Shown here piece after piece: positions 1 to 64,000 of a DNA stretch of 64,000 nt (positions are counted from its first letter, which is position 1; the number at the start of each line of letters is the position of its first letter). This DNA is from Geminisphaera colitermitum TAV2. GTDB taxonomy: Bacteria > Verrucomicrobiota > Verrucomicrobiia > Opitutales > Opitutaceae. Both the position numbers and the translations under genes were made by a program. The notes beneath the pieces are model-generated. The model did not search any database and had not been told where the DNA came from. It saw only the letters and a program-made list of their open reading frames with translations. The stretch is from positions 1-64,000 of the forward strand of contig NZ_ABEA03000195.1 in NCBI RefSeq assembly GCF_000171235.2, written 5' to 3'.

Positions 1-2
1 TC

Positions 3-719
3 GTCCTCCGCGACATCAACTTTGAAGCCCGCCCCGGCCAGACCGTTGCCCTCGTCGGACACACCGGCAGCGGCAAAAGCTCCATCATCAACCTCGTATC
101 CAAATTCTACCTACCCACATCCGGCCAGGTGCTCATTGACGGCCGCGACATTCTCACGCTCACCGGCCACTCCCTGCACCGGCAGACCGGCATGGTCACA
201 CAGCAAAACTTCCTCTTCAGCGGCACCGTTCTCGACAACATCCGCATGGCCCGCCCCGAGGCGACGGAAGACGACGTGCGCGCCGCCGCCGCGTCCATCG
301 ACTGCCTCGATCTCCTCGACGCCCTGCCTTGCGGACTTGCCACCGACGTCGGCGCGGGGGGGGGGGGGATCTCGCTCGGCCAGCGCCAGCTCGTGTGCTT
401 CACCCGCGCCATGCTTGCCAAGCCGCGCCTCGTCATCCTCGACGAGGCCACCAGCGCCATCGACGCCCTCACCGAAGCCCGACTCCAGCGCGCCCTGCAA
501 CTCCTCCTCACCGGCCGCACCAGCCTCGTCGTCGCCCACCGCCTCAGCACCATCCGCCACGCCGACCTCGTGCTTGTGCTCGACCACGGACGTATCATCG
601 AACGCGGTACACACGACACCCTCGTCGCCGCCGGCGGAGTTTACGCCTCCCTCCACGGCCAGTTTGCGCAAGGCGACAAAAGCCCCTCCGCGGCAGACTC
701 GCCGCCCCTTCAGACGTAG
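3..719 (+). CDS. ABC transporter, C-terminal nucleotide-binding domain (5'-truncated by window)
   Basis: Only the last 238 codons are present; the membrane domain lies outside the window. The ATP-binding cassette is complete: Walker A GHTGSGKS at visible residues 19-26, a Q-loop (TQQNFLF), signature SLGQRQ near 124-129, Walker B LVILDEATSAID near 143-155, and the H-loop in VVAHRLST. The fold and the NIRMARPEA segment match the half-size exporter type (ABCB/MsbA-like), in which this domain follows six membrane helices. A run of 13 G codes for Gly residues just before the signature motif; any length change not a multiple of three would destroy the signature. Substrate unknown. The nucleotide-binding assignment is secure; the exporter subtype is inferred. 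Confidence 0.9.
   Translation, partial: VLRDINFEARPGQTVALVGHTGSGKSSIINLVSKFYLPTSGQVLIDGRDILTLTGHSLHRQTGMVTQQNFLFSGTVLDNIRMARPEATEDDVRAAAASIDCLDLLDALPCGLATDVGAGGGGISLGQRQLVCFTRAMLAKPRLVILDEATSAIDALTEARLQRALQLLLTGRTSLVVAHRLSTIRHADLVLVLDHGRIIERGTHDTLVAAGGVYASLHGQFAQGDKSPSAADSPPLQT
356..368 (+). repeat. G13 homopolymer inside ABC transporter gene
   Basis: Thirteen consecutive G, in frame as Gly codons immediately before the ABC signature motif. One of about sixteen G/C runs of at least 10 in the window. Confidence 0.9.
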
Positions 720-866
720 TTATTTTTCAACTACGCAGCCATCCGGCGCTTTTGAAAACTCTTGGCCGGTTACGCAAGTTTGAAATTTTCCCTCTGAAAC
801 CGGTATTTTTACCCAGAAAAAATACTGTTTGCATTCGCTCCGCACTGTCCTAGGACGAACCTCGCT

Positions 867-1139
867 ATGGCAAAAACACCTGCACGCAAACCCAACGCTG
901 CCTTCATGAAACCGGTTCAACCTGACGACGTCCTCGCGGCCGTTGTTGGTGCGAAACCCCTCCCCCGCACGGAGCTCACCAAGAAACTCTGGGAATACAT
1001 CAAGAAGAACAACCTTCAGGACAAGAAGGTGAAGACCAACATCAACGCGGACGACAAACTGAAGGCCGTTTTCAACGGCAAGAAGACCGTCTCGATGTTC
1101 GAAATGACCAAGCTCGTTTCCGGCCACCTCAAGGCTTGA
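867..1139 (+). CDS. SWIB/MDM2 domain protein
   Basis: Ninety-residue protein that is essentially one SWIB domain: basic N-terminus (MAKTPARK), then FMKPVQPDDVLAAVVG, LTKKLWEYIKKNNLQD, and a tail VFNGKKTVSMFEMTKLVSGHL. This matches the small stand-alone SWIB proteins of Chlamydiae and Verrucomicrobia, thought to be nucleic-acid or chromatin associated; the exact role is not known. It is monocistronic, with 147 bp of A/T-richer upstream DNA and its own terminator downstream. The ATG start sits where the basic tail begins. The domain is clear; the function is inference. Confidence 0.9.
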   Translation: MAKTPARKPNAAFMKPVQPDDVLAAVVGAKPLPRTELTKKLWEYIKKNNLQDKKVKTNINADDKLKAVFNGKKTVSMFEMTKLVSGHLKA

Positions 1140-1171
1140 TTCGCGCGCGACATTTCCTCGCAGCAACTCTT

Positions 1172-1206
1172 GCCGCCGGCGCCCTCAAAAGCCCGGCGGC
1201 TTTTTT
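1172..1206 (+). terminator. Rho-independent terminator of the SWIB gene
   Basis: Stem gccgccgg (1172-1179) pairs with ccggcggc (1193-1200) and is followed directly by six T. It lies 33 bp past the SWIB stop codon. Confidence 0.85.
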
Positions 1207-1337
1207 GTGCCCGCGCAACTTGCAGTGGAAAAGGAAGTTGCCTCATCCGAATCCCGCTCAGGAGGCAAAATCCGCCTCCCCCTGCCTCCACCCGGCCCGC
1301 CTCCTGCTATACCGTCCGGCCATCGTCGCGCCAACCT

Positions 1338-4300
1338 ATGCCCATTCACGTTGCTCTCCACCACCGGACAGCCTACGCCTACGACCGCCCGATCAACCTC
1401 GGCCCGCAGGTCATCCGACTCCGGCCCGCGCCGCACTGCCGGACGCCCATCCCGGCCTACTCGCTCAAAATCGAACCCGAAGGCTACTTCATCAACTGGC
1501 AGCAGGACCCGTTCAGCAATCACCTGGCGCGGGTTGTTTTTCCTGAAAAAATCACCCGGTTCACCGTCACCGTGGACCTCGTGGCCGGGATGTCGGTTTA
1601 CAATCCGTTCGATTTTTTTCTCGAACCCGAGGCGGAAAAATTCCCCTTCACCTACGCCGAATCCCTCGCCACCGAGCTTGCTCCCTACCGCAACAGACCC
1701 AGTCCGGGCCAAAAACTCGCCTGTTTCATCCATTCGCTCGACCTCAAGCCCCGCCGTACAATCGACTTTCTTGTCGCACTCAATCAGAGGCTCTTCACCG
1801 AAATCCGTTACATTATTCGCATGGAACCCGGCGTGCAAAACGCCGAGACCACGCTCGCCATGCGCAGCGGTTCCTGCCGCGACTCCGCCTGGCTGATGGT
1901 GCAGGTGCTCCGCAGCATCGGCCTCGCCGCACGCTTCGTATCTGGATATTTGATACAACTCAAGGCCGACGTGAAATCCCTCGACGGCCCCTCCGGAGCG
2001 GAGCAGGACTTCACCGACCTGCACGCCTGGTGCGAAGTGTTTCTCCCCGGCGCCGGCTGGGTCGGCCTCGACCCCACCTCCGGCCTCTTCGCCGGCGAAG
2101 GCCACATCCCTGTCGCCTGTTCGCCCGAACCCTCCAGCGCCGCGCCCATCACGGGCGCGCTCGACGAATGCGAAGTCGAGTTTGCCCATGAGATGCATGT
2201 CAGCCGCATCCAGGAATCCCCGCGTGTCACGCAGCCCTGCACCGAGGAGCAATGGGCGGCCATCGACCGTCTCGGCCACCAGATCGACGCCGACCTCGAA
2301 CGCGACGACATCCGCCTCACCATGGGCGGCGAACCCACCTTCGTCTCCATCGACGATCCCGACGGCCCCGAGTGGAATTTCACCGCCGTCTCTCACCCAA
2401 AACGCATCCTCTCCGGCCAGCTCATCAAACGCCTGCGCGACAAATTCGCCCCCGGCGCACTGCTGCACTACGGCCAGGGCAAATGGTATCCCGGCGAACC
2501 CCTGCCCCGCTGGGCGCTCTCCGCCTTCTGGCGCAAGGACGGAGTCCCCGTCTGGCGCGACGACTCTCTGATCGCCGACGTGTCACGGGATTATGGATAC
2601 GGCGCCCGCGAGGCCCGCGAACTCGCCCTGCGCATCGCCCGCGCCGCCGGGCTCAACCCCGCGCATCTGCTGCCCGCCTACGAGGACGTCTTTTATTACA
2701 CATGGAAGGAGCGCCGCCTCCCGTCCAACGTCGCCGCCGGGGATTCCCGGCTCAAAGACAAGCAGGAGCGCGAACGCATCGCCCGCATTTTCCAGAAGGA
2801 ACTCGGCGAAGTCGTCGGCTACGCGCTCCCCATCAAACGCATCTCCGAAGACGCCGGCGGCGGACACGCGGGCTGGATGTCCGGCCCCTGGTTTCTGCGT
2901 GACGACGACACCCTCTGGCTCATCCCCGGCGATTCGCCCATGGGCCTGCGCCTCCCGCTCGACTCGATCCCCTGGGTTGCGCCGAAGGACTACCCGCACC
3001 AATGGCCGCGCGATCTCTCGCAACCCCTGCCCGCGCTGCCCCGCGAATTTCCCCTTGGCATCGGCCGCCAGCGTTTCGTGAGTGGTGCGAACGCCCCGCT
3101 CGCGCCCGGACACGGCCCCGGCCAGCGCGCGCAGCAGCCCGACCCCGCACGCCGCCCCGCCGAAGGCGAAAGCGCGCCGCACATCATCCGCACCGCCCTC
3201 TGCGTGCAACCGCGCGACGGACGCCTGCACGTCTTCATGCCCCCGATCACGCTTGCCGAGGATTACCTCGATCTCATCTCCGGTATCGAAACTTCCGCTA
3301 CAGAACTCGGCCTGCCCGTCATCATCGAGGGCGAGCCGCCGCCGCGCGATCCGCGCCTCAACAAGCTCTCCGTCACACCCGATCCCGGCGTCATCGAGGT
3401 CAACCTCCACCCGAGCCGCACCTGGACCGAACTCGTTGACCGCACCACCACGCTCTATGAAGAAGCCCGGCTTGCGCGCCTCGGCACGGAAAAGTTCATG
3501 ATCGACGGACGCCACACCGGCACCGGCGGCGGCAACCACATCATCCTCGGCGGCGAAACGCCCTCCGACTCCCCCATCCTGCGACGCCCCGACCTCCTCC
3601 GCTCGCTCCTCACCTACTGGCAAAACCATCCCTCGCTCAGCTACCTGTTTTCCGGCCTCTTCATCGGCCCCACCTCGCAGGCCCCGCGTGTGGATGAGGC
3701 GCGCAACGACAGCCTCTACGAACTCGACATCGCCTTTCACGAACTGGACCGCCAGCTTGCCGCCGGCCACACGCCGCCCTGGCTCGTTGACCGCCTCTTT
3801 CGCAACCTGCTCACCGACGCCACCGGCAACACGCACCGCGCCGAGTTCAGCATCGACAAACTCTACTCGCCCGACGGTCCCGCCGGGCGTCTCGGACTCG
3901 TCGAGATGCGCGCCTTCGAGATGCCGCCGCACGCGCGCATGAGCCTCACCCAGCACCTGCTTTTGCGCGGCCTCGTCGCCAAATTCTGGCGCAAACCCTG
4001 CCGCAACAAACTCGTTCACTGGGGCTCCGACATTCATGACCGCTGGATGCTGCCGCACTTCTGCGAGACGGATTTCAATGACGTGCTGCGCGACCTGCGC
4101 GAATCCGGTTATCCCTTCGACCCGGCGTGGTTCGCTCCGCATTTCGAATTTCGCTTTCCGCGCATCGGCGAGTTTGCCCAGCGCGACGTCCACGTCGAGT
4201 TGCGCACCGCGCTGGAGCCCTGGCATGTGCTCGGCGAGGAGGCCGGCGGCGGCGGCACCGTGCGCTACGTGGACAGTTCGCTGGAGCGTCTTCAGATAAA

Positions 4301-4721
4301 AGCCCGCGGACTCATCGGCGACCGTTTCGCCCTCGCCGTCAACGGTCGCCGCCTCCCTCTGCACCCGACCGGCGTCAACGGCGAAGGCGTGGCCGGCGTG
4401 CGTTACCGCGCCTGGCAGCCACCCAATTGCCTGCAACCGACGATCGGCGTTCACGCCCCGCTCGTATTCGACCTGGTGGATACATGGAACAACCGTCCAC
4501 TCGGCGGCTGCACCTATCACGTCGCCCACCCCGGCGGTCGCAATTACGAAACTCTGCCGGTCAATTCCTACGAAGCCGAAAGCCGCCGCCTCGCACGTTT
4601 TTCCACCATCGGCCACACGCCCGGCGCGGAGCCAGTCGCCCTTCGGCACGACTCTGCCCCCGGCATGGCTTTCACGCTCGACCTGCGCCATCCAGAACCT
4701 GCATCACGGAATCCCGAATGA
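1338..4721 (+). CDS. Transglutaminase-like protein fused to DUF2126 putative amidoligase
   Basis: Protein of 1127 residues. The start is ATG 1338 (MPIHVALHHRTAY), the usual opening of this family; the open frame continues upstream without similarity. N-terminal part (about 1-290): transglutaminase-like domain with catalytic Cys180 (SGSCRDSAW), His229 (LHAW) and Asp245 (GLDPTS). The rest matches the DUF2126 putative amidoligase region, with MGGEPTFVSID, the GGGNHI segment and EMPPHARMSL. Its stop overlaps the next start as ATGA, so it is translationally linked to the ATP-grasp/alpha-E gene. In other bacteria this set has been proposed to make or modify a peptide or amide-linked compound; the substrate is unknown. 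Cytoplasmic (no signal peptide). Confidence 0.9.
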   Translation: MPIHVALHHRTAYAYDRPINLGPQVIRLRPAPHCRTPIPAYSLKIEPEGYFINWQQDPFSNHLARVVFPEKITRFTVTVDLVAGMSVYNPFDFFLEPEAEKFPFTYAESLATELAPYRNRPSPGQKLACFIHSLDLKPRRTIDFLVALNQRLFTEIRYIIRMEPGVQNAETTLAMRSGSCRDSAWLMVQVLRSIGLAARFVSGYLIQLKADVKSLDGPSGAEQDFTDLHAWCEVFLPGAGWVGLDPTSGLFAGEGHIPVACSPEPSSAAPITGALDECEVEFAHEMHVSRIQESPRVTQPCTEEQWAAIDRLGHQIDADLERDDIRLTMGGEPTFVSIDDPDGPEWNFTAVSHPKRILSGQLIKRLRDKFAPGALLHYGQGKWYPGEPLPRWALSAFWRKDGVPVWRDDSLIADVSRDYGYGAREARELALRIARAAGLNPAHLLPAYEDVFYYTWKERRLPSNVAAGDSRLKDKQERERIARIFQKELGEVVGYALPIKRISEDAGGGHAGWMSGPWFLRDDDTLWLIPGDSPMGLRLPLDSIPWVAPKDYPHQWPRDLSQPLPALPREFPLGIGRQRFVSGANAPLAPGHGPGQRAQQPDPARRPAEGESAPHIIRTALCVQPRDGRLHVFMPPITLAEDYLDLISGIETSATELGLPVIIEGEPPPRDPRLNKLSVTPDPGVIEVNLHPSRTWTELVDRTTTLYEEARLARLGTEKFMIDGRHTGTGGGNHIILGGETPSDSPILRRPDLLRSLLTYWQNHPSLSYLFSGLFIGPTSQAPRVDEARNDSLYELDIAFHELDRQLAAGHTPPWLVDRLFRNLLTDATGNTHRAEFSIDKLYSPDGPAGRLGLVEMRAFEMPPHARMSLTQHLLLRGLVAKFWRKPCRNKLVHWGSDIHDRWMLPHFCETDFNDVLRDLRESGYPFDPAWFAPHFEFRFPRIGEFAQRDVHVELRTALEPWHVLGEEAGGGGTVRYVDSSLERLQIKARGLIGDRFALAVNGRRLPLHPTGVNGEGVAGVRYRAWQPPNCLQPTIGVHAPLVFDLVDTWNNRPLGGCTYHVAHPGGRNYETLPVNSYEAESRRLARFSTIGHTPGAEPVALRHDSAPGMAFTLDLRHPEPASRNPE

Positions 4722-7204
4722 GTTCCGCCGCCACTACCACCGCCGACCTCCTCGCTGACTACCGGCAACGTCCCGGCCACTTCGACGAATGCCGCCTGCC
4801 CGACGACGTCGCCCTGCGCCCGGCATGGGCCGAATTTTTCAGCCACCTCGGCTCCCATCCGCAGGACGCCATTCGCTCCGCCGTCGAAGCCTGCCGCCGT
4901 GCCGTGCTCGAACAAGACGTGAGCATGAACGTGTATGCCGGCGATGGATCAACCGCCCACGTCTGGCCCCTCGACCCTATCCCGCTCCTCCTTGGTTCCG
5001 ACGACTGGACTCTCATCACCGACGGACTTCGCCAGCGCGCCCGCCTCTACAACGCCCTGCTCAATGACCTCTACGGCCCGCAACACCTCCTGCGCGACGG
5101 CCACCTGCCCGCCTCGCTTGCCATGGCCAGCCCGCATTTCCTCCGCGCCTGCCACGGTCTCGGACGCGCCCCCTCCCCCCACACCTACGCCGCCGACATC
5201 GCCCGCTCCCCGGACGGACGCTGGTGGGTGATCGAAGACCGCCTCGACGCGCCCTCCGGCCTCGGCTACTCGCTGCAAAACCGCATGATTACGCGCGAGG
5301 TTTTGCCTCGTGTTTTTCAGCGCGCGCCCGTCACGCGCCTCCATCGCTTTTTCCATGACTTCCGCCAGTCGCTCGAAACCCTCGCCCCCCACGGTTCCAC
5401 CGATCCGCGCGTCGTTTTCCTCACGCCCGGCCCCGCCAACGAAACATGGTTCGAACACGCCTACCTCGCCCGCTACCTCGGATTCCCCTTGGTTGAAGGC
5501 GCCGACCTCACCACCCGCGACCGCCAGGTTTTCCTGCGCACCGTCGGCGGTCTGCGCCGCGTCGATGTCATCGTGCGCCGCGTCGATTCCGACTTTTGCG
5601 ACCCGCTCGAACTCAACGACCAGTCCCTGCTCGGCGTCCCCGGCCTGATCGAAGCTGCGCAAGCCCGGCGCGTCGCCATCGCCAATCTTCCCGGAGGCCG
5701 CGCCCTCGAAACCACCGCCCTCCTCGCCTTCCTCGCCCCGCTCTGCCGCCACGTATTGGGAGAGGAACTACGCCTGCCCAGCGTCGCCACCTGGTGGTGC
5801 GGTCACGATGACGCCCGCCGCTACGTGCTGGAAAACCTGCACGGCCTCGTCATCAAGCCCACCTTTCCCACGCCCGGCAGCCCCCCCCTCCGCTACGGAC
5901 CTCAGCTCTCCGAGGCGGGCCGCGCCACCCTCGCACGCGACATCAAACTCCGCCCCTGGGCCTGGTGCGGACAGGAGCGCGTGCTCCTCGGCACCACGCC
6001 CGGACTCAATCCCGCCACCGGACATCTCACCGCCATGCCCTTCATCGCGCGCATCCACCTCGCGTGGCACGACGGCGATTATCAAGTCATGCCCGGCGGC
6101 CTCGCGCGCTGCAACCCGGTGGGCGAAGACGCCATCGTTTCCCTCCAGACCGGCTCCGTCGCCAAGGACATCTGGGTGCTGCACGCCACCGACGCCCCCC
6201 CCGAGCCCGCGTCCACGCCCGCCGCCGCCTCTGTCTCCAACGAAGCGCACGACACTCCCAGTCGCCTCGCCGACGACCTCTTCTGGCTCGGACGCTACCT
6301 CGAACGCACCGGACAACTCGCCCGCATGCTCGCCAAGCTGGAACCCCTGCTCCGCGATGAAATCGCCACCCTCGATCCCGCCGTCGTGGACGACGCCGTG
6401 CGCCTGCTCTGCCACCTCCAGCAAGTCCCCGTGCCAGAGGTGGGGCCGATCGAAAAAAGCGCCGCCTTCGTCCGCCGCATCGCCACCGATCCCGGCCAGC
6501 CGGGCAGCCTCAACACCAATCTCGAACGCCTCGGACGCAGCCTCGAAGCCGTCAAATCGCGCCTCCCGCCCGAAGCCTGGCAAATGACACGCCGCCTGCG
6601 TGAATCCCGCCAGTCCGCGCCCGGCGCGGTGGGACTGCGCGCGCAACTCGCCGCGCTCGACGGCATCCTCGCCGAGAACCTCCCGCGCAACACCGCCTGG
6701 CACTTCCTCGACCTGGGTCGCCGCATCGAACGCAGCCTGCAAATCCTCAACGTCCTGCAACACCTGCTCGGCGACGCCACCGGAACTGCGCCCTCGGAAT
6801 TTCGCCTCCAAACCACGCTGCACCTCGCCGACTCTCTCTTCGCCTACCGCTCCATGCACCACGGCGCATTTCACCCCGAGACGGTGTTGCAATGGCTCGT
6901 CACCGAACGGGAGAACACCCGCGGCCTGCACTATCAGGCCGACCTTGTCACGCAGAGCCTCGCCGCCCTGCCCGACCGGCTCGCGCCCCGCGCCGTGGAG
7001 CAATTGCGCAACCGCGCCCTGTACTACCTCAGCATCGTGCGCATGGCCGACACAGCACGCTTCGCCGCCGCCACCGCCGCCGCTGTTCCCTTCTGGCAAA
7101 CACTCGTCTCGCTCAACCGCGAACTCAGCGCCCAACTCACCGAAATCTATTTCTCCCACGCCCGTGCCTCTGGCGCAGACACCGACCAGATGACCGGACT
7201 GTAA
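4718..7204 (+). CDS. Circularly permuted ATP-grasp domain fused to alpha-E domain
   Basis: Protein of 828 residues starting at ATG 4718, four bases overlapping the preceding stop; the open frame upstream is a shadow of the previous gene. Residues 1 to about 490 form a circularly permuted type 2 ATP-grasp domain (DVSMNVYAGDG, LNDLYGPQHLL, WWVIEDRLDAPSGLGYSLQN, VVFLTPGPANETWFEH, GHLTAMPFIARIHL). A low-complexity linker (PPEPASTPAAAS) leads to an alpha-helical alpha-E domain (DDLFWLGRYLERTGQLARML). The two halves are often separate genes (DUF404/407 and DUF403); here they are fused. It probably forms an amide or peptide bond with ATP, together with its transglutaminase-domain neighbours. The ligated substrates are unknown. 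Confidence 0.9.
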   Translation: MSSAATTTADLLADYRQRPGHFDECRLPDDVALRPAWAEFFSHLGSHPQDAIRSAVEACRRAVLEQDVSMNVYAGDGSTAHVWPLDPIPLLLGSDDWTLITDGLRQRARLYNALLNDLYGPQHLLRDGHLPASLAMASPHFLRACHGLGRAPSPHTYAADIARSPDGRWWVIEDRLDAPSGLGYSLQNRMITREVLPRVFQRAPVTRLHRFFHDFRQSLETLAPHGSTDPRVVFLTPGPANETWFEHAYLARYLGFPLVEGADLTTRDRQVFLRTVGGLRRVDVIVRRVDSDFCDPLELNDQSLLGVPGLIEAAQARRVAIANLPGGRALETTALLAFLAPLCRHVLGEELRLPSVATWWCGHDDARRYVLENLHGLVIKPTFPTPGSPPLRYGPQLSEAGRATLARDIKLRPWAWCGQERVLLGTTPGLNPATGHLTAMPFIARIHLAWHDGDYQVMPGGLARCNPVGEDAIVSLQTGSVAKDIWVLHATDAPPEPASTPAAASVSNEAHDTPSRLADDLFWLGRYLERTGQLARMLAKLEPLLRDEIATLDPAVVDDAVRLLCHLQQVPVPEVGPIEKSAAFVRRIATDPGQPGSLNTNLERLGRSLEAVKSRLPPEAWQMTRRLRESRQSAPGAVGLRAQLAALDGILAENLPRNTAWHFLDLGRRIERSLQILNVLQHLLGDATGTAPSEFRLQTTLHLADSLFAYRSMHHGAFHPETVLQWLVTERENTRGLHYQADLVTQSLAALPDRLAPRAVEQLRNRALYYLSIVRMADTARFAAATAAAVPFWQTLVSLNRELSAQLTEIYFSHARASGADTDQMTGL

Positions 7205-7237
7205 CCGCCGGACTGGGATTCAGGATATTCCACACAC

Positions 7238-8146
7238 ATGCCGCTCTATCGTATCACGCATACCACTACATGGACGCACCACGCCCCTGTCGCCACGGCG
7301 TGGCAGATGCTGCGCCTGCAACCGGGCGACACCACCGGCCAGCGTTGCCTTGACTGGCGGCTGTCCATCACGCCTGAGCCCGCCGTCATCACCACGCGAA
7401 CGGATTATTTTGGAAACCGGATGCACCTCTTCAACCTCAGCCAGCCCCATGCCCAACTTGTCATCCATGCCGTCAGCCGCGTCGCCCGTGAAGACATCCC
7501 GCCACCCGCGCTCGACCTCGATCTCACACCGCCCCCAGCCCTCGCCGCCCTCCAGACGACGCAGGCCATCCACTCCGGTGAATTTCAACTCGAACAATAC
7601 CGGCATCCCACCGCCCTCGTCCCTCATCTCCCGGAAGCCGCCTCTCTCGCCGCCGGTCTCGATCTCGCCGGCATGCCCGTGCTCACATGGCTGGCTGCGC
7701 TCGGAGAAAAGTTCGGACGCGACTACAAGTTCGACACGACCGTGACCACCATCGCCACCCCGCTCGCACAGGTGCTGCGCAATCGTCGCGGTGTGTGCCA
7801 GGACTTCGCGCACCTGTTTCTCAGTTGCCTTCGCCAGCACGGACTCGCCGCTGCCTACGTGAGCGGTTATCTCCTCACCGAACCGCCGCCCGGCTCTCCG
7901 CGTCTGCTCGGCGTCGATGCCATGCACGCCTGGATTTCTGTCCATGTCCCCGGCACCGGCTGGATCGATTACGATCCCACCAACCTGATGTTTGCGGGCG
8001 TCGGCCACATCACCGTCGCCCGAGGCCGCGACTACGCCGACATCACGCCCACCCGCGGCGTCTTCAGCGGTGCCGACTCCCACGCTCTCAAGGTGGAAGT
8101 CACCGTCCAGCCGGAGGACGAAATGGACTGCTCCTTCACTATATAA
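7238..8146 (+). CDS. Transglutaminase-like cysteine protease-fold protein
   Basis: Protein of 302 residues with an N-terminal beta-sandwich (transglut_N type, MPLYRITHTTTW) and a transglutaminase core. The catalytic triad is visible: Cys187 in RRGVCQDFAH, His230 in DAMHAWISV and Asp246 in IDYDPTN. It follows the ATP-grasp/alpha-E gene by 33 bp on the same strand and completes the three-gene island; such proteins are usually thought to act as peptidases or amidases on the product of the ligases. The 3' end overlaps the convergent FAD oxidoreductase frame by 115 bp, which is unusual for two genuine genes. Confidence 0.9.
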   Translation: MPLYRITHTTTWTHHAPVATAWQMLRLQPGDTTGQRCLDWRLSITPEPAVITTRTDYFGNRMHLFNLSQPHAQLVIHAVSRVAREDIPPPALDLDLTPPPALAALQTTQAIHSGEFQLEQYRHPTALVPHLPEAASLAAGLDLAGMPVLTWLAALGEKFGRDYKFDTTVTTIATPLAQVLRNRRGVCQDFAHLFLSCLRQHGLAAAYVSGYLLTEPPPGSPRLLGVDAMHAWISVHVPGTGWIDYDPTNLMFAGVGHITVARGRDYADITPTRGVFSGADSHALKVEVTVQPEDEMDCSFTI

Positions 8147-11031
8147 TCAAGGCCCAGCGCCCGCCGCGCCCGGGTCACCGCGTGGCGCAGTTGCCAGCCG
8201 TAGTCCTCGCGCACCTTCGCCGCCATTTGTTGCGCGGGTAACTCAGGAAACACCGTCGAATGCCCGGGATCACGCACGGCATTGGGCGCGAGCGTTGCCG
8301 ACAGCTTTTCGAGGATGGCCGTCACCTGCATCCGTTCCGAATCGGAAAGGGCAAACCGCCGGGCCAGCGCCTCGCAAGCGAGAGCTACGGCGCTGCGCAG
8401 GTTGAGAACCAGCGAGGTATCCGACGCCAGTTCTTCCAGCAACGGGAGGCTGGCCGGGGTGATGCAACGTTTGAGGAGCGTCACCGCCGCATACCAGCGC
8501 GGCACATAAAACCATTCCTGCTGCGGACGCGTGATGTCACGCGCCTTGGCGTCCTCGCGGGTGCGGAACGCCTGCCAAAGGCGTGGCTCGGAACGCGCGT
8601 CGCCCCACATCGCAAGAATCGCCGCGGCACGCCACGAAACAGTTGTATCGGGCGATGTGAGCCGTTTTTCAACCGCGGTGCGCGTCTCCTCGTCATGCCC
8701 CGACCGATACAAATGCCACAAGGCCACCGTGGCTGGTCCTGTCGTGAGTTCTTCCAACCAGCGGTCAGATATGCGAGCGGATGGCGTGATTGCCTGTTCG
8801 TTTTCAAAAAATTCCGGTGACGCAACATTGCTGCCAAACGAAGCAGCCAGTTCGGAAGGCGGCTCCAACTTCACCGCACCGGAGGTCAGCAGGTGCGGAT
8901 GCAGTTTTTCATATGGCAGGTCACGGCACGCCACGCCTGCCTGCGCGGCCAGCGCGCAACCCGCCCCGGCCGCTTCGCCGATGCGCTGGATGTCGCGCTG
9001 CATCCGAAACGAATGATGCGCCTCCTCGCTCACACCGACGGCGCGGCAGGCCAGCGTCACGTTTTTCAAGTCACGTGGCAGGAGGAGTCGCCAGGGAATT
9101 TCGCAGGCAAGGCGGCCATACCATTGCTGGCAAACCCACACCCAGAAGGCGGCTTCGACGCTTTCAAATTCATAATCGCGGGCATGGTTGTCGTAGTGTC
9201 CGCCGGTGCAGCCGACTGTATCCAGAAAACGGCGACGGCTGATGAGATCGTCGAGCGTGAGTTCGTAGTCCGTGCGGATGTGCCGCGACTGGCGCAGTCC
9301 GACGAGCGGTGCGATGTAGGTGGGATGATCGTCGGCGGTGTAGCGAGCGCGAGCGTAGTGCGAAACACCAACAAGGCGGGCGCGGGTCAGATCGAGTTCG
9401 TCGGTTGGGTTGCAGTAACCGGCGTCGTAATTGGGAATCTGCATTCGGGCCACGCCGTCTTTGACGGACACACGGCCGGAGGACTGGCTGTAAGCGTGAA
9501 GCAATCCGTCGCCCCTGCGTCCGAGTCGGAACGCTGCGCCCGCCATTGCCGCGAGGTCGCCGTCGCCGGTGGCATCGACCCAGCCGCGCGCGCGGATGCG
9601 GAGCGGGCCGCTTGGTGTGGAAAACAGGGCAGACTCCACCACTGCGTTTTTCGTTTCCACGGAAACGAGCATGGCATCGTAAACGACGTCCACGCCGGCT
9701 TCGGCGAGCATTTCGTCGAGTGCGATTTTTTTCGCCTCGGGGTGAAAACCACCAACCTGCCCCGCCGATCCGAAGAGCGGCATGATGTCGCGCACGCGGC
9801 GATTGATTTCTTCCTGCAAGCCGCCCGGCGCGCCGAAATAGTAAACATGAAACCCGCCGCCCGTCCCGATGCCTCCGGGAAAGGGCATTGCTTCGAATGC
9901 GAGCACGCGCGCGTTCGGCGTAGCACGCGCGGCGGCAATGGCCGCAACAGCCCCGCCGGTACCGAGTCCGGCAATGGCAACAAGTGGCGCGGGCGTCTCG
10001 CCCGCAATCTGCGATGTCGGCAGGATGCCTGCGCTGCCACGAAAGGACGATTGCAGGCAGGATGCCTGCGCTACGGGGCGACGCTGCGCGCCGTCTGCGG
10101 GCGTCTCGCCCGCGCCACATGCCGGCAGGATGCCGGCGCTCCCAGGCGCTGCCGCGCCATAGGTGAATTTCTCTGCCAGCGTCGCGCCGCATCCGCCAAG
10201 ATAACGGACATTCGTGGGCAAGTTGGGCGATGCGGGTTGCGCTAAATATTTTCTGAACGGCACCACACTCCCATGCGTGACGACTGCGCCTTTCAGATCG
10301 GCCTCCGGCACCGTGGAGCGAAGCGTGCGCAAGGCAGGCAACCAAGCCCGACGCGGATGCGTAAAATCTCCCGGCAACTCGATCCGCAAAATCTGTTCGC
10401 CGGGCCATAATCCCGGTTCCCATTGCAGACGCGCGATAGCGGGGAGTTCGGCGGGCGTGACGAGTTCGCACGCTGGCAACGATTCATCGCGCCCAAGTCG
10501 GAAGGTGATGTTGATGACCTGACTCTCCGGTTGCGGAGTCCTCCAATCGAGGACCAGCAAGGTTGCCAATTCGCCTGCGTCGGTGGCGTCGATCCATTCG
10601 CGTGCGGTGAGGTGATGCAGGCCGGATTTTGTTCCGATGGTCACCGTGCCAATCCCGCCCCCCCCTCCCCCCCCCCCTACCGCAACGGGAACGGCATGAT
10701 AAAGGACGGCGATGTTTCGGGTGCGCAGCCATTCGCTGGCGAAGATTTCTGTAATGGCGCCGTCAATACGTCCATCGCGCACCGCTCCGTGAACATCAAG
10801 GTGGGCCAGCCATTCGCGCCAAAGTGGATCGTCAGATTCGCCCGTGTCGGTGGCGAAGGACCACGAGCATTCGGCGAGCGGCGAGGCATGGCGGTCAACG
10901 AGCAACACGCGTTTGTCTGCGCGATGCGCGGCGAGCGTTGCGGCAAACCCAGCGCAACCGGCACCAAAAATGACGGTGTCGTAAACAGTGTTGTAAAATG
11001 AAGCGGCGTCAGCCGCGGTTTCGGATTTCAT
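8032..11031 (-). CDS. Large FAD-dependent oxidoreductase with HEAT-like tail; contains in-frame repeat insertion
   Basis: About 999 residues from ATG 11031 (MKSETAAD); the longer frame opens with GTG at 11079. Two dinucleotide-binding motifs are visible: VIFGAGCAGFAATLAAHR near residue 20 and VAIAGLGTGGAVAAIAAAR near 350, the second continuing into a typical FAD_oxidored core (WVDATGDGDLAAMAG). The C-terminal third is helical, with HEAT-like repeats (VSWRAAAILAMWGD, LLEELASDTSLVLNLRSAVAL). Between the two halves lie about 60 residues translated from a GC-rich palindromic repeat (9984-10160). Runs of G8 and G11 on the coding strand code for Gly. It is last in cassette A, 53 bp after the esterase/beta-helix gene. 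Oxidoreductase assignment firm; substrate unknown. Confidence 0.8.
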   Translation of the reverse strand: MKSETAADAASFYNTVYDTVIFGAGCAGFAATLAAHRADKRVLLVDRHASPLAECSWSFATDTGESDDPLWREWLAHLDVHGAVRDGRIDGAITEIFASEWLRTRNIAVLYHAVPVAVGGGGGGGGIGTVTIGTKSGLHHLTAREWIDATDAGELATLLVLDWRTPQPESQVINITFRLGRDESLPACELVTPAELPAIARLQWEPGLWPGEQILRIELPGDFTHPRRAWLPALRTLRSTVPEADLKGAVVTHGSVVPFRKYLAQPASPNLPTNVRYLGGCGATLAEKFTYGAAAPGSAGILPACGAGETPADGAQRRPVAQASCLQSSFRGSAGILPTSQIAGETPAPLVAIAGLGTGGAVAAIAAARATPNARVLAFEAMPFPGGIGTGGGFHVYYFGAPGGLQEEINRRVRDIMPLFGSAGQVGGFHPEAKKIALDEMLAEAGVDVVYDAMLVSVETKNAVVESALFSTPSGPLRIRARGWVDATGDGDLAAMAGAAFRLGRRGDGLLHAYSQSSGRVSVKDGVARMQIPNYDAGYCNPTDELDLTRARLVGVSHYARARYTADDHPTYIAPLVGLRQSRHIRTDYELTLDDLISRRRFLDTVGCTGGHYDNHARDYEFESVEAAFWVWVCQQWYGRLACEIPWRLLLPRDLKNVTLACRAVGVSEEAHHSFRMQRDIQRIGEAAGAGCALAAQAGVACRDLPYEKLHPHLLTSGAVKLEPPSELAASFGSNVASPEFFENEQAITPSARISDRWLEELTTGPATVALWHLYRSGHDEETRTAVEKRLTSPDTTVSWRAAAILAMWGDARSEPRLWQAFRTREDAKARDITRPQQEWFYVPRWYAAVTLLKRCITPASLPLLEELASDTSLVLNLRSAVALACEALARRFALSDSERMQVTAILEKLSATLAPNAVRDPGHSTVFPELPAQQMAAKVREDYGWQLRHAVTRARRALGLDYIVKEQSISSSGWTVTSTLRAWESAPLKTPRVGVMSA
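9984..10160. repeat. GC-rich palindromic repeat inserted inside a coding sequence
   Basis: Contains the family cores gcgggcgtctcgcccgc and gcaggcaggatgcctgcgctac, the same modules as the intergenic elements at 35792, 42070, 42910, 43617, 46234 and 62846. Here it is read in frame through the FAD oxidoreductase gene, giving SAGILPACGAGETPA-type peptide. Confidence 0.85.
10658..10677. repeat. Paired C8/C11 homopolymer runs inside FAD oxidoreductase gene
   Basis: C8, one T, then C11 on the plus strand, read on the minus strand as a stretch of Gly codons in the N-terminal half of the protein. Confidence 0.9.
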
Positions 11032-11114
11032 GGTGCAGGTTGATGCGGCACTCAGGATGAGCGACGGCTGGAACAACACGGCGAGGCCGATGGTGTTTTA
11101 CATACAGCATAGCT

Positions 11115-11129
11115 CCCCCCCCCCCCCCC
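11115..11129. repeat. C15 homopolymer in operon gap
   Basis: Fifteen C between the esterase/beta-helix stop (11133) and the FAD oxidoreductase start. The coding strand carries G here, the opposite of most other intergenic runs. Confidence 0.9.
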
Positions 11130-11132
11130 GGC

Positions 11133-13556
11133 TCACGGATGCGGTCGCGGCAGCACCGGCATGACTTCGCCCCAAGACAAGGCACCGGCATCAGGAGCCT
11201 CACCGGAAAAATATCCGGGCGCACAAGCGGGAAGCGGGTCGCCAATATGGCGCGAGAGATCAATGCCACGAGCGCGAGCGACACTCTTTTCCGTCAGGCT
11301 GAAATCCTTCGTTTTCTCATCGCGGAATCCGGGCTGCTCTTCCGTCCACAGACTATGCGCATCCAAGCCCAGACGTTTTGCGTATTCGATGCCTTCGGTC
11401 CAGCGTGCGTCGGTGCCCTGACGCGCGTAAACATTGCCGTCAGCCTTCCAGTTGGGCTCCACGGAACCACCCTGCTCGGCGTTGAGAAACCAGTGGGTGG
11501 GGTGCCAGAGGTTGTTGTAAAAATGGTAATTCGGCGTGCCGATTCCGCGGACTTTGTTGGAAACAATCGCGGCGGACGGCGAGGCAAAGGTGTTGTGATA
11601 AACAAACACAATGGCCGGTCTCGGCTCTGGGTTTCCGCCGAAATTGCGGACGTCCTCCCGATTCTCGAAAAAGATATTCCGGTGGATGTAAAGCGGTCCT
11701 GTAGTGGGTCCTTTGATACGGACGCCGACGAAGCAGCGGCTGACAATGTTGTCGTGCCATTGGGTGTCGATTTGTGCGCCTGCGGTTTCGAGGCCGTCGT
11801 CGCACATAGTGTCGATGCGGTTGTGGTGGACGCGGATGGCGCGGTCTTTGTCGCCGAAGGGACGGGCGCTGATGCCGTCCCAATGGTCGTGAATGTAGTT
11901 GTCGTGGATGTCGTGGCCGCCTGTGTTTTCGCGGATTTCCACGCCGTAGCGGTCGAGCCAGCCGCCGCGTTTGTGAACGCGCCAGTGATCCGTCGCGCCG
12001 GGTTTGTTGTGCGGATTGGCGCCGTCATAGGGATTCCAGAATATGCGGTTGTGGCGGACAATGGCGTTGGTCGCGCCTTCATGGAGGAGGATGCCGAAAT
12101 CGGCGGGGCCGATGGTGTTTTGTTCGATGAGTGTGGAGTCGGCGTTGGTCACGCGAATGCCGGCGGCGGCGTTGCGGAGTTGGAGGCCGCGCACGACGCA
12201 GTGGTTGGTGGCGGCGATTTTGATGAGGGCGTCGTTTTTATTAAGGGAGGACAGGGTGAGTTTGAGCGTATTGGGATCGGTGTCACCACGGACGCGGAGG
12301 AGGAGTTGTTTTTGTTCGGGCAGGTAAAGGGCGAGCGCGCCGACGCCACCTTGCCATCCGGAATCACCGACGCCGTTGGCGAAGAGGCGGGGCCATTCCC
12401 ATGTTTCGCCCATCGGAGCTTTGCCGGGGCGTGTCATGCTTTCACGGAGCATGACGATGATTTTTTCGTCGAGCGTGACGGTGAAAACGGGCTGGGAAAG
12501 GGACAGGCGATAAACGCCGGGAGCGATGTCTGGCGCGGCTTGCCAGTGGTGAGGTCCGGGACGGCTTCCGTCGAGGATCGCGCCAGATTCGCCTTCGAGG
12601 GTGATGGGGAGAGTCGCCGAGCCGGAACGGCGGAAGCTGACGTATTCGTGATAAACGCCGGTGTGCACGCGGACGGTATCGCCGGGGGCGGCTTGGTCGA
12701 GGGCCGTCTGGATGCTGGCAAATGGAGCGGCCGACGAGCCGGTGGCGATGGCGGCGTGTGTTTTTTGTGGTGAAACGTGCAGGATGCGTGGAGCGGCAGC
12801 GGGGAGGAGAGGGGGAGAGGAGGCGATGAGCGCCGGGGCAATGGCGGCAAGGCGACGGGCGACGAGGCGCGCCAACTCACGTGCGCCGGTTTCCGTGAAA
12901 TGCGTGCGATCACCTCGTCCGGTGCGTCCGGGATGTTCGATGTTGTTTAGCGTGAAGGCTGTCGAGCCGTCCTCGCCGAGCTGGGCGAAAAGTTCGCCGC
13001 TGTCGTGGTGCAAATCAATCAGCGGCGTGCTGGTTTCGGATGCAACGGCTCGCACGGCGTCTGCCCATGGCGTGAGTTCTTCCGTAAGTTTTCCCGACCG
13101 GAACATGCGACGGCGCGGTGGCGTGACGAGAACAGGAGTTGCATTGGCGGCGCGTGCTTCGCGGATGTAACGGCGGAGGTTGTCACGAAAGTCAGTGGCG
13201 GCGTCGGTGGACTCGGGCTTGTCTTTGGCGTGGGAGTCGTTGTGGCCAAATTGAATCAGAACGTAGCCGGGCTTGTCGGCCAAGGCGCGTTGCCAGCGTT
13301 CGGGCGGGAAGGTTTTGGTGCTGGCTCCGCCTTTGGCTTCGTTTTGGACACGCACTCCGGGCGTAAGATATTCTGGAAGGACCTGCCCCCATCCTCGGCG
13401 TGGCGAGGTCGCGGCGTAATTGCAGACGGTGGAATCTCCAACGATGGCAATGAGGGCGGCTCCGCTTGTAGTGGCGGCGTCATGACGCGGTGCGAGAACC
13501 ATGGCAAGCAGTGCCGTGAGAGCTGGCGGTAGAAACCGAAAAAGAGAAATGCGCAT
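11133..13556 (-). CDS. Rhamnogalacturonan acetylesterase-like (CE12) domain fused to a pectate-lyase-like beta-helix
   Basis: Protein of 807 residues with an N-terminal signal peptide (MRISLFRFLPPALTALLAMV). Residues about 34-240 form an SGNH hydrolase of the CE12 type: nucleophile Ser42 in IVGDSTV, GGAS block, Asn106 in FGHND, and the Asp216/His219 pair in GDRTHF. Residues about 260-760 are a right-handed parallel beta-helix (ASIQTALDQAAPGDTVRVHTG, then repeated N-x-I/V turns such as LIEQNTIG and IVRHNRIFWNP), as in pectate lyases and DUF1565-type proteins. The fusion fits removal of acetyl groups from pectin with binding or cleavage of the backbone. It sits between a PEP-CTERM gene and an FAD oxidoreductase gene; a C14 run (coding strand) lies 21 bp upstream of the start. 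Confidence 0.85.
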   Translation of the reverse strand: MRISLFRFLPPALTALLAMVLAPRHDAATTSGAALIAIVGDSTVCNYAATSPRRGWGQVLPEYLTPGVRVQNEAKGGASTKTFPPERWQRALADKPGYVLIQFGHNDSHAKDKPESTDAATDFRDNLRRYIREARAANATPVLVTPPRRRMFRSGKLTEELTPWADAVRAVASETSTPLIDLHHDSGELFAQLGEDGSTAFTLNNIEHPGRTGRGDRTHFTETGARELARLVARRLAAIAPALIASSPPLLPAAAPRILHVSPQKTHAAIATGSSAAPFASIQTALDQAAPGDTVRVHTGVYHEYVSFRRSGSATLPITLEGESGAILDGSRPGPHHWQAAPDIAPGVYRLSLSQPVFTVTLDEKIIVMLRESMTRPGKAPMGETWEWPRLFANGVGDSGWQGGVGALALYLPEQKQLLLRVRGDTDPNTLKLTLSSLNKNDALIKIAATNHCVVRGLQLRNAAAGIRVTNADSTLIEQNTIGPADFGILLHEGATNAIVRHNRIFWNPYDGANPHNKPGATDHWRVHKRGGWLDRYGVEIRENTGGHDIHDNYIHDHWDGISARPFGDKDRAIRVHHNRIDTMCDDGLETAGAQIDTQWHDNIVSRCFVGVRIKGPTTGPLYIHRNIFFENREDVRNFGGNPEPRPAIVFVYHNTFASPSAAIVSNKVRGIGTPNYHFYNNLWHPTHWFLNAEQGGSVEPNWKADGNVYARQGTDARWTEGIEYAKRLGLDAHSLWTEEQPGFRDEKTKDFSLTEKSVARARGIDLSRHIGDPLPACAPGYFSGEAPDAGALSWGEVMPVLPRPHP

Positions 13557-13577
13557 TGGTTGAATTGAGGCGGAGCC

Positions 13578-13591
13578 GGGGGGGGGGGGGG
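13578..13591. repeat. G14 homopolymer upstream of the CE12/beta-helix gene
   Basis: C14 on the coding strand, 21 bp before the ATG of the esterase/beta-helix gene. No clear Shine-Dalgarno sequence is visible between the run and the ATG. Confidence 0.9.
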
Positions 13592-13622
13592 CGACTTAAG
13601 TCGATTTAAATCGGATTAAGTC
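13592..13622. promoter_or_regulatory. Stacked AT-centred palindromes at the end of the PEP-CTERM gene
   Basis: A perfect 12-bp palindrome CGACTTAAGTCG (13592-13603) abuts ATTTAAAT (13604-13611) and another TTAAGTCG copy (13615-13622). It covers the stop codon of the preceding gene (13606) and touches the G14 run. It could be a hairpin attenuator or a protein-binding site; no T-run follows on the transcribed strand. Confidence 0.5.
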
Positions 13623-15036
13623 GTGGCAAGTCGTTCTGACGTGCGGGGCGCTTGCGCAAGGTCAGGCAGGCGGCGAGCGCGAGTATGCCGAGCCATGCGG
13701 CGCACGTGGCGGGCTCGGGAACAGCAGCGGCGGCGATGGAGAAACCGTTGGTCAGTTGATCGAACGAGAGGGTGCCGCTTTGTTTGGACGCGCCAAAGTT
13801 TTTGTAGGAAAGCGTTGCGCCAGCGAAGTCATTGGTCACGCCGGTGCCGGCAATGGAGAGCAACGCAGCGTAAGTTTGGTCGAATACACCGGTGTTGCCG
13901 AAATCAATGGTGAAGGTTGCAGGGCCAGTGGCGTTTTTCAGAAGCAGGTCGCCTCCGATGGTGAGCGTGGGAAAGGTGGCGGCGTCGAGGTCGAAGCCGA
14001 GAATAGCGCTGCTTGCCAAGGTGACATCGTGAACGGTGAGCGCATTGGCAGCGGCAAAGGTTGCGTCCGCGAGGACGGTCAGGTCGCCGCTCGGCGCAAG
14101 CGTGCCGCTGACTGCGAGCGTGCCGGCTTCAACGGTTGTGCCGCCGGTGTGCGAGAGGGTGCCGGTGAGTTTCTGCGTGCCCGCGCCGGTTTTCAGGAGG
14201 GCAAGCGTGCCGCCGATGCCGTCGGTGAGTTGCGTGGTGGCGGTGAAGGTGGTGTCGGCGGCGGTGTCGATTTTGAGCGTGGCAGCGTGCGTGCCGGTTG
14301 TGGCAACGGCGGCTTTGGAGCCGGTGATTACTGCGGCAGTGCCGGTGGTCTGCGTGAGGCCGTTGATCGTGGCCGTGCGGGTCTGGGCGGCAGTGGTGTT
14401 GTTGATAAGGTTGATCGTGCGGACGTTCGTTCCGCCTCCCGAAAAGGTCACTGTCCCGAGGCGGTAGTCGCTGGCGATGTTGAGGTCGATGTCGATGGCG
14501 CTGCTGCCGGAATTTGTGTTCATCGTGACGGCACCGATGGCAAGGCTGCTCAGAGCGGTAGTATTGGTGGCGCTGCTGGTGGTGCCGCCAAAGCGGTATG
14601 TCCCCGTGTTGAGCGAAAGGTTTCCGGCTGTCACGGAGAGTGTTGATGCGCCGTCACTGATGAAAACGACATGGTTGGTGTTGGCCGATTTCGAGAGGGT
14701 TCCGTTAATGTTGAGCGTGCGCGTGTCGTTCGCCGCGCGGAGCGTCAGCGTGGTGCCGCCGGTGCCGGCCACCGAGAGGTTGTTGATGGAGACGTTGGTA
14801 TTGAGGTTGACCGTTGTGCTGGTGCTCAGGTTGGAGAACGCGGCGTTGTCGGTCGTTTCGGAGGGCGCACCGGCTGGAGTCCATTTGGCGTTTGCACCGG
14901 TCCAGTCGTGTCCGGTGGTGCCGGTTGTGGTCCAAGTGTAGTCGGTGGCGGAGACCATTGTGGCGAAGGCCGCGAAGAGGCTGATCGCAAGCAGGGCGCG
15001 GGTGATGCGGATGGTAGTATTTTTTTGTGGTTTCAT
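13606..15036 (-). CDS. PEP-CTERM protein with autotransporter-type beta-strand repeats
   Basis: Protein of 476 residues. A signal peptide (RALLAISLFAAFATMVSA) is followed by a Thr/Ala/Gly-rich beta-solenoid region with PATR-type motifs (GAGTQKLTGTLSHTGGTTVEAGTL). The end is a sorting tail: VPEPATCAAWLGILALAACLTLRKR, i.e. PEP motif, hydrophobic segment, basic end. This predicts export and processing by an exosortase, which is not encoded in the window. It is second in cassette A, 51 bp after the pseudopilin and 49 bp before the CE12/beta-helix gene. A surface or matrix role is inferred. Confidence 0.85.
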   Translation of the reverse strand: MKPQKNTTIRITRALLAISLFAAFATMVSATDYTWTTTGTTGHDWTGANAKWTPAGAPSETTDNAAFSNLSTSTTVNLNTNVSINNLSVAGTGGTTLTLRAANDTRTLNINGTLSKSANTNHVVFISDGASTLSVTAGNLSLNTGTYRFGGTTSSATNTTALSSLAIGAVTMNTNSGSSAIDIDLNIASDYRLGTVTFSGGGTNVRTINLINNTTAAQTRTATINGLTQTTGTAAVITGSKAAVATTGTHAATLKIDTAADTTFTATTQLTDGIGGTLALLKTGAGTQKLTGTLSHTGGTTVEAGTLAVSGTLAPSGDLTVLADATFAAANALTVHDVTLASSAILGFDLDAATFPTLTIGGDLLLKNATGPATFTIDFGNTGVFDQTYAALLSIAGTGVTNDFAGATLSYKNFGASKQSGTLSFDQLTNGFSIAAAAVPEPATCAAWLGILALAACLTLRKRPARQNDLPRLNPI

Positions 15037-15087
15037 GCTGGATTCGGGTTGGGTGGTCGTTGGTGGATGGAAAAAAAAGGGGAGGGA

Positions 15088-15798
15088 TTACAGGCCAAGG
15101 TCGTCCAGCGGCATGGTCTGGACGTGGCCGTCGAAGAAGAGACGGTTGCGTTTGCTGCCGTGGACGGGTTTGTCGGGCATGACCCATGTGGTATTGGAAG
15201 GGCGCATTTCGCGGTCCACGTCGGTCATCATATAAACGCGGGAGGGGGTTGGGATTTGTTGCAGTTTAAGGGATGGCACGCGGGGAGTGGAGGTCGAGTT
15301 GCCAAAGGGACGTCCGACATCGGCAATCGCGACCGGGGTGAGTGCGTAAATCGCGGCATTGGAATCGTGGACGGCATCCGGGACGCTTGCTGCGAAGCCG
15401 GGACAAACGAAGGACTGGACGAGAAAGTAGTCGCTTTTGTTCGCCGGAACAGGGGTGCCGACGTAGGAGGCGAGGTGGGTTGCGAGGCGGTTCCAGCCGC
15501 CGCTGGTCGATACCCACGCGGGAGAGCTGGAGGTGAGACCGGCGTGGTTCGCAGCGGCGGCTTGTCCGGGCAGGGAGCCGTTGTTGTCCTGCGTGTAGAG
15601 CAGGGTGGCCACGCCGATCTGTCGAAGGTTGGACTGGCAACTGGCCGCGCGCGCCATTTGGCGCACTTTGCCAATTCCGGACAGGATGAGGGCGGCCAGA
15701 ACGCCGATGATCGCAATGACGGCAAGCAGTTCAATGAGCGTGAACGCAGCGGAGTGTGGCAGTCGTGGAGCGGGGGGCTGTAACGATGGACCGGACAT
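15088..15798 (-). CDS. Type II secretion-like pseudopilin with H-X9-DG tail
   Basis: Start chosen at ATG 15798 (MSGPSLQPPAPRLPHS), 236 residues. The prepilin signal [20 protein letters not shown] is at residues about 18-37, with Ala rather than the classical Gly at position -1. A globular pseudopilin domain follows and ends with H-GSKRNRLFF-DG, exactly the H-X9-DG tail of the TIGR04294 group abundant in Verrucomicrobia, Lentisphaerae and Planctomycetes. It is first in the cassette A run and divergent from a LacI gene with a palindrome between them. It may belong to a secretion or surface-fibre apparatus; the core secretion genes are not here. Confidence 0.85.
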   Translation of the reverse strand: MSGPSLQPPAPRLPHSAAFTLIELLAVIAIIGVLAALILSGIGKVRQMARAASCQSNLRQIGVATLLYTQDNNGSLPGQAAAANHAGLTSSSPAWVSTSGGWNRLATHLASYVGTPVPANKSDYFLVQSFVCPGFAASVPDAVHDSNAAIYALTPVAIADVGRPFGNSTSTPRVPSLKLQQIPTPSRVYMMTDVDREMRPSNTTWVMPDKPVHGSKRNRLFFDGHVQTMPLDDLGL

Positions 15799-15845
15799 GC
15801 GGGAATTTTTATGCGAAGTGGCGGAAGGGAGGAAAAGCACGGCGC

Positions 15846-15861
15846 ATTGTTACATAACAAT
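15846..15861. promoter_or_regulatory. Candidate LacI-type operator, cassette A
   Basis: ATTGTTACATAACAAT: a perfect 7-bp inverted repeat around CA, in the divergent gap between the pseudopilin (starts 15798, minus) and the LacI gene (starts 15926, plus). Its core TTACATAA recurs in the equivalent gap of cassette B. Confidence 0.65.
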
Positions 15862-15925
15862 AGGGATTGATGGCAAACGCGCGGAAAATCAGAAACGGTT
15901 TCGCATCCCCTTCCTCCATTTTCTT

Positions 15926-16945
15926 ATGACCGGGCTCAAATCAATCGCCGACAAAGCTGGTGTGTCTCGAATGACGGTGTCGCGGGCGTTGCGCAATTCG
16001 CCGCTGGTCAATGCAGTCACCAGAAAACGGATACTGCAAATAGCGCGCAAAATGGGTTATACCCCTGACGCACGACTCGCCCAAACGATGGCGGGCATCC
16101 GGGGCAGCAAGCAAAAGGCGTTGCTCCCGATCGCCTGGCTGCACGCGAATTTGAAACAGGATGCGTTTCATGCCTACAAATGGTTGACGCCGTACATCGA
16201 TGGGGCGCGTGAACAGGCGCGGGAATTAGGCTACCGGGTGGAGGAATTCTGGCTGGGCGAGGCTGGCATGTCGGGGACGCGCATGTCGTCGATCCTGAAC
16301 TGCCGGGGGATTACGGGCGTGGTGGTGTGCCCGTCGATGATTCCAAGCATTTCTCACATTCGCATGGATTGGCGGCTGTTCGCGGCAGTCTCGTTTGAGG
16401 GTGCGATGCTGGTCCCGCGACTGCATCGCGTGGTGCCGGACTATTATTACAATATGCTGCTCACCTTGAAAATGCTGCGACGGCTTGGTTACCGGCGCAT
16501 CGGCCTGTATTTGCACCGGCAGGAGGAGCGCCGTTCGCATCACAGGTATCTCTCGGCGTTCCGGCATCTTTTGTGGGACATTCCAGAGTCCGAACGGATT
16601 CCGCCGCTCACATTCGAACCGTTCGACCAAAAGGCGCTTGGCACATGGCTGAAAAAAACGCGTCCCGATGTGCTTGTAGGACACGACAGCAGGTTGATTT
16701 CTTGGTTGGAAAACACGGGACGATGTGTGCCGGAGGACATCGGCGTGGCGCACTTGTCACTCGACGGAGATTGCGAGGATTGGGCAGGCATCTGGCAGCA
16801 CAAGCGCCGCATCGGTGCGCAGGCGGTGGAACAGTTGGTGTCGTTGATTCACAACAACCGCCTAGGCCTGCCCGACATCGCCTACGAAACGCTGGTGCCC
16901 GGCGAGTGGCGGTTTGGGAAAACGCTGCTACGACGAACGGTGTGA
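15926..16945 (+). CDS. LacI-family transcriptional regulator (cassette A)
   Basis: Protein of 339 residues from ATG 15926 (MTGLKSIADKAGVS). The LacI helix-turn-helix and hinge helix are at residues about 3-50 (SIADKAGVSRMTVSRALRNS, RKRILQIARKMGYTPD). A periplasmic-binding-protein-like sensor domain fills the rest (GITGVVVCPS, MLRRLGYRRIGLYLHR, GVAHLSLDGDCEDWAG). It closely resembles the regulator at 24117, with near-identical C-termini. Divergent from the pseudopilin of cassette A, it probably controls that operon through the palindrome between them. Ligand unknown, presumably a sugar or uronic-acid derivative. Confidence 0.92.
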   Translation: MTGLKSIADKAGVSRMTVSRALRNSPLVNAVTRKRILQIARKMGYTPDARLAQTMAGIRGSKQKALLPIAWLHANLKQDAFHAYKWLTPYIDGAREQARELGYRVEEFWLGEAGMSGTRMSSILNCRGITGVVVCPSMIPSISHIRMDWRLFAAVSFEGAMLVPRLHRVVPDYYYNMLLTLKMLRRLGYRRIGLYLHRQEERRSHHRYLSAFRHLLWDIPESERIPPLTFEPFDQKALGTWLKKTRPDVLVGHDSRLISWLENTGRCVPEDIGVAHLSLDGDCEDWAGIWQHKRRIGAQAVEQLVSLIHNNRLGLPDIAYETLVPGEWRFGKTLLRRTV

Positions 16946-17003
16946 TGCGGGTGAAGGTGCGGTATGTGAACCGGGAACGAGGGGACGGGAAAGAGGAGGG
17001 GGG

Positions 17004-17498
17004 CTATGCGGAGGATTTCTCTTCGAGACGGTAGCGCATGAGGAAGGCGATGGAGGCGGCAAAACCGGCGGCGGGGAGAATCGCGTAGATGATGCGCATG
17101 CTCAAAATAGTGTCGCTCCCCTGCCCTTCCGCAAGGGCGACATCGAAGCCGATGCCGTTGAGCAACATGTTGAAACCGAGAATGGCGAGCGCGGTGCCCG
17201 TTTTCATGATCCAGCCGAAAAGGGCGCTGAACACGGCTTCGTTGCGCTCGCCAGTGCGGCGCGCCTCGACGTCGCACACATCGGCCACCATCGACTCGCC
17301 AAGCAGCCAGAGTCCAATGGTGGAGGGACCGAGAAAAAGGGGCGCGAGGAGTTGAAGCACGGAATACGCGGGGGTGTAAAACCACCACGAGGCTGCACTG
17401 CCACAGCCCCACAGAAGACAGAGAATGAGCGTATTTCGTTTCCCGATACGACGTGAGATCGCGGTGAGAGGTGCAGGCGGGCTGGAGTGAGTGGACAT
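17004..17498 (-). pseudogene. C-terminal remnant of an MFS/GPH-type sugar transporter
   Basis: From ATG 17498, 164 residues: ISRRIGKRNTLILCLLWGCG, FYTPAYSVLQLLAPLFLGPS, a conserved MVADVCDVEARRTGERNEAVFSALFG stretch and two more membrane helices (LLNGIGFDVAL, IYAILPAAGFAASIAFL). These match the second half of glycoside-pentoside-hexuronide symporters, which normally have 12 helices and about 450 residues. The first half is missing: the sequence upstream is the 3' end of the lyase gene plus a G12 run. It is last in cassette B and probably a decayed oligosaccharide importer. It could still be translated as a fragment, but would not be expected to transport. Confidence 0.75.
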
Positions 17499-17590
17499 GC
17501 CGCGCAAGCTATGGAGTGGACGAGAGGACTTGCGAGCCGGAGGTACGCGTGCGGTGGAGCGAGGAATCGGTTTTGTGCTGGCCGGTGTGT

Positions 17591-17602
17591 GGGGGGGGGG
17601 GG
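17591..17602. repeat. G12 homopolymer between lyase and transporter remnant
   Basis: C12 on the coding strand of cassette B, 14 bp after the lyase stop codon and at the point where the transporter gene has lost its 5' half. Confidence 0.9.
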
Positions 17603-17616
17603 AGGGAAGAAGGGCG

Positions 17617-18981
17617 TCAAGTGGTGGCAACGACAAGATCGCTGACGCGAACAAAGGCCACGTCCCCCCCCCTCCCCTGCTGAATCATGGTGTAACAAAC
17701 ATACTCGCCGCGCGGTCCGCAAAACTGGGGATGCGGATGCAGGTGATAGGAACGCAGCGCGGACGGAGGTGCTGGCATTTGGGATACAATGTCAACCGAG
17801 CGGCGGGTGCGGAGGTTGACGAAGCGCACGTGATGCATGTCAGTCGCGTCGGGAGGAAGTGCGTCGAGAACGAGGTAGTTACCACATGGAGACGTGTGCG
17901 CGTGCGAAACGGTGCGGTGCGGCCAGACGAGTTCGGGGCAGGCGGCGGTGGTGCCGGCGGTGGCAAGCGGAGTGCGTTCAATGCCGGTTTGGTAGTGGAC
18001 GTAATAAATGTAGTCGCCATCGGCGGACCACCATTCGTGTCCGTGCATCTGGCGGGGGTCGGTGCGGATTTCGGCGTGCGGTGTTTCGAGATGCGAATTG
18101 CTGGCGACGGGCCGGTAACTGGAACCTACCAGATGGGCGAGCGAGTGTGGGTAAACCGGAAAAATGCCGTCGCTGTTGTTGACGCCATCGCGCCGGATCA
18201 GCCAAAGGCGGTTGTCCTTGTAGCGAACACTGCCGGTGAGCGGGTCCACGCAGTTTTCCTGCGCGAGGAGTTGGAGTCCGGGATGACGGGGCGAGGGGTT
18301 GAATTGGGCGTGATTCCAAGTGGGGGCAATAGTTTGCCAGATTTCGATTTCGCCGCGGGTGCGCGCGGTGTTGAGCGAGAGTTGACCGAGGTGGTTGTCG
18401 GGGCCGATGGCGGCGTCGATGTTGAGGGCGCGGCGGTCGGGCGATAGGGTGAGGTGCGTGGCGTAGCGGCGCACGGGACGATTGCGTGTGATCGCGGGGG
18501 CAAACGCAGCGACACGATGCGGTGTGTCGGCGGAATCGGCGGTGCGTTTCCAGATGCCTTGCCCGTTGGCCCAATAAATTTCGCCGGTGACGTGATCGAG
18601 CATAGGCGAGGCTTCGGTGAAGGCGGTTTCGGGAAAATGGCGGAGAGTGCCGGCGATGAAATCGGCAACGGCGAGGGTGCGTCCGCTCTGCGCGGAATTG
18701 GCGGGCGGGAACGCGCAATAAAACCAATAGTGCGCGGCGTGTCCGCCGATGGGAAGCCAGAGGCTGGGGTTGACGTAGTAGAATGACTGCTGGACGGGCG
18801 CGATGCGGGCGCACGCGGCGGCGGTGCCGGAGGCGGTTAACAGGTGGCTGGTGATGCCGCTGAGGGGATCAGTCCAAGGCGTGAGGAGCGGGGATTGCAG
18901 GAAATCGGGACCGGACTCAACGATCGGGAAAGGCGATGGCCGCGGAGGCGTATCAAGAACGGCGTCAGCGGACGAGTTCAT
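17617..18981 (-). CDS. Oligogalacturonate-lyase-like protein (PL22 type)
   Basis: Protein of 454 residues with a predicted seven-bladed propeller and no signal peptide. Motifs match oligogalacturonate lyases: WNHAQFNP, LLAQENC, GHEWWSADGDYIYYVHY, SHAHTSPCGNY and HPHPQFCGPRGEYVCY; the His-rich motifs fit the metal- and substrate-binding site of PL22 enzymes. PL22 cleaves short unsaturated galacturonides in the cytoplasm, the last depolymerising step in pectin use. The start ATG 18981 overlaps the end of the glycosidase gene by 17 bp, so the two are coupled. A C9 run near the 3' end lies within coding sequence. The family call is good; activity is inferred. Confidence 0.78.
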   Translation of the reverse strand: MNSSADAVLDTPPRPSPFPIVESGPDFLQSPLLTPWTDPLSGITSHLLTASGTAAACARIAPVQQSFYYVNPSLWLPIGGHAAHYWFYCAFPPANSAQSGRTLAVADFIAGTLRHFPETAFTEASPMLDHVTGEIYWANGQGIWKRTADSADTPHRVAAFAPAITRNRPVRRYATHLTLSPDRRALNIDAAIGPDNHLGQLSLNTARTRGEIEIWQTIAPTWNHAQFNPSPRHPGLQLLAQENCVDPLTGSVRYKDNRLWLIRRDGVNNSDGIFPVYPHSLAHLVGSSYRPVASNSHLETPHAEIRTDPRQMHGHEWWSADGDYIYYVHYQTGIERTPLATAGTTAACPELVWPHRTVSHAHTSPCGNYLVLDALPPDATDMHHVRFVNLRTRRSVDIVSQMPAPPSALRSYHLHPHPQFCGPRGEYVCYTMIQQGRGGDVAFVRVSDLVVATT

Positions 18982-21900
18982 AGGCGAGCTGGGTGCCGAC
19001 GGGCGTGACGGTGGCGGCGGCGAGGACGAGGAGTGCGGGGTCGCGGGCGTCGCGTTGTAGTTTTATTTCCGTGACACGTTTTCCGGTGGCGTCCACGGCC
19101 CAGGCGCGCCAGGCGTCGGGTTCGGAGAGGCGAAGGGTGAGGGTCGCGGTACCGCGTTGCACGAGATGCGGGAGGCTGCCCCAGCTTTCGAGGAGTTTGC
19201 GGTCTTGATGGGCAAAGCGCAGTCCCGTCGGCAGAGCGTCGGTGAGATGCGTGACGAGGATGCGGCGGGTGCTGGCAAGGGGGGCGTCGTCGAGCGCAAT
19301 CACTTGCACGACGGCGTCGGTTGAGCCGTTTTTCACGGTCACGAGGTCGCCAGTAAGCTGGCGACTGGCGGTAAGCAAAAAGTGTTCGCTGCGCGGCGTG
19401 ACGATTTTGACGGTGCCGTCTGTGGCGCGGAGTTCGATCTGACGGGTTTCGCTGATGTAGCGGGTGGCGCTGGCGTCAATGGAACCGTCAGGGATGACGC
19501 CATCGCGCTGGAGGCGGGACGCGAGCGTGTCGTCGGCGGTGTAGGCGCGGGCAGGAACAGGTTTCTCCAGCGCGGGGGCAATGCCGGTGACGACGGCAGC
19601 GGGCCGGGCGTTGTTATCGCTGGTTTTTGCGAGGATCGCGGCGGGCTCGCCGGTAAGGGAGCCGATACGGGTGACGAGGCCGAGGCGCGAGAAGTGTTCT
19701 GGGAAGCGTTGGATGAGGGTGGACCAGACTTCGGCAGGGCGAACAGCGTAGGCAATGACGCCGGGCGCGGGGGCGATGTCGCCGCGTTGAAAGAGGAGCG
19801 ATCCGACGCGATCAGCAATGATGCCGATGGGATCGGCGGCGAGGGCGAAGTAGTTTTCGTGTCCGCCTTCGAGCGCGGTTTTGTCGTTTTGCGCGTATTG
19901 GAAATTATAGAGGGCATCCCAGTCCTGAAGGCTGGCATAGGCGGGCATGAGGAGCGCGCCTTCGGCCCGGTGGCGGTTGGGGCGGCAGTAGTTAAATTCG
20001 GTTACGGTGAAGGGTTTTCCGAGGATGCGCGTGGGCATGATTTCACGCGGCAGGCGGGCGAGCTGGCGGGTGGCGCTGCTCTGATGAAAGGCGTAAGGGG
20101 GCTGCCAGGGTTTTGAGGGAAATTTCGGGTGATCCCAGTATTGGTGATTGTCCACGTAGTCGTAGTGCTCGCGCACATACGCGAGGCCTTGCGGCGAGGT
20201 GTAGTTGGAGCCGGTGAGGAGCGCGTTCTTGCCAATCCCCATGCCGCGGAGGATGGCGAAGAGGCGGGCGTCCGATTTGGCGTGGGTTTCGTAGATAAAC
20301 TGATTCCAGGCGACGGCACGTTGGGCGTCGGTTTCGCCGGGGGGCGGGGTGCGCGAGGCGGCAAAGGCGGCTTCATAACGGGCACGGATGTCGGGATTGC
20401 CGAGTCGGACGACGAGGGTGTCTTCATTGACGGGACAGATGCCGATGAGCGCGGGGTCTTCGGCCCAGGTAAGGCCGGTGTAGGGGTTTTTGCGAAGGAG
20501 GAGGGCTCGGGTGAATTTTTCAAGCGAGGCGACGGCGGCGTCAGAGACGGGGATGATGCCTTTGTAGGGGGCGCGCGTCTGGCTGCCTGTCTGGCCGGGG
20601 GGGAATCCAAAGGAGACGAGTTCGGCATCGCTGAAACCGCGGTTGGAAAAGAGGTCGATGTTGATGTGGATACCGCGTTTTTTCATGGCGGCAAAAAGGT
20701 AGTCGAGCTGGTCGAGCTTGTGCGGGTCGAGATCCCAGGAGTCGGCGCCGCGGCGGCGGACGAGACTTTGATCGAAATGATGGAAACGGACGGTGTTGTA
20801 ACCGGAGCGGGCAAGTCGGTCGGCGAGGCGGTCGGCGTCGGGTTTTGAAAGGAAATTGGCGGAGAAGCAGAGGTTGACGCCCCAGAAGCGGACACGTTCG
20901 GCGGGGGTTTGCTCGAAGGCAAAGTGTCCGTCGGGCGTGACGATGAGTGCGCCGTGTTTTCCAGCGGGTGCGTTTTTGAGGACTTGTGATGAGAAATCGA
21001 ATACGCCTCCGGGTTCGATCTCAACGGAATGAGCGTAGGAGGCCCAGTCTTTGCCGGGAGCGATCACGAGAGGGAGGCGAGCCTCGAAAAGCGGAATGTC
21101 GTCGGGCGACGCGGTGGCGGCGAGGATCATCCAAGTGGCGGCGCCGGTGCCTTCGAGTTGCAGGGAGGCGGGGGTTTTGCCTGCGTCGATGGCGAAGCGG
21201 GAGGCATAGAGTCCGATGCGAGCAGCGGGGTTTTCGGCGGACCAGGCGATGGCGGCATTGGGCGCGGAGAGGGGGTTCCACCAGTCGCCGACGTCGCGGC
21301 CACTCACGACTTCGTGACGGGTGCGGGTGCCGTCGGTATAGTGGAGGGTGAGGGTGCCGACGGATTTTTGCGCAGAGGGGAGCCAAGCTGCGGCGTGCAG
21401 GAGGTAGAGGTTGCGCCACGGGGCGGAACGCGAGGTCGGGGAAGGGGGGGGGAGGTCGATGGTGACAGGCGCACGGGGGAGACCGGGCTGGTCGGCGTTG
21501 CCAAAGATGATGGCGGCGCGGTTGCCGTTCGTCGCGGGGTCAATAATGTCGAATTCAAGCGGCGGGGCGGCAAGGCGGCCGGGCTTCATTGCGGAGAGGT
21601 CGTTGTCCTTGCCTTGGTCGGTCCAGCCGCCTTGCCCGTCGCCGGGAACGTCATCACGGATGTCTCGGTTGGCGGCGAAGCGGAGCGAGAGGGGATCGTT
21701 GCGAAAGGGTTGCCAGCGGAATTGCAGGGCGAGCGTCGCGGCGCGAAGGGTTTTGTTGTTATCGGTGGTTTTGGCGTCGGAGGCGTCGAAAAATTTCAGG
21801 CGGAAGTTATAGTTGGGCGAGGACCATTTGCGGTTGTCCTGAGCGCGGACGCCAAAGTTGCCGGTGATGGTGAGCGTGCCGGTGCGGGTGGGGATGATGA

Positions 21901-22432
21901 GTGCGCGGGGGGCGGGGGAGGCGGAAAAGAGGGATGCTGTTTTGGCGGTTTCGTTGGGGAGTGGATAGGTTTTGGCGTCGAGGCGCACGGTCTGGCCGGC
22001 GAATTGTCCGACGGGGAGATCAATTTGGAAACTGGCTTCGCTGGTGGGCACGTCGTCGATGGCATTGAGTTGCCATGCCGCAGTGAAGGCGCGCGCGTCT
22101 CCGGCAACGGGGGCGAGGCGCTGGGTCAGCGCGAGGGGGACGGGGGATGTTTTGATGGCGAGCGTGCCGCGGGTTTCGGTGACGCCGGAGGTCGCGGAGA
22201 CCGTAGTTGGCGATTCGATACGAAGTGCGTTTTGCCGGGTCTGCACCCATTTGGCGTCGAAATGGCCGATGTAAAATTTTGCGCCGTCGATGTTGAATGT
22301 ACCGTCAGGCCGGAGTTCGAAGGCGGGGATGCCGGGCGCGGGGGAATCGGCGGCGACGGCGGCAACAGGCGCAATGGCCGCGAGCACGGCAAAAAGAATT
22401 CGGACAGCAGGGAATGAAAAGAGATGTCGCAT
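18965..22432 (-). CDS. Secreted clan GH-A glycoside hydrolase, multidomain
   Basis: Protein of 1155 residues with a signal peptide (AVRILFAVLAAIAPVAAVAA). Residues about 30-500 are beta-rich and of unknown type. A TIM barrel begins around 510 (RVRFWGVNLCFSANFLSK, YNTVRFHHFDQSLVRRRG). Likely catalytic residues are the Glu in GICPVNEDT (about residue 665, acid/base after strand 4) and the Glu in FTVTEFNYC (about 809, nucleophile after strand 7), spaced as in clan GH-A. A beta-sandwich C-terminus follows. Exact GH family unclear (GH5/GH39-like). It lies in cassette B just before the PL22-like gene, consistent with pectin side-chain or backbone degradation. Confidence 0.75.
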   Translation of the reverse strand: MRHLFSFPAVRILFAVLAAIAPVAAVAADSPAPGIPAFELRPDGTFNIDGAKFYIGHFDAKWVQTRQNALRIESPTTVSATSGVTETRGTLAIKTSPVPLALTQRLAPVAGDARAFTAAWQLNAIDDVPTSEASFQIDLPVGQFAGQTVRLDAKTYPLPNETAKTASLFSASPAPRALIIPTRTGTLTITGNFGVRAQDNRKWSSPNYNFRLKFFDASDAKTTDNNKTLRAATLALQFRWQPFRNDPLSLRFAANRDIRDDVPGDGQGGWTDQGKDNDLSAMKPGRLAAPPLEFDIIDPATNGNRAAIIFGNADQPGLPRAPVTIDLPPPSPTSRSAPWRNLYLLHAAAWLPSAQKSVGTLTLHYTDGTRTRHEVVSGRDVGDWWNPLSAPNAAIAWSAENPAARIGLYASRFAIDAGKTPASLQLEGTGAATWMILAATASPDDIPLFEARLPLVIAPGKDWASYAHSVEIEPGGVFDFSSQVLKNAPAGKHGALIVTPDGHFAFEQTPAERVRFWGVNLCFSANFLSKPDADRLADRLARSGYNTVRFHHFDQSLVRRRGADSWDLDPHKLDQLDYLFAAMKKRGIHINIDLFSNRGFSDAELVSFGFPPGQTGSQTRAPYKGIIPVSDAAVASLEKFTRALLLRKNPYTGLTWAEDPALIGICPVNEDTLVVRLGNPDIRARYEAAFAASRTPPPGETDAQRAVAWNQFIYETHAKSDARLFAILRGMGIGKNALLTGSNYTSPQGLAYVREHYDYVDNHQYWDHPKFPSKPWQPPYAFHQSSATRQLARLPREIMPTRILGKPFTVTEFNYCRPNRHRAEGALLMPAYASLQDWDALYNFQYAQNDKTALEGGHENYFALAADPIGIIADRVGSLLFQRGDIAPAPGVIAYAVRPAEVWSTLIQRFPEHFSRLGLVTRIGSLTGEPAAILAKTSDNNARPAAVVTGIAPALEKPVPARAYTADDTLASRLQRDGVIPDGSIDASATRYISETRQIELRATDGTVKIVTPRSEHFLLTASRQLTGDLVTVKNGSTDAVVQVIALDDAPLASTRRILVTHLTDALPTGLRFAHQDRKLLESWGSLPHLVQRGTATLTLRLSEPDAWRAWAVDATGKRVTEIKLQRDARDPALLVLAAATVTPVGTQLAYELVR

Positions 22433-22475
22433 AGTTGAAAATCGGATACAGATGGCGGCGTTTAGGGCCGTGGAT

Positions 22476-22489
22476 GGGGGGGGGGGGGG
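22476..22489. repeat. G14 homopolymer upstream of the GH-A glycosidase gene
   Basis: C14 on the coding strand, 43 bp before the glycosidase ATG, in the gap after the pseudopilin stop (22517). Confidence 0.9.
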
Positions 22490-22516
22490 AGGACGACGGC
22501 GCGGAGGCCAGACATA

Positions 22517-23179
22517 TCAACGGCCAAGCCAAAACATCTTGCCGTCTGCATCAAGGGCCGCGGCAGACTGGCCGTAACCAGGGATATTGTCTTTGGAGAA
22601 CGAGCGTACGTGTCCGTCGAGAAAGAGGAAATTGGCACGTTCGCGGTGGGCGAGTTCGGGCGGTTTGTCGTGTGCCATGCCATCGCCGTAAAGCGAGTGG
22701 ACGGCTTCCCAATAGCCGTCGGCAATAATCACCACGCGGGATGGCGCGGAAAAATCATGCAAGCTGGGTGTGTTGGGACGGGCGGGATTGGTGGCACTGC
22801 GCGTGAGGGCGAGGTTCGCACCGTAGGTGCGCTTCGTGTTGTCGAGGTTTCGTTTGGTGCGTTGCTCGGGGCAGCCCATGACGCCGCGCAGGTTGCGGAT
22901 GTCGCTTACGCCGATGTTTTCGGAGAGGAGGCTGAAGTAACCTTTGCTTCTCGATTCGTCCCACGACCACGGGATGCGGTCCTTGTTCTCCATGGTTTGC
23001 TGCATGTAGGCCATGTGGTTTTGCCGGAGGTTGGAAAGACACTGGGCGTTGCGCGCAGATTCACGCACGCGGCCAACGGTCGGGATGATTATGGCGGCCA
23101 AGATGCCGATGATCGCAATGACCGTGAGAAGCTCGATAAGCGTGAAGGCGGCGTCAGTGTCTTTTGAATACGTTCTCAT
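22517..23179 (-). CDS. Type II secretion-like pseudopilin with H-X9-DG tail
   Basis: Start at ATG 23179 (MRTYSKDTD), 220 residues. The prepilin segment [20 protein letters not shown] is at residues about 10-29, again with Ala at -1. The globular part ends in [12 protein letters not shown], the H-X9-DG signature, and contains paired Cys/Tyr positions typical of this group ([10 protein letters not shown]). It is 28 bp downstream of the PEP-CTERM gene and 84 bp upstream of the glycosidase. With the pseudopilin at 15088 it forms the second pseudopilin/PEP-CTERM pair in the window. Its role in secretion or a surface structure is inferred. Confidence 0.85.
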
Positions 23180-23207
23180 CGGGGAGGGAGGGGCGTTCGG
23201 GCAGAAT

Positions 23208-24011
23208 TCAGCCACGAGTAACACGGACGCGCCAGAGGGCAAGTGGAAGTAGCGAGACGATAGCAATGAGAAGCGTGGCGGCGGCGGGTTCAGGGATGAC
23301 TTGCGTGGCGGTAAATCTTAGGTTGCTGAACTTCGCACCGGACGCGTTGGCGACGAGGCCAAAGCCGTTGAGAGTGGCCTTTTCGAATGTGTAGATTTCC
23401 GAAGAACTAATCGAGGTGCTGCCAATCGAAACAGTGTAACCCCACGCCGGGCCGGTGGTGTCGAGGACGAAGGTGAGCGTGGCAGTCGAGGTGGACACGG
23501 TGAGGCTCCGGGTTTTGTCGTAGTTGCCGGTGGACGGTGTGGAATAAAAGGTGTGCTGGGGGAGCGTGTTGTTGTCCGATCTCTTGGTGCGCAGAACAAG
23601 CAGTCCGTGATGAGGAGATGAGGAGCCAAAGCCCGTGACGGAGGTTTTGTCGGTCGTGAAACCGATGGCGCCGAAGTTACCCGATGTGGCCGCTTGCGTC
23701 AGCCCGGTGGAATCGACGTCAACTTTGAGCGTGTAAACAAACCCGTCCTGAAAATCGTAGCCGAGCCAGGCGGAACCGGCTCCCGTGGTATGGCCGTCGG
23801 CCTTGAAATTGGTGCTGGCGGTCCAGGTGAGCGCGGCGCGGCCATCATCCGCCAGACCGGTGCTCAGGCCGTTGAGCCCGTCGGCGGCGGCTCCGGAAAA
23901 TGAATACGTCCAAGTGGTGGAGTTGGCGCTGGCGGTTTGCGCATGGACGAGGATTGACATGCCGATGGCAGAGGAGAGGAGTGCGGCAAGTGTTCGGAAT
24001 GAGGTTTTCAT
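23208..24011 (-). CDS. PEP-CTERM sorting-domain protein
   Basis: Start at ATG 24011 ([19 protein letters not shown]), 267 residues with a signal peptide ending near HAQTASA. The body is Thr/Ser/Gly-rich and predicted beta-sandwich (LectinC/LamG-like in feel, not assignable: [20 protein letters not shown]). The C-terminus is the PEP-CTERM tail [20 protein letters not shown] followed by [10 protein letters not shown]. It is first in cassette B, divergent from the LacI gene at 24117 with a TTACATAA palindrome between. Likely exported and processed by an exosortase encoded elsewhere. Confidence 0.85.
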
Positions 24012-24075
24012 GGTGCGTTGGGAGTTGTGCGTGTCTGAATGCCATGATGCGGGCTTGCGCGGAAGCGGCATGCCG

Positions 24076-24087
24076 TTTTACATAAAA
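24076..24087. promoter_or_regulatory. Candidate LacI-type operator, cassette B
   Basis: TTTTACATAAAA: perfect 5-bp inverted repeat around CA in the divergent gap between the PEP-CTERM gene (24011, minus) and the LacI gene (24117, plus). It has the same TTACATAA core and position as the site at 15846. Confidence 0.6.
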
Positions 24088-24116
24088 TACACACAAACAC
24101 CCAGCACGCGGAACTC

Positions 24117-25148
24117 ATGCCCATGAAGAAAAATAGCCCCGGACTTTCCGAGATCGCCGCGCAGGCGGGCGTGTCGCGCATGACGGTGTCGCTCGCCCTG
24201 CGCAATTCACCGCGTATCCTTCCTGAAACTACGGAACGCATTCGTCGGCTGGCGCGGGAGATGGGCTATGCGCCCGATCCGCGCATGGCGGCGGCAATGG
24301 CGCGAGTCCGCGATACCAAAAAGAAGGAATTGCTGCCGCTGGCATGGATCAACGCAAACTCGAACCGTGATGCGTTCTCCGACTACAAATGGCTGTCGCC
24401 CTACCTGGAGGGTGCGCGCAATATGTGCTCGGAACTTGGATACAGGCTGGATGAATTCTGGTTGCGCGAGCCGGGCATGACGGAACAGCGATTGTCGTCG
24501 ATCATTTCCAACCGCGGCATCCGGGGCGTGATCGTAACACCGACTCTGCCGAGCATCACGCACCTGCGGCTCGACTGGCGGCAGTTTTCCAGCGTGTCGT
24601 TCGAGAACGCGATCCTCCTGCCACGCCTGCACCGCGTGGCGCCGGACTATTATTACAACATCATGCTCACGCTCAAAATGCTGCGGAGGCTCGGTTACCG
24701 GCGCATCGGCCTGTGCGTGCAGCAACTGGAGGCGCGACGTTCGCATCACAGTTACCAGGGGGCGTTGCGGGTTTTTCACGCGGGCATCCCGCGCGCTGAA
24801 CAAACAGCGCCGCTGATTTTCCGTCCATTCGAAATGCGTGAGTTCAAACGCTGGCTGAAGGCGCAGCGGCCCGACGTGATCATCGGGCATCACTCTCGCA
24901 TGGTGGAGTGGCTGTCGGAGGCCGGGTTGCGCGTGCCGGAAGATGTAGGCGTGGCGCACCTGTCCATCGACGGAGACTGCGAAGACTGGGCGGGCATCTG
25001 GCAGCACAAGCGTCGCATCGGCGCGCAGGTGGTGGAGTCGTTGGTGTCGATGATTCACAACAATCGCATGGGCCTGCCCGACATCGCCTACGAAACTCTG
25101 CTCCCCGGCGAATGGCGTCATGGAAAAACACTACGCCGCCCGAAATAA
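24117..25148 (+). CDS. LacI-family transcriptional regulator (cassette B)
   Basis: Protein of 343 residues; ATG 24117 or 24123 (MPMKKN) may start it. Helix-turn-helix at residues about 8-30 (LSEIAAQAGVSRMTVSLALR), hinge helix RIRRLAREMGYAPDPR, then a periplasmic-binding-like sensor (GIRGVIVTP, MLRRLGYRRIGLC, GVAHLSIDGDCEDWAGIW). A close paralogue of the regulator at 15926: the recognition helix SRMTVS and the hinge differ little, which fits the shared TTACATAA operator core. Divergent from the cassette B enzymes, which it probably controls. The two regulators could cross-talk. Confidence 0.92.
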   Translation: MPMKKNSPGLSEIAAQAGVSRMTVSLALRNSPRILPETTERIRRLAREMGYAPDPRMAAAMARVRDTKKKELLPLAWINANSNRDAFSDYKWLSPYLEGARNMCSELGYRLDEFWLREPGMTEQRLSSIISNRGIRGVIVTPTLPSITHLRLDWRQFSSVSFENAILLPRLHRVAPDYYYNIMLTLKMLRRLGYRRIGLCVQQLEARRSHHSYQGALRVFHAGIPRAEQTAPLIFRPFEMREFKRWLKAQRPDVIIGHHSRMVEWLSEAGLRVPEDVGVAHLSIDGDCEDWAGIWQHKRRIGAQVVESLVSMIHNNRMGLPDIAYETLLPGEWRHGKTLRRPK

Positions 25149-25183
25149 CGCCGGAATGTAAAACACATCAACCTCCCTCCCCT

Positions 25184-25193
25184 CCCCCCCCCC
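25184..25193. repeat. C10 homopolymer between convergent regulator genes
   Basis: Ten C in the short gap between the 3' ends of two convergent LacI genes. Confidence 0.85.
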
Positions 25194-25214
25194 ACACTCT
25201 CTCTTAGTCCTCCC

Positions 25215-26297
25215 TCATCCCTCCGGGAACGACTCCCCCGTGGTCCACTTGCCCTTGATTGCTATCATGCGTGGGAACTCCGCCAGACCTCGCTGGTTGC
25301 TCTGCAACATCGACACCAGCAACTCCACCGCCGCCCGTCCCACCTCCTCCGTGTGCGGATCAATACCCGCCAGACCTCGCTCCCCGCGCTGTACCAAGTT
25401 CACAAGTCGCACGTCACGCGGCACGTTGACCCCCGCCTCCGCCAACCGCCCGGCGACATGCGCGCCCGCCGTCAGAATCACATCCGGCCGGTGCCGACGA
25501 TACCACGCGAGCAACTCCGAGCCCGGCATCTCGTGGTCGTCCGGCGAAAACAGAGGCACCCGGCGTCGAGCTGGCAACGTGTGTTGGTAAAACAAATACC
25601 GCGACGACCACGCGTGGTTTGTCGCCCGGTCTTGCGCCGCCGCCACGGCGAACCCAACCCGCTGCGCCCCCGATGCTCGGATACGTTCCAGCGCAGTGTC
25701 GATGTCGTGCGTATAGTCCGTCACCACCCGGTGCAGCCCCTCGCGCCGCGTATTGAACCCGATGAGCACCGTTGTGAAACGCCACCAGTCCAGCTCCGGA
25801 TATTCAAGATTCGGATACGCATCGTCGCGTCCTGGAAAAAAAATCACCCCGTGGATGTCGCGCGCCTTCAACACCTCGCCCAGCCGCTCGTCCGACATCC
25901 GCGCCGGGTCGTGGTGAAAACGGTCCACCGCCAGCCCGCGCGCCTCCGCCTCGCGCATGAGCGCCCGGTTGAGCACATGATAAAATCCGCCCGGCGGCAG
26001 CTTCTCGTTTAGCTCCAGTGCGCTCGCAAGCCGGCTGATTACCGCAATCGTTTCCCGGCGGGCCCGTCCCTCCCGCTTTTCCCGACGTTCCCGGCGCTGG
26101 TCGCGCAGTTGCGACATCAACGCGCCGATCAGCGGATTCGGGCGGTAGCCCAGTTCATCCGCCGCCAGCCGGATCGCATCGCGCGTGGCCGCGGGCAGGC
26201 TCGGATGACCGCGCAATGCCAGCGACACCGAGGAGCGGCTGAATCCGGTGCGATCGGCGATCGCCTGCAAAGTGACTGCGCTGGGCTTCGTCTTCAT
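25215..26297 (-). CDS. LacI-family transcriptional regulator (third, distinct)
   Basis: About 360 residues from ATG 26297 (MKTKPSAVTLQAIADRTGFS). HTH at residues about 9-31 (LQAIADRTGFSRSSVSLALR), hinge AIRLAADELGYRPNPLIGAL, a highly charged linker (RDQRRERREKREGRARRE), then a sensor domain (IHGVIFFPGRDDAYPN, RVGFAVAAAQDR, VILTAGAHVAGRLAEAGVNV). Clearly a LacI member but not close to the two cassette regulators. It is divergent from the heparinase-like lyase and DUF1573 genes and probably controls them. Ligand unknown. Confidence 0.9.
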   Translation of the reverse strand: MKTKPSAVTLQAIADRTGFSRSSVSLALRGHPSLPAATRDAIRLAADELGYRPNPLIGALMSQLRDQRRERREKREGRARRETIAVISRLASALELNEKLPPGGFYHVLNRALMREAEARGLAVDRFHHDPARMSDERLGEVLKARDIHGVIFFPGRDDAYPNLEYPELDWWRFTTVLIGFNTRREGLHRVVTDYTHDIDTALERIRASGAQRVGFAVAAAQDRATNHAWSSRYLFYQHTLPARRRVPLFSPDDHEMPGSELLAWYRRHRPDVILTAGAHVAGRLAEAGVNVPRDVRLVNLVQRGERGLAGIDPHTEEVGRAAVELLVSMLQSNQRGLAEFPRMIAIKGKWTTGESFPEG

Positions 26298-26333
26298 CAA
26301 CATCAACAAAAGCCCAAAAACAGTCCCGCGCCC

Positions 26334-26364
26334 ACCCGTTTGGCAACGCTATTACTCAACGGGT
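26334..26364. promoter_or_regulatory. Possible operator: spaced inverted repeat ACCCGTT..AACGGGT
   Basis: Perfect 7-bp half-sites (26334-26340 and 26358-26364) centred between the divergent LacI and lyase genes. Wider spacing than usual for LacI proteins, so tentative. Confidence 0.35.
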
Positions 26365-26489
26365 ACAATATCGCTCCGATTGCCTGCCCGCGTCCCAGCC
26401 GCCAGCCTGTCGCGCCATGCACTTCCCTTCGACCTTTCCGCTCCTCCCCTCCCTCCCTTGATTCTCCCATCTTCCCGTCTTTCCTTCTC

Positions 26490-28589
26490 ATGAAGCCCTT
26501 CGCGCACCGATCCTATTTGGCCATCCTCTCGTATCTCGCATTCATCATGTCCGCCCTCACGCCACTGCCCGCCCAACTCCCGCCTTCGAACACCAATCAG
26601 GCAACTCCCCCCCCGCCCACCCGACGCGCCGCGCTGGCGGACATCATTGCCAGTCTCGACCCCGCGCTTGCCGCCGCCCGCGAACAACTCGTCGTCGCCG
26701 CCCGCAAGGACGCCGAACAACCCATCATTCGCCGTCCCCGCACCCTCGCCGAACTCCGTGCCACGCCACGCATTGTCATGAAATACGCGGAAAAACCCGC
26801 CCACCACGCCCGCCTCGACGACGCCTCCTGGGAACGCTTCGCCCTCTCGCTTGGCGACTCCCACGCCGCCTTCACCTTTACCGCCACCCTCCCCCGGCTC
26901 GCCGCCGCCGTTGCCATCACCGACGACCCCGCGCTCGCCGCGCACATCAACGCCCAACTCGCCGAACTCGCCACCTGGTCCCCCCTGCAACGCCCCGGCT
27001 GGTCCGGCGCCCGCATCCCCGCCAACGACGGTGCCTGGCTCGGCACCGGCTGGGCCGTCCGCGCCATCGTCCAAACCCTCGAACTCCTCCCCCCCCGCCA
27101 CCTCACCCCCGAACTCCGGCAGGCGCTCGCTGACCGCCTCGAAGCCGAAATCGCCGGCATCCGCGACGACTGGCGCGCACGCCGCAACTGGTTCACCCAA
27201 CGCGACTGCGCCTACAGCAACCAATGGGTGCTCCCCACCGAAGCCCTCATCCTTGCCAGCCTCCACACCGGCCTCGACCGACACCGCGACGACTACGAAT
27301 TTGGCGTAAAAAACCTCCTCCGTTCCCTCGACGCGCAAGGCGCGCAAGGCGAATTTCTTGAAGGCCTCCAATACGCCGCCATCACTCTCACCGCCGTTCT
27401 TTCCGCCGCCCGCGACACCGCGGCCACCGGCGACACCCGCATCCTCTCGCACCCCTACCTGAAAAAATTCCCCATCTGGTATGTCCAACACCTCCAACCC
27501 GGCGGACAAGTCATCAACGCCTTTGACACCAGAACCACCACGCTCGACTGGAAACTACTCGCCCAATTCGTATCCGACACCCGCGACACCACCGCCCACT
27601 GGGCCCTCCATGAACACACGGACAATTGCGACGACGCCAACGACAACGACTATGACAGCCGCGGCATCAAATTTAGCGACACCCTCCCCGCCCTCTTCGC
27701 CCGCGCCGTCTCTCGCGCCATCGACAGTCAACCCTCAGCGTTCAGCGCTCAACCCTCAGCATTGGATGTTGGACGTTCGACGTTGGATGTTGGACATTCG
27801 GCGCAACGCGCCGCCGCCTTCCCCACTCCCCCCCCCCTCCACGCCCATTACCCCGTTGCCGCGCGCGTCAACTGGCGCAGTAGTTGGAACGACACTACAG
27901 CCACCGGATTCTGGATGCGCGGCGGACACGCCACCGACGCCCACGACCATCAGGACCGCGGCCACGTCAACTTCATCATCGGCAAACGCCCCCTGTTGAT
28001 CGAAGCCGGTCTCTATTCCTACGGCATCCCCGAACACCCCACGCACTTCAAAAGCGTGGCCGGCCACAACGTCCTGCAAGTCGGCAACGCCGACCCCCGG
28101 CAACTCACCCCTGCGCTCCTCAACGCCCGCGCCGGCCAGATCCTCGATCCCGCCCACCGCGCCGCCCCGATCACCGTTCACCGCCTCGATGCCGACGGCG
28201 GCGAAGTCACCATGGACGGCAGCGCCTGCTACGCCACCGTCGAACGCTGGGTCCGCCACGTTACCTGGGACCGCGCCACCGTTGACATCCGCGACGAAGT
28301 CACCCTGCGCGAACCCGACGTCATTCTCTTCCGCTGGCACCTCGGCGAACCCGCCGACGCGCTGCAAACGCTCACCCCCGGTCGCGCCCAAGTCGGCGGC
28401 ATCATCGTAACCTACGAAACCCCCGCCGACACCGCTCCCCTCACCGCGCTCGTGCAACCCATGCCCGATCACACCCTCCGCCGCCAAGAAAAGACCTACC
28501 ACTCCACCCTCGTCCTCCGCACCGCCGCCCCCGCCCGCACTCTCACCCTCCGCACACGCGTAGCGCTGGCAGAAGTAGCGGGCAACTGA
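26490..28589 (+). CDS. Heparinase II/III-like polysaccharide lyase, secreted
   Basis: From ATG 26490 (MKPFAHRSYLAILSYLAFIM), 699 residues with signal peptide. N-terminal alpha/alpha toroid (WERFALSLGDSHAAF, GWAVRAIVQTLELLPP, RDCAYSNQWVLPTEALILAS), then a heparinase II/III beta-sandwich with the conserved segment DAHDHQDRGHVNFIIGKRPL, ESGLYSYG-like ending EAGLYSYGIPEHPTHFKSVA and GHNVLQVG. This architecture occurs in alginate, heparin and oligoalginate lyases (PL12/15/17); the substrate cannot be told. Residues about 413-437 (SAFSAQPSALDVGRSTLDVG) come from a dispersed DNA repeat inserted in frame between the two domains. Divergent from a LacI gene; 59 bp before a DUF1573 gene. Confidence 0.8.
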   Translation: MKPFAHRSYLAILSYLAFIMSALTPLPAQLPPSNTNQATPPPPTRRAALADIIASLDPALAAAREQLVVAARKDAEQPIIRRPRTLAELRATPRIVMKYAEKPAHHARLDDASWERFALSLGDSHAAFTFTATLPRLAAAVAITDDPALAAHINAQLAELATWSPLQRPGWSGARIPANDGAWLGTGWAVRAIVQTLELLPPRHLTPELRQALADRLEAEIAGIRDDWRARRNWFTQRDCAYSNQWVLPTEALILASLHTGLDRHRDDYEFGVKNLLRSLDAQGAQGEFLEGLQYAAITLTAVLSAARDTAATGDTRILSHPYLKKFPIWYVQHLQPGGQVINAFDTRTTTLDWKLLAQFVSDTRDTTAHWALHEHTDNCDDANDNDYDSRGIKFSDTLPALFARAVSRAIDSQPSAFSAQPSALDVGRSTLDVGHSAQRAAAFPTPPPLHAHYPVAARVNWRSSWNDTTATGFWMRGGHATDAHDHQDRGHVNFIIGKRPLLIEAGLYSYGIPEHPTHFKSVAGHNVLQVGNADPRQLTPALLNARAGQILDPAHRAAPITVHRLDADGGEVTMDGSACYATVERWVRHVTWDRATVDIRDEVTLREPDVILFRWHLGEPADALQTLTPGRAQVGGIIVTYETPADTAPLTALVQPMPDHTLRRQEKTYHSTLVLRTAAPARTLTLRTRVALAEVAGN
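27725..27801. repeat. Dispersed short repeat (ttggatgttgga type) inside lyase gene
   Basis: Copies of attggatgttggacgttcga and relatives, in tandem. The same type of sequence, in the other orientation, occurs inside the ComEC-like gene at 34103-34146. In frame at both places. Confidence 0.8.
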
Positions 28590-28648
28590 TGTTACGCGGA
28601 CGATCAGGTGGTTTGCCTACTCGCTACTTTTTACTTCATCTCTCCGGC

Positions 28649-29347
28649 ATGAATCACCTGCCCAGCTCCCTTTTATCCGGTATTTCGCTATTCGCCCTCC
28701 TCGCTGCCTCCCCCCCCCCCGCTGCCCGCGCCGCGCTCGAATTTCCCCGCACCACCCAAAACCTCTCCATCGCCGCACTCGATGCCGAGGCCGTCGCCGT
28801 GTTCCCCTTTAAAAATACCGGTCAATCCCCCGTCACCCTCACCGCCATCGACAGCGGCTGTGGTTGCACCACCGGCACCACCGCAAAAAAAACCTATGCC
28901 CCCGGCGAGACCGGCCACGTGCGCGTCATCTTCACCACCGGGGCCCGCATGGGTGCGCAAAGCAGCGTGCTCATCGTGCGCACCGACGCCGCGGACGCCA
29001 CCGGCGATGCGAAAGACATCCCCCTGACCGTTGCAGTGGACATCCCGGAAGCGTTCATCGTGGAGCCCGGCACGCTGGCATTTGCGCGCGACGCCAAACC
29101 CGACGACCGCCTCAACGTCACCGTGACCGCCACCGGCGAAGTCCCCTTGCAAAACCTCACCGCCACCGCCACCAACGAAGCCCTCCGCCCCTATCTCGCT
29201 CGCAATCCCGCCAATCCCGACCAGTGGACGCTTAGCGTGACGCGCCCCAACCAACCCGGCACCCACTCCGTGTTGATCTCCGCCCGCTTCCCCGGCGACA
29301 TCATCAAGCAAACCACACTCTGGATCGTCGCGCCTGCCAGCCACTAG
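28649..29347 (+). CDS. DUF1573 domain protein, exported
   Basis: From ATG 28649 (MNHLPSSLLSGISLF), 232 residues with a signal peptide (ISLFALLAASPPPAARA). Residues about 30-120 form the DUF1573 Ig-like (ASH/MSP-like) domain: FPFKNTGQSPVTLTAIDSGC, the invariant CGCTT motif, and YAPGETGHVRVIFTT. A second beta domain follows. Such proteins are common in Bacteroidota and Verrucomicrobiota envelopes; function unknown. A C11 run falls in the signal peptide and codes Pro codons, so a slip would abolish export. Cotranscription with the upstream lyase is likely (59-bp gap). Confidence 0.85.
   Translation: MNHLPSSLLSGISLFALLAASPPPAARAALEFPRTTQNLSIAALDAEAVAVFPFKNTGQSPVTLTAIDSGCGCTTGTTAKKTYAPGETGHVRVIFTTGARMGAQSSVLIVRTDAADATGDAKDIPLTVAVDIPEAFIVEPGTLAFARDAKPDDRLNVTVTATGEVPLQNLTATATNEALRPYLARNPANPDQWTLSVTRPNQPGTHSVLISARFPGDIIKQTTLWIVAPASH
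28710..28720 (+). repeat. C11 homopolymer in signal-peptide coding region
   Basis: Eleven C within the DUF1573 signal peptide (SPPPAA). Length changes of one or two bases would frameshift codon ~24 onwards. Confidence 0.85.
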
Positions 29348-29388
29348 AGCACCTTCAGCCGATCAGTAGCTGACATTTGGATACAACT

Positions 29389-30288
29389 CTATCCCTCCCC
29401 CCCCCCTTCCATGCGCTCACGCACGAACGCCGCCAAGTCCCCCGCCAGCGGAGCGCGTAACACCAGAGGCACGCCCGCCTCATTCAAGTCGATCTCCGCG
29501 CAGTGCAACGCCTGCCGTGGCAAGTGCAACTTTGCCGCCAGTTCCGGCGTGTAACCCGTGTCGATAAAATCTAGGTAAATCCGCGCATCAGGACCGTAGA
29601 TTTTGTCTCCCACCACCGGCGTTCCCAACCAACTCGCGTGCGCGCGAATCTGGTGTTTGCGCCCTGTTTCCAACCGCACCCGCACCAACGAAAAACCGCC
29701 CGCGCACGCCACCGGATAAAAATGCGACACCGCCGCCTTGCCGTCCGCGCGCACGCACGTCTTCACAAACACCGGACTCGCCAGATCGTCACCCAACGGC
29801 TGGTCCACCGTCACCGCCTCGCGCAATTCGCCCTCCAGAACCGCCAGATACTCCTTGCGCACCCGCCGCTCCTGCATCGCCCGCTGCAAACGGCTCGCCA
29901 TCCGCTCATCCTTTGCAAACACGACCACCCCGCTCGTCTCCCGGTCCAGCCGGAAAATCAAATGCGCCTTTTCCAACCCCTTCGCCTCGCGCACCGCGCC
30001 CGCCAGACTCGACCACGGCCCCGCCTTCGATGGATGGCACACCACGTCGCCCGGCTTGTTGACGACGAGCAACCGCTCGTCCTCATGCACCACCCACGCC
30101 TCGATCTCCTCCGCCGTTATCATCCGCACCCGCGCCGGGTCCGTGCTCTGCGGACGCGGTGGCCACGCACAGGCGCGCCCACCACGATAGTGTTCAACAA
30201 AACTTGGCGACACCGGAGCGCCCGCCGCCGCGCCTGCGTCCGTTGCCGTATCCGTTGCCGACTGCTGTTTGTCGCCGCCGTCGTTCAC
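29389..30288 (-). CDS. RluA-family pseudouridine synthase
   Basis: Start taken as GTG 30288, which overlaps the upstream SDR stop as GTGA (299 residues); the longer open frame upstream is low-complexity shadow. The enzyme isomerises uridine in RNA. Motifs: VVHEDERLLVVNKPGDVVCH, the catalytic motif FRLDRETSG (Asp nucleophile; the usual leading His is Phe here), and VRLETGRKHQIRAHASWLG. No S4 domain is visible, so it resembles short RluA-type or TruC-like enzymes. A C10 run (plus strand) falls in the final Gly codons (MEGGGEG). Target RNA unknown. Translationally coupled to the SDR gene. Confidence 0.88.
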   Translation of the reverse strand: MNDGGDKQQSATDTATDAGAAAGAPVSPSFVEHYRGGRACAWPPRPQSTDPARVRMITAEEIEAWVVHEDERLLVVNKPGDVVCHPSKAGPWSSLAGAVREAKGLEKAHLIFRLDRETSGVVVFAKDERMASRLQRAMQERRVRKEYLAVLEGELREAVTVDQPLGDDLASPVFVKTCVRADGKAAVSHFYPVACAGGFSLVRVRLETGRKHQIRAHASWLGTPVVGDKIYGPDARIYLDFIDTGYTPELAAKLHLPRQALHCAEIDLNEAGVPLVLRAPLAGDLAAFVRERMEGGGEG

Positions 30289-31118
30289 GATTCCCCTCCC
30301 CTGCCCTCTCCGCCCGCCACCCGGCTCATCCGGTAGCGCTCCAGAACCCGCGCCCCGATCCGCGCCACCCACGACTTGGGCAACACCGACACCACCCGCG
30401 CCACCCATCGCGGACGCCACCCCGGCAGGCACACCGACTGCCCGCGCGCCAACGCCCGTAGCGACTGTTCAACTACACCCTCCACCGTGAACGCCAGCGC
30501 ATCCCCCGCCGCGCCCTCGCGCAATCCCGCCCGCCGGAAAAACTCCGTTGCCACCGGCCCCGGGCACACCGCCAGCGCCCACGCCCCCCGCTGCGCCCGC
30601 CGCCCGCGCAACTCCGCGTCGAGCGCCAGCGTCCAGTGCAGCACAAACGCCTTCGACGCCCCATAGGTCGCCGTGTAGGCCGTCGGCAAAAACCCGGCCA
30701 GGCTCGCCACATTGAGCACCGTGCCCCCGCGCTCCTCGATCACCGGCAGCAGGCGCGTAGTCAGGTCCACGACCGCGCGCACATTCACGTCGATCATTTC
30801 AAGCTGATGCTCACGCCCCACTTCCGACACCCGCCCGTAGCCGCCGAAACCGCTGTTGTTGATCAACAAAATCCCGCCCGTCGGCGCGCGCTGTTTCAGT
30901 TCGCTTAATACCCGCTCCGCCGCCGCCCCGAGCACCGCCGGATCGGACAAATCACACTCGATGTGGCGCAGGTTAAGCTGCCCATGAAATATGTTTGGAA
31001 TGCGACGAGAGAGGTTGAAAACCACCAGATCCGGAGCCACCGTCAGCAACCGCTCGATGAACATTCTGCCGATCCCAGACGAGCCCCCCGTGACGATCAC
31101 GGTCGAATATCGACCCAT
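30285..31118 (-). CDS. Short-chain dehydrogenase/reductase
   Basis: Start at ATG 31118 (MGRYSTVIVTGG), 277 residues; the open frame continues upstream but without SDR features. Classical SDR: cofactor motif TGGSSGIG at residues 10-17, NNSG (variant of NNAG), catalytic Ser in NVASLAGFL, and YGASK (Tyr/Lys). The C-terminus is Arg-rich and amphipathic (WRPRWVARVVSVLPKSWVAR), as in DltE/acyl-reductase-like SDRs that sit at the membrane. It is divergent from the HPF gene and overlaps the pseudouridine synthase. Substrate unknown. Confidence 0.9.
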   Translation of the reverse strand: MGRYSTVIVTGGSSGIGRMFIERLLTVAPDLVVFNLSRRIPNIFHGQLNLRHIECDLSDPAVLGAAAERVLSELKQRAPTGGILLINNSGFGGYGRVSEVGREHQLEMIDVNVRAVVDLTTRLLPVIEERGGTVLNVASLAGFLPTAYTATYGASKAFVLHWTLALDAELRGRRAQRGAWALAVCPGPVATEFFRRAGLREGAAGDALAFTVEGVVEQSLRALARGQSVCLPGWRPRWVARVVSVLPKSWVARIGARVLERYRMSRVAGGEGRGGES

Positions 31119-31203
31119 GGCATGGCGTATCTCGGTGGAAACGATCGGCGAGGAGGAGGCGGGCATGAATTTGGTCAGGAAAACCAACAAAAAACATGCA
31201 GTC

Positions 31204-31584
31204 ATGAACAGACAAAACGAAGCACACGAACTGATCGTATCCGGCATCCACCTTGAGTTGACGCCGTCGCTGAAGACATTCGTGCAGGAGAAGGCCGACC
31301 GCCTCTTCCGCCACGAGGAACGCATACTCCGCATCCGCATCGAACTCGAATGCGACCAGCAAACCCGCGACCCGAGCCAGCGATTCATCGCCAAAGGCCA
31401 CATGCAAATCAACGGCCCCGCCTTCAATGCCTCCGTCGTATCCGGCGAATGCCACAATGCAGTCAACCTCCTCGTTGAAAAACTCGACCGCATGATCCGC
31501 CGCAGATCGCGCTTCTTTAAAGTTCAGCGCCACCGCACCAGCGCCCTGCAACTCGCCGAGGCCGCCCTTCCCGAACCTGTCTAG
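31204..31584 (+). CDS. hpf: Ribosome hibernation-promoting factor, short form (HPF/RaiA family)
   Basis: From ATG 31204 (MNRQNEAHELIVSGIHLELT), 126 residues. Pattern of the HPF/YfiA fold: HELIVSGIHLELTPSLKTFVQ, then a helix EKADRLFRHEERILRIRIELE, central strands ASVVSGECHNAVNLLVEKLD, and a basic helix RMIRRRSRFFKVQRHR that would contact rRNA. These proteins bind the 30S subunit and stabilise inactive ribosomes in stationary phase. It lacks the C-terminal dimerisation domain of long HPF. Divergent from the SDR gene (85-bp gap) and followed by a strong terminator. Confidence 0.88.
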   Translation: MNRQNEAHELIVSGIHLELTPSLKTFVQEKADRLFRHEERILRIRIELECDQQTRDPSQRFIAKGHMQINGPAFNASVVSGECHNAVNLLVEKLDRMIRRRSRFFKVQRHRTSALQLAEAALPEPV

Positions 31585-31641
31585 CTGACCGCTCCGCGTT
31601 GCGCCTCAATCGACAAAAACAAAGGCCGATTCTTACCTCAC

Positions 31642-31677
31642 GAGCCCGCCGTTCCTGACCCGGCGGGCTCTCTTTTT
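31642..31677 (+). terminator. Rho-independent terminator after HPF
   Basis: Perfect 10-bp stem gagcccgccg (31642-31651) with cggcgggctc (31661-31670), 9-nt loop, followed by tcttttt. Confidence 0.92.
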
Positions 31678-31741
31678 CCCATCCCGCCGCACGCCCGTCG
31701 CATTTGCCATTCCCTCATTTTCGCCCATCTTCCGCCATCTC

Positions 31742-32272
31742 ATGACACACTACACTTTCGCCCGCGAATTTCACGCCCTCTACGACCACGCCGTGCAACT
31801 CTACGCCAGTGGACAGCGTGATGCCGCCACCTACTTCAACACCGCCCAGTCCGCCTGGCTCGCCGCCAATGGACTCACGGCGCAACACCTCTACGATTAT
31901 GCCGAGGATCAAAACAACGGCGATGAACCCGGCTACGACATCGCCCTCGGCATCGAACTCGTGCGCCGCGACTATTACCTCAACGTCCAGGGCGGCCGCC
32001 CCTCGCCCGAACGACTCGCCGAAGACACCCTCCCGCCCAAGGACGCCGCCGTCGAAGGCGTCGTGTGGCTTCCCCGCATCATCCCCAAAGCCCGCGCCAA
32101 GCTCCGCGGCGAGTTGCCCGCGACGCTCATGTATTGCTGCGGCGGAGACAGACGCTTCTTCAAGAACAACGACATTCACCCCGCCGAATTTCTTGCCGTC
32201 GTCTGGCGCGCCGGCGACAGCGACCAAGCCATCATCGACTGGGTTGTGCGCCGCATCGACTCCCTGCGGTAA
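31742..32272 (+). CDS. DUF5069 domain protein
   Basis: Protein of 176 residues. The second half has the run VVWLPRIIPKARAKLRGELP, then YCCGGDRRFF and HPAEFLAVVWRAGDSDQAII, which matches my recollection of DUF5069 proteins common in Verrucomicrobia and Planctomycetes. No signal peptide or membrane segment. Function unknown. It is convergent with the small coiled-coil gene at 32281 (8-bp gap), so the two share a 3' boundary. Family call moderately sure. Confidence 0.7.
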   Translation: MTHYTFAREFHALYDHAVQLYASGQRDAATYFNTAQSAWLAANGLTAQHLYDYAEDQNNGDEPGYDIALGIELVRRDYYLNVQGGRPSPERLAEDTLPPKDAAVEGVVWLPRIIPKARAKLRGELPATLMYCCGGDRRFFKNNDIHPAEFLAVVWRAGDSDQAIIDWVVRRIDSLR

Positions 32273-32280
32273 TCAAGGAT

Positions 32281-34307
<2,027 letters not shown>

Positions 34308-34399
34308 GGACGGCAGTTAAAACCACGCTTGTTTGCTTCTGCCTACATTAAATTTCACGCAACCATCGTCATCCGAACCCTCGACCCACTGACAATCTC

Positions 34400-35818
34400 G
34401 TGCCACCCGATCAGACAGACCTTTTTGGCGCTCCCGATCCCGCGCCATCCCCCCCCCCCTCCCCTCGCCGAGGCAATTCCCCCCGCGCCCCGCTCCCCGC
34501 CACCGCCCCCTCCGCCGCGCAACCGCTCGCCGCGCGCATGCGCCCCCGCTCACTGGAGGACATTGTAGGACAAGAACACCTCACCGCACCCAACGGACTC
34601 CTCGCCCGCCTCATCGCCAGCAACCGCTTTGGCAGCCTCCTCTTTTACGGCCCCCCCGGCTGCGGCAAAACCAGCTTCGCCGAAGCCATCGCCCGCCAGA
34701 CCGGCAGCCGCTTCGTGCGCCTCAACGCCGTCATGTCCAACGTCGCCGAACTCCGCGAAATCCTCGCCCTCGCCCGCCGCACCCCTGAGTCACCGACCCT
34801 CCTCTTCATCGACGAACTCCACCGCTTCAACAAATCCCAGCAAGACCTCCTCCTCCCCGACGTCGAGGAAGGCTACGTGCGCCTCATCGGCGCCACCACG
34901 CACAACCCCGGCTTCTACGTCAACCCGCCCCTCCTCTCGCGCAGCCACCTCTTTCGCCTCGAACCCCTGCGCGCCGACGCCGTTGCCACCGTCCTCACCC
35001 GCGCCCTTGCCGACACCGAACGCGGACTCGGCAACCGCCACCACACCGCCGACGCCAAAATCCTCGCCGACCTCGCCACCCTCTGCGACGGCGACCTCCG
35101 CCGCGCCCTCAACGCCCTCGAAGTCATCGCCCTCTCCTTGCCCGAAGCCGCGCCCATCACCGAAGCCGAACTCGAAGTCTTCGCCCGCGAACGCCGCATC
35201 CGTTACGACGCCGACGAAGACGAACACTACGACACCATCTCCGCCTTCATCAAAAGCTGCCGCGGCAGCGACCCCGACGCCGCCATGTACTGGCTCGCCA
35301 AGATGATCGAAGGCGGCGAAGACCCGCGCTTCATTGCCCGCCGCCTCGTCATCCTCGCCAGCGAAGATGTGGGACTCGCCGACGCCCTCGCATTGCCCAT
35401 TGCCACCGCCGCGCACCACGCCTGCGACTTCGTTGGCCTGCCCGAATGCGAATACGCCCTCGCCCACGCCACCCTGCACATCGCCTGCGCCCCGAAAAGC
35501 AACTCCATCACCCTTGCCATCGGAGCCGCCCACGCCGCGCTCAAAGCCGGCGCCGTGCAACCCGTCCCCATCCACCTCCGCGACAAAGGCGGCCAGGCCA
35601 GCAAACGCATGGGCCACGGCAAAGACTACCGTTACGCGCACGACTGGCCCGAAAACATCACAGGCCAAGATTACCTCGCCACGCCGCAAACGATCTACAC
35701 GCCCAAACCCATCGGCCTCGAAACCAAAGTCGCCGACCGCCTCGCCCGCTGGCGCGCCCTTCGCGCCCAGATCCAAACCGAAGAAGCAACAGTGGCGCGG
35801 GCGTCCCGCCCGCAGTAG
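34400..35818 (+). CDS. rarA: Replication-associated recombination protein A (MgsA/RarA AAA+ ATPase)
   Basis: Protein of 472 residues from GTG 34400; the DLFG and PLAARMRPRSLEDIVGQEHL elements of the family support this start over the internal ATG. Walker A GPPGCGKT at residues 84-91, Walker B LLFIDELHRF (Asp138/Glu139), and the MgsA C-terminal domain (YWLAKMIEGGEDPRFIARRL, ASEDVGLAD, VHLRDKG-like PIHLRDKGGQASKRMGHGKD). It acts at stalled replication forks. The N-terminal Pro-rich linker is coded partly by a C11 run (34449-34459). The last residues (VARASRPQ) come from a palindromic repeat that supplies the stop codon. Confidence 0.93.
   Translation: MPPDQTDLFGAPDPAPSPPPSPRRGNSPRAPLPATAPSAAQPLAARMRPRSLEDIVGQEHLTAPNGLLARLIASNRFGSLLFYGPPGCGKTSFAEAIARQTGSRFVRLNAVMSNVAELREILALARRTPESPTLLFIDELHRFNKSQQDLLLPDVEEGYVRLIGATTHNPGFYVNPPLLSRSHLFRLEPLRADAVATVLTRALADTERGLGNRHHTADAKILADLATLCDGDLRRALNALEVIALSLPEAAPITEAELEVFARERRIRYDADEDEHYDTISAFIKSCRGSDPDAAMYWLAKMIEGGEDPRFIARRLVILASEDVGLADALALPIATAAHHACDFVGLPECEYALAHATLHIACAPKSNSITLAIGAAHAALKAGAVQPVPIHLRDKGGQASKRMGHGKDYRYAHDWPENITGQDYLATPQTIYTPKPIGLETKVADRLARWRALRAQIQTEEATVARASRPQ
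34449..34459 (+). repeat. C11 homopolymer in rarA N-terminal linker
   Basis: Eleven C coding Pro residues (SPPPSPR) upstream of the AAA+ core; a slip would truncate a conserved replication protein. Confidence 0.85.
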
Positions 35819-36020
35819 GGGCGTCGCTTGTGACGCCCGCATTCCGATGTAGCGCAGGCGTCCCGCCTGCCATCCAGCCTGCTGCGCGAAGCGCCGCACT
35901 CCATAAAAGTCACCGCGCTTCGCGCTATAGACAAGATGGCAGGCGGGACGCCTGCGCTACGTCAGCATGCGGGCGGGACGCCCGCGCCACTTCGAACCGG
36001 CGGCAGGATGCCGCCGCTCC
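35792..36020. repeat. Nested GC-rich palindromic repeat element
   Basis: Outer arms are a perfect 22-bp inverted repeat (35792-35813 with 35969-35990). Inside are a second pair (tagcgcaggcgtcccgcctg with its complement) and gcgcgaagcgc with gcgcttcgcgc. Positions 35872-35961 are identical over 90 bp to 42993-43082. A short gcggcaggatgccgccgc hairpin follows. The left end overlaps the last codons of rarA. No gene lies in 35819-36267. Confidence 0.88.
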
Positions 36021-36046
36021 TCGTTTGTTGGATTGGGATAAAGGGG

Positions 36047-36258
36047 AACCACGAGAGGCACAGAGAGCAGGGCATCCTTGATTTGCATTCATTCCTATGC
36101 GGCCCGGCCCTCCGTTGCCTCCGTGGTTAATTCTCTATGGAGGGCGGGTCTCCTGACCCGCCGACGGTGCGAAGCACCGCCCTTCCGTTTTTTTCGGATG
36201 GGCGCGGCTTGCGCCGCGTCTGGCGGGGATTGGCGATTGGCAATAAAACCCGCCCTCC
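36047..36258. repeat. Second repeat block downstream of rarA
   Basis: Imperfect inverted repeat of the cacagag/ctctgtg-like type (aaccacgagaggcacagag at 36047 with tccgttgcctccgtggtt near 36127), then a perfect 11-bp pair ggagggcgggt (36139-36149) and acccgccctcc (36248-36258) enclosing smaller hairpins. It may end transcription of both flanking convergent genes. Confidence 0.65.
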
Positions 36259-36267
36259 GTTACTAAT

Positions 36268-36894
36268 TCACCGGCGGCGACGCACGTAGGCGTAGGCGAG
36301 CATCGCCAGCCCGGCGAGCGCCGCATAGGTGGAAGGCTCCGGCACGTTGCCGAGGGTGAAGTCGGGGGTGCCGTTCAGCGTCAGGGTTTCGGCGAAATTA
36401 CCTTGCACAGGGGAGGCAAACCCCCCGGCCGATGTCGTGAAATAAGCGCCGACCTCGCCCTGCATCACATCTGTTCCCTGAATCAGGGTCCAGAAGTTCC
36501 CCAAGTCAGATAGGCTGATATCACGAAACAAGACATCGTAGTCGGTACGCATGCCTTCTTCATCCGACCCGATAAAGGTTCCCGGAGAGTACTGGAACAC
36601 GCGGGTAGCAGCATAATACTGGGTTCCTTTCGTTGACTCCACCTCAGCCTGAAAATCATACCAGCCCTTGAGGGCTGCGATCTCCGGATCGGGGTAGGCA
36701 TCCAGCATCACCGAGGACCCCAGCAGGGTCAGGTTATCTGGACTGGTGCCGCCCCAGTGGGTGGCGATATATCCATTCGTGGCCAGAGCGCCGTCCACGG
36801 CGGTATACCCGCCTTGCCATTGCCACGAGATGGTGGCCGCCTGGGCCATCGCCGACAGCCCGAGTGCAAGACTCATTGTGATTATCTTTTTCAT
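36268..36894 (-). CDS. Small PEP-CTERM sorting-domain protein
   Basis: Start at ATG 36894 (MKKIITMSLALGLSAMAQA), 208 residues with a clear signal peptide. The body is an unassigned beta-rich exported domain (ISWQWQGGYTAVDGALATNG, YYAATRVFQYSPGTFIGSDE). The C-terminus is VPEPSTYAALAGLAMLAYAYVRRRR, a textbook PEP-CTERM tail. It follows the FG-GAP protein on the same strand by 89 bp and may be cotranscribed. Its base composition is less GC-rich than its neighbours. Surface or matrix role inferred. Confidence 0.85.
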   Translation of the reverse strand: MKKIITMSLALGLSAMAQAATISWQWQGGYTAVDGALATNGYIATHWGGTSPDNLTLLGSSVMLDAYPDPEIAALKGWYDFQAEVESTKGTQYYAATRVFQYSPGTFIGSDEEGMRTDYDVLFRDISLSDLGNFWTLIQGTDVMQGEVGAYFTTSAGGFASPVQGNFAETLTLNGTPDFTLGNVPEPSTYAALAGLAMLAYAYVRRRR

Positions 36895-36983
36895 TATATA
36901 TATCCTTTTATTTATTGTATTCTGAAGGTCCCCCCCTCCCGCGTTGGGCAAGGAAGGAGGGACAAGTGTTATCAGGTTTTCGT

Positions 36984-39900
36984 TTATTCTATCTCGATAC
37001 TGTCTTCGTCGAGGGTCAGCGCGGGCTGCACCCAAGTCTTGCTGGTGTTGCCCCTGAAGATGAATCCTTCACCGATATCGAACGCGGGCGCGCCGCCAGC
37101 CGGCCAGTTGCCTGCTATGGTCAACCCATATGCGGTGTATGCATCTTCCGCTCCATTCTGCTTGCTGAAGTTGTCCGACCGGGCGCGGACATAGCCGACT
37201 GCCTCCGGCGTGTTCACTGCCTCGGGATATTGCACCCCCATCAGCAATTCCATGCCTGCGACAATGGTATAGGATCTGGCGGCTTCGGGAACGATGCCGG
37301 CAAAATCCAGCGTCACGGAAGCCGATGCGTTGCCATTGCGTGCCGCCACGGCATAGCCGGCTGGCACCTCCCGGTCTCCTCCGCTCCAGCTACCGGTAAT
37401 TCCTTTGCTCGATGCCGGATACATGTCTCCGGTCTCGATGTTCTGCACGGTGACCGAGGAGCGGTTGGGCAGGGCGGCGAACAGTTGCTGCACCGTCGTC
37501 TTGCTGCTGACCAACTGATGGGCGACCAGCTTCAGGCCGTTGGCCGGGATCGTCACCGCGTAGCGTCCGCCCACGTTGTAGGAGAACTTCGCGTCGGCGT
37601 TGATCGCTCCGCTGGCGAGCGAGGTCGCGCTGGTCACCACCCGGTAAAACTCCGCCGTGGCGGCGCTCTTCGGGAAGGTCAGCGTCGCAACGCCGTAGTC
37701 GTCGAACTGCCCGGCAGTGCCGGACACAAATCCCCACAAGGCAGCGGGGGCTTTCAGTTCTTCCGAAGCATGAAGAGCGTAATAATTGCCCGGCGTGCCG
37801 AGCACATTGATCGTGATCGTGCTGCCGTTGATCACCGGCTCGTCCAGCGTCGCGGGCGCGGCCTCGGCAACGGCCTCGTCCACCGTGATCGTGACGCTGG
37901 CGACCGCGGTGGCGGGCCGCACCACCGTGACGGGGCTGCTCGCCACCATCGCGCCAAGCGCGTTGAAGGCCAGCAGGGTGTAGGCGCCGGGTTCCGTGGC
38001 GATGTAGCTCGTCTGCCCGGTCACGTTCACGCTGCCCGAGGGTGTGACCAGTTGCAGGGTGCTCGCACCGGTGACGCTCCAGTAGAACGTCGAAGTGGGC
38101 TTCGGCTGCGCCGCCACTACGTAGATGTGGCTGCCTGCCGCGAGGCCGGTGAGCGAGTGGCTGCCTTGCGCGACGTTCGTGTTGAGACCGGGGCCGGTCA
38201 CGGTGACCATGCCGGCGTCGATCGCGTTCCACACGAGCGTGGAATCGAGCGGCGCGGTGCCGCTGACCGGGCTCGCGCTGATCGTGGCCGTCGGGACCGG
38301 CGGGTTGCTCACCGTGAAGCTGCCGATGCTGGCGGGCGCTGTCACGGTGACCGTGACCGTCGCGCTCGCGGCGGACGTGGGCAGCGTCACCGTCCTGGTC
38401 TCGGAGACTGTCGCGCCGAGGGTGTTGGTCGCCTGCAGGGTGTAGCTGCCGGATTGCGTGGCGATGTAGCTCGTCTGCCCGGTCACGTTCACGCTGCCCG
38501 AGGGCGTGACGAGCGTGAGCGTGGCCGCGTTGCTCGTCGTCCAGGTGAGGGTGCCGCTGGTCTGCGGCTGCGCCGTCACCGTCCAGGTGTGGGTGCCTGC
38601 CGCGAGACCGGTCACGGCTTGGCTGCCGCTGGGACCCGTCGAGCTGAGGCCGGGGCCGCTCACGGTGACCGAGCTGGCTTCCACGGTCGCCCAGTTTATG
38701 GTCGTATCGAGCGGCGCGGTGCCGGTGTTCGGCGTGGCGTTGAACATCACCACCGAGGGCTGTTTCACGGTGGGGGGCGTGAAGCTGTCGATGCTGGCGG
38801 GCGCGGCGACCGTGATCGTGACGCTGTCGCTCGCGGGGCCGGGCAGGACCACCGTGACGGGGCCGCTGCTGATCGTGCCGGCGGCGTTGGTGACTTGCAG
38901 CGTGTAGCTGCCGGGCTCGGTCACATAATGGCCTGTCTGGCCGGTCACGTCCACGCTGCCCGATGGCGTCAGCAGCGTAAGGGTGAGTGTGCCATCGTCG
39001 GGCTGCACCGACCAGGAGAGCCTCGCGCGGGTCGATGTGGTGGCTGTCACCGTCCAGGTGTGGCTGCCTGCTGGCAGACTGCTGATAAGCTGGCTGCCGG
39101 TGCTCTCGTCAGAGTCGAGGCCGGGGCCGCTCACGGTGACCGAGGCGGCGTTGCCGGTGCTCCACGTCACCGTGGAGGCGAGCGGCGCGGTGCCGCTGGC
39201 CGGGCTCGCGCTGATCGTGGCCGTCGGGACCGGCGGGTTGTCCACCGTGAAGCTGCCGATTACCGGCGGGACCGGGGTTTGCACGATGGCGACGATGCCT
39301 TCGGTGTAGAGGCGGTCGAAGTTCCACTCGAGCCCGGCTCCCAGCGGGGCGCTGCTCGTGTCGATGGTGGCAAAGGTGCCGGTGCGCGCAGTGAAGTCGA
39401 AGAGCTTCCACTCGGCACCCGCGACCGCCGCGAAGCCGTCGCCGGGCACCAGCATCAGCGTGCCGCCGAAGACGATCTCGCCCGCATCGACCCGGCCGTT
39501 GTCGCCCGCGGCCCCCAAGATGGAACCGACGATGCTGCCGGCGGCGATCGTCACCTCGTCCGCCGTCACCCGGCCGGGCGTGCGCAGGACCACGCCGTTG
39601 GCGCTGTTGCCCGCTGCGCCCAGGTAGACGGCGTTGGCCGTGAGCTCGCCTTCGATGTCGAGCCAGTTGTAGGCGGAGCCGGCGTTCTTGCCGATGTAAA
39701 CGGCCGCGCCCGCGGCGGTGACGTTGGCGGTGTCGGCGATGCCGGTGGCGGCGTTACGGCCCAGCATCACGTGGTTGCTGCTGGTGTTTTCGCCGATCAC
39801 CCAGTCGCCCTGCGACACGAAGCTCAGCCCGCCGGTCCACATCTCGCCCGCGCCCGTATCCAGCGTCGTGAAGGCCCGGATGTCGCCCGCGTAGGCTTTG

Positions 39901-41204
39901 CCGGTGGCGACACCATTCACTTGGGCGTTACGCGCACCGATCACGAAGATGTCGCCCTCCATGCTCACCGAATAGCCGAAGTTGTCACTCGCCGCGCCGT
40001 CGGAGGCGAGGAGCTTCACGTCCTGGTTCACCGTGCCGCTCTTCCCGGAGAGCCCCTTAAAATAATAGGCCGCTCCCGTATCGGCCACATTGCCGTCACC
40101 TAGAACAGCCCCGACCAGGGCGTTGTCGGCTGACAGGCTCACCGAAAGGCCGAAGTTGTCACTCGCCGCGCCGTCGGAGGCGAGGAGCTTCACGTCCTGG
40201 TTCACCGTGCCGCTCTTCCCGGAGAGCCCCTTGAAATAATAGGCCGATCCCGAAGCGCTCCCCCTGTCGTCATCCCCCTGAGCCCCGGCCAAGGCGCGGT
40301 CGCCCGACAGGCTCACCGACCAACCGAAGCTGTCATTCGGCGCGCCGTCGGAGGCGAGGAGCTTCACGTCCTGCGTCACCACCGTAGTGCCGGCCGAGAC
40401 CGCGCTGTCCAGCCCCTTGAAATAATAGGCCGAGCCGGAATCGGGCGCATTGCCGTCATTCCCATCAGCCCCGGCCAAGGCGCTGTCGCCCGACAGGCTC
40501 ACCGACCGGCCGAAATTGTCATTCGGCACGACGTCGGAGGCGAGGAGCTTCACATTCTCGTTCACCTTGCCGCTCTTACCGTCCAGCGCCTTGTAGTAAT
40601 AGGCCGCACCCGTAGAGCTCCCCCTCTGATAAGCCCCGGCCAAGGCGCTGTCGCCCGACAGGCTCACCGACTGGCCGAAGCGGTCCGACGGCGCGCCGTC
40701 GGAGGCGAGGAGCTTCACGTCCTCGTTCACCACCTGGGTGCCGGCCGAGATCGCGCTGTCCAGCCCCTTGTAATAATAGATCGATCCCGAATCGGGTCCC
40801 TTGTCGTCATCATATATAGCCGAGACCAAGGCGCGGTCGCCCGACAGGCTCACCGAAGTGCCGAAGTAGTCAGCCGTAAAGCCATCGGAGGCGAGGAGCT
40901 TCACGTTTTGGGCCATGGTCACCACGCTATTCCCGGGGATCCCCCTGAAATAATAGGCCGATCCCGATTCGGTCCCATTATCGTCATCCCCTCGAGCCCC
41001 GGCCAAGGCGCGGTTCTCCGACAGGCTCACCGACCAACCGAATTGGTCACCCGTCGCGCCGTCGGAGGCGGTGAGGGTGGAGGCGCGGGCGTGGGGAGCG
41101 GTGAAGGCGAGGAGCGCGAGGCCAGTGGCGAGGGCGCCGGATGCTCCGAGTAAAAGCAAGGCGCGCCGGAGCGTGCCTGTAGTATTTGTTTTTGGTATTT
41201 TCAT
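36984..41204 (-). CDS. Large secreted FG-GAP and Ig-like repeat protein
   Basis: Protein of 1406 residues with a signal peptide (ALLLLGASGALATGLALLAF). Residues about 45-430 carry seven FG-GAP units of the form FGxSVSLSGDxALAGA, each with a DDDxGxxSGSAYYFKG segment, likely a seven-bladed integrin-type propeller. Residues about 430-650 are beta-solenoid-like (GRNAATGIADTANVTAAGAA). Residues about 650-1080 hold three near-identical Ig-like units (VPTATISASPASGTAPL, TPSGSVNVTGQTSYIAT). The C-terminal 320 residues are unassigned; no PEP-CTERM tail. An adhesin or surface glycan-binding role is plausible. The DNA repeats are similar enough to recombine. C8 run 58 bp upstream on the coding strand. 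Confidence 0.82.
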   Translation of the reverse strand: MKIPKTNTTGTLRRALLLLGASGALATGLALLAFTAPHARASTLTASDGATGDQFGWSVSLSENRALAGARGDDDNGTESGSAYYFRGIPGNSVVTMAQNVKLLASDGFTADYFGTSVSLSGDRALVSAIYDDDKGPDSGSIYYYKGLDSAISAGTQVVNEDVKLLASDGAPSDRFGQSVSLSGDSALAGAYQRGSSTGAAYYYKALDGKSGKVNENVKLLASDVVPNDNFGRSVSLSGDSALAGADGNDGNAPDSGSAYYFKGLDSAVSAGTTVVTQDVKLLASDGAPNDSFGWSVSLSGDRALAGAQGDDDRGSASGSAYYFKGLSGKSGTVNQDVKLLASDGAASDNFGLSVSLSADNALVGAVLGDGNVADTGAAYYFKGLSGKSGTVNQDVKLLASDGAASDNFGYSVSMEGDIFVIGARNAQVNGVATGKAYAGDIRAFTTLDTGAGEMWTGGLSFVSQGDWVIGENTSSNHVMLGRNAATGIADTANVTAAGAAVYIGKNAGSAYNWLDIEGELTANAVYLGAAGNSANGVVLRTPGRVTADEVTIAAGSIVGSILGAAGDNGRVDAGEIVFGGTLMLVPGDGFAAVAGAEWKLFDFTARTGTFATIDTSSAPLGAGLEWNFDRLYTEGIVAIVQTPVPPVIGSFTVDNPPVPTATISASPASGTAPLASTVTWSTGNAASVTVSGPGLDSDESTGSQLISSLPAGSHTWTVTATTSTRARLSWSVQPDDGTLTLTLLTPSGSVDVTGQTGHYVTEPGSYTLQVTNAAGTISSGPVTVVLPGPASDSVTITVAAPASIDSFTPPTVKQPSVVMFNATPNTGTAPLDTTINWATVEASSVTVSGPGLSSTGPSGSQAVTGLAAGTHTWTVTAQPQTSGTLTWTTSNAATLTLVTPSGSVNVTGQTSYIATQSGSYTLQATNTLGATVSETRTVTLPTSAASATVTVTVTAPASIGSFTVSNPPVPTATISASPVSGTAPLDSTLVWNAIDAGMVTVTGPGLNTNVAQGSHSLTGLAAGSHIYVVAAQPKPTSTFYWSVTGASTLQLVTPSGSVNVTGQTSYIATEPGAYTLLAFNALGAMVASSPVTVVRPATAVASVTITVDEAVAEAAPATLDEPVINGSTITINVLGTPGNYYALHASEELKAPAALWGFVSGTAGQFDDYGVATLTFPKSAATAEFYRVVTSATSLASGAINADAKFSYNVGGRYAVTIPANGLKLVAHQLVSSKTTVQQLFAALPNRSSVTVQNIETGDMYPASSKGITGSWSGGDREVPAGYAVAARNGNASASVTLDFAGIVPEAARSYTIVAGMELLMGVQYPEAVNTPEAVGYVRARSDNFSKQNGAEDAYTAYGLTIAGNWPAGGAPAFDIGEGFIFRGNTSKTWVQPALTLDEDSIEIE

Positions 41205-41292
41205 AGGTGCGGGAGGAAAGGGGGGAGAGGAATTAATAATTAAGAATTTAAGAATGAGGAGCGGGGGGGGAGTGGCGCGGGGAGGATGGCGG

Positions 41293-42018
41293 TCAGCTCT
41301 GGGTGCGGCCCTGGCGGAGGAAGAGGGTGAGGCGGGTTTCGGCGCCGATGGGCTGGCCGTCCTTGCCGATGAGGCGGAAGGTGTAGTCGCGCTGTTCCTC
41401 GCGGTCGGCGGGCGCGGGGCGCGGGTCGGTGATGTGCGCCTCGGCGGTGCTGAGCACGAGCACGCTCCCCTGATCGTCGTGATAATCGCAATGCACCACG
41501 AGCGCCTTGGCGGGCGCAGGGATGCTGGCGACGAAGCGCTGGAGGTTGCCGTCGAACTGCGCCCGCACGTGGCTCTGCACCGTGGCGGGGTCGGGGCTGC
41601 TCTTGCCGAGAGGTGTCAGGCGCAGGGCGCGCTTGATGTCGTCGGTGCATTTGACGTTGTCGATAAACCCGTCGATCAGCGTGAAGGCCTGGGTGAAGAA
41701 GCCGCCGTTGGGCAGCGACTGGTTGGCAGTCGGTCCGGTGGGCGTGGTGTTGGGGCGCACGAAAAGCTCCGCTCCCATGGGGGCCCAGGCGGCGCGTTCC
41801 TTGTCCGCCGTGCGTTCGCGGGCGATGATCTGCGCGTTGTTTTGCCAGGTTTCGGTCGCCACCCAAGTGCCCCAGGTGGCATGGAGCTGGTCAAAGGCGT
41901 CGTTGCTGATGCCCAGCGTGGTCTTGAAGTTGGGCAGCTCGGTGACGAAATTGAGCCCCCATTCGCGCTGCTCTTTTTCGGTCGTCGGGAAGTAATTGCG
42001 GTTGATGTGTCGGGTCAT
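41293..42018 (-). CDS. Unknown protein, about 241 residues
   Basis: I do not recognise the family. No signal peptide or membrane segment. It opens MTRHINRNYFPTTEKEQREW and continues with a helical first half (LHATWGTWVATETWQNNAQI) and a beta-rich C-terminus ending in IGAETRLTLFLRQGR. Codon use looks genuine. It is 88 bp upstream of the FG-GAP gene on the same strand and probably cotranscribed with it, so it may be connected to that surface protein. The 5' side is a repeat-rich 1.7-kb stretch. Confidence 0.7.
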   Translation of the reverse strand: MTRHINRNYFPTTEKEQREWGLNFVTELPNFKTTLGISNDAFDQLHATWGTWVATETWQNNAQIIARERTADKERAAWAPMGAELFVRPNTTPTGPTANQSLPNGGFFTQAFTLIDGFIDNVKCTDDIKRALRLTPLGKSSPDPATVQSHVRAQFDGNLQRFVASIPAPAKALVVHCDYHDDQGSVLVLSTAEAHITDPRPAPADREEQRDYTFRLIGKDGQPIGAETRLTLFLRQGRTQS

Positions 42019-42069
42019 GATTGTGGTGATTACGGGTTACAGGCGGGTGCGATCCAAAGTCGGTTCGGA

Positions 42070-42265
42070 GTGGCGCGGGCGTCCCGCCCGCAACGTGCTT
42101 CCCGTAGCGCAGGCGTCTCGCCTGCAATCCATAGGATGCGCGAAGCGCGGTGCTCTCTTCTGCTTTTTGCTGATTGTGTTATTTGGGAAAGCGGCGCTTC
42201 GCGCAATAGACTGACTTGCAGGCAGGATGCCTGCGCTACGCTTATGCCACGGGCGTCCCGCCCGC
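42070..42265. repeat. GC-rich palindromic repeat element
   Basis: Left arm gtggcgcgggcgtcccgccc, then gcaggcgtctcgcctgc, an inner gcgcgaagcgcgg / gcggcgcttcgcgc pair, then gcaggcaggatgcctgcgctac and gggcgtcccgcccgc. Same modular build as the element at 35792. It lies just upstream of the unknown gene starting at 42018. Confidence 0.85.
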
Positions 42266-42360
42266 AGGCAGGGTTACAGGTGACGGAGAGCGGGCGGAAC
42301 GGCGTCCCCGTGCCAGGGACGGCAAAATCGCCCGTCCCTTTCATTGTACCGGAAAAAAGG

Positions 42361-42870
42361 ATGCCGGTACCCGACGGTACAGCGCCGGGGACATCGGGTA
42401 CAACGCCTGTACCCGATGGTACAGCACCAGGGACGAATGTCCCCGCCCTTGTACTTTTGTGTCCAGCGTCAGGGACATCGGGGACAGGGCCGGGGACATC
42501 GGGTACAATGGCAGGGACATCCGGTACAATGCCTGTACCCGACGGTACAGGGCCGGGGACGGATAAAAATGCCCCGAAACGGTTTGTCCCTGCGCCTGTA
42601 CCCGTTGTCCCTGACGCTGGACAAAGAAAAAGTGGCGCACTTTTTTCTGGTACAGGCGTTGTACCCGATGTCCCCGGCATTGTACCGGATGTCCCTGCCA
42701 TTGTACCCGACGGTACCGGGGCAGTACCGTTTCGTAATGGTGCCTTTTGGGCGGGTTTCGGGCCGGGGAAAAAAGGTTTCGGGCCTGTACCGTCGGCAAC
42801 CGGGACGAAACAGTCGGGGACCGGAACAAAACAATCGGGAACCGGGGCAAAACAGAAAGGTAATGCCTCC
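42361..42870. repeat. Mosaic of GTAC/GTCCC inverted-repeat units, no gene
   Basis: A dense block of short units such as gggacatcgggtac and gtacccgacggtac in both orientations. Perfect inverted pairs: 42387-42413 with 42649-42675 (27 bp), 42500-42533 with 42676-42709 (34 bp), 42461-42476 with 42607-42622 (16 bp). It is open in several frames but the translation is low-complexity (VPDVPAIVPDVPG), with no domain. No direct repeats of CRISPR type. Confidence 0.8.
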
Positions 42871-42909
42871 AAACATCTGATGTTACGCGGACGACCAAGG
42901 AGCGCCCAA

Positions 42910-43182
42910 GGAGCGGCGGCATCCTGCCGCCGGTTCAAAGTGGCGCGGGCGTCCCGCCCGCATTCCGATGGAGCGCAGGCGTCCCGCCTGCAATCCAGCC
43001 TGCTGCGCGAAGCGCCGCACTCCATAAAAGTCACCGCGCTTCGCGCTATAGACAAGATGGCAGGCGGGACGCCTGCGCTACGCACGGAGCGGGCGTCCCG
43101 CCCGCTTTGCAACAGGATGCGGGCGATTGGCAGAAAAAGCCCGCACCACTCCGGAATATCGGCGGCAGGATGCCGCCGCTCC
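42910..43182. repeat. Nested palindromic repeat with 22-bp terminal inverted repeats
   Basis: Perfect 22-bp termini (42910-42931 and 43161-43182) enclose a copy of the element seen at 35792, including 90 bp identical to 35872-35961. The MITE-like outline is suggestive, but no target-site duplication was established. Beyond it, 43183-43766 holds T-rich hairpins and another repeat; no gene is supported. Confidence 0.85.
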
Positions 43183-43549
43183 CTGCGACTCCTGCGTAAC
43201 TTCCGTAAATCGGAATTCCCTAAATCCGCATTAGAAAAATTGCTGGGGGGGGTAACGTAACTGGCACTACAGTCAAGCACTTCCGCAATCTTTTCCGTCG
43301 TGTTCTGCACCGCAATCTTCACGCAAACCGTGCCCGCAACCCGGCGGGCGGGAGCGGCGAGCGGTGCAGCGTGGCGGTGGTTGGCGGGCAGGCGGTGGTT
43401 CACGGAAAAGCACACTCTACCGGAATCCCGACAGGGGGGGAAGCTAGGCAAAACCCTGCACATTACCCACGCTAATACCTTGCTTTTCTTTCCTTAGCGC
43501 GTGCCGGCAAGCCACATCCGCAAAAAAACCTCTCCGGGGTGAAAAGCCG

Positions 43550-43604
43550 CCCGAAAAATTTTTTTCGGGTTTCCGGATTTTTTTACCCCCGGTTTTTTTC
43601 CGGG
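43550..43604. repeat. Two T-rich hairpins, possible bidirectional terminator
   Basis: CCCGAAAAA (43550-43558) pairs with TTTTTCGGG (43561-43569), and CCCGG-T7-CCGGG is at 43588-43604. A/T-rich stems in otherwise GC-rich DNA downstream of sufE. Confidence 0.5.
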
Positions 43605-43616
43605 CTACGGAATGCC

Positions 43617-43716
43617 TGGCGCGGGCGTCCCGCCCGCTGTAGGGGCGTCGCTTGCGACGCCCGCGCCACTCCGAACCGGCGGCAGGATGCCGGCGCTCCC
43701 AGGCGCTACCGCGCCA
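43617..43716. repeat. GC-rich palindromic repeat element
   Basis: tggcgcgggcgtcccgcccg, gtcgcttgcgac, gcggcaggatgccggcgct and a closing ctaccgcgcca. Family member lying 50 bp past the SufE stop codon. Confidence 0.82.
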
Positions 43717-43766
43717 AATCCAACCTTTTCCGCCTGTCCCCTCCCCCCTCCCCGCTCCGCAGCAAC

Positions 43767-44189
43767 CTACGCCCACCGCGCCGCCCGCGCCTTGATGTGC
43801 GCCCGCGCCCCCGCCAGTCCGTTGCGACGTGTTGGCGTCAAATCGCGCAACAAGCCCAACTGCTCCAACACCACAGGTTCTGTTGCCACGATTTCCTCCG
43901 CACTCGCGCCATCGTAAATCTCGCAAAGCAACGCGATCAACCCCTTGACCAACGGCGAATCCGCATCCCCGCGCACCCGCATCCCCCCGTCGGCCGCAGG
44001 AGACACCGCGATCCAAACCGCGGAGACGCATGCCTTCACTCGATTCTCCTCCGTCCGCTCCCCCTCCCCCAGCGGAGCCAGTCCCCGCGCCCGATCAACG
44101 ACCGCCGCGAGGCGTTCCTGAGAATTTTCAATGATGCCCAAGTCTTCGATCAACCGGGCCTGTCTGGCGGCAACAGATGCGACTGACAT
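43767..44189 (-). CDS. sufE: SufE-family Fe-S assembly protein
   Basis: Start at ATG 44189 (MSVASVAARQARLIEDLGII), 140 residues. Family pattern: ARLIEDLGIIENSQERLAAV, VDRARGLAPLGEGERTEENR, the sulfur-accepting Cys in VKACVSAVWI (about residue 68), DADSPLVKGLIALLCEIYDG and FLEQLGL-like VLEQLGLLRDLTPTRRNGL. SufE takes persulfide sulfur from the SufS desulfurase; no suf genes are adjacent here. Divergent from the peroxiredoxin with a 131-bp gap. Confidence 0.92.
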   Translation of the reverse strand: MSVASVAARQARLIEDLGIIENSQERLAAVVDRARGLAPLGEGERTEENRVKACVSAVWIAVSPAADGGMRVRGDADSPLVKGLIALLCEIYDGASAEEIVATEPVVLEQLGLLRDLTPTRRNGLAGARAHIKARAARWA

Positions 44190-44320
44190 GATGTTTGACG
44201 ATAAAACTGCATTCTCCCTGCGAACCGAGGCGAGCACGAAGTCGGATAATAGAACCCCTGTTGCGAAAATGCGCCCCCTGCATTAATTCCCACCTGATCC
44301 ACCTTGCACCACCAGCACAC

Positions 44321-44890
44321 ATGAAACCCAACCATCACCAGTCCGGCCCTTATGCCATCCGCCGCCTCCGTTCGCTCGCCACTGTCATTTTTATCATGAG
44401 CCTGATCCCATTTGTCACCACCACCGCCCAGTCCGCGCCCCTTGATGCCGGCGCCGACGCGCCGCACGTTTCCGCCACCACGGAGACGGGAGCCAAAATC
44501 AACCTCGCCGACGTGTATTCCAAAAACACCTACACGCTCGTCTTTTTTTATCCCAAAGCCTTCACCGGCGGATGCACCGCGCAGAGCTGTTCATTGCGCG
44601 ACGGCTACGAATCCCTCGCCGCCCTCGGTGTGGCAATCATCGGAGTGAGCACGGATAACGTGGAGACACAACGACGCTTCAAGGAGGAAAACCGCCTGCC
44701 CTACACGCTTCTGGCCGACACTGACAAAACGGTTGCCCAAGCCTTCGGCCAGCCCTCCGGCGGACGCGCCAGCCGCCAGGCGTATTTGATTAAAGACAAC
44801 AAAATCATCTACGCCGACCACAAGGGCACCACATCCAAACAAGCCGAGACAATCCTCGCCTTCATCAAGGACGCGGCGGCGGCGAAATAG
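44321..44890 (+). CDS. Exported peroxiredoxin, Bcp/PrxQ type
   Basis: From ATG 44321 (MKPNHHQSGPYAIRRLRSLA), 189 residues with a signal peptide or anchor (SLATVIFIMSLIPFVTTTAQ). AhpC/TSA fold: DAPHVSATTETGAKINLADV, then FFYPKAFTGGCTAQSCSLRD with peroxidatic Cys in GGCT and resolving Cys five residues on, the atypical 2-Cys arrangement of PrxQ. GVSTDNVETQRRFKEENRLP and AYLIKDNKIIYADHKG complete it. It reduces peroxides outside the cytoplasm if the signal is functional. The 3' end overlaps the convergent regulator by 26 bp. Confidence 0.9.
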   Translation: MKPNHHQSGPYAIRRLRSLATVIFIMSLIPFVTTTAQSAPLDAGADAPHVSATTETGAKINLADVYSKNTYTLVFFYPKAFTGGCTAQSCSLRDGYESLAALGVAIIGVSTDNVETQRRFKEENRLPYTLLADTDKTVAQAFGQPSGGRASRQAYLIKDNKIIYADHKGTTSKQAETILAFIKDAAAAK

Positions 44891-46049
44891 CGGCACCCGT
44901 CTCAACCACTCCCAACGTCTGACCCGGTATCAGATTAGGAATGACAAAGGTCGATTCCAACGTGGACTGTCCCGCCGCCACCTTTTGCACAAGGCGGGCA
45001 ATGGACTTCGCCAGCGAGCGAATATCGAACACATAGCGCGCCGGTTCCGGCGTGCAATTTGCCAGATACGGATCGGCGTCGCGGCACACCAGCGACACCT
45101 CGCCCGGCACATCAATGCCCTGGCGGAGCAAGTGCGTTTGCACCGTGAGAAAACACGCGGGATCGGCGATCAACCACGCCGTCGGACGCGGGCTCCTCGC
45201 CAGCAACCGGTCCGCCAGCCGGCACAAATCCGCCACCGTGCCATCATGGTGCGCCACACTTGCGACCGCGTCCTGCCCCCCTGCGGTTCCCGCGCCCTCC
45301 AGAAAACCAACGCGACTCTCGATATCCCCGCCCCGTTCCTGCCGGTTGAGCACAAACACCAGTTGCCGGTGCCCCAGCCGAAGCATTTGCGTTGCCGCGT
45401 GGTGACACGACGCGCGGTAGTTGAAATCCACATGCGGCAGGCTCCCCGCCTCATGCAACGTGCCCACGATCACCGCCCGCAACCGCTGACCCACGCACCA
45501 CCGCTGCATGGCCGGGCTTGAGTAGGGCAACACCCAGCAATCATGCCGGACCGACGCTGCGAGTTTCCGAAAATACGCCAGAGCCGTTGCGTTGCCCGCG
45601 AATTGTTTGTGATAAACCTGCATCGAGATTCCCCGTTCGTAGAGAATCCGGCGCAGATCATCGATCCATAGAATCGTGCGATGCCGCAGATGCTCCATTT
45701 CAAGCGGCAGCAGCAAGCCCACCGAAGCTGCGCGCCCGCCGCTGCTCCCTCCCCCCCCCCCCCCGATTGCATTTGCCCGCGCCCCCACCCTTGCATCGCT
45801 GCTGCCCCGCCGCCGCCGCTTCCGTGCCACCTGCGTTCCCTGCCGACTGCGCTCCGCAACCCAACCCTCCTGCTGCAACGTTTCCAACGCCGCCCGCACC
45901 GTCCGCCTGCTAACCCCAGCCTGTTCAGCCAGCACGCGCTCTCCCGGCAGTTGCCCCGCCCACTCCCCCGCCTGTAAACGCTCCCGCAAGTATTCCGCGA
46001 TTTGGGTGGATCGAAGTTGATAGGGGCGGCGGGAAACAGTGTTCGGCAT
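44865..46049 (-). CDS. GntR-type regulator with periplasmic-binding-like sensor (regulator 1)
   Basis: Protein of 394 residues. Winged HTH of GntR type at residues about 12-76 (STQIAEYLRERLQAGEWAGQ, LPGERVLAEQAGVSRRTVRA, LETLQQEGWVAERSRQGTQV), a basic Gly-rich linker coded by a C14/G14 run, and a LacI-like ligand domain (SVGLLLPLEMEHLRHRTILW, MLRLGHRQLVFVLNRQ, VSLVCRDADPYLANCTPEPA). Paralogue of the regulator at 46690. A 19-bp near-palindrome begins on its start codon, so autoregulation is likely; the same element marks the genes downstream. Ligand unknown. Confidence 0.88.
   Translation of the reverse strand: MPNTVSRRPYQLRSTQIAEYLRERLQAGEWAGQLPGERVLAEQAGVSRRTVRAALETLQQEGWVAERSRQGTQVARKRRRRGSSDARVGARANAIGGGGGGSSGGRAASVGLLLPLEMEHLRHRTILWIDDLRRILYERGISMQVYHKQFAGNATALAYFRKLAASVRHDCWVLPYSSPAMQRWCVGQRLRAVIVGTLHEAGSLPHVDFNYRASCHHAATQMLRLGHRQLVFVLNRQERGGDIESRVGFLEGAGTAGGQDAVASVAHHDGTVADLCRLADRLLARSPRPTAWLIADPACFLTVQTHLLRQGIDVPGEVSLVCRDADPYLANCTPEPARYVFDIRSLAKSIARLVQKVAAGQSTLESTFVIPNLIPGQTLGVVETGAAISPPPRP
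45751..45764. repeat. C14 homopolymer in GntR linker
   Basis: G14 on the coding strand, between the DNA-binding and sensor domains. A slip would leave a DNA-binding domain without a sensor. Confidence 0.9.
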
Positions 46050-46085
46050 GGTCTCTTTATGAAACCATTCATGCCGCTTGTGAAT
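46049..46085 (+). promoter_or_regulatory. Shared operator-like element, site A
   Basis: TGGTCTCTTTATGAAACCA (46049-46067), 9 bp, then CTTGTGAAT (46077-46085). The first base is part of the start codon of regulator 1 (minus strand). One of five related copies. Confidence 0.7.
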
Positions 46086-46233
46086 CCTCCTTTTCAGAAA
46101 AGTATCTATTCTAAAATCAATTCCATTTCAGAACACGATTCCCCACATTTCACTTACATCCAAAGAATAACATTATTCTAAACGGTTCTTCGACGTTTTC
46201 AGTGGAAACTCGATAAGTTGATATAGCGGGAGT

Positions 46234-46474
46234 TGGCGCGGTAGCGCCCGTAGCGCAGGCATCTTGCCTGCCATCTAAATTGATTGCGCGAAGCGCGGTG
46301 ACATCGGTTTGTCACGTAGTTCGGTGCATTATTGCCAATCCGAACCGTGTGACTCACGAATACGCAGAGGTAACGGTTCGGGCTAAAGCTCCGAACTACG
46401 TCAAGGCAAGCGGCGCTTCGCGCAGTAGATTGGATGGCAGGCAAGATGCCTGCGCTACGGGCGCTGCCGCGCCA
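46234..46474. repeat. Concentric 241-bp inverted repeat
   Basis: Arms of 42 bp (46234-46275 and 46433-46474) with one mismatch, enclosing gcgcgaagcgc/gcgcttcgcgc and a cacgtagttcgg/ccgaactacgt pair. The gap 46086-46689 holds no gene that I can support apart from this element. Confidence 0.88.
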
Positions 46475-46689
46475 CCTCTCGTCTATCCACCGAAAATGTC
46501 GAAGAACCTTCTAAACCAAAAAGAATCTATTCGCCCTCGTCTGAGCTCCTCCCTGTCTGGACCGAAGCTTAAACCCTCGCTACTCGATTCCGTTCCCGCC
46601 TTCTCGCCACGCCCAACATAACGCCGGAATTCCGTGTCATGTGGAAATGAATACAAAGGAACTTTGAGAAATTTCCAGGAAATGGAGAG

Positions 46690-47799
46690 TCACCCTTTGC
46701 GGCGATCTCGCAAGGTTGCTCCTGCTACGAACTCCGGCAAGATGTGCGACTCCATGCCGGCTAACGAAGCTCCCGAAGCAATCCGTTCGGCCATACGCGC
46801 AACCTGCTTCGCCAGTTGCCGACTATCAAAAACATAGCGGCTCGGTTCCGGCATGCAGCTTGCCAGCCACGCATCCTCATCCCGGCAAACCAACGAAATA
46901 TCATCGGGGATTCTCACCCCACGCTGCATCAAACGCGTATGCACCGTAAGGTAACAAAGCGGATCGGCAATCAACCACGCACTCGGCTTCTCCGCTCGCT
47001 CCACCAAACGATCCACGAGATGACACACGCCGTCCGTCGTTCCATTATGATGTATTATTTCTGCCACTACACCGTCATGCGCGCGGGCCGTTTCCAGAAA
47101 GGCCGCGCTGCATTCCATATCACCCAGTTTCCCCTCGCGATCCATAAGCATTGCCAGATGCCGGTGTCCCATTCGGATCATCTGCGCCGCCGCATGATGC
47201 CCCGATGCCTGATGATCCACCATCACATGAGGCAAACCACAACCGGCATGACGCGCCCCAATCACCAGCGCAGGCACATTCGATTCCTCGCACCACTGCT
47301 TCATCGACGCGTTCGAATTCGACCAGGAAATCAGCCAGCAATCATGTCGCGACTCCCGCACCAGTTTCCGAAATGCCCGGTTTTTGGCTCCATCCGAACG
47401 AAATTTCTTCTGGTAAACCTGCAGTCCAATCTGACGCGAATACAGGATGCGCCTGCATTCATCGATCCACAGGATGGTGCGCTGAAAAAGATGATCCATT
47501 TCCACGGGAAGGAAGAGTCCTACCGAACGTGAACGAAGCGCCATGCGACGGCCCCGCCCTCCTCGTGCGTCCGCCTCCTTCACCGTGGTTCCCTGCCGAC
47601 TGCGCACCAAGACAACACCCTCCTGCTGCAACAAGTCTAAGGCCAAGCGCAGAGTCGTCCGGCTCGTCCCGATCTGTGTCGCCAGCACACGCTCAGCGGG
47701 AATGGCATCCCCCCATTCCCCCGACTTGATCCGTGCGCGCAAAAACGCTGCCACCTGCGTGGCTCTCGTCTGGAAGGGCATGTCACGGGAAGAGTTCAT
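46690..47799 (-). CDS. GntR-type regulator with periplasmic-binding-like sensor (regulator 2)
   Basis: Protein of 369 residues (or from the internal ATG 47781, MPFQTRATQ). GntR winged HTH at about 8-75 (ATQVAAFLRARIKSGEWGDA, IPAERVLATQIGTSRTTLRL), short basic linker (GGRGRRMALRSR), then a LacI-like sensor (SVGLFLPVEMDHLFQRTILW, MIRMGHRHLAMLMDRE, ISLVCRDEDAWLASCMPEPS). Clear paralogue of regulator 1 but without the Gly homopolymer. Divergent from the symporter gene; the shared operator element starts on its own initiation codon and faces the symporter, so it probably controls both. Confidence 0.88.
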   Translation of the reverse strand: MNSSRDMPFQTRATQVAAFLRARIKSGEWGDAIPAERVLATQIGTSRTTLRLALDLLQQEGVVLVRSRQGTTVKEADARGGRGRRMALRSRSVGLFLPVEMDHLFQRTILWIDECRRILYSRQIGLQVYQKKFRSDGAKNRAFRKLVRESRHDCWLISWSNSNASMKQWCEESNVPALVIGARHAGCGLPHVMVDHQASGHHAAAQMIRMGHRHLAMLMDREGKLGDMECSAAFLETARAHDGVVAEIIHHNGTTDGVCHLVDRLVERAEKPSAWLIADPLCYLTVHTRLMQRGVRIPDDISLVCRDEDAWLASCMPEPSRYVFDSRQLAKQVARMAERIASGASLAGMESHILPEFVAGATLRDRRKG

Positions 47800-47836
47800 G
47801 GTTTATTCATTGGACCACGAGATTCCCCTTTTGAAA
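47799..47836 (+). promoter_or_regulatory. Shared operator-like element, site B
   Basis: TGGTTTATTCATTGGACCA (47799-47817), 10 bp, then CTTTTGAAA (47828-47836). It sits between divergent regulator 2 and the symporter; the TTGAAA could also be a -35 hexamer for the symporter. Confidence 0.75.
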
Positions 47837-47864
47837 ACCCATATCGCATTTTCTTCTTCGGCTT

Positions 47865-49568
47865 ATGTTCGGACTTCAATGGCAAGACTTTCTGGTCATC
47901 GTGGCTTACCTCGTTATCGTAACCATCATCGGCGTGTGGATGGGAAAACGGGTGCACAACATGGGGGATTTCGCGATGCCGCGCACCTTCGGGAAAATCC
48001 TGATGATTTTCTTTTCGTTCGGCACGGGCACCAATTCCGACCAAGCCGTGGCCGTCGCCGCCAAGAGTTACACCAATGGCATATCGGGCATCTGGTATTC
48101 TTGGTTGGGAATCTTCACGACGCCGTTTTTCTGGATCATCGCGCCGATCTTCCGGCGGCTCCGCGCCGTGACCACGGCGGATGTTTTTGAGGCGCGCTTT
48201 GGCCGGAGCATGGCCTGCCTCTATGCGTTTCTGGGCTTCACAAAGCTGATGTTCAGCATCGGTTTGAGCCTGAAGGGAGGCGCGATCATGCTCACGGCGG
48301 TTTCGGGCGGGGCGATCTCCGGTGATGTCTCCATTTTTGTCCTCACGGTCCTCTTCGTTCTCTACGGCACGGTGGGAGGACTCTCCGCGGCAGTCATGAC
48401 CGACCTGATTCAGGGGCTTATGACGATCGCGTTTTCCTTCATGCTGCTGCCATTGATTCTGAATTCAATCGGCGGGCTGGAAGGGATCCGAAGCTCCATC
48501 GACAATCCGGAATTTTTCAACCTCTTGTCCAATGAACAAATCGGTCTGTTCTTCGTGACGATGCTGGGAATCTTGGGACTGCTGATGGTGATCGGCGCCC
48601 CGCATACGATGGGAAATTGTGCGGCGGGACGGAATGAAATGGACGGTGCCGTAGGCTTCATGGTGGGAAGTTTCGTCAAGCGCATCTGCACGGTGGCATG
48701 GGCCTTTGTTGGTCTGGCGGGAGTGGTCTATTTCGCCGGGCGGGAGATCAATCCGGAGGAGGTTTACGGGCAGGTGGCACGGGAATTCCTGCCGCGGATC
48801 GGGTGGGGATTGCTGGGCTTTTTCCTCGCCTCGATGATGGCGGCGATGATGAGCACCTGCGACGCCCTCATGGTCGCGGCGTCCGCACTTTTTACCCAAA
48901 ACCTCTACAAACCGCTGCGCCCGCACCGCTCGGCCAAGCACTACCTTGCCGTGGTGCGTATCTCCGGTGTCGTGATCGTGACCGGCGCGGTGTCCATCGC
49001 GTATCTGCTGCCGGGATTCATTGCTGGCGTGGAGATTTATTGGAAACTCAGTTCGATCATCGGCCTTGCCCTGCTCATGGGCTTGATGTGGCGCGGATTG
49101 ACGCCGGCGGGTGCGTGGGCGACCACGCTGGGCGCATACGGGACATGGCTGCTTCTCTATTATTCTCCCGCCGTCGCATTGATCGCCCGATGCCCGATGG
49201 TCACAGAATGGGGCATCATTAGGCAAAATGCCTCCGGCGTCGCATCGGTATATATGCCCTGGCAGATTCTGTTTTTCCTGATCGCGGGCATTACGTCGGG
49301 AATCGTAGTGAGCCGTTTCACGCGGCAAATTCCACGCGAAAAACTCGATCGTTTCTATGCCCTGATACGGACTCCCATTCAGCCCGGCGAAGTGGTGGAA
49401 GAATCCTGCGTCCTCCCGCGAGGCGTCAATCCGCCAACGCCGCGTCATATTTTCCCCGGAACGTCCATCGAACTGCTCATCCCATCGTCCCGGACGGTGG
49501 CGGGTTTCGCCGCTGGCTGCGCGGGGGTCGTCGCATTGATCGGTGCGGTGGTCTGGATTCTCTCATAA
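47865..49568 (+). CDS. Sodium:solute symporter family transporter
   Basis: Protein of 567 residues with about 13-14 hydrophobic helices. SSS features: WQDFLVIVAYLVIVTIIGVW at the start, the unwound helix area FSFGTGTNSDQAVAVAAKSY, VLTVLFVLYGTVGGLSAAVM-TDLIQG (the typical T-D-x-x-Q-G sequence), and FFLASMMAAMMSTCDALMVA near the second sodium site. The last 90 residues are a cytoplasmic tail plus a final helix. It imports an organic solute with Na+; its position at the head of a sialidase/glycosidase locus suggests a sugar, sialic acid or uronate. Substrate not determinable. Confidence 0.9.
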   Translation: MFGLQWQDFLVIVAYLVIVTIIGVWMGKRVHNMGDFAMPRTFGKILMIFFSFGTGTNSDQAVAVAAKSYTNGISGIWYSWLGIFTTPFFWIIAPIFRRLRAVTTADVFEARFGRSMACLYAFLGFTKLMFSIGLSLKGGAIMLTAVSGGAISGDVSIFVLTVLFVLYGTVGGLSAAVMTDLIQGLMTIAFSFMLLPLILNSIGGLEGIRSSIDNPEFFNLLSNEQIGLFFVTMLGILGLLMVIGAPHTMGNCAAGRNEMDGAVGFMVGSFVKRICTVAWAFVGLAGVVYFAGREINPEEVYGQVAREFLPRIGWGLLGFFLASMMAAMMSTCDALMVAASALFTQNLYKPLRPHRSAKHYLAVVRISGVVIVTGAVSIAYLLPGFIAGVEIYWKLSSIIGLALLMGLMWRGLTPAGAWATTLGAYGTWLLLYYSPAVALIARCPMVTEWGIIRQNASGVASVYMPWQILFFLIAGITSGIVVSRFTRQIPREKLDRFYALIRTPIQPGEVVEESCVLPRGVNPPTPRHIFPGTSIELLIPSSRTVAGFAAGCAGVVALIGAVVWILS

Positions 49569-49584
49569 CCTGATTGCGTTGCCC

Positions 49585-49607
49585 TCCCCCCCCCCCCCCC
49601 CCCCCCC
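49585..49607 (+). repeat. C23 homopolymer directly upstream of BNR-repeat gene 1
   Basis: Twenty-three C, ending 10 bp before the ATG 49618 and leaving no Shine-Dalgarno sequence. The longest run in the window. The paralogous gene at 54513 lacks it. Confidence 0.92.
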
Positions 49608-49617
49608 GCACACACAC

Positions 49618-50775
49618 ATGATGAAATACACAACCTACATCCTCACGCTCGGCGTCCTGATTTCCTGTGCTGCTTTGCAGGCTGAAACCTTGCAGGCAGA
49701 AGCGCCGCTGCCGATTTGGGCGGCGAAAAATCTCGATGGGCAACCGGTGCGCATTGCGGTTCCCGCGCCGAAAGACCTCCGCTTCGCTCATCTGTCTTGG
49801 AACAAGGTGCAGCGCACTCCCAAGGGAACGGTGATTCTGGCTTACACTGCGGGCACCTTTCACGGCAACGATGGCGGGGGAAGTCCCGCCGTCTCACGTT
49901 CCACCGACGGCGGTCGAACCTTCTCGGAGCCTCAAATCATTCGCGAGTTCGGCCCCGGCCGCGATTACACCCAGAGCGGCAACCTGGCGCTCGGCATTGA
50001 CGAGAACGGGAACCTCGTGCTGCTCGCAATGGCTTTCACCGCCGACACCACCAGTCACATCTTCGGCTGGCGCTCGGAGGATGATGGCGTGACTTGGAAG
50101 CCGGTGGATACCAGCGCTCTGGGGCCCAACAAAACAGGATCTGTATTCGGTGATATCGTGTCGGTCGAAGGGCAAGGGCTCATGGTGCTCGGGCATTACC
50201 GGCAAGGCTCGAAGCCATATAACCGAGGCATCTGGCTGTCCACTTCTCAGGATCAGGGACGCACTTGGAGTCCGGCCCGCCGTATCTCGGATGTTCACGC
50301 AGCGGAACCTGTCCTTGTGCAGACTACTTCCGGTCGGTTGCTCGGCTTTTTCCGCAGTCGAGGTGATAAAACTCTGGGCGGCCGGCAATATGTAGGCGTT
50401 TCCGACGACCAAGGTGCCACTTGGAAAACCGAACTTTCCGTTCTGGATTCTGAAGACAACACCCGGTCCAGACTGGCGGCCCCATTCGCGGTTGAGAATC
50501 CCAACAACAAGGGGGAAATCCTCGTGCTCACCACCGAGCGCGGCAAAGTCGGAGAAACGCGGGGACGCATCTGGCTCTGGCGGGGGGACGCGCAGAAACT
50601 GGACTGGAAGCGCGAGCGCGTGTTGCTTGAATTTCCCCACATCCGGGGAGATGCCAACGACGACTTCGGTTATCCATGGCTGCTGCATCTCGAAGGAAAC
50701 CGCTGGCTGATGTACTATTATCATGGCCAAAAAAAGGGTGCCAATCCGCTCTGGGTGACCGAGGTGAAGTTGTAA
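49618..50775 (+). CDS. Secreted BNR-repeat (sialidase-fold) protein, copy 1
   Basis: Protein of 385 residues with signal peptide (YILTLGVLISCAALQA). Six-bladed propeller with Asp-boxes: SRSTDGGRTF, RSEDDGVTW, STSQDQGRTW, VSDDQGATW. The FRIP motif and arginine triad of true GH33 sialidases are not visible, so it may hydrolyse or bind another sugar. Almost identical to the gene at 54513, from which it differs by scattered substitutions and a two-residue insertion (FFRSRGDK versus FFRGDK). It is 49 bp after the symporter. Confidence 0.85.
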   Translation: MMKYTTYILTLGVLISCAALQAETLQAEAPLPIWAAKNLDGQPVRIAVPAPKDLRFAHLSWNKVQRTPKGTVILAYTAGTFHGNDGGGSPAVSRSTDGGRTFSEPQIIREFGPGRDYTQSGNLALGIDENGNLVLLAMAFTADTTSHIFGWRSEDDGVTWKPVDTSALGPNKTGSVFGDIVSVEGQGLMVLGHYRQGSKPYNRGIWLSTSQDQGRTWSPARRISDVHAAEPVLVQTTSGRLLGFFRSRGDKTLGGRQYVGVSDDQGATWKTELSVLDSEDNTRSRLAAPFAVENPNNKGEILVLTTERGKVGETRGRIWLWRGDAQKLDWKRERVLLEFPHIRGDANDDFGYPWLLHLEGNRWLMYYYHGQKKGANPLWVTEVKL

Positions 50776-50790
50776 TGCGGATACACTTAT

Positions 50791-51012
50791 GGGAGGTCCT
50801 AAAAATTGAAAAATTACACAGAGGACACAGAGCAGGCACAGAGATTGGGGAGGAAAAAACGACTCCGCACCTTTTCCCGCTAACAAAGATTTTTATTTAA
50901 AATAAATGACTTACAGAAACATCCCCTTGCAGAAAAAACATCCGACAATCGGACAGTCCTCCCCAAGCTCTGTGCCCTCTCTGTGTCCTCTGTGTAATTC
51001 TTAGGAGCTCCC
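50791..51012. repeat. Long imperfect inverted repeat that includes the next gene's Shine-Dalgarno
   Basis: Arms around 50812-50854 (aattacacagaggacacaga...) and 50957-50999 (...tctgtgtcctctgtgtaatt), extended by gggaggtcct (50791) and aggagctccc (51003-51012). The AGGAG 8 bp before the ATG at 51015 lies in the right arm, so a folded mRNA would hide it. Confidence 0.75.
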
Positions 51013-51014
51013 TT

Positions 51015-52448
51015 ATGACAAAGAACGTATCCAAAAATAAGCGTACACTCGTGATGGATCCGGAACTCGTGAAGTCATCCACCGGCACCACGCTCACGGT
51101 CAACCCGCCTCTGGCTGTGCAGCCGGTGATCGTGCCGGACAAACCTTGGGAAGGGTTTATGATCAACTTCTACACCTCGGTCATCGACGAGGGAGGCAAA
51201 CTGCGGCTCTGGTACAACTGTCGGGACAAGGACCGCAAATTCCATGTCGGCTACGCGGAATCGGAGGACGGTATCCATTGGACCAAGCCCGCCCTTGGTT
51301 TGACCGAGTTCGAGGGCAACACGGCAAACAACATAGTGAGCGGAACCAATTTTTTCGCCGGCAACGTGTTTCGCGATCCCCATGCGGCCTCTCCCGACGC
51401 CGCCTATGTCTGCATAAGCAGCGTGTTCAAGGGGTTTGCGCCGCCGGCCGAATGCGCCATCTACCGCTACACGTCGCCGGACGGCCTGCGCTGGAAGCGG
51501 GATGCGGAGCCGATGCTGGCATTCGAGGCCGATTCCCAGAATGTCACGCTGTGGGACGAAAAGTTGGGAAGCTATGTGCTTTTCCTGCGCGGCTGGGACC
51601 TGCACGACCCGGCGGGGCGCGCGCGCAGGGTCGTCAGGCTTGAGCTGGATGCATTGGACCGGCCAACCGGGATCAAACCGACGGGGCGCGGGCAGACGAA
51701 AGAACCGGAGCGAACGCCCTTCATCGCCGACGAGATACCCACGGTCTTCGCCTGTGATGCGCTCGATCCTATGCACACGGATGTTTATACCAGCGCCGTC
51801 CATCCCTACGGGACGCAGGGCGAATGGCTGGTGGGTTTTCCGTCAATGTATCGCCACGATACCGAGTCGCCCCATCGCAACGACGGGCGCACGGAGATCC
51901 AATTTATCGCCAGCCGCGACGGGAAAAAATGGCTTCGCTTCGACCGGGCTCCGTATGTGGCGCCAGGATTGGACGGCAGCGCGAGCGCGAACATGATCTA
52001 CATCGGAGCAGGCTTGGTTGAACGCGGCGACGAAGTCTGGCATTACGGGACGATTTATCGCACCACGCATGGCGATGAGCCCGCGCGCCAGAAGCAGCAG
52101 GATGGCACCATCTGTCGTTTCACCCAGCGCATCGACGGATTCGTTTCCCTCAATTTCGCACCCGCTGGAGGTCGCTGCCTGACCAAGCCGGTGCCCGTCA
52201 CCGGCGGGAAACTGAAGCTCAATGTTGACACTGGTGCCTTGGGAGAAGCCCGCGTCGGATTGTTGGATGAAAACGGACACGAAATCCTAGGCTTTGGAGT
52301 GGACGAATGCGAACCGCTGCGACTGAACGCAACTGGCGCCGATATTCGCTGGAAGGAACAGGCTGACCTTGCGTCCCTGCTGGGGCGGCAGGTGAGTCTC
52401 TTGATCGTGGCGACACGCACGAAGTTGTTCTCATTTCGTTTTGAATAA
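51015..52448 (+). CDS. Five-bladed propeller glycosidase-like protein
   Basis: Protein of 477 residues, no signal peptide. Repeats typical of GH32/GH43/GH130-like propellers: KLRLWYNCRDKDRKFHVGYA, ESEDGIHWTKPALGL, NVFRDPHAASPDAAYVCISS, RYTSPDGLRWKRDAEPML, FIASRDGKKWLRFDRAPYV. Residues about 365-477 form a beta-sandwich tail (VPVTGGKLKLNVDTGALGEA). Proteins like this are frequent in Planctomycetes and Verrucomicrobia next to BNR and FAD genes. Clean assignment to a glycosidase family is not possible by eye. It starts with AGGAG 8 bp upstream. Confidence 0.7.
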   Translation: MTKNVSKNKRTLVMDPELVKSSTGTTLTVNPPLAVQPVIVPDKPWEGFMINFYTSVIDEGGKLRLWYNCRDKDRKFHVGYAESEDGIHWTKPALGLTEFEGNTANNIVSGTNFFAGNVFRDPHAASPDAAYVCISSVFKGFAPPAECAIYRYTSPDGLRWKRDAEPMLAFEADSQNVTLWDEKLGSYVLFLRGWDLHDPAGRARRVVRLELDALDRPTGIKPTGRGQTKEPERTPFIADEIPTVFACDALDPMHTDVYTSAVHPYGTQGEWLVGFPSMYRHDTESPHRNDGRTEIQFIASRDGKKWLRFDRAPYVAPGLDGSASANMIYIGAGLVERGDEVWHYGTIYRTTHGDEPARQKQQDGTICRFTQRIDGFVSLNFAPAGGRCLTKPVPVTGGKLKLNVDTGALGEARVGLLDENGHEILGFGVDECEPLRLNATGADIRWKEQADLASLLGRQVSLLIVATRTKLFSFRFE

Positions 52449-52457
52449 ATGCCCCCT

Positions 52458-52468
52458 CCCCCCCCCCC
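52458..52468 (+). repeat. C11 homopolymer upstream of FAD oxidoreductase 1
   Basis: Ends 30 bp before ATG 52499, in a pyrimidine-rich leader (cctccacctccgcctccac) without a Shine-Dalgarno sequence. Confidence 0.88.
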
Positions 52469-52498
52469 GCCTCCACCTCCGCCTCCACAACTTTTATT

Positions 52499-54490
52499 AT
52501 GAGCTCTCTTTCCCACTTTGATCTGGTCGTTTATGGCGCAACTCCCGGTGGCATTGCCTGCGCAGTGCGAGCCGCTCGCGAAGGACTGACGGTTTCGCTC
52601 GTCAGCGTCTTTCCTCATTTGGGGGGAATGCTTACTTCAGGTCTCGGACTTTATGATGCCAATTACACCGGCGAACGCGCGCCGCTCGTGACCGAAGTGT
52701 TCCAGCGAATACTCGCGCACTACGAGGCGGTTGACGGCCGTGAATCGGAGAATTACCGGCTCTGCCAAACCAACCAGACCTTCGAGCCACACGTTGCCGA
52801 AAAGGTGCTCACGGAAATGGTCGCGGGTGAACCGCGCATCAGCGTTTTCAAAGGCTGGCAGGTTACGGGCGTCGAGACATCGGGGAGGACGATCATTGGC
52901 ATTCTGATCGAAGAAATGCACGGAAAGGAACGCCTCCGGCTGCAAGCACGCGCCTTTGTCGATACTTCCTACGAAGGCGACCTGCTGGCGGCGGCGGGTG
53001 CGCCTTACCGCGTTGGTCGCGAGTCGCGGACGGAATACGGCGAACCTCACGCCGGACGGATTTTTACTCGTTACGATGAAAGCCCCGACGGACCGCGCTA
53101 CCCCTACGAAGCCTTGCACGGCTTCATCAAACTAAAGCCCTTCGACCTTTGCACGGGGAGGATTTTCCCCGGCAGCACGGGCGAAGGCGACAATGCAATC
53201 CAAGCCTACAACTTCCGCATCTTCCTCACGCGAGATCCCGCCAACCGCGCACCCATTCCGAAACCCGAAGCTTACTCGCGGGAAAATTACCTCGGCCTGT
53301 TGCAGTCGGAAAACGAGTCGTTGAACATTCCCTATCCGGTCAAAAGCAAATGGCTGGTGGATGACATCCGAAGCTTCAAGTTTCGCAACCACCGGACCAT
53401 GCCGAACCGGAAAATCTCATGGAATCACGGCAGCTTTACCGGCCAGAATCACGAGTATCCCGAGGCGGACTGGTCGAAGCGTCGTGAGATTCTCGAACGC
53501 CACAAACGCCACGAACTGGGCCTGCTTTGGTTTTTGCAAAATGATCCCGATGTACCCGAAGAGGTGCGCGCTCGCGCTTGTGAACTAGGACTCGCCCGGG
53601 ACGAGTTCACCGACAATGGCAACTTTCCTTGGGAGATCTACGTGCGTGAAGCCCGCCGGCTCTGTGGGCGAGCGGTTTTCACCGAGTTGGATGCCAGTCT
53701 CGCTGCGGGTATCCAGCGAACCCCGCCGCATTCCGACAGCATTGGCATCACCGATTGGATGATGGACTCACACGAATGCAGGACTGAGCGGCAACCCGGC
53801 AGTGCCTATGACGGAGCCATCCTCCTGAGTGAACTATCCAGACCTGCCCACATCCCGTTTCGCTGCCTGCTGCCGCCCGATCTGGACAACTTGCTTGTCC
53901 CGGTGTGCCTCTCGGCGACGCATGTGGGCTGGGGCTGCATCCGCTTGGAACCCACTTGGATTCATGTGTCTGAATCGGCGGCTTGGGCCTGCGTGCTCGC
54001 CCAGCGGCGTCAGGAAATGCCGGCGCAGATTCCGGTCGAGGAATTGCAACGGCTGCTTCTCTCGCGAGGCGTGATGATCTCGTTTTTCAACGATTTCGAC
54101 ATGCGCCATGATGCGCCTTGGGTGGAGGCGGTGCAATTCTTCGCCGTGCGGGGATTTTTTCCGACCTACAATGCCGATGCTGATCAGCCGCTGGATGAAG
54201 CAAGCGCCGTTTTGTGGATTCAGGAATTGGCCGGTCTGTTGGCAGGCAAATCCCAAGCATTGACGCTCGCCCGGCAGTTGGCAGCGGTGAGAACGACCGC
54301 GTCAAAAATTGATCCCCTTAGTTTTGCCACGCAGCTTTGTGAGGCGCTTGGTGCAAGTGCATCCGCCGATTGGATACCGGCTGAATTGGCTTCAAGTCCA
54401 AAGCCACTGACCCGAGGTGACGCATGCCGTATCATGTATCGCGCGATGAACGCCCAGCGATCAGAATGCCGCGCCGTTCCTGCAAGTTAA
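52499..54490 (+). CDS. FAD-dependent oxidoreductase 1 (FAD_oxidored family)
   Basis: Protein of 663 residues, no signal peptide. Rossmann start FDLVVYGATPGGIACAVRAA at residues 7-26 with Gly-x-x-Gly-Gly; FVDTSYEGDLLAAAGAPYRV (motif D-x-S-Y-E-G-D of the family), NAIQAYNFRIFLTRDPANR, LPPDLDNLLVPVCLSATHVG near the FAD end. It is full-length and homologous to FAD oxidoreductase 2 at 57601. Members often sit in polysaccharide loci and are thought to oxidise sugars or sugar acids; the substrate here is unknown. Confidence 0.88.
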   Translation: MSSLSHFDLVVYGATPGGIACAVRAAREGLTVSLVSVFPHLGGMLTSGLGLYDANYTGERAPLVTEVFQRILAHYEAVDGRESENYRLCQTNQTFEPHVAEKVLTEMVAGEPRISVFKGWQVTGVETSGRTIIGILIEEMHGKERLRLQARAFVDTSYEGDLLAAAGAPYRVGRESRTEYGEPHAGRIFTRYDESPDGPRYPYEALHGFIKLKPFDLCTGRIFPGSTGEGDNAIQAYNFRIFLTRDPANRAPIPKPEAYSRENYLGLLQSENESLNIPYPVKSKWLVDDIRSFKFRNHRTMPNRKISWNHGSFTGQNHEYPEADWSKRREILERHKRHELGLLWFLQNDPDVPEEVRARACELGLARDEFTDNGNFPWEIYVREARRLCGRAVFTELDASLAAGIQRTPPHSDSIGITDWMMDSHECRTERQPGSAYDGAILLSELSRPAHIPFRCLLPPDLDNLLVPVCLSATHVGWGCIRLEPTWIHVSESAAWACVLAQRRQEMPAQIPVEELQRLLLSRGVMISFFNDFDMRHDAPWVEAVQFFAVRGFFPTYNADADQPLDEASAVLWIQELAGLLAGKSQALTLARQLAAVRTTASKIDPLSFATQLCEALGASASADWIPAELASSPKPLTRGDACRIMYRAMNAQRSECRAVPAS

Positions 54491-54512
54491 CGTGAGGCAT
54501 TAACACATACTC

Positions 54513-55664
54513 ATGATGAAAGGCACAACCTACATTCTCGCACTCGGCTCCCTGATTTTCTGTCCTGCTTTGCAGGCTGAAACGTTGCAGGCAGAAGCAC
54601 CGCTGCCGATTTGGGCGGCGAAAAACCTCGATGGCCAACCGGTAAGCATTGCGGTTCCCGCGCCGAAAGACCTCCGCTTCGCTCATCTGTCCTGGAACAA
54701 GGTGCAGCGCACCCCCAAGGGAACGGTGATTCTGGCTTACACTGCCGGCACCTTTCACGGCAACCGTGGCGGGGGAAGTCCTGTCGTCTCACGTTCCACC
54801 GACGGCGGCCGGACCTTCTCGGAGCCTCAAATCATTCGCGAGTTCGGCCCCGGCCGCGATTACACCCAGAGCGGCAACCTGGCGCTCGGACTTGACGGGA
54901 ACGGTGACCTCGTGCTGCTCGCCATGGCTTTCACCGCCGATACCGCCAATCACATCTTCGGCTGGCGCTCGGAGGATGATGGTCTGACTTGGAAGCCGGT
55001 GGATACCAGTGCTCTGGGGCCCAACAAAACAGGACCCGTATTCGGCAATATCGTGCCGGTGGATGGGCAGGGGCTCATGGTGCTCGGGCAATACCGGCAA
55101 GGCTCGAAGCCATATACCCAAGGCATCTGGCTGTCCACCTCCCGGGATCAGGGACGCACCTGGAGCCCGGCCCGCCGTATCGCAGACGTTGATGCAGCGG
55201 AGCCCGTCCTTGTGCAGACTACTTCCGGCCGACTGCTCGGCTTTTTTCGAGGTGATAAAACTCTGGGCGGTCGGCAATATGTAGGCGTATCCGACGACCA
55301 AGGTGCCACCTGGAAAACCGAACTTTCCGTCCTGGATTCCGAAGACAACACCCGATCCAGACTGGCGGCCCCATTCGCGGTTAAAAATCCCAATCGCAAG
55401 GGGGAAATCCTCGTGCTCACCACCGAACGCGGCGAAGTCGGAGAAACGCGGGGACGCATCTGGCTTTGGCGAGGGGACGCGCAGAAACTGGACTGGAAGC
55501 GCGACCGCCTGTTGCTTGAGTTTCCCCACATCAAAGGAGATGCCAACAACGACTTTGGTTACCCATGGCTGCTGCATCTCGAAGGAAACCGCTGGCTGAT
55601 ATACTATTATCATGGCCTGAAAGATGGTGCCAGTCCGCTATGGGTGACCGAGGTGAGGCTGTAG
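54513..55664 (+). CDS. Secreted BNR-repeat (sialidase-fold) protein, copy 2
   Basis: Protein of 383 residues, near-identical to the gene at 49618: same signal peptide plan (YILALGSLIFCPALQA) and Asp-boxes (STDGGRTF, SEDDGLTW, STSRDQGRTW, SDDQGATW). The similarity runs from the ATGATGAAA-like start to the stop. It is 22 bp after FAD oxidoreductase 1. Substitutions are spread evenly, mostly silent or conservative, implying a fairly recent duplication with selection. No C-run precedes it. Function as for copy 1. Confidence 0.85.
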   Translation: MMKGTTYILALGSLIFCPALQAETLQAEAPLPIWAAKNLDGQPVSIAVPAPKDLRFAHLSWNKVQRTPKGTVILAYTAGTFHGNRGGGSPVVSRSTDGGRTFSEPQIIREFGPGRDYTQSGNLALGLDGNGDLVLLAMAFTADTANHIFGWRSEDDGLTWKPVDTSALGPNKTGPVFGNIVPVDGQGLMVLGQYRQGSKPYTQGIWLSTSRDQGRTWSPARRIADVDAAEPVLVQTTSGRLLGFFRGDKTLGGRQYVGVSDDQGATWKTELSVLDSEDNTRSRLAAPFAVKNPNRKGEILVLTTERGEVGETRGRIWLWRGDAQKLDWKRDRLLLEFPHIKGDANNDFGYPWLLHLEGNRWLIYYYHGLKDGASPLWVTEVRL

Positions 55665-55710
55665 TGCGGACTACGAAAAAAATAACCGCGAACATCCAGA
55701 CAACTCCTTT

Positions 55711-57309
55711 ATGCCCAAACGATCCATCCTCGCCGTCATGCTTTTCCCGCTGTGTTGCTTTCCTGCCCTGCTGCACGGCAGCGAACCCTTTTTCGCCAAG
55801 CAAACCGTCCTGACCCGACAGACGGAAGGTTATCATACCTTCCGCGTGCCCGGCCTTGCGGCGACCCCGTCGGGCTCGCTTCTCATCTTTTGCGATGGCC
55901 GCGTGGATGGCGGCGGCGACGTCGGCAAGATGGATCTCGTTGTCAAACGCAGCCCGGATGGCGGCAAAACTTGGGAGCCGGTGCGCACGCTCTTCACCGA
56001 CAAGGGCAGCAAGACAAAGATCGGTAATGTCTCGGCGGTCGTTGATGAAAAAACCGGCAACCTACATGCCATATTTTGCAAAAACCTTGAGCAGGCCTAC
56101 AGCATTAGCTCCACGGATGGCGGAGCGACTTTCGAGAACCCGGTGGAAATTACCGAGGTTTTTAAAAAATTCGCGAATCCCTGGGTCTTCTTCGCCACCG
56201 GCCACGCCCACGGCATCCAGCTCCGCACCGACCGGCTCGTCGTCCCCATTTTCCTCAGCGAAGTGCCTCGTTCCGGCGGCAAAAAGCGCGATAGCTTCCA
56301 TGTCGGGGTGATCTACAGCGACGACCACGGCAAGACATGGCAGGCAGGCGGCACCGTGCCCGAAAGCAGCCATCTAAACGAGAGCACGATCTACGAGGCC
56401 TCCGACGGCTCGATCGTGATCAATGCGCGAGCCACGAATTCCAACCGCTACGTTGCGCACAGCGCGGACGGCGGCCAGACTTGGTCAAAACCCGTATCCG
56501 ACAACAATCTCTGGGGCGCCCGCTGTCAGGCCAGCTCGCTGGTCACGCAAGATAGCGACGGCAAACGCGTCACCCTTTTCACCAATCCTGCTGGGCCCGG
56601 TCGCACGAATCTCACCGTCCGCCTAAGCTATGACGACGGCAGGACGTGGCCCTACGCGAAGCTCATCGACGCCGAAGCCTCCGCCTACAGCGACCTCGCG
56701 CTCGGTCACGACGGCAGGATTCATATCGCTTACGAATCCGGAAAAAAATCCGCCTACGAGGGCATTGCTGTCGCCAGCTTCAACGTCGATTGGATCCTCA
56801 GTGCTCCGCAAGCCGCCACCGTCTCGCCAGCGACGCAGGCAGCTTCGCCACCGGCCAAATCCCAAAGTCTGTCGGGCGTGGTCGTTGACGACGAGGATGC
56901 CGAACGATCCGGCAAGTGGGAGCCGGGGCAAAAAGCCGGGTATGTTGGAAAAGGATACCGGCGCGCGACGTCTGGCGATTCCACCGCGCGATTCCTTCCC
57001 GACCTGCCGCAGGCCGGCGAATACGAGGTGCGCCTTCTCTATCCTGTAACGGGCAAGAACACCTCGAAGGCCAAGGTCACCATCCTGAGTGTGGACGGCG
57101 AAAAAACGCTCATCATCGACCAGCGCAAAAGCGCGTTTGACGGCACGGTGGCCCGCTCGCTCGGCACCTTCCAATTCAACGAAGGCAAGGAAGGCGCGGT
57201 GACAATTTCCGCCGAGGGAGCGGATGGCTTCGTTCTCATCGACGGCGTGCAATTCGTCCCCGTTGAGATTGCGAAAGAGGAACGCAGGAAAGTGAATGCG
57301 GCGCAATAG
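55711..57309 (+). CDS. Exo-alpha-sialidase (GH33) with C-terminal golvesin-like domain
   Basis: Protein of 532 residues with signal peptide (LAVMLFPLCCFPALLHGSEP). The sialidase active site is complete by motif: FRVPGL with Arg45, Arg240 (INARATNSNR), Arg298 (GPGRTN), Asp70 (VDGGGDVGKMD), Glu229 in NESTIYEAS and Tyr326 (SAYSDLAL). Asp-boxes SPDGGKTW, STDGGATF, SDDHGKTW, SADGGQTW, SYDDGRTW. Residues about 370-525 form a beta-sandwich resembling golvesin/CBM modules (VVVDDEDAERSGKWEPG, YEVRLLYPVTGKNTSKAKVT). It releases terminal sialic acids from glycans outside the cytoplasm, the best-supported enzyme activity in this locus. Confidence 0.9.
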   Translation: MPKRSILAVMLFPLCCFPALLHGSEPFFAKQTVLTRQTEGYHTFRVPGLAATPSGSLLIFCDGRVDGGGDVGKMDLVVKRSPDGGKTWEPVRTLFTDKGSKTKIGNVSAVVDEKTGNLHAIFCKNLEQAYSISSTDGGATFENPVEITEVFKKFANPWVFFATGHAHGIQLRTDRLVVPIFLSEVPRSGGKKRDSFHVGVIYSDDHGKTWQAGGTVPESSHLNESTIYEASDGSIVINARATNSNRYVAHSADGGQTWSKPVSDNNLWGARCQASSLVTQDSDGKRVTLFTNPAGPGRTNLTVRLSYDDGRTWPYAKLIDAEASAYSDLALGHDGRIHIAYESGKKSAYEGIAVASFNVDWILSAPQAATVSPATQAASPPAKSQSLSGVVVDDEDAERSGKWEPGQKAGYVGKGYRRATSGDSTARFLPDLPQAGEYEVRLLYPVTGKNTSKAKVTILSVDGEKTLIIDQRKSAFDGTVARSLGTFQFNEGKEGAVTISAEGADGFVLIDGVQFVPVEIAKEERRKVNAAQ

Positions 57310-57310
57310 C

Positions 57311-57365
57311 GCCCGTAGCGCAGGCATCTTGCCTGCCGTCTGGTCTATAGCGCGAAGCGCAGTGA
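57311..57365. repeat. Partial GC-rich palindromic repeat after the sialidase
   Basis: gcccgtagcgcaggcatctt and the gcgcgaagcgcag motif of the repeat family, without the second half. It runs directly into the cruciform at 57371. Confidence 0.7.
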
Positions 57366-57370
57366 CCTTC

Positions 57371-57484
57371 ATGGAGTGCGGCGATTCATCGCCGCTTTTG
57401 ACGAACCGTTTCAACGGTTCGCCAGTAAGCGTGAAGCGTGCTAAAGCACGCGAAACAAAGCGGCGATGAATCGCCGCACTCCAT
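57371..57484. repeat. 27-bp perfect inverted repeat enclosing two hairpins (cruciform)
   Basis: Arms 57371-57397 and 57458-57484 are exact complements. Inside, GAACCGTT/AACGGTTC (57403-57420) and GCGTGCT/AGCACGC (57436-57451) form two smaller hairpins. The cloverleaf outline resembles a REPIN/MITE; it carries no tRNA consensus (no GG-D-loop or TTC arm). Confidence 0.9.
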
Positions 57485-57497
57485 AGGAGAACCGAGG

Positions 57498-57534
57498 AGG
57501 TCCATTTAATGGACCATACATTTGCCCTTTGAAC
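57498..57534 (+). promoter_or_regulatory. Shared operator-like element, site C
   Basis: AGGTCCATTTAATGGACCA (57498-57516), 10 bp, then CTTTGAAC (57527-57534), upstream of FAD oxidoreductase 2. GGTCCAT and ATGGACC are perfect half-sites. Confidence 0.7.
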
Positions 57535-57600
57535 ATCTCCGGTTCCGGAAATGTTCGGGCATTCCATAAACCGCCCTCACCTTCCCGCGATTCCCGAGCC

Positions 57601-59479
57601 ATGAACATCGGTGCCCATCATTATCACCGCCGCATAAAAACCAACGCAGGGGAAAAACAAGATTTACCGGACCTGGTCGTTTTTGGCGGGACGGCTCCCG
57701 GCATCGTGTGCGCCGTGCGCGCAGCGCGCGAGGGGATGCGGGTTGCACTGGTAACATCGGGCATCCACTTGGGCGGTGCGCTGCCTTCGCTCGGCGCGTT
57801 GGAGACCCACTATCGCGGTGCGCGCTCACCGCTCGTGAGCGAATTCGAAGCGCGGGTGAAGGAGCATTACCGAACGCGCCATGGCGAGGATTCCGAGCCG
57901 TTTCGCGTCTGCACGGGCGGTTCAATGCTCACGTTCGAGCCGCATGTGGCCCAGGAAATTCTCACACGCTGGATCACCGACGAACCGGGCATTCGCTGGT
58001 TGAAAGGATTCACGCCGGTCCGCGTGGAACGCGAAGGCGCGCTGATCCGCGCCGTGGTGTTCGAGGTGACGGAGGCAAAAAAACTGGCGACAGGAGGAAC
58101 ACTGAGGCTTGAGGCGGACGCCTTTGCTGACGGCAGCTACGAGGGCGACCTGATGGCGCTGGCCGGAGCCGGGTTTCGCATCGGACGCGAGGCGCGCACG
58201 GAGTTTGGCGAGCCGAGGGCGGGGCGGGTTTTCACGCGCTGGCTGAACGGCGTTCACCCGCGGGCCGCCGCCGAAGGCCGGCTCAATCTTGTCACCGCCA
58301 AAGCCACCACCTCCGAGCCACTGCCGGGCAGCACGGGCGAAAGCGACGACAACGTGCAAAGCTACAGCTACCGCCTCTGCCTCACAGACGATCCCGCGAA
58401 CCGCCTGCTGCCTGCCTCCCCCCCCCCCCGGCTATGAACGCGAACGCTTCACGCCGATCCTGCTCCCGCCCGCCGAAAAAGAGCGCATGAGACTGCCGTT
58501 TCACCACCGCTTTCTTATCCAGACCCTGCACGAGATGGTGGAGAATGACCACGTCTTCCACGGGCACGCGCTGCCCAACCGCAAACGCAGTTGGAACGCG
58601 ACGAATCTCACCGGCGCAGGCAAACGCTACGCGGCGGCCTCCCCCGCCGAACGCCGCGCCATCGAGTGCGCCCACGCCACCCACGCGCTCGGCCTCATGT
58701 GGTTTCTGCAACACGATCCAGCGGTGCCCGCCGACATCCGCTCCCGCGCCCTCGAATGGGGACTGGCCGGCGATGAATTTGCCGGGACGCAGAACCTGCC
58801 GCCCCAGCTCTATGTGCGCGAGGCGCGCCGACTTGCGGGCCGGGCCGTTTTCACCGAGCACGACGCCCTCGCCGAACCGGGAAGGGAACGCGCCCCGGTC
58901 CACGCCGATTCGATCGGCATCACCGAGTTTTCCCTCGACTCGCTGGCCTGCACCACCGAACGCCTGCCGGGAACAGGCGCATTGTGCGACGGACAACTTT
59001 TCCAGATGGAAAACTCGCGTCCCGGCCAGGTGCCGTTTGGGGTGCTTTTGCCGCGCGAGATCGACAACCTGCTCGTCGTCACCTGCGTCTCCGCGACGCA
59101 TGTCGCTTGGGGCACGATACGGCAGACGCCGACATTGATGCACCTTGCGGAGTCGGCGGCCTGGGCACTGGTGCTCGCGAGGCGTCGCGGTGTGGCTCCG
59201 GCGAACCTCGATGTATCCGAATTTCAACGACACATCGTGAGTCACGGCATCATGATTTCGTTTTTCAACGACTTCGACATGTCCTGCCCCGAGCCGTGGG
59301 TTCCCGCGATGCAACTGCTCGGCATCCGAGGCTTTTTCCCCGATTACGACGCCGCGCCGCACCGCGTGCTCAACGAGGCCGCAGCCCACGACTGGAGCCG
59401 TCGTGCGCCGCATGTCGAGGCAAGCCGGCTCCTTGGCAAAACCCATGCGGAAGCCGCGTCGATGATCGTGGATTCGTAG
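57601..59479 (+). CDS. FAD-dependent oxidoreductase 2, split by a frameshift at a C12 run
   Basis: Start ATG 57601 (MNIGAHHYHRRIKTNAGEKQ). Frame 1 reads LVVFGGTAPGIVCAVRAARE and DGSYEGDLMALAGAGFRIGR, then stops at 58435-58437 right after the C12 run at 58418-58429. The rest is open in frame 2: GYERERFTPILLPPAEKERM, HALGLMWFLQHDP, LPREIDNLLVVTCVSATHVA. Removing one C joins them into about 625 residues, matching FAD oxidoreductase 1 (663). So the gene is off at 12 C and on at 11 (or 14). Phase variation or a sequencing error are both possible. Operator site C is 66 bp upstream. Confidence 0.85.
58418..58429 (+). repeat. C12 homopolymer at the frameshift of FAD oxidoreductase 2
   Basis: The upstream frame ends in ASPPPRL-stop; the downstream frame continues PPPPGYERER. 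A one-base contraction restores the open frame. Confidence 0.92.
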
Positions 59480-59525
59480 CGCGAAGAAACGTCCGCGCAT
59501 CATACTATTTTCCAATCAGAAATAT

Positions 59526-59604
59526 CTCACGCAGAGACGCGGAGGCGCAGCGAAAACAGATGTATTCTCTCTGCGACTCTGCGACTCTGCGTGAGTTCTT
59601 TTTA
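59526..59604. repeat. Inverted repeat downstream of FAD oxidoreductase 2, possible terminator
   Basis: Perfect outer pair ctcacgcagag (59526-59536) and ctctgcgtgag (59585-59595), partly paired interior, followed by ttcttttt. Apart from this, operator site D and a C17 run, nothing else is seen in 59480-59876. Confidence 0.65.
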
Positions 59605-59682
59605 CCCTCTTATTATATCTTTGAGTGAGGGAGTGGTATCAGGCGGCGGAGGCACCATGAGCTAACTCACTGGGCAACGACA

Positions 59683-59720
59683 TGGTTCATTTATTGGACC
59701 ATGTAATCCGTCTTTTGAAA
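59683..59720 (+). promoter_or_regulatory. Shared operator-like element, site D
   Basis: TGGTTCATTTATTGGACCA (59683-59701), 10 bp, then CTTTTGAAA (59712-59720), 156 bp upstream of FAD oxidoreductase 3. Confidence 0.75.
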
Positions 59721-59831
59721 GCCCTGTTTCGCCCAAAAACTCCCCCAAGAAACCCGTATTCCAACCAGATTTTATCAACCCAACACCTCCCGCCCTCCCG
59801 CCCTCTTTCCTACTGCTCACTGTTCACTGCT

Positions 59832-59848
59832 CCCCCCCCCCCCCCCCC
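59832..59848 (+). repeat. C17 homopolymer upstream of FAD oxidoreductase 3
   Basis: Seventeen C ending 28 bp before ATG 59877; no Shine-Dalgarno sequence in between. Confidence 0.92.
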
Positions 59849-59876
59849 GTCCGACTCACAACGCCTGCCGAAATTC

Positions 59877-61379
59877 ATGCACACCATTGCCACAACCACA
59901 CTTCCCGCGCTTACCACTGACGTCCTTGTCATTGGTTCCGGAGCCGCCGGACTCACTGCCGCAATCGCCGCCGCACGCAATGGAGCCAGCACCCTACTCG
60001 TCGAGTCTGCCGGATTCCTCGGCGGACTCTCCGCCACGCTCCCCTGGCTAGGCTTTCACGACCGCGATTATCGCCAAGTCGTCAAAGGACTCCCCGCCGA
60101 ATTTGTTCACCGCCTCCAGCAAGCCCGCGCCGCCTCGCCCTACGAATACGACATCAAGTGCGCCTCCGCCGTCAGCATCGACACCCACCGATGGAAATGC
60201 CTCGCCATGCAACTCTGCGCCGAGGCTGGCGTGAAGCTCATGCTCCACACCCATTTCCTGGACACCCTCCGCGACGGCGACCGAGTCACCGGCGTGCTCG
60301 TCCACCACAAATCCGGACTCCAGCGTATCCACGCCCGCACGACAATCGACTGCACTGGCGACGGTGACGTTGCCGCCCGCGCTGGCGTTCCTTGGGAAAA
60401 AGGCCGCACCGGCGACGGACTCGTTCAGGCGCCGACTCTTGTTTTCCGTCTCGGTGGCGGCGACCGTTCCGCCTTCATCGACGGCTGCAAACGCGAGGAA
60501 CTCAACTACCGCGAATGGCTCGCGCCCTATCCTGAACTTCGGGCCAAAACGCTTGCCCGCCTCGACCGCATGCAAGTCATCATCTGCGGCGGATTCGCCC
60601 CCCTGCTCGCGCAAGCCCGCGCCGCGGGCGACCTCGACCTGCCGCAAACCCGCATCGTCGGCGTCAAGACCCACATCCCCGACGAATTCACCGTCGTCAT
60701 GACCCGAGTCCTCGGCCTCGACCCCGTTGACGTCCACAGCGTCACCGCCGCCTACGCCCGCGTTTACGAGCAGATCCCGCCGCTCGTGTCATTCTTTCAA
60801 AAATACGTCCCCGGCTTCGCCTCTGCGCGTCTTCTCGAAATCGCACCCATGCTCGGCATCCGCGAAAGCCGCCGCATTACCGGTGACTACCTCCTCACAG
60901 AAAACGACCTGCTGAACGGCTGCGTTTTTAACGACGCCATCGCCATGGGCGCTTACCACATCGACATTCACCGCCCCGCTGGCACCTGGGTTGAATCCCG
61001 AAACGTCCGCGCCTACACCATTCCGCTTCGCAGCCTCATCGCCCGCGGGGTCGATGGCCTCATGATGGCGGGCAAGTGCATCTCGGCCGCACACGAAGCC
61101 GTCGCATCCACCCGAGTCATCCCCATTTGCATGGCCCAAGGCCAGGCCGCGGGCACAGCCGCCGCCATTGCTGCCCGCCGCCGTGCCAGCATCCGCCAGA
61201 CACCACTCACCGAACTCCAAACCCTGCTCCAGCAACAAGGTGCCGAGATCGGCCGCACCCTCGAACCACCCAACCAAACTCTCATCGATGAAATCGGACA
61301 ACTTCCATTCGACGAACCTCACACCACCGGCGACCGCGATGCGGCCTCATCCGCCTCCTTGGCATGGCTCCAACGCTGA
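59877..61379 (+). CDS. FAD-dependent oxidoreductase 3 (FAD_oxidored family)
   Basis: Start ATG 59877 (MHTIATTTLPALTTDVLVIG), 500 residues; the open frame further upstream crosses the operator and the C17 run and is not coding. Rossmann motif DVLVIGSGAAGLTAAIAAAR at residues 15-34, TTIDCTGDGDVAARAGVPWE (family D-x-T-G-D-G-D), IRESRRITGDYLLTENDLLN, and a C-terminal FAD segment GVDGLMMAGKCISAAHEAVA. It belongs to the shorter branch (about 450-500 residues) and is only distantly like oxidoreductases 1 and 2. Regulated, by position, through site D. Confidence 0.9.
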   Translation: MHTIATTTLPALTTDVLVIGSGAAGLTAAIAAARNGASTLLVESAGFLGGLSATLPWLGFHDRDYRQVVKGLPAEFVHRLQQARAASPYEYDIKCASAVSIDTHRWKCLAMQLCAEAGVKLMLHTHFLDTLRDGDRVTGVLVHHKSGLQRIHARTTIDCTGDGDVAARAGVPWEKGRTGDGLVQAPTLVFRLGGGDRSAFIDGCKREELNYREWLAPYPELRAKTLARLDRMQVIICGGFAPLLAQARAAGDLDLPQTRIVGVKTHIPDEFTVVMTRVLGLDPVDVHSVTAAYARVYEQIPPLVSFFQKYVPGFASARLLEIAPMLGIRESRRITGDYLLTENDLLNGCVFNDAIAMGAYHIDIHRPAGTWVESRNVRAYTIPLRSLIARGVDGLMMAGKCISAAHEAVASTRVIPICMAQGQAAGTAAAIAARRRASIRQTPLTELQTLLQQQGAEIGRTLEPPNQTLIDEIGQLPFDEPHTTGDRDAASSASLAWLQR

Positions 61380-61397
61380 AACCAACAATCTTCTTTA

Positions 61398-61435
61398 TGG
61401 TATCTTTATGGAACCACGACATTGCGCTTTTGAAA
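61398..61435 (+). promoter_or_regulatory. Shared operator-like element, site E
   Basis: TGGTATCTTTATGGAACCA (61398-61416), 10 bp, then CTTTTGAAA (61427-61435), 143 bp upstream of the PEP-CTERM gene. Confidence 0.75.
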
Positions 61436-61578
61436 CCGACAAGTTGCACCGATGGTCTTGCAACAGCCCAGTTCCGCATCACCCGCTCGATAACATAAAA
61501 CCCCGTTTACAGCCGCCACATTCCGCCTGCGCTCCTGAATATTCCCGACAACCCGAAACACCAAATCCTAATCCTGCT

Positions 61579-62832
61579 ATGAACACCACCACCCGATACC
61601 TCCTATCCTCCGCCGCCGCCCTCCTGCTGGGCAGCTCCGCTCTAACCGCCGCCGACTTCATTTGGAACTCCGCTAGCAACGCCAATTATACGTCCGACGC
61701 GGCTTGGAAGGGCGGCACCAGTCCACATTCGAGCACTTCTTCCACCACGAACAGCATCGGCACTCCGGAGACTTTCACCAACGTGGGCATGAATGGCGGT
61801 GGGTCCTACGTGCAGAATTTCAACGTCATACTCACACAAAACTGGTTGTGGCGTGCCCCTAATACAGTCAACGGCCTCCTGCGGATCACCGGCACTCTCA
61901 CCAAAGCAGGGGATGCCGCGCTGACCTTCACCAACTCTGCGGTCGATACACAGACCTTTACACTCACCATCAACCAACTCAACGTCCAAGCAGGCGTTTT
62001 GAATTTTGGACAAACCCGTGAGAGATCGAGAGAACAACTCAAGACCCTCACCGTGACGGGGGGGACCACGATTGCCGCCACCCTGAACGTCAACTCCCCC
62101 TCCGCTTCCTTCGCCGAGGTTACCCTTAGCGGCGGCATATTCAATATCCTTCAGGCCAGTGATGAGAGCGCAGCCAACACGACCTACGTCGGCGGCGTCA
62201 CCGTGAAGGGGCTATCCGGCAACAGCGGCACCGTGCAAACACGCGGGGGAGATACGTGGACGACCTCCCGTGCCGCGCAAGGCACGCTTACTCTTTCCGC
62301 CGAGAGCGGTTCCGGTTCCTACACTTACGGCGGCACGCTGGCCGACGGCTCGGCAGGGAGCACCTTGGCTGTGGTGAAGGACGGGGACGCGTTCTCCCAG
62401 ACGCTGACCGGCACCAACACCTATACCGGCGGCACCCGGGTCGAAGCCGGAGTCCTTGCCACCGGCGTGACGGGCGACTTCGGAACCGGTGATGTCCGCG
62501 TGCTCGCCGCCACGCTCACCTTGGGCAACGCCACCTCGATTGCCGACACCGCGACACTTTTCTTTAGCGACACCTCCACGATCAACCTGAGCTTCACCGG
62601 CACCGCGCTCATCGGTGCCCTGACCAACGAAACGAGCGGAACCAGCGCCGCCGACGGCCTCTACACTGCCGCTCAACTCAACGCATTTTTCGGGGGTAAT
62701 ATCTTCAACGGAGACGGCTTGCTAGGGGTAGGTGCCGCCATTGTCCCCGAGCCCGCCACAGTCACCGCCCTGCTCGGACTGATTGCCGCAACCCTTTTCC
62801 TAGCCTGCCGCCGTCAACGCTCCGCCTCCTAA
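61579..62832 (+). CDS. PEP-CTERM protein with autotransporter-type beta-strand repeat
   Basis: Start ATG 61579 (MNTTTRYLLSSAAALLLGSS), 417 residues with signal peptide. Ser/Thr/Gly-rich beta-solenoid with a PATR motif (LTGTNTYTGGTRVEAGVLAT) and a terminal VPEPATVTALLGLIAATLFL plus RRQR basic tail. Same architecture as the protein at 13606, though under the other regulon (operator site E upstream). The region 61380-61578 contains only that site and a leader. Predicted exported and exosortase-processed; structural or matrix role inferred. Confidence 0.85.
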   Translation: MNTTTRYLLSSAAALLLGSSALTAADFIWNSASNANYTSDAAWKGGTSPHSSTSSTTNSIGTPETFTNVGMNGGGSYVQNFNVILTQNWLWRAPNTVNGLLRITGTLTKAGDAALTFTNSAVDTQTFTLTINQLNVQAGVLNFGQTRERSREQLKTLTVTGGTTIAATLNVNSPSASFAEVTLSGGIFNILQASDESAANTTYVGGVTVKGLSGNSGTVQTRGGDTWTTSRAAQGTLTLSAESGSGSYTYGGTLADGSAGSTLAVVKDGDAFSQTLTGTNTYTGGTRVEAGVLATGVTGDFGTGDVRVLAATLTLGNATSIADTATLFFSDTSTINLSFTGTALIGALTNETSGTSAADGLYTAAQLNAFFGGNIFNGDGLLGVGAAIVPEPATVTALLGLIAATLFLACRRQRSAS

Positions 62833-62845
62833 GCATATTTGAAAA

Positions 62846-63011
62846 GTGGCGCGGACGTCTCGCCCGCTGTAGGGGCGTCGCTTGCGACGCCCGCGCCAGC
62901 CGGATGGATTTACCGAATACCAGAAGAGCAATCGCAGGCCGAAACGCGGTCGCGGGCTTCGCAAGCGAAGCCCCTACAACGGAGAGGCGCAGGTGCGGGC
63001 GTCTCGCCCGC
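62846..63011. repeat. GC-rich palindromic repeat element
   Basis: gtggcgcggacgtctcgccc, aggggcgtcgcttgcgacgc, the complementary gcttcgcaagcgaagcccct and a closing gcgggcgtctcgcccgc. Family member filling most of the 338-bp gap 62833-63170; the rest is a pyrimidine-rich leader with a C12 run. Confidence 0.82.
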
Positions 63012-63154
63012 ATCTGATAGCTCTGCCTCTCAACCCTGTTTCAGAACAACATGTCACACCTCTGCCGCCGTTTGTTTGGTAAAAAAACGCGCACAATATT
63101 CCGCATAACATCACGTCCTAACTCCTAATTTCTCCTTCCTAATTCCCCTCCCCT

Positions 63155-63166
63155 CCCCCCCCCCCC
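63155..63166 (+). repeat. C12 homopolymer directly upstream of the GH5 gene
   Basis: Twelve C ending 4 bp before ATG 63171, occupying the ribosome-binding region. Confidence 0.9.
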
Positions 63167-63170
63167 TTCC

Positions 63171-64000
63171 ATGAGAATCAAGCGCCTCCATCACCTTTTC
63201 ACACTACTGGCCACGCTCGCCTTCCTCTCGGCTGATGCCGCCGCATCCGCAGCTACGGCGGCGACCGACGACACCGGTGTCGAGCGCACCCTGTATGCCC
63301 GCTGGCGCGGAGCCAACGCTCACATCAAGTCCCTGCCACCCGCGCTGATCGAGTATCTCGCCGCCAACAAAGCGAATGCCATTCGCATCCTGATGGAACT
63401 CGACATCCACGACGAAGCTTATGCCAAGGAACTCCGAACCACCAAACGCAAGCCCAAGGTTCCCACGCCCGAAGATCCCCTCGCTCCCTACGAACTCCAC
63501 CTCGCACGACTCGACTCGCTCATTCCCCTCTGCCGCCAGCACGGTATCCAAATAATCCTTACTGCGGGCGGAGTGTATGGAAAAAGCGGCAAGCACGACG
63601 TCTTTTACGAAACCGGACGGGACGACCGCGACCCGCACCTGATCGACTTCTGGCGTGCCATGAGCAAACGCTACAAAAACGAACCGACCATCGTCGCCTA
63701 CGGCATCAAAAACGAACCCAACTATCGCGACCCCAAGCTCGCCAAGGAAATCTGGTGGGACTGGCTTCTGCCCGAAACCATCAAGGCGATCCGGGAAAAT
63801 GACAAAAAGGCCTGGCTCGTGGTGGAATCGCCGCCCAACGGGTCCTTGGCCTGGGGCTTCGCGAAGATACCAACAATCGATGACAAGCGCGTTATCTACG
63901 CTCTCCACCACTACATGCCGCACGCCTACACGCACCAAGGCGTGCGCGCCATCCAGAAGCGCGGCCCCGACACCCGCGGAGCCTACACCTATCCCGGCGA
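63171..64000 (+). CDS. GH5-type glycoside hydrolase (cellulase family), 3'-truncated by window
   Basis: ATG 63171 (MRIKRLHHLFTLLATLAFLS), signal peptide, 276 residues present and open to the window end. TIM-barrel start of GH5: YLAANKANAIRILMELDIHD, LIPLCRQHGIQIILTAGGVY, LIDFWRAMSKRYKNEPTIVA, then the acid/base Glu182 in YGIKNEPNY, and VIYALHHYMPHAYTHQG (conserved His-Tyr of strand 6). The nucleophile Glu lies beyond the window. It probably cleaves a beta-linked polysaccharide outside the cell; the subfamily is not determinable from this part. Confidence 0.85.
   Translation, partial: MRIKRLHHLFTLLATLAFLSADAAASAATAATDDTGVERTLYARWRGANAHIKSLPPALIEYLAANKANAIRILMELDIHDEAYAKELRTTKRKPKVPTPEDPLAPYELHLARLDSLIPLCRQHGIQIILTAGGVYGKSGKHDVFYETGRDDRDPHLIDFWRAMSKRYKNEPTIVAYGIKNEPNYRDPKLAKEIWWDWLLPETIKAIRENDKKAWLVVESPPNGSLAWGFAKIPTIDDKRVIYALHHYMPHAYTHQGVRAIQKRGPDTRGAYTYPG

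Follow-up and report, generated by a model that had tools for sequence, protein, structure and literature searches.

Rickettsia palindromic elements are palindromic repeats that insert in frame in genes. GTAG-REPs located in frame within open reading frames (ORFs) were described by Di Nocera et al. (2013; PMC3733652), and Opitutus terrae, a relative, was the richest in intragenic GTAG repeats among the genomes examined there. According to that paper, the inserts derived from dimers or groups of repeats are mostly 20–30 residues long, while those derived from clusters in Thauera and R. conorii are 43–82 residues long. Two further points made there are relevant: the majority of the O. terrae GTAG-20 repeats have a GTGG tail, and different REPs are found near the same recB site in two Xanthomonas species. 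The insertions were considered to be perhaps neutral when located in linkers or loops. The role of RAYT transposases in REP movement is taken here from the same paper and from PMC8266576.

The stretch of DNA analysed in this study (the window; 64,000 nucleotides) is contig C31 of a draft genome that comprises 5.67 Mb on 225 contigs (G000, hereafter its own genome). The closest genome in the comparison is G001, of the same genus, referred to as the sister. We focus on a cluster of palindromic repeats inside an oxidoreductase gene; in a literature search, neither this gene nor its REP peptide was found in print.

The oxidoreductase gene

The features of the gene, which lies on the minus strand, are as follows.

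8032..11079, minus strand: gene for a two-domain oxidoreductase matching FAD_oxidored (PF12831), 1015 aa if started at GTG (ORF list, Pfam and orthologue)
10948..10965, minus strand: first dinucleotide-binding motif, GAGCAG (residues 39-44); G39, G41 and G44 are invariant in the alignments
9982..10164, minus strand: interdomain linker, residues 306-366, located by alignments; residues 314-358 are predicted to be disordered in the model
9952..9969, minus strand: second dinucleotide-binding motif, GLGTGG (residues 371-376); G371, G373 and G376 are invariant in the alignments

The Pfam match to FAD_oxidored was strong (E 1.3e-69; 235.9 bits against a cut-off of 27), and the orthologue in the sister, L051, is 75% identical over residues 24-978. 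A Foldseek search against the PDB matched the folds of flavin monooxygenases and reductases across about 330 columns; a sequence search against solved structures gave no match. No stop codon is found across the 1015 codons of the ORF, and an ATG near 11031 seems a more likely start than the GTG. The invariant glycines agree with the preliminary description, in which each half was credited with its own dinucleotide-binding motif.

The C-terminal residues of the oxidoreductase (window 8032-8150) are unlike those of the sister, and the end of a transglutaminase gene (7238-8146) lies antisense to them; according to tblastn, no transglutaminase gene adjoins the sister locus. The C-terminus was probably replaced through a downstream rearrangement, and because it appears rearranged, the full function of the oxidoreductase is not certain.

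Two other observations on the window are recorded here. One is that runs of C or G of at least 10 nt occur at 10667-10677 (a glycine run in the oxidoreductase), 11115-11129, 49586-49607 and 14 other places. In a sample of 848,876 bp, 248 such runs were counted (148 inside called ORFs), as compared with 8.6 expected for independent bases, and there was a single A/T run of at least 10 nt; the 12-mer of C gave 4853 matches (overlapping) in the window's own genome versus 13 in the same-genus genome. These homopolymer runs are either phase-variable tracts or an assembly artefact. The other is that long direct repeats, 92-93% identical and about 4.9 kb apart, are present at 49609-49908/54504-54803 and at 50358-50657/55247-55546.

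Structure of the palindromic cluster

The REP1 unit is 22 nt long and consists of a 5' tail (GTAG, GTGG or GGAG), one base, and a 7-bp stem with a 3-nt loop. The region 9984-10160 is made up of five such short palindromic units and spacers, in direct and inverted orientations, and is BIME-like. The hairpin core GCNGGCRTCYYGCCNGC occurs there in four exact copies, and the fifth unit has 2 mismatches to the tailed consensus.

9984..10005, plus strand: REP1 unit B, GTGG tail; 0 mismatches to GTRGCGCNGGCRTCYYGCCNGC; peptide AGETPAPL
10016..10037, minus strand: REP1 unit A', degenerate; 2 mismatches to GTRGCGCNGGCRTCYYGCCNGC; peptide GSAGILPT
10053..10074, minus strand: REP1 unit A, GTAG tail; 0 mismatches to GTRGCGCNGGCRTCYYGCCNGC; peptide VAQASCLQ, in a frame unlike that of A'
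10097..10118, minus strand: REP1 unit B, GTGG tail on the minus strand, hairpin loop reversed; exact core 10097-10113 on the plus strand; 3 mismatches to GTRGCGCNGGCRTCYYGCCNGC; peptide CGAGETPA
10119..10159, minus strand: REP1 unit C, GGAG tail (10121-10142), with a recurrent flank; 1 mismatch to GTRGCGCNGGCRTCYYGCCNGC; peptide GSAGILPA

In the sense of the gene, the order is C forward, B forward (loop reversed), A forward, A' forward and B reversed, and palindromic repeats encode nearly the whole linker (about residues 313-366, ~53 residues). The predicted RNA fold of the insert is more stable than the folds of shuffled versions (z -3.5). The preliminary description had proposed a member of a palindromic repeat family read in frame without a stop at 9984-10160, and the core counts given below and the ORF bear this out; its further view of a single 177-bp element gives way to one of five units and spacers, since among 62 blastn matches in the window's own genome only the window itself is full-length. 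Unit C and its flank (query positions about 136-176) recur in many of these matches with 90-98% identity.

Read on the minus strand, the region has no stop in the frame used by the 1015-aa ORF. The consensus units are stop-free in 5 of 6 frames (A), 6 of 6 (B), 6 of 6 (C) and 5 of 6 (REP2, a second family described below), the sole frame-closing stop being the TAG of the GTAG tail; for composition-matched sequence, the chance that any one frame is open is about one half. Given that the units close one frame at most, the openness of 9984-10160 is weak evidence by itself, and the coding status of the stretch is judged from homology and dN/dS instead. Within this gene, phase 0 is used for unit A and phase 1 for unit A', giving different peptides. 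The use of two reading phases for one DNA unit points to insertion at the DNA level and argues against a selected peptide.

REP families and RAYT genes in the genome

Exact REP1 cores number 20 in the window, as compared with 0 in each of 20 Markov-1 simulations of it, and 497 (253 + 244) in its own genome, for which the reversed-pattern control gave 0 + 0. In a search of 54 genomes, 233 cores were found in the sister, 0-45 in each of 34 other same-family genomes, and 0-2 in each of 18 same-order genomes. In an 849-kb sample (six contigs or contig parts, with ORFs called by a codon-usage script), the 88 cores have the tails GTGGC (43), GTAGC (22), GGAGC (5), GGACC (5) and others (13). The REP clusters in this sample number 53, of which 36 are intergenic and 33 consist of at least two units; the remaining clusters are located within an ORF with 90 nt or more to either end (10), within an ORF near one end (4), or across a gene end (3). 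A second family, REP2, has the form GTAG + GGGCNTCGC-TT-GCGANGCCC and is also present in this genome.

Y1_Tnp (PF01797) was found at six loci in G000 and at six in G001. Two of the G000 genes are flanked by REPs: the RAYT gene on contig C75 (L247) has two REP1 units per side, 157-513 bp away, and that on contig C50 (L249) has one REP2 unit per side, at 174 and 260 bp. Both have the HUH motif and match NF047646 of NCBIfam ('REP-associated tyrosine transposase') with 82.7 and 82.6 bits against a cut-off of 80. Exact REP1 or REP2 units on both sides were not found for the other four of the six G000 loci: at one of them REPs lie 1.8 kb away on a single side, and at the other three the stretch read contains none. 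None of the six G001 loci has exact REP1 or REP2 units in the stretch read. REP1 is a GTAG-type REP, being a palindromic unit with a GTAG-like tail that is present in high copy, is mostly intergenic and is RAYT-flanked. By analogy with the described systems, the mechanism behind the cluster would most likely be that of REP/RAYT.

Pfam was run on 7 of the 13 other genes with inside REP clusters in the 849-kb sample. For four of the seven (P-type ATPase, GH2 beta-galactosidase, DsbD and PheT), domains flank the in-frame REP on both sides or span it; for the other three (NuoM, LacI type and GH10), domains are found on one side only, and here the REPs may form a terminal extension or lie outside the true gene. 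These other genes read the REP units in still other frames than the oxidoreductase does. For the P-type ATPase, the relatives vary too at the REP site. The PheT gene (phenylalanine-tRNA ligase beta; L134:7269-9707 = G000:C185:207269-209707) contains, at the B5 domain, a REP core in frame together with an LDVGR-type stretch. According to tblastn rows and the aligned rows L262 and L264, PheT in the sister and in four other genomes matches without the insert; in the sister, query residues 468-504 are unmatched, and its two tblastn matches are 18 nt apart.

Selection and predicted structure

The dN/dS values against the sister (NG86) were 0.13 for the N half (272 codons), 0.11 for the C half (402 codons) and 0.21 for the HEAT part (193 codons); for the insert codons the value was 0.72 (51 codons, poorly aligned). 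The dS between the window gene and the sister is 0.9-1.6, and the N half is near saturation. In the C half, 171 of the 244 changes are at third codon positions. Judged from these comparisons, both halves of the oxidoreductase are under purifying selection.

These values bear on the explanation that the oxidoreductase is a decaying pseudogene in which the REPs are in frame by chance. Three features could be taken that way: the C-terminal tail, which is unlike the sister's and antisense to a neighbouring gene; the poly-C tract at 10667-10677, which codes for the glycine run; and a paralogue, L057, that has no readable N-terminal part. Nevertheless, dN/dS stays at 0.11-0.21 outside the linker, third-position changes dominate, and all 1015 codons are free of stops, so that we regard decay as very unlikely.

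The AlphaFold2 model of the window protein, built from nine sequences, has a mean pLDDT of 75.3, and the flanking domains are mostly at 80-95. Structure prediction of the insert, a check named in the preliminary description, gave pLDDT below 50 for residues 314-358; this low value may in part be due to the few sequences (9 rows). In the model of the REP-free orthologue L164 (from an Opitutaceae MAG; 38-aa linker, 55% identity in the best segment), residues 307-321 form a helix and residues 344-353 a strand, and no stretch falls below 50 across 301-350. In the model of the window protein, the helix stops at 310 and the strand begins at 367. These models, made from few sequences, suggest that a predicted-ordered linker was exchanged for a predicted-disordered one.

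The linker among relatives

The linkers of 22 sequences were aligned, including the window and four remote relatives (L013, L059, L061 and L062); L009 was left out. A REP match was defined as at most 3 mismatches for REP1 and at most 4 for REP2. REP-bearing linkers were found in 3 of the 22: the window (61 aa), the sister orthologue (59 aa, a REP2 pair) and the paralogue L057 (46 aa, one REP1). The other 19 are REP-free, and 15 of them are 30-40 aa long; the longer ones are L055 (49 aa), L053 (57 aa), L061 (49 aa) and L062 (87 aa), the last two being remote and doubtfully aligned. The two-half proteins L164-L171 have REP-free linkers of 38-40 aa, and the same two-half architecture, short-linked and REP-free, occurs in Opitutaceae, Phycisphaeraceae, Planctomycetota and Lentisphaerae. 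A native linker of the form xxGxxxAxxL is seen in many relatives and is absent in the window and the sister.

Since the native linker of about 38 aa is missing and the window linker is 61 aa long, the net gain is about 22 residues, accompanied by overwriting. Aligning the orthologues, as the preliminary description had suggested, thus revealed REP-free ones with linkers mostly of 30-40 aa, and its estimate of about 60 added residues becomes a replacement of the native linker. The linker DNAs of the window and the sister have no significant similarity (local score 22; shuffles, mean 19.7 and maximum 31). This dissimilarity is compatible with a single ancestral event and later turnover as well as with two independent events. 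A common ancestral insertion was considered in particular and is not demonstrated, the DNA being dissimilar and the sole support being that the native linker is missing in both between the same flanks.

Two members deserve separate mention. L057 (G000:C185:134500-138900) has an 826-aa frame without a readable N-terminal Rossmann part and may be a pseudogene or a broken gene, to judge from its sequence. In L053 (G000:C185:147500-152000), the 57-aa linker contains proline runs as well as a repeated TTGGACG heptamer; the relative L054 in G001, 73% identical to L053, has a 34-aa linker. The heptamer was rejected as a second dispersed family: its exact 21-mer is found at one place in the genome only, although PheT has a similar peptide.

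The palindrome had also been interpreted as the junction of a recent fusion of two genes, each bringing a dinucleotide-binding motif. A GxGxxG motif does lie in each half, and many proteins match the C half alone (of 80 loci, most match only about residues 350-740). However, two-half proteins with short linkers free of REPs occur in distant relatives (L164-L171), so that the halves were joined before the REPs arrived; fusion of separate genes at the element is extremely improbable. It is just as hard to believe that the insert is a real conserved domain or peptide merely resembling a repeat, for although the sister linker is of like length (59 vs 61 aa), its sequence is dissimilar at this place, one DNA unit is translated in two frames here and in others elsewhere, the linker is predicted to be disordered, and the core has 497 copies genome-wide. 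A peptide conserved here in all orthologues, which the preliminary description had named as its refutation, was not observed, the place being unconserved.

Probable origin of the linker

We consider it highly probable that a functional FAD oxidoreductase acquired a GTAG-type REP cluster, in frame, in the linker between its two domains, most likely through the following steps. According to the literature, RAYT transposases, coded beside the same REPs, would spread REPs via single-stranded DNA. Copies landing in genes would mostly be lost, while a permissive linker would tolerate the units. The units being open in nearly all frames, only a frame-keeping length would be needed. Insertion with deletion overwrote the native linker and left two intact halves joined by a predicted-disordered REP peptide, as the comparison and the models show. 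The linkers of the window and the sister differ and carry different REP families (REP1 vs REP2); the REP content may have turned over once the two species had diverged, or each species may have been hit separately.

A more far-reaching idea is that the linker of this flavoprotein family is a hot spot in which REPs repeatedly overwrite native sequence: the REP1 cluster in the window, the REP2 pair in the sister, the one REP1 in the paralogue and the heptamer repeat in a third member. We think this unlikely. If it were true, RAYT activity would repeatedly build and rebuild interdomain linkers, converting them from ordered to disordered while the domains remain under selection.

Comparison with known systems

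In-frame REPs in genes are already known, and the present case adds a member; the interesting part is the recurrence of REPs, and their possible turnover, at the linker of this protein family. The locus offers a clear natural case of non-coding mobile DNA turned into protein sequence, with REP-free orthologues, a sister carrying another REP family, purifying selection, and a RAYT gene beside each family. The published idea that insertions survive in flexible linkers is directly testable here, and it may need a correction: the replaced linker looks ordered in the models of a relative.

The parallel with the Rickettsia palindromic elements, drawn in the preliminary description, holds for the way of working. 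As far as the published descriptions go, these elements and the Wolbachia palindromes are likewise palindromic repeats in frame in unrelated, probably functional genes, the likeness being one of mode and not of sequence. The Rickettsia elements belong to another phylum, whereas here the repeats are short REPs and RAYT genes stand beside them in the genome. REPtrons (RAYT/TnpA_REP with flanking REPs) resemble the two RAYT genes of this genome that have REP1 or REP2 on either side; they differ from the insert in the window, which has no transposase and represents only the non-autonomous part.

The GTAG-REPs of O. terrae, in the account cited above, share with the present repeats the short palindromes, the GTAG-type tail, the inverted pairs and clusters, and the mostly intergenic location with some copies in frame. 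As in the O. terrae GTAG-20 repeats, GTGG is the commonest tail here (43 of 88 cores), a likeness that concerns the description of the tail and not the consensus. There are differences: the five units here code for about 53 residues, above the general 20-30; the linker they replaced is ordered in the models of a relative; and the orthologue carries another REP family.

Follow-up and report, generated by a model that had tools for sequence, protein, structure and literature searches.

Candidate TGGT-N11-ACCA operators of GntR/LacI-type chimeric regulators in Geminisphaera colitermitum TAV2 and related Verrucomicrobiota

Introduction

The TGGT half-site is classical for GntR regulators. AraR of Bacillus subtilis resembles the two regulators of the present locus, GntR1 and GntR2, in that it joins a GntR-type winged helix to a GalR/LacI-type sensor and is associated with palindromes both at the gene encoding it and at genes for transport and catabolism (PMC4494728, PMC4218819). 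The AraR operator, At(T/A)tGTaCGTAcaa(A/T)T, places GT 4 bp from AC (PMC4218819), whereas the distance is 11 bp here. FadR and HutC share with this locus the TGGT-like half-sites (TKGT/ACMA) and palindromes that often lie in divergent promoters, but their GT-AC distances are 2-3 bp and 4 bp, respectively, and their C-terminal domains are different (PMC4494728). YtrA is similar in that its palindrome is long and its GT and AC lie well away from the centre; however, it has a short two-helix C-terminus, is associated with ABC-transporter operons and rarely has divergent genes (PMC4494728). The correlated positions 12-13/29-30 of YtrA, in the numbering as interpreted here, imply a still wider spacing (PMC4494728). 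Suvorova et al. describe additional boxes that lie 7-12 nt away from the palindromes of GntR regulators (PMC4494728). Those boxes resemble the half-site, while the CTTTTGAAA box that accompanies the palindromes of this locus is unlike TGGT.

Results and Discussion

The window, which is the whole stretch of DNA analysed, comprises 64,000 nucleotides of the G. colitermitum TAV2 genome and has two regulator genes on the minus strand, gntR1 (44868..46049) and its paralogue gntR2 (46693..47799), whose products are 47% identical. Both proteins have an N-terminal GntR winged helix (PF00392, E 4e-14 and 4e-15) and a C-terminal GalR/LacI-type ligand-binding domain (PF13377) with PDB matches to LacI-family sensors. 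PF13377 is the only C-terminal domain found; the HutC, FadR and YtrA C-terminal domains are absent in both. One close relative is encoded in the congener G001, with 68% identity to GntR1, its orthologue, and 48% to GntR2. Two scans of genome contigs found no relatives closer than those used.

The first-pass annotation placed five near-palindromes of the form TGGT-N11-ACCA at 46049, 47799, 57498, 59683 and 61398, and all are found there (TGGTCTCTTTATGAAACCA, TGGTTTATTCATTGGACCA, AGGTCCATTTAATGGACCA, TGGTTCATTTATTGGACCA and TGGTATCTTTATGGAACCA, in that order), with the copy at 57498 starting with AGGT. The exact form occurs four times in the window against 0.49 +/- 0.64 expected, and none of 100 shuffles contained four or more. 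The corresponding 23-mers are operator 1 (46047..46069, CATGGTCTCTTTATGAAACCATT), which overlaps the gntR1 start codon; operator 2 (47797..47819, CATGGTTTATTCATTGGACCACG), between gntR2 and a symporter gene; operator 3 (57496..57518, GGAGGTCCATTTAATGGACCATA); operator 4 (59681..59703, CATGGTTCATTTATTGGACCATG); and operator 5 (61396..61418, TATGGTATCTTTATGGAACCACG). In the best copy the symmetry extends further, to CATGGT...ACCATG. The reported overlap with the initiation codon of both GntR genes amounts to one base common to each start codon. The same base is shared between the G001 gntR start and the palindrome CATGGTATCTTCCAGATACCACG, which is followed by CTTTTGGAAA (L057:10236). Since the G001 gene has both features, the overlap and the adjacent box are conserved in two species.

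A scan of the TAV2 genome (5.67 Mb, 225 contigs) with WGGTNNNTTNAWNNNACCA and no mismatches gave six matches. Five are the window sites and the sixth, C100:85399 (AGGTGCCTTCAAAAAACCA), is unrelated. The sites are thus confined to the cluster, and the random scatter that would have spoken against the regulon proposed in the first-pass annotation is not seen. A 23-mer matrix derived from the five sites gave them scores of 25.6-32.5, and the next window match 9.8, a gap that is circular, the sites being the training set, yet clear.

Similarity among the sites could also result from a mere recent duplication of a promoter segment. The cluster does have duplicated genes, including two regulators and several BNR and FAD paralogues. 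However, the flanks do not align beyond the palindrome and box, and the palindrome form is kept in the congener and in distant homologues, making this reading highly improbable. The preferred reading is that the five palindromes of this presumed sugar-use cluster are very probably docking sites of the two local GntR/LacI-type chimeric regulators.

Two further features were seen around the operators. A Shine-Dalgarno-like AGGAGG lies at the left arm of the operator at 57498 and is followed by a seven-codon ORF (ATG GAC CAT ACA TTT GCC CTT TGA; 57490-57533). A dispersed repeat with gcgcccgtagcgcaggcatcttgcctgcc is present at 46240-46470 and 57309-57490, adjoining two operators.

The box beside the palindromes

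The box described as following each palindrome after 9-10 bp is present at all five sites on the plus strand, as an exact copy or a variant. The exact CTTTTGAAA occurs beside operators 2 (47828..47836), 4 (59712..59720) and 5 (61427..61435), and the variant CCTTTGAAC beside operator 3 (57526..57534). Operator 1 adjoins the degenerate CTTGTGAAT (46077..46085). The box is best kept upstream of a plus-strand target gene (47799, 59683, 61398 and G001) and most degraded at 46049, where the plus-strand target is absent and minus-strand gntR1 is the only gene. Its distance to the palindrome is constant and its distance to start codons varies.

The box is genus-specific. As a family-wide element it was rejected, with a similar sequence in 1 of 39 family sites, and the composite pattern has convincing matches only in TAV2 and G001, the others being near control level. 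Across the TAV2 genome CTTTTGAAA occurs 50 times compared with 34 for reversed controls, counts that do not support a strong general role. The box may be the site of a second protein or a genus-specific promoter feature. TTGAAA had been proposed to double as a -35 hexamer, but inspection of six aligned sites showed no TATAAT-like hexamer 16-18 bp downstream and the box is missing in the rest of the family, so the proposal is not supported. Two other promoter readings were rejected. Placing the -10 region of leaderless gntR transcripts in the palindrome is inconsistent with the hexamers 7-12 bp before ATG (CATAAA, AATGAA and CTGGAA), and a sigma-54 reading has the wrong GG-GC spacing.

The composite might instead be translated, as a short leader peptide or an upstream ORF (ATG GTN ... 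CTT TTG AAA, encoding MV-x-L-x-D/N-H-x-I-x-LLK), and the frame is indeed open from the palindrome ATG in three of the five sites and in the congener site. Two copies contain stops, however, the amino acid varies freely at codons 3, 5, 8 and 10, and the conserved bases are the symmetric ones. A coding role is thus extremely improbable.

The N11 form across the regulator family

Homologues were collected from 235 relatives and the surrounding DNA of 129 was read. The flank count used 128 homologues of the same order, leaving out the G001 orthologue, with 273 kb of flanks. TGGT-N11-ACCA occurs 47 times in these flanks, whereas the 40 other spacings between 0 and 40 average 3.1 occurrences (sd 2.0, max 9; Poisson p about 1e-38 if the sites are independent). 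No such peak exists inside the regulator genes (4 vs 2.0). In an unbiased scan of all 4-mer half-sites and spacings, TGGT with N11 ranks first (41 vs 1.6). The AraR-like spacing TGGT-N4-ACCA is not enriched in the family flanks; GT-N11-AC is found in the window and family instead. For 18 homologues outside the order, other classes included, N11 again leads for TGGT (10 vs 0-5 at other spacings, or about 1.5 for comparison), and the unbiased scan is less clean, with N11 at rank 3.

Most family sites lie upstream of the regulator, 30-150 bp from its start, or downstream, 31-122 bp from its end. Only 31 of 129 homologues have an exact site no more than 300 bp away; with one mismatch allowed the number rises to 70 (background 13-29). 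The P-S-E-R homologues seldom have a site (4/45 vs 31/84; Fisher p = 7e-4, ignoring kinship), and no alternative half-site stood out among them. Since these homologues largely do without the N11 site, the operator is not universal in the family. TGGT-N11-ACCA nevertheless appears to be a shared operator form of homologous regulators across much of Verrucomicrobiota.

A second regulator of the same family, whose copies in the two species seem to correspond, has TGGT-N11-ACCA sites on either side (G000:C166:77403-77421 of L163 in TAV2; in L183 for G001). These sites are a probable second operator pair.

Recognition-helix residues and half-site bases

Within the SRxTxR motif, the identity of the residue that follows SR is correlated with the bases at half-site positions 6 and 7 (permutation p<0.001). 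Proline goes with A in 20/22 half-sites, N with C in 14/20, T with T in 8/10, and R with TC in 6/6, the last reducing to four independent half-sites because one site was entered twice (L028 and TAV). Rules derived from the exact sites were then applied to held-out N11 sites with one mismatch, where they gave the correct base at position 6 for 55 of 84 half-sites; the success rate for one-mismatch sites at other spacings was 11-36%. Therefore, the N11 sites are tied to the GntR/LacI proteins, with the caveat that related proteins share both residue and site. On a tree calculated from only the sensor domains, there are 1-3 well-supported independent changes of this residue, with P and N in the expected direction, and a sign test on so few pairs cannot reach significance. 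Across the family, position 6 shows the strongest correlation, while the sites in the window split at position 7.

These results also bear on whether the sites are read by a different regulator or a sigma factor instead of the GntR proteins. The CTTTTGAAA box could be read by another protein, but the N11 palindrome accompanies GntR/LacI chimera genes phylum-wide and the bases inside it vary with the recognition helix of these proteins. It is thus improbable that another factor reads the palindromes, and the local regulators remain the favoured readers.

Two candidate operator classes

At position 7, both arms carry C at 46049, 61398 and the G001 site (class A; operators 1 and 5), and both carry A at 47799, 57498 and 59683 (class B; operators 2, 3 and 4). 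This split was recognised post hoc, in six sites. The recognition helix reads SRRTVRAALE in GntR1 and the G001 protein and SRTTLRLALD in GntR2. Assuming that each regulator controls its own gene, class A would belong to GntR1 and class B to GntR2.

The first-pass annotation suggested one regulon. The part that stands is the confinement of the sites to one locus, at regulator genes and target promoters; against it, two classes match two paralogues. Alternatively, homo- or heterodimers of the two regulators could occupy any of the five sites, and the position-7 split would be accidental. All five sites do have the TGGT-N11-ACCA form, the box occurs in both classes and the paralogues are 47% identical. 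However, position 7 is consistent within each class in both arms, the paralogues differ at the specificity residue after SR (Arg49 in GntR1, Thr48 in GntR2), and the congener has the GntR1 type with a class-A site. A single regulon is therefore somewhat unlikely. Two overlapping adjacent regulons are probably the better description, based on the position-7 classes, the paralogue residues and the synteny of the class-A operon.

By this arrangement GntR1 would read its own promoter and that of the PEP-CTERM operon, and GntR2 would read the sites at its own promoter and at the genes for the symporter and two FAD oxidoreductases. Each regulator may bind as a dimer that places one winged helix on each TGGT half-site, with 11 bp between GT and AC. 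On the model of AraR, it would most likely repress the gene encoding it and, close by, genes for uptake and catabolism, and a sugar-like ligand on the LacI-type domain would end repression, as in AraR and LacI relatives.

Neighbouring genes and possible ligand

The presumed targets are all on the plus strand. Operator 2 precedes a sodium:solute symporter gene (47865..49568, PF00474) and operator 4 an FAD-dependent oxidoreductase gene (59877..61379, PF12831). The presumed target of operator 3 is a split FAD-dependent oxidoreductase gene (57529..59479, PF12831) with overlapping frames 57529-58437 and 58289-59479, broken at a C12 tract (58418-58429), and a likely ATG at 57601. It is possibly a phase-variable gene or an indel error.

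The first gene after operator 5 is a PEP-CTERM/autotransporter-repeat (PATR) gene (61579..62832), syntenic with the congener operon. Compared with the operon divergent from the G001 gntR, the class-A operon past 61398 has a PATR/PEP-CTERM protein at 49%, a 376-aa protein at 86% and an N-acetylneuraminate-lyase-like aldolase at 92%. The aldolase is nearest to N-acetylneuraminate lyase (NanA-like), yet under the curated cut-off. The cluster also has BNR sialidase-like proteins alongside the symporter and FAD oxidoreductases. As a guess from the BNR proteins, symporter and NanA-like aldolase, the ligand is possibly sialic-acid-like. Four tandem paralogous genes downstream of the PEP-CTERM gene (L185:1172-6399; contig C31 63171-68398) look cellulase-like by eye.

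The window also has 19 homopolymer runs of at least 9 nt, all C/G and none A/T (for example 11115-11129, 49586-49607, 58418-58429 and 59832-59848). Genome-wide there are 2426+2427 overlapping C12/G12 positions (an estimated ~1400 tracts), compared with 13 in G001, 2 in G006 and 0 in G004. Most poly-C tracts have T or CT directly before them. The excess may be either a real spread, by a mutator or phase variation, or a sequencing or assembly artefact.

Conclusions

Taken as a whole, the explanation by operators of local regulators, in two classes and of a family-wide TGGT-N11-ACCA form, is considered likely on the strength of the sequence comparisons. No description of an 11-bp spacing in a GntR/LacI chimera was found in the open-access literature searched, nor in the same literature one of a GntR operator in Verrucomicrobiota. 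If the explanation is true, sequence could reveal regulons throughout a phylum in which hardly any transcription factors have been mapped, and polysaccharide and sugar regulons would become predictable in Verrucomicrobiota. A large, apparently uncharacterised regulator group would gain a predicted operator and a specificity rule.

The chimeras have the AraR domain plan, yet their predicted operator geometry places them outside AraR. The predicted GT-N11-AC docking geometry would put the half-site centres 15 bp apart. We lean towards the view that the Verrucomicrobiota GntR/LacI chimeras form a distinct subfamily, with GT-N11-AC docking and a recognition-helix code that divides operators among cluster paralogues. 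The AraR-type domain plan would then be usable with a half-site spacing other than that of AraR.

Follow-up and report, generated by a model that had tools for sequence, protein, structure and literature searches.

Contingency loci based on poly-C or poly-G tracts are known in Campylobacter, Helicobacter and Neisseria, where each genome carries a limited set of such tracts, and poly-C tracts as long as the one described here switch genes in other bacteria. The FAD-dependent oxidoreductase gene which we examined resembles these loci in having a long intragenic C or G run at which a single slip can destroy or recover the frame. The genome around it is different, however: it contains 1,827 C/G runs of at least 9 nucleotides (906 + 921), and about half of the long runs which were sampled lay outside called genes.

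The accessible text of a homopolymer survey of 99 prokaryote genomes reports an excess of short poly-A/T and a general deficit of poly-C/G beyond 2 bases (Orsi et al. 2010, PMC2831843), and an extract from a further paper describes short repeats as depleted in bacteria (PMC12699852). Like the cases covered in that part of the survey, ours are homopolymers which break frames in prokaryotic genes, but the source genome (from which our DNA comes) expands C and G only, to 8–22 nt. The same text describes poly-A genes of Buchnera which are out of frame and from which full-length product is made via slippage. Buchnera, as treated there, and Blochmannia are similar to the source genome in having many homopolymers with genes out of frame at them; these are poly-A tracts in shrunken AT-rich genomes, whereas ours are poly-C tracts in a genome of 5.67 Mb and 60% GC. 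Judging from Opitutaceae bacterium TAV5, a member of the same genus but of another species, the source bacterium presumably lives in an insect. No description of poly-C expansion in Verrucomicrobia or Opitutaceae was found in the open-access literature, a result that argues only weakly for true absence. Frame breaks caused by tracts are familiar; the new element is the scale of the expansion.

The features discussed below are listed in Table 1; "the window" refers to the whole stretch of 64,000 nucleotides which was analysed. The first-pass annotation had proposed that the oxidoreductase gene is phase-variable, being split precisely at a C12 tract, with both halves conserved relative to an intact paralogue and with deletion of one C restoring a 625-residue protein. 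We confirmed the split from the sequence and from PF12831 matches to both halves: the upstream frame (278 aa) stops 5 nt beyond the tract and the downstream frame is then open for 349 codons. The two halves scored 116 and 126 bits against a cut-off of 27, so that the broken gene belongs to PF12831 across the profile, and they were 47% (upstream) and 48% (downstream) identical to the paralogue. The arithmetic of the 625-residue product is also correct. Several further disruptions would have counted against the proposal; we looked for a second lesion in the gene and found none, leaving the C12 tract as the sole lesion.

Table 1 Features of the window (positions are those of the whole stretch).
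Feature	Position	Strand	Remarks
C14 tract, intergenic	45751–45764	+	No C run longer than 3 in the corresponding TAV5 interval
C22 tract	49586–49607	+	Just ahead of likely start of BNR-type gene
C11 tract	52458–52468	+	30 nt before paralogue start, 9 nt after preceding stop codon
Intact PF12831 paralogue	52499–54490	+	663 aa
Near-perfect palindrome GAACAT-N14-ATGTTC	57531–57556	.	26 bp, upstream of FAD gene; putative operator
FAD-dependent oxidoreductase, upstream half	57601–58437	+	PF12831 positions 1–207 of 416; ends just past C12 tract
C12 tract where frame breaks	58418–58429	+	CCT in front, GG behind, as typical for the long tracts of the genome
FAD-dependent oxidoreductase, downstream half	58430–59479	+	PF12831 positions 227–415 of 416; different frame
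C17 tract	59832–59848	+	Ahead of likely start (MHTIATT...) of next PF12831 gene
C12 tract	63155–63166	+	4 nt ahead of called start codon

We compared the gene to nine orthologues with 66–74% identity, eight in genome contigs and the ninth (68% identity) in the family member G007. The frame was uninterrupted at the C12 site in all nine, the longest C run at that site was at most 7 nt, and the spacing from an NR motif to the following GY or DY was the same number of residues in 9/9 as in the broken gene read across the tract. In TAV5 no match to the gene above 50% identity was found. A sole lesion at a slippage-prone tract, together with conserved halves and intact orthologues, indicates that the break is recent or reversible. 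The gene thus has the slippage-prone tract in an otherwise intact frame that is looked for in a contingency locus, and to this extent the evidence given for phase variation stands; the tract itself is not diagnostic of it, given the number of such runs and the fact that dapL is broken likewise (see below).

The tract belongs to a very large set. C/G runs of at least 12 nt number 1,165 (580 + 585) in the whole source genome, compared with 5 in the closed sister genome, apparently that of TAV5, and with a maximum of 41 among 149 other genomes of the family; among 382 other sampled genomes of the phylum the C/G run count was at most 89. Long tracts are therefore not limited to a special subset of genes, as they are in described contingency loci, since runs of at least 9 nt occur genome-wide. 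In the window there were 85 overlapping C9 matches vs 2.05 expected from shuffles. The C12 tract of the FAD gene shares the properties of the set (C in the sense strand, CCT in front, length within 8–22 nt, lineage-specific), and because this type of tract is common in the genome, phase variation as the sole reading of the break is unproven.

Tract anatomy was described in a sample of 792,310 bases from seven contigs. At length 7 the counts of C and G runs were down to 31 and 34; a second hump followed at 8–17 nt, with a tail to 22 nt, while A and T runs were normal, with none longer than 9. In 400 kb of TAV5 the longest C/G run was at most 11 nt. The bases before a long run are typically C at −3 and −2 and T at −1, the T being present in 76%, 73% and 87% of runs of 9–11, 12–14 and at least 15 nt respectively, vs 36% of runs of 4–5 nt.

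Placement of the tracts also followed the genes. In gaps of 15–600 nt between co-directional genes, C-sense runs outnumbered G-sense runs by 63 to 9, a sense bias which held for either strand within the same contigs. Replication strand as the cause of orientation is not favoured, as the tract base follows the gene strand within one contig. Between co-directional genes with gaps of 10–1,500 nt, 42 of 68 tracts started within 20 nt after a stop codon, whereas random placement in the same gaps gave 20.0 expected and at most 31 in 5,000 trials. It should be noted that our simple gene caller counts tracts on the start side as part of genes (C tracts "near start" numbered 27), which partly inflates the stop-proximal share. 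Short seeds in TAV5 are already sense-biased (CCTCCC 35, GGGAGG 7). For these two reasons, caller inflation and the sense-biased CCTCC seeds, we do not accept stop-codon clustering as proof of function.

The comparison with TAV5, which has a chromosome of 7,317,842 bp (PMC4358385), set 832 kb of TAV5 stretches against 230 tracts, of which 17 had both flanks aligned. At these 17 sites, some of them possibly paralogous, the longest run of the same base was 2–10 nt in TAV5 vs 9–21 nt in the source genome. Within a 9.4-kb block which is 92% identical to TAV5, tracts of 12, 16 and 12 nt face runs of 10, 5 and 7 nt. The two genomes are alike in having C-rich, sense-biased seeds between genes; they differ in the number of long runs and in the FAD gene itself, as given above.

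We also examined the frame at intragenic runs of at least 9 nt with a clear coding signal on both sides. It was kept at 51/59 and shifted at 8/59, where random lengths would keep one third in frame (P = 4e−17); selection keeps most coding tracts in frame. Background shift calls at GATC sites were 51/1,712 (P = 0.0005 against the raw 8/59, which was used because the controls were not pruned by reading translations). Two of the shift calls, at C38:46388 and C38:106402, were dropped, as the translations show neighbouring genes. The remaining six breaks are at runs of 12, 13, 13, 12, 19 and 15 nt, that is, at 0/23 runs of 9–11 nt, 4/24 of 12–14 nt and 2/12 of at least 15 nt. They affect the FAD oxidoreductase, dapL, an unnamed gene at C135:5791, and genes of BNR type, for a TonB receptor and for an oligogalacturonate-lyase-like protein. 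Both halves have Pfam support in dapL and in the BNR gene (in BNR below cut-off), as does one half in the TonB receptor and one in the oligogalacturonate-lyase-like gene (below cut-off in the lyase-like gene); for the gene at C135:5791 Pfam supports neither. Scaled from the sample, some 40 genes would be broken genome-wide.

In dapL (TIGR03542), a housekeeping gene of biosynthesis, a C13 tract (C166:79414–79426) separates two halves; the gene is whole in TAV5 and G007, and no other copy over the family cut-off was found in the source genome. As dapL is broken in the same manner as the FAD gene, the coincidence of a frame break with a C run is not in itself a sign of regulation. Its state would be explained by wrong consensus lengths, by mixed cultures, by RNA-level slippage rescue or by a substitute enzyme. 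More generally, either the consensus lengths that are out of frame cannot be relied upon or represent mixtures, or breaks are tolerated genome-wide.

We consider it likely that the break in the FAD gene is an accident of a lineage-wide poly-C expansion by slippage, and that no contingency locus has evolved for the gene. The split has the look of a side effect of C runs getting out of hand across the genome, not of a dedicated on/off switch. The FAD locus is ordinary for its genome, and the genome-wide poly-C expansion is the surprising finding. The lineage would have acquired its roughly 1,800 long poly(C:G) tracts after splitting from TAV5, the tracts probably growing by slipped-strand mispairing from short CC(T)CC seeds which were already mostly in sense. 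In coding tracts, selection holds most lengths in frame, with a minority of longer tracts, including that of the FAD gene, out of frame in the assembly. The FAD gene itself may have undergone a recent one-step slip in some or all cells, which the same tract could undo, and tract lengths would still be unstable at present. Phase variability of the gene is possible, but would not be specific to it. Against an accidental origin, the stop-codon clustering (42/68 vs 20.0) does not obviously follow from a purely neutral process.

The alternative with the best claim, although we regard it as doubtful, is that the tract is real and its length was miscalled in the draft, the gene being intact in the cell. 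This would be consistent with the confinement of breaks to runs of at least 12 nt and with the like break in dapL, of which no second copy passes the cut-off. It is also consistent with the ends of contigs: among 20 contigs fetched from C1–C21, 4 of the 10 which were readable began or ended in a C/G run of at least 9 nt (6 of 18 visible ends), and contigs C65, C135 and C166 also start in C/G runs. Assembly therefore struggles at the tracts, and lengths above about 20 nt are probably under-reported. However, 51/59 called lengths, up to 19 nt, are in frame, so that most length calls must be right. Normal A/T runs, this in-frame majority and the positional and sequence order of the tracts led us to reject the stronger idea that the tracts are pure artefact.

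Less probable than a miscall is a fixed and very young loss of function, with paralogues covering the role of the gene. The downstream half matches six other places in the genome at E < 1e−30, the nearest 5 kb away, in favour of this reading; against it, the gene is without any second lesion. About equally unlikely, in our view, is that the C:G-specific expansion, unseen on this scale in the other sampled genomes of the phylum, consists of sense, stop-proximal poly(C) elements in the gaps separating co-directional genes, for example Rho- or RNA-binding sites whose length would tune the downstream gene, with dozens of genes including dapL and the oxidoreductase in mixed or RNA-rescued frames.

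True phase variation, in which slippage of the tract would switch the oxidoreductase on and off and be favoured by selection, appears still less likely as a reading of the sequence. The tract holds the only lesion, conservation extends over the two halves and poly-C tracts this long act as switches elsewhere, but the FAD gene is not marked out among the other tract-bearing sites of the genome. It is improbable that slippage of RNA polymerase or the ribosome on the C run yields some full-length protein from out-of-frame DNA: this would account for a tolerated broken dapL and has the poly-A precedent of Buchnera in the available text of PMC2831843, but that precedent does not extend to poly-C.

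Mismatch repair was considered in relation to the expansion. Since the tracts are C:G only and A/T runs are normal, a general loss of mismatch repair would not suffice to explain them. MutS is whole (C222:970–3642, minus strand). The MutL match (C11:39797–40871) covers family positions 1–333 of 555, after which contig C11 ends in the linker; in TAV5 the mutL linker carries two C7 runs where this contig ends. The MutL_C domain is present in TAV5 and G007 and was not found in the source draft, in which contigs under 3 kb are masked as N. We observed separately that MutS is longer than that of TAV5 (alignment length 892 vs 859 residues).

One broken gene alone would be ordinary, but over a thousand C/G runs of at least 12 nt beside a sister genome with five constitute a natural experiment. 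The genome would allow tests of what normally keeps long homopolymers out of bacteria, of the way in which seeds give rise to slippage tracts and of an organism's ability to survive with switchable sites in the hundreds. In genomes of this kind, automated screens for contingency loci will call too many.

Other elements were also seen around the FAD gene. The palindrome upstream, a putative operator, had no second copy in the window or at the other loci examined. At 57371–57484 there is a perfect 28-nt inverted repeat of the GGAGTGCGGCGATTCATCGCCGC type, with arms 58 nt apart; similar sequence occurs at the end of contig C65 and near C122:12222, making it a dispersed REP-like element. The intact FAD paralogue is flanked by two near-duplicate BNR-type genes (49543–50775 and 54513–55664), an arrangement which suggests local duplication.
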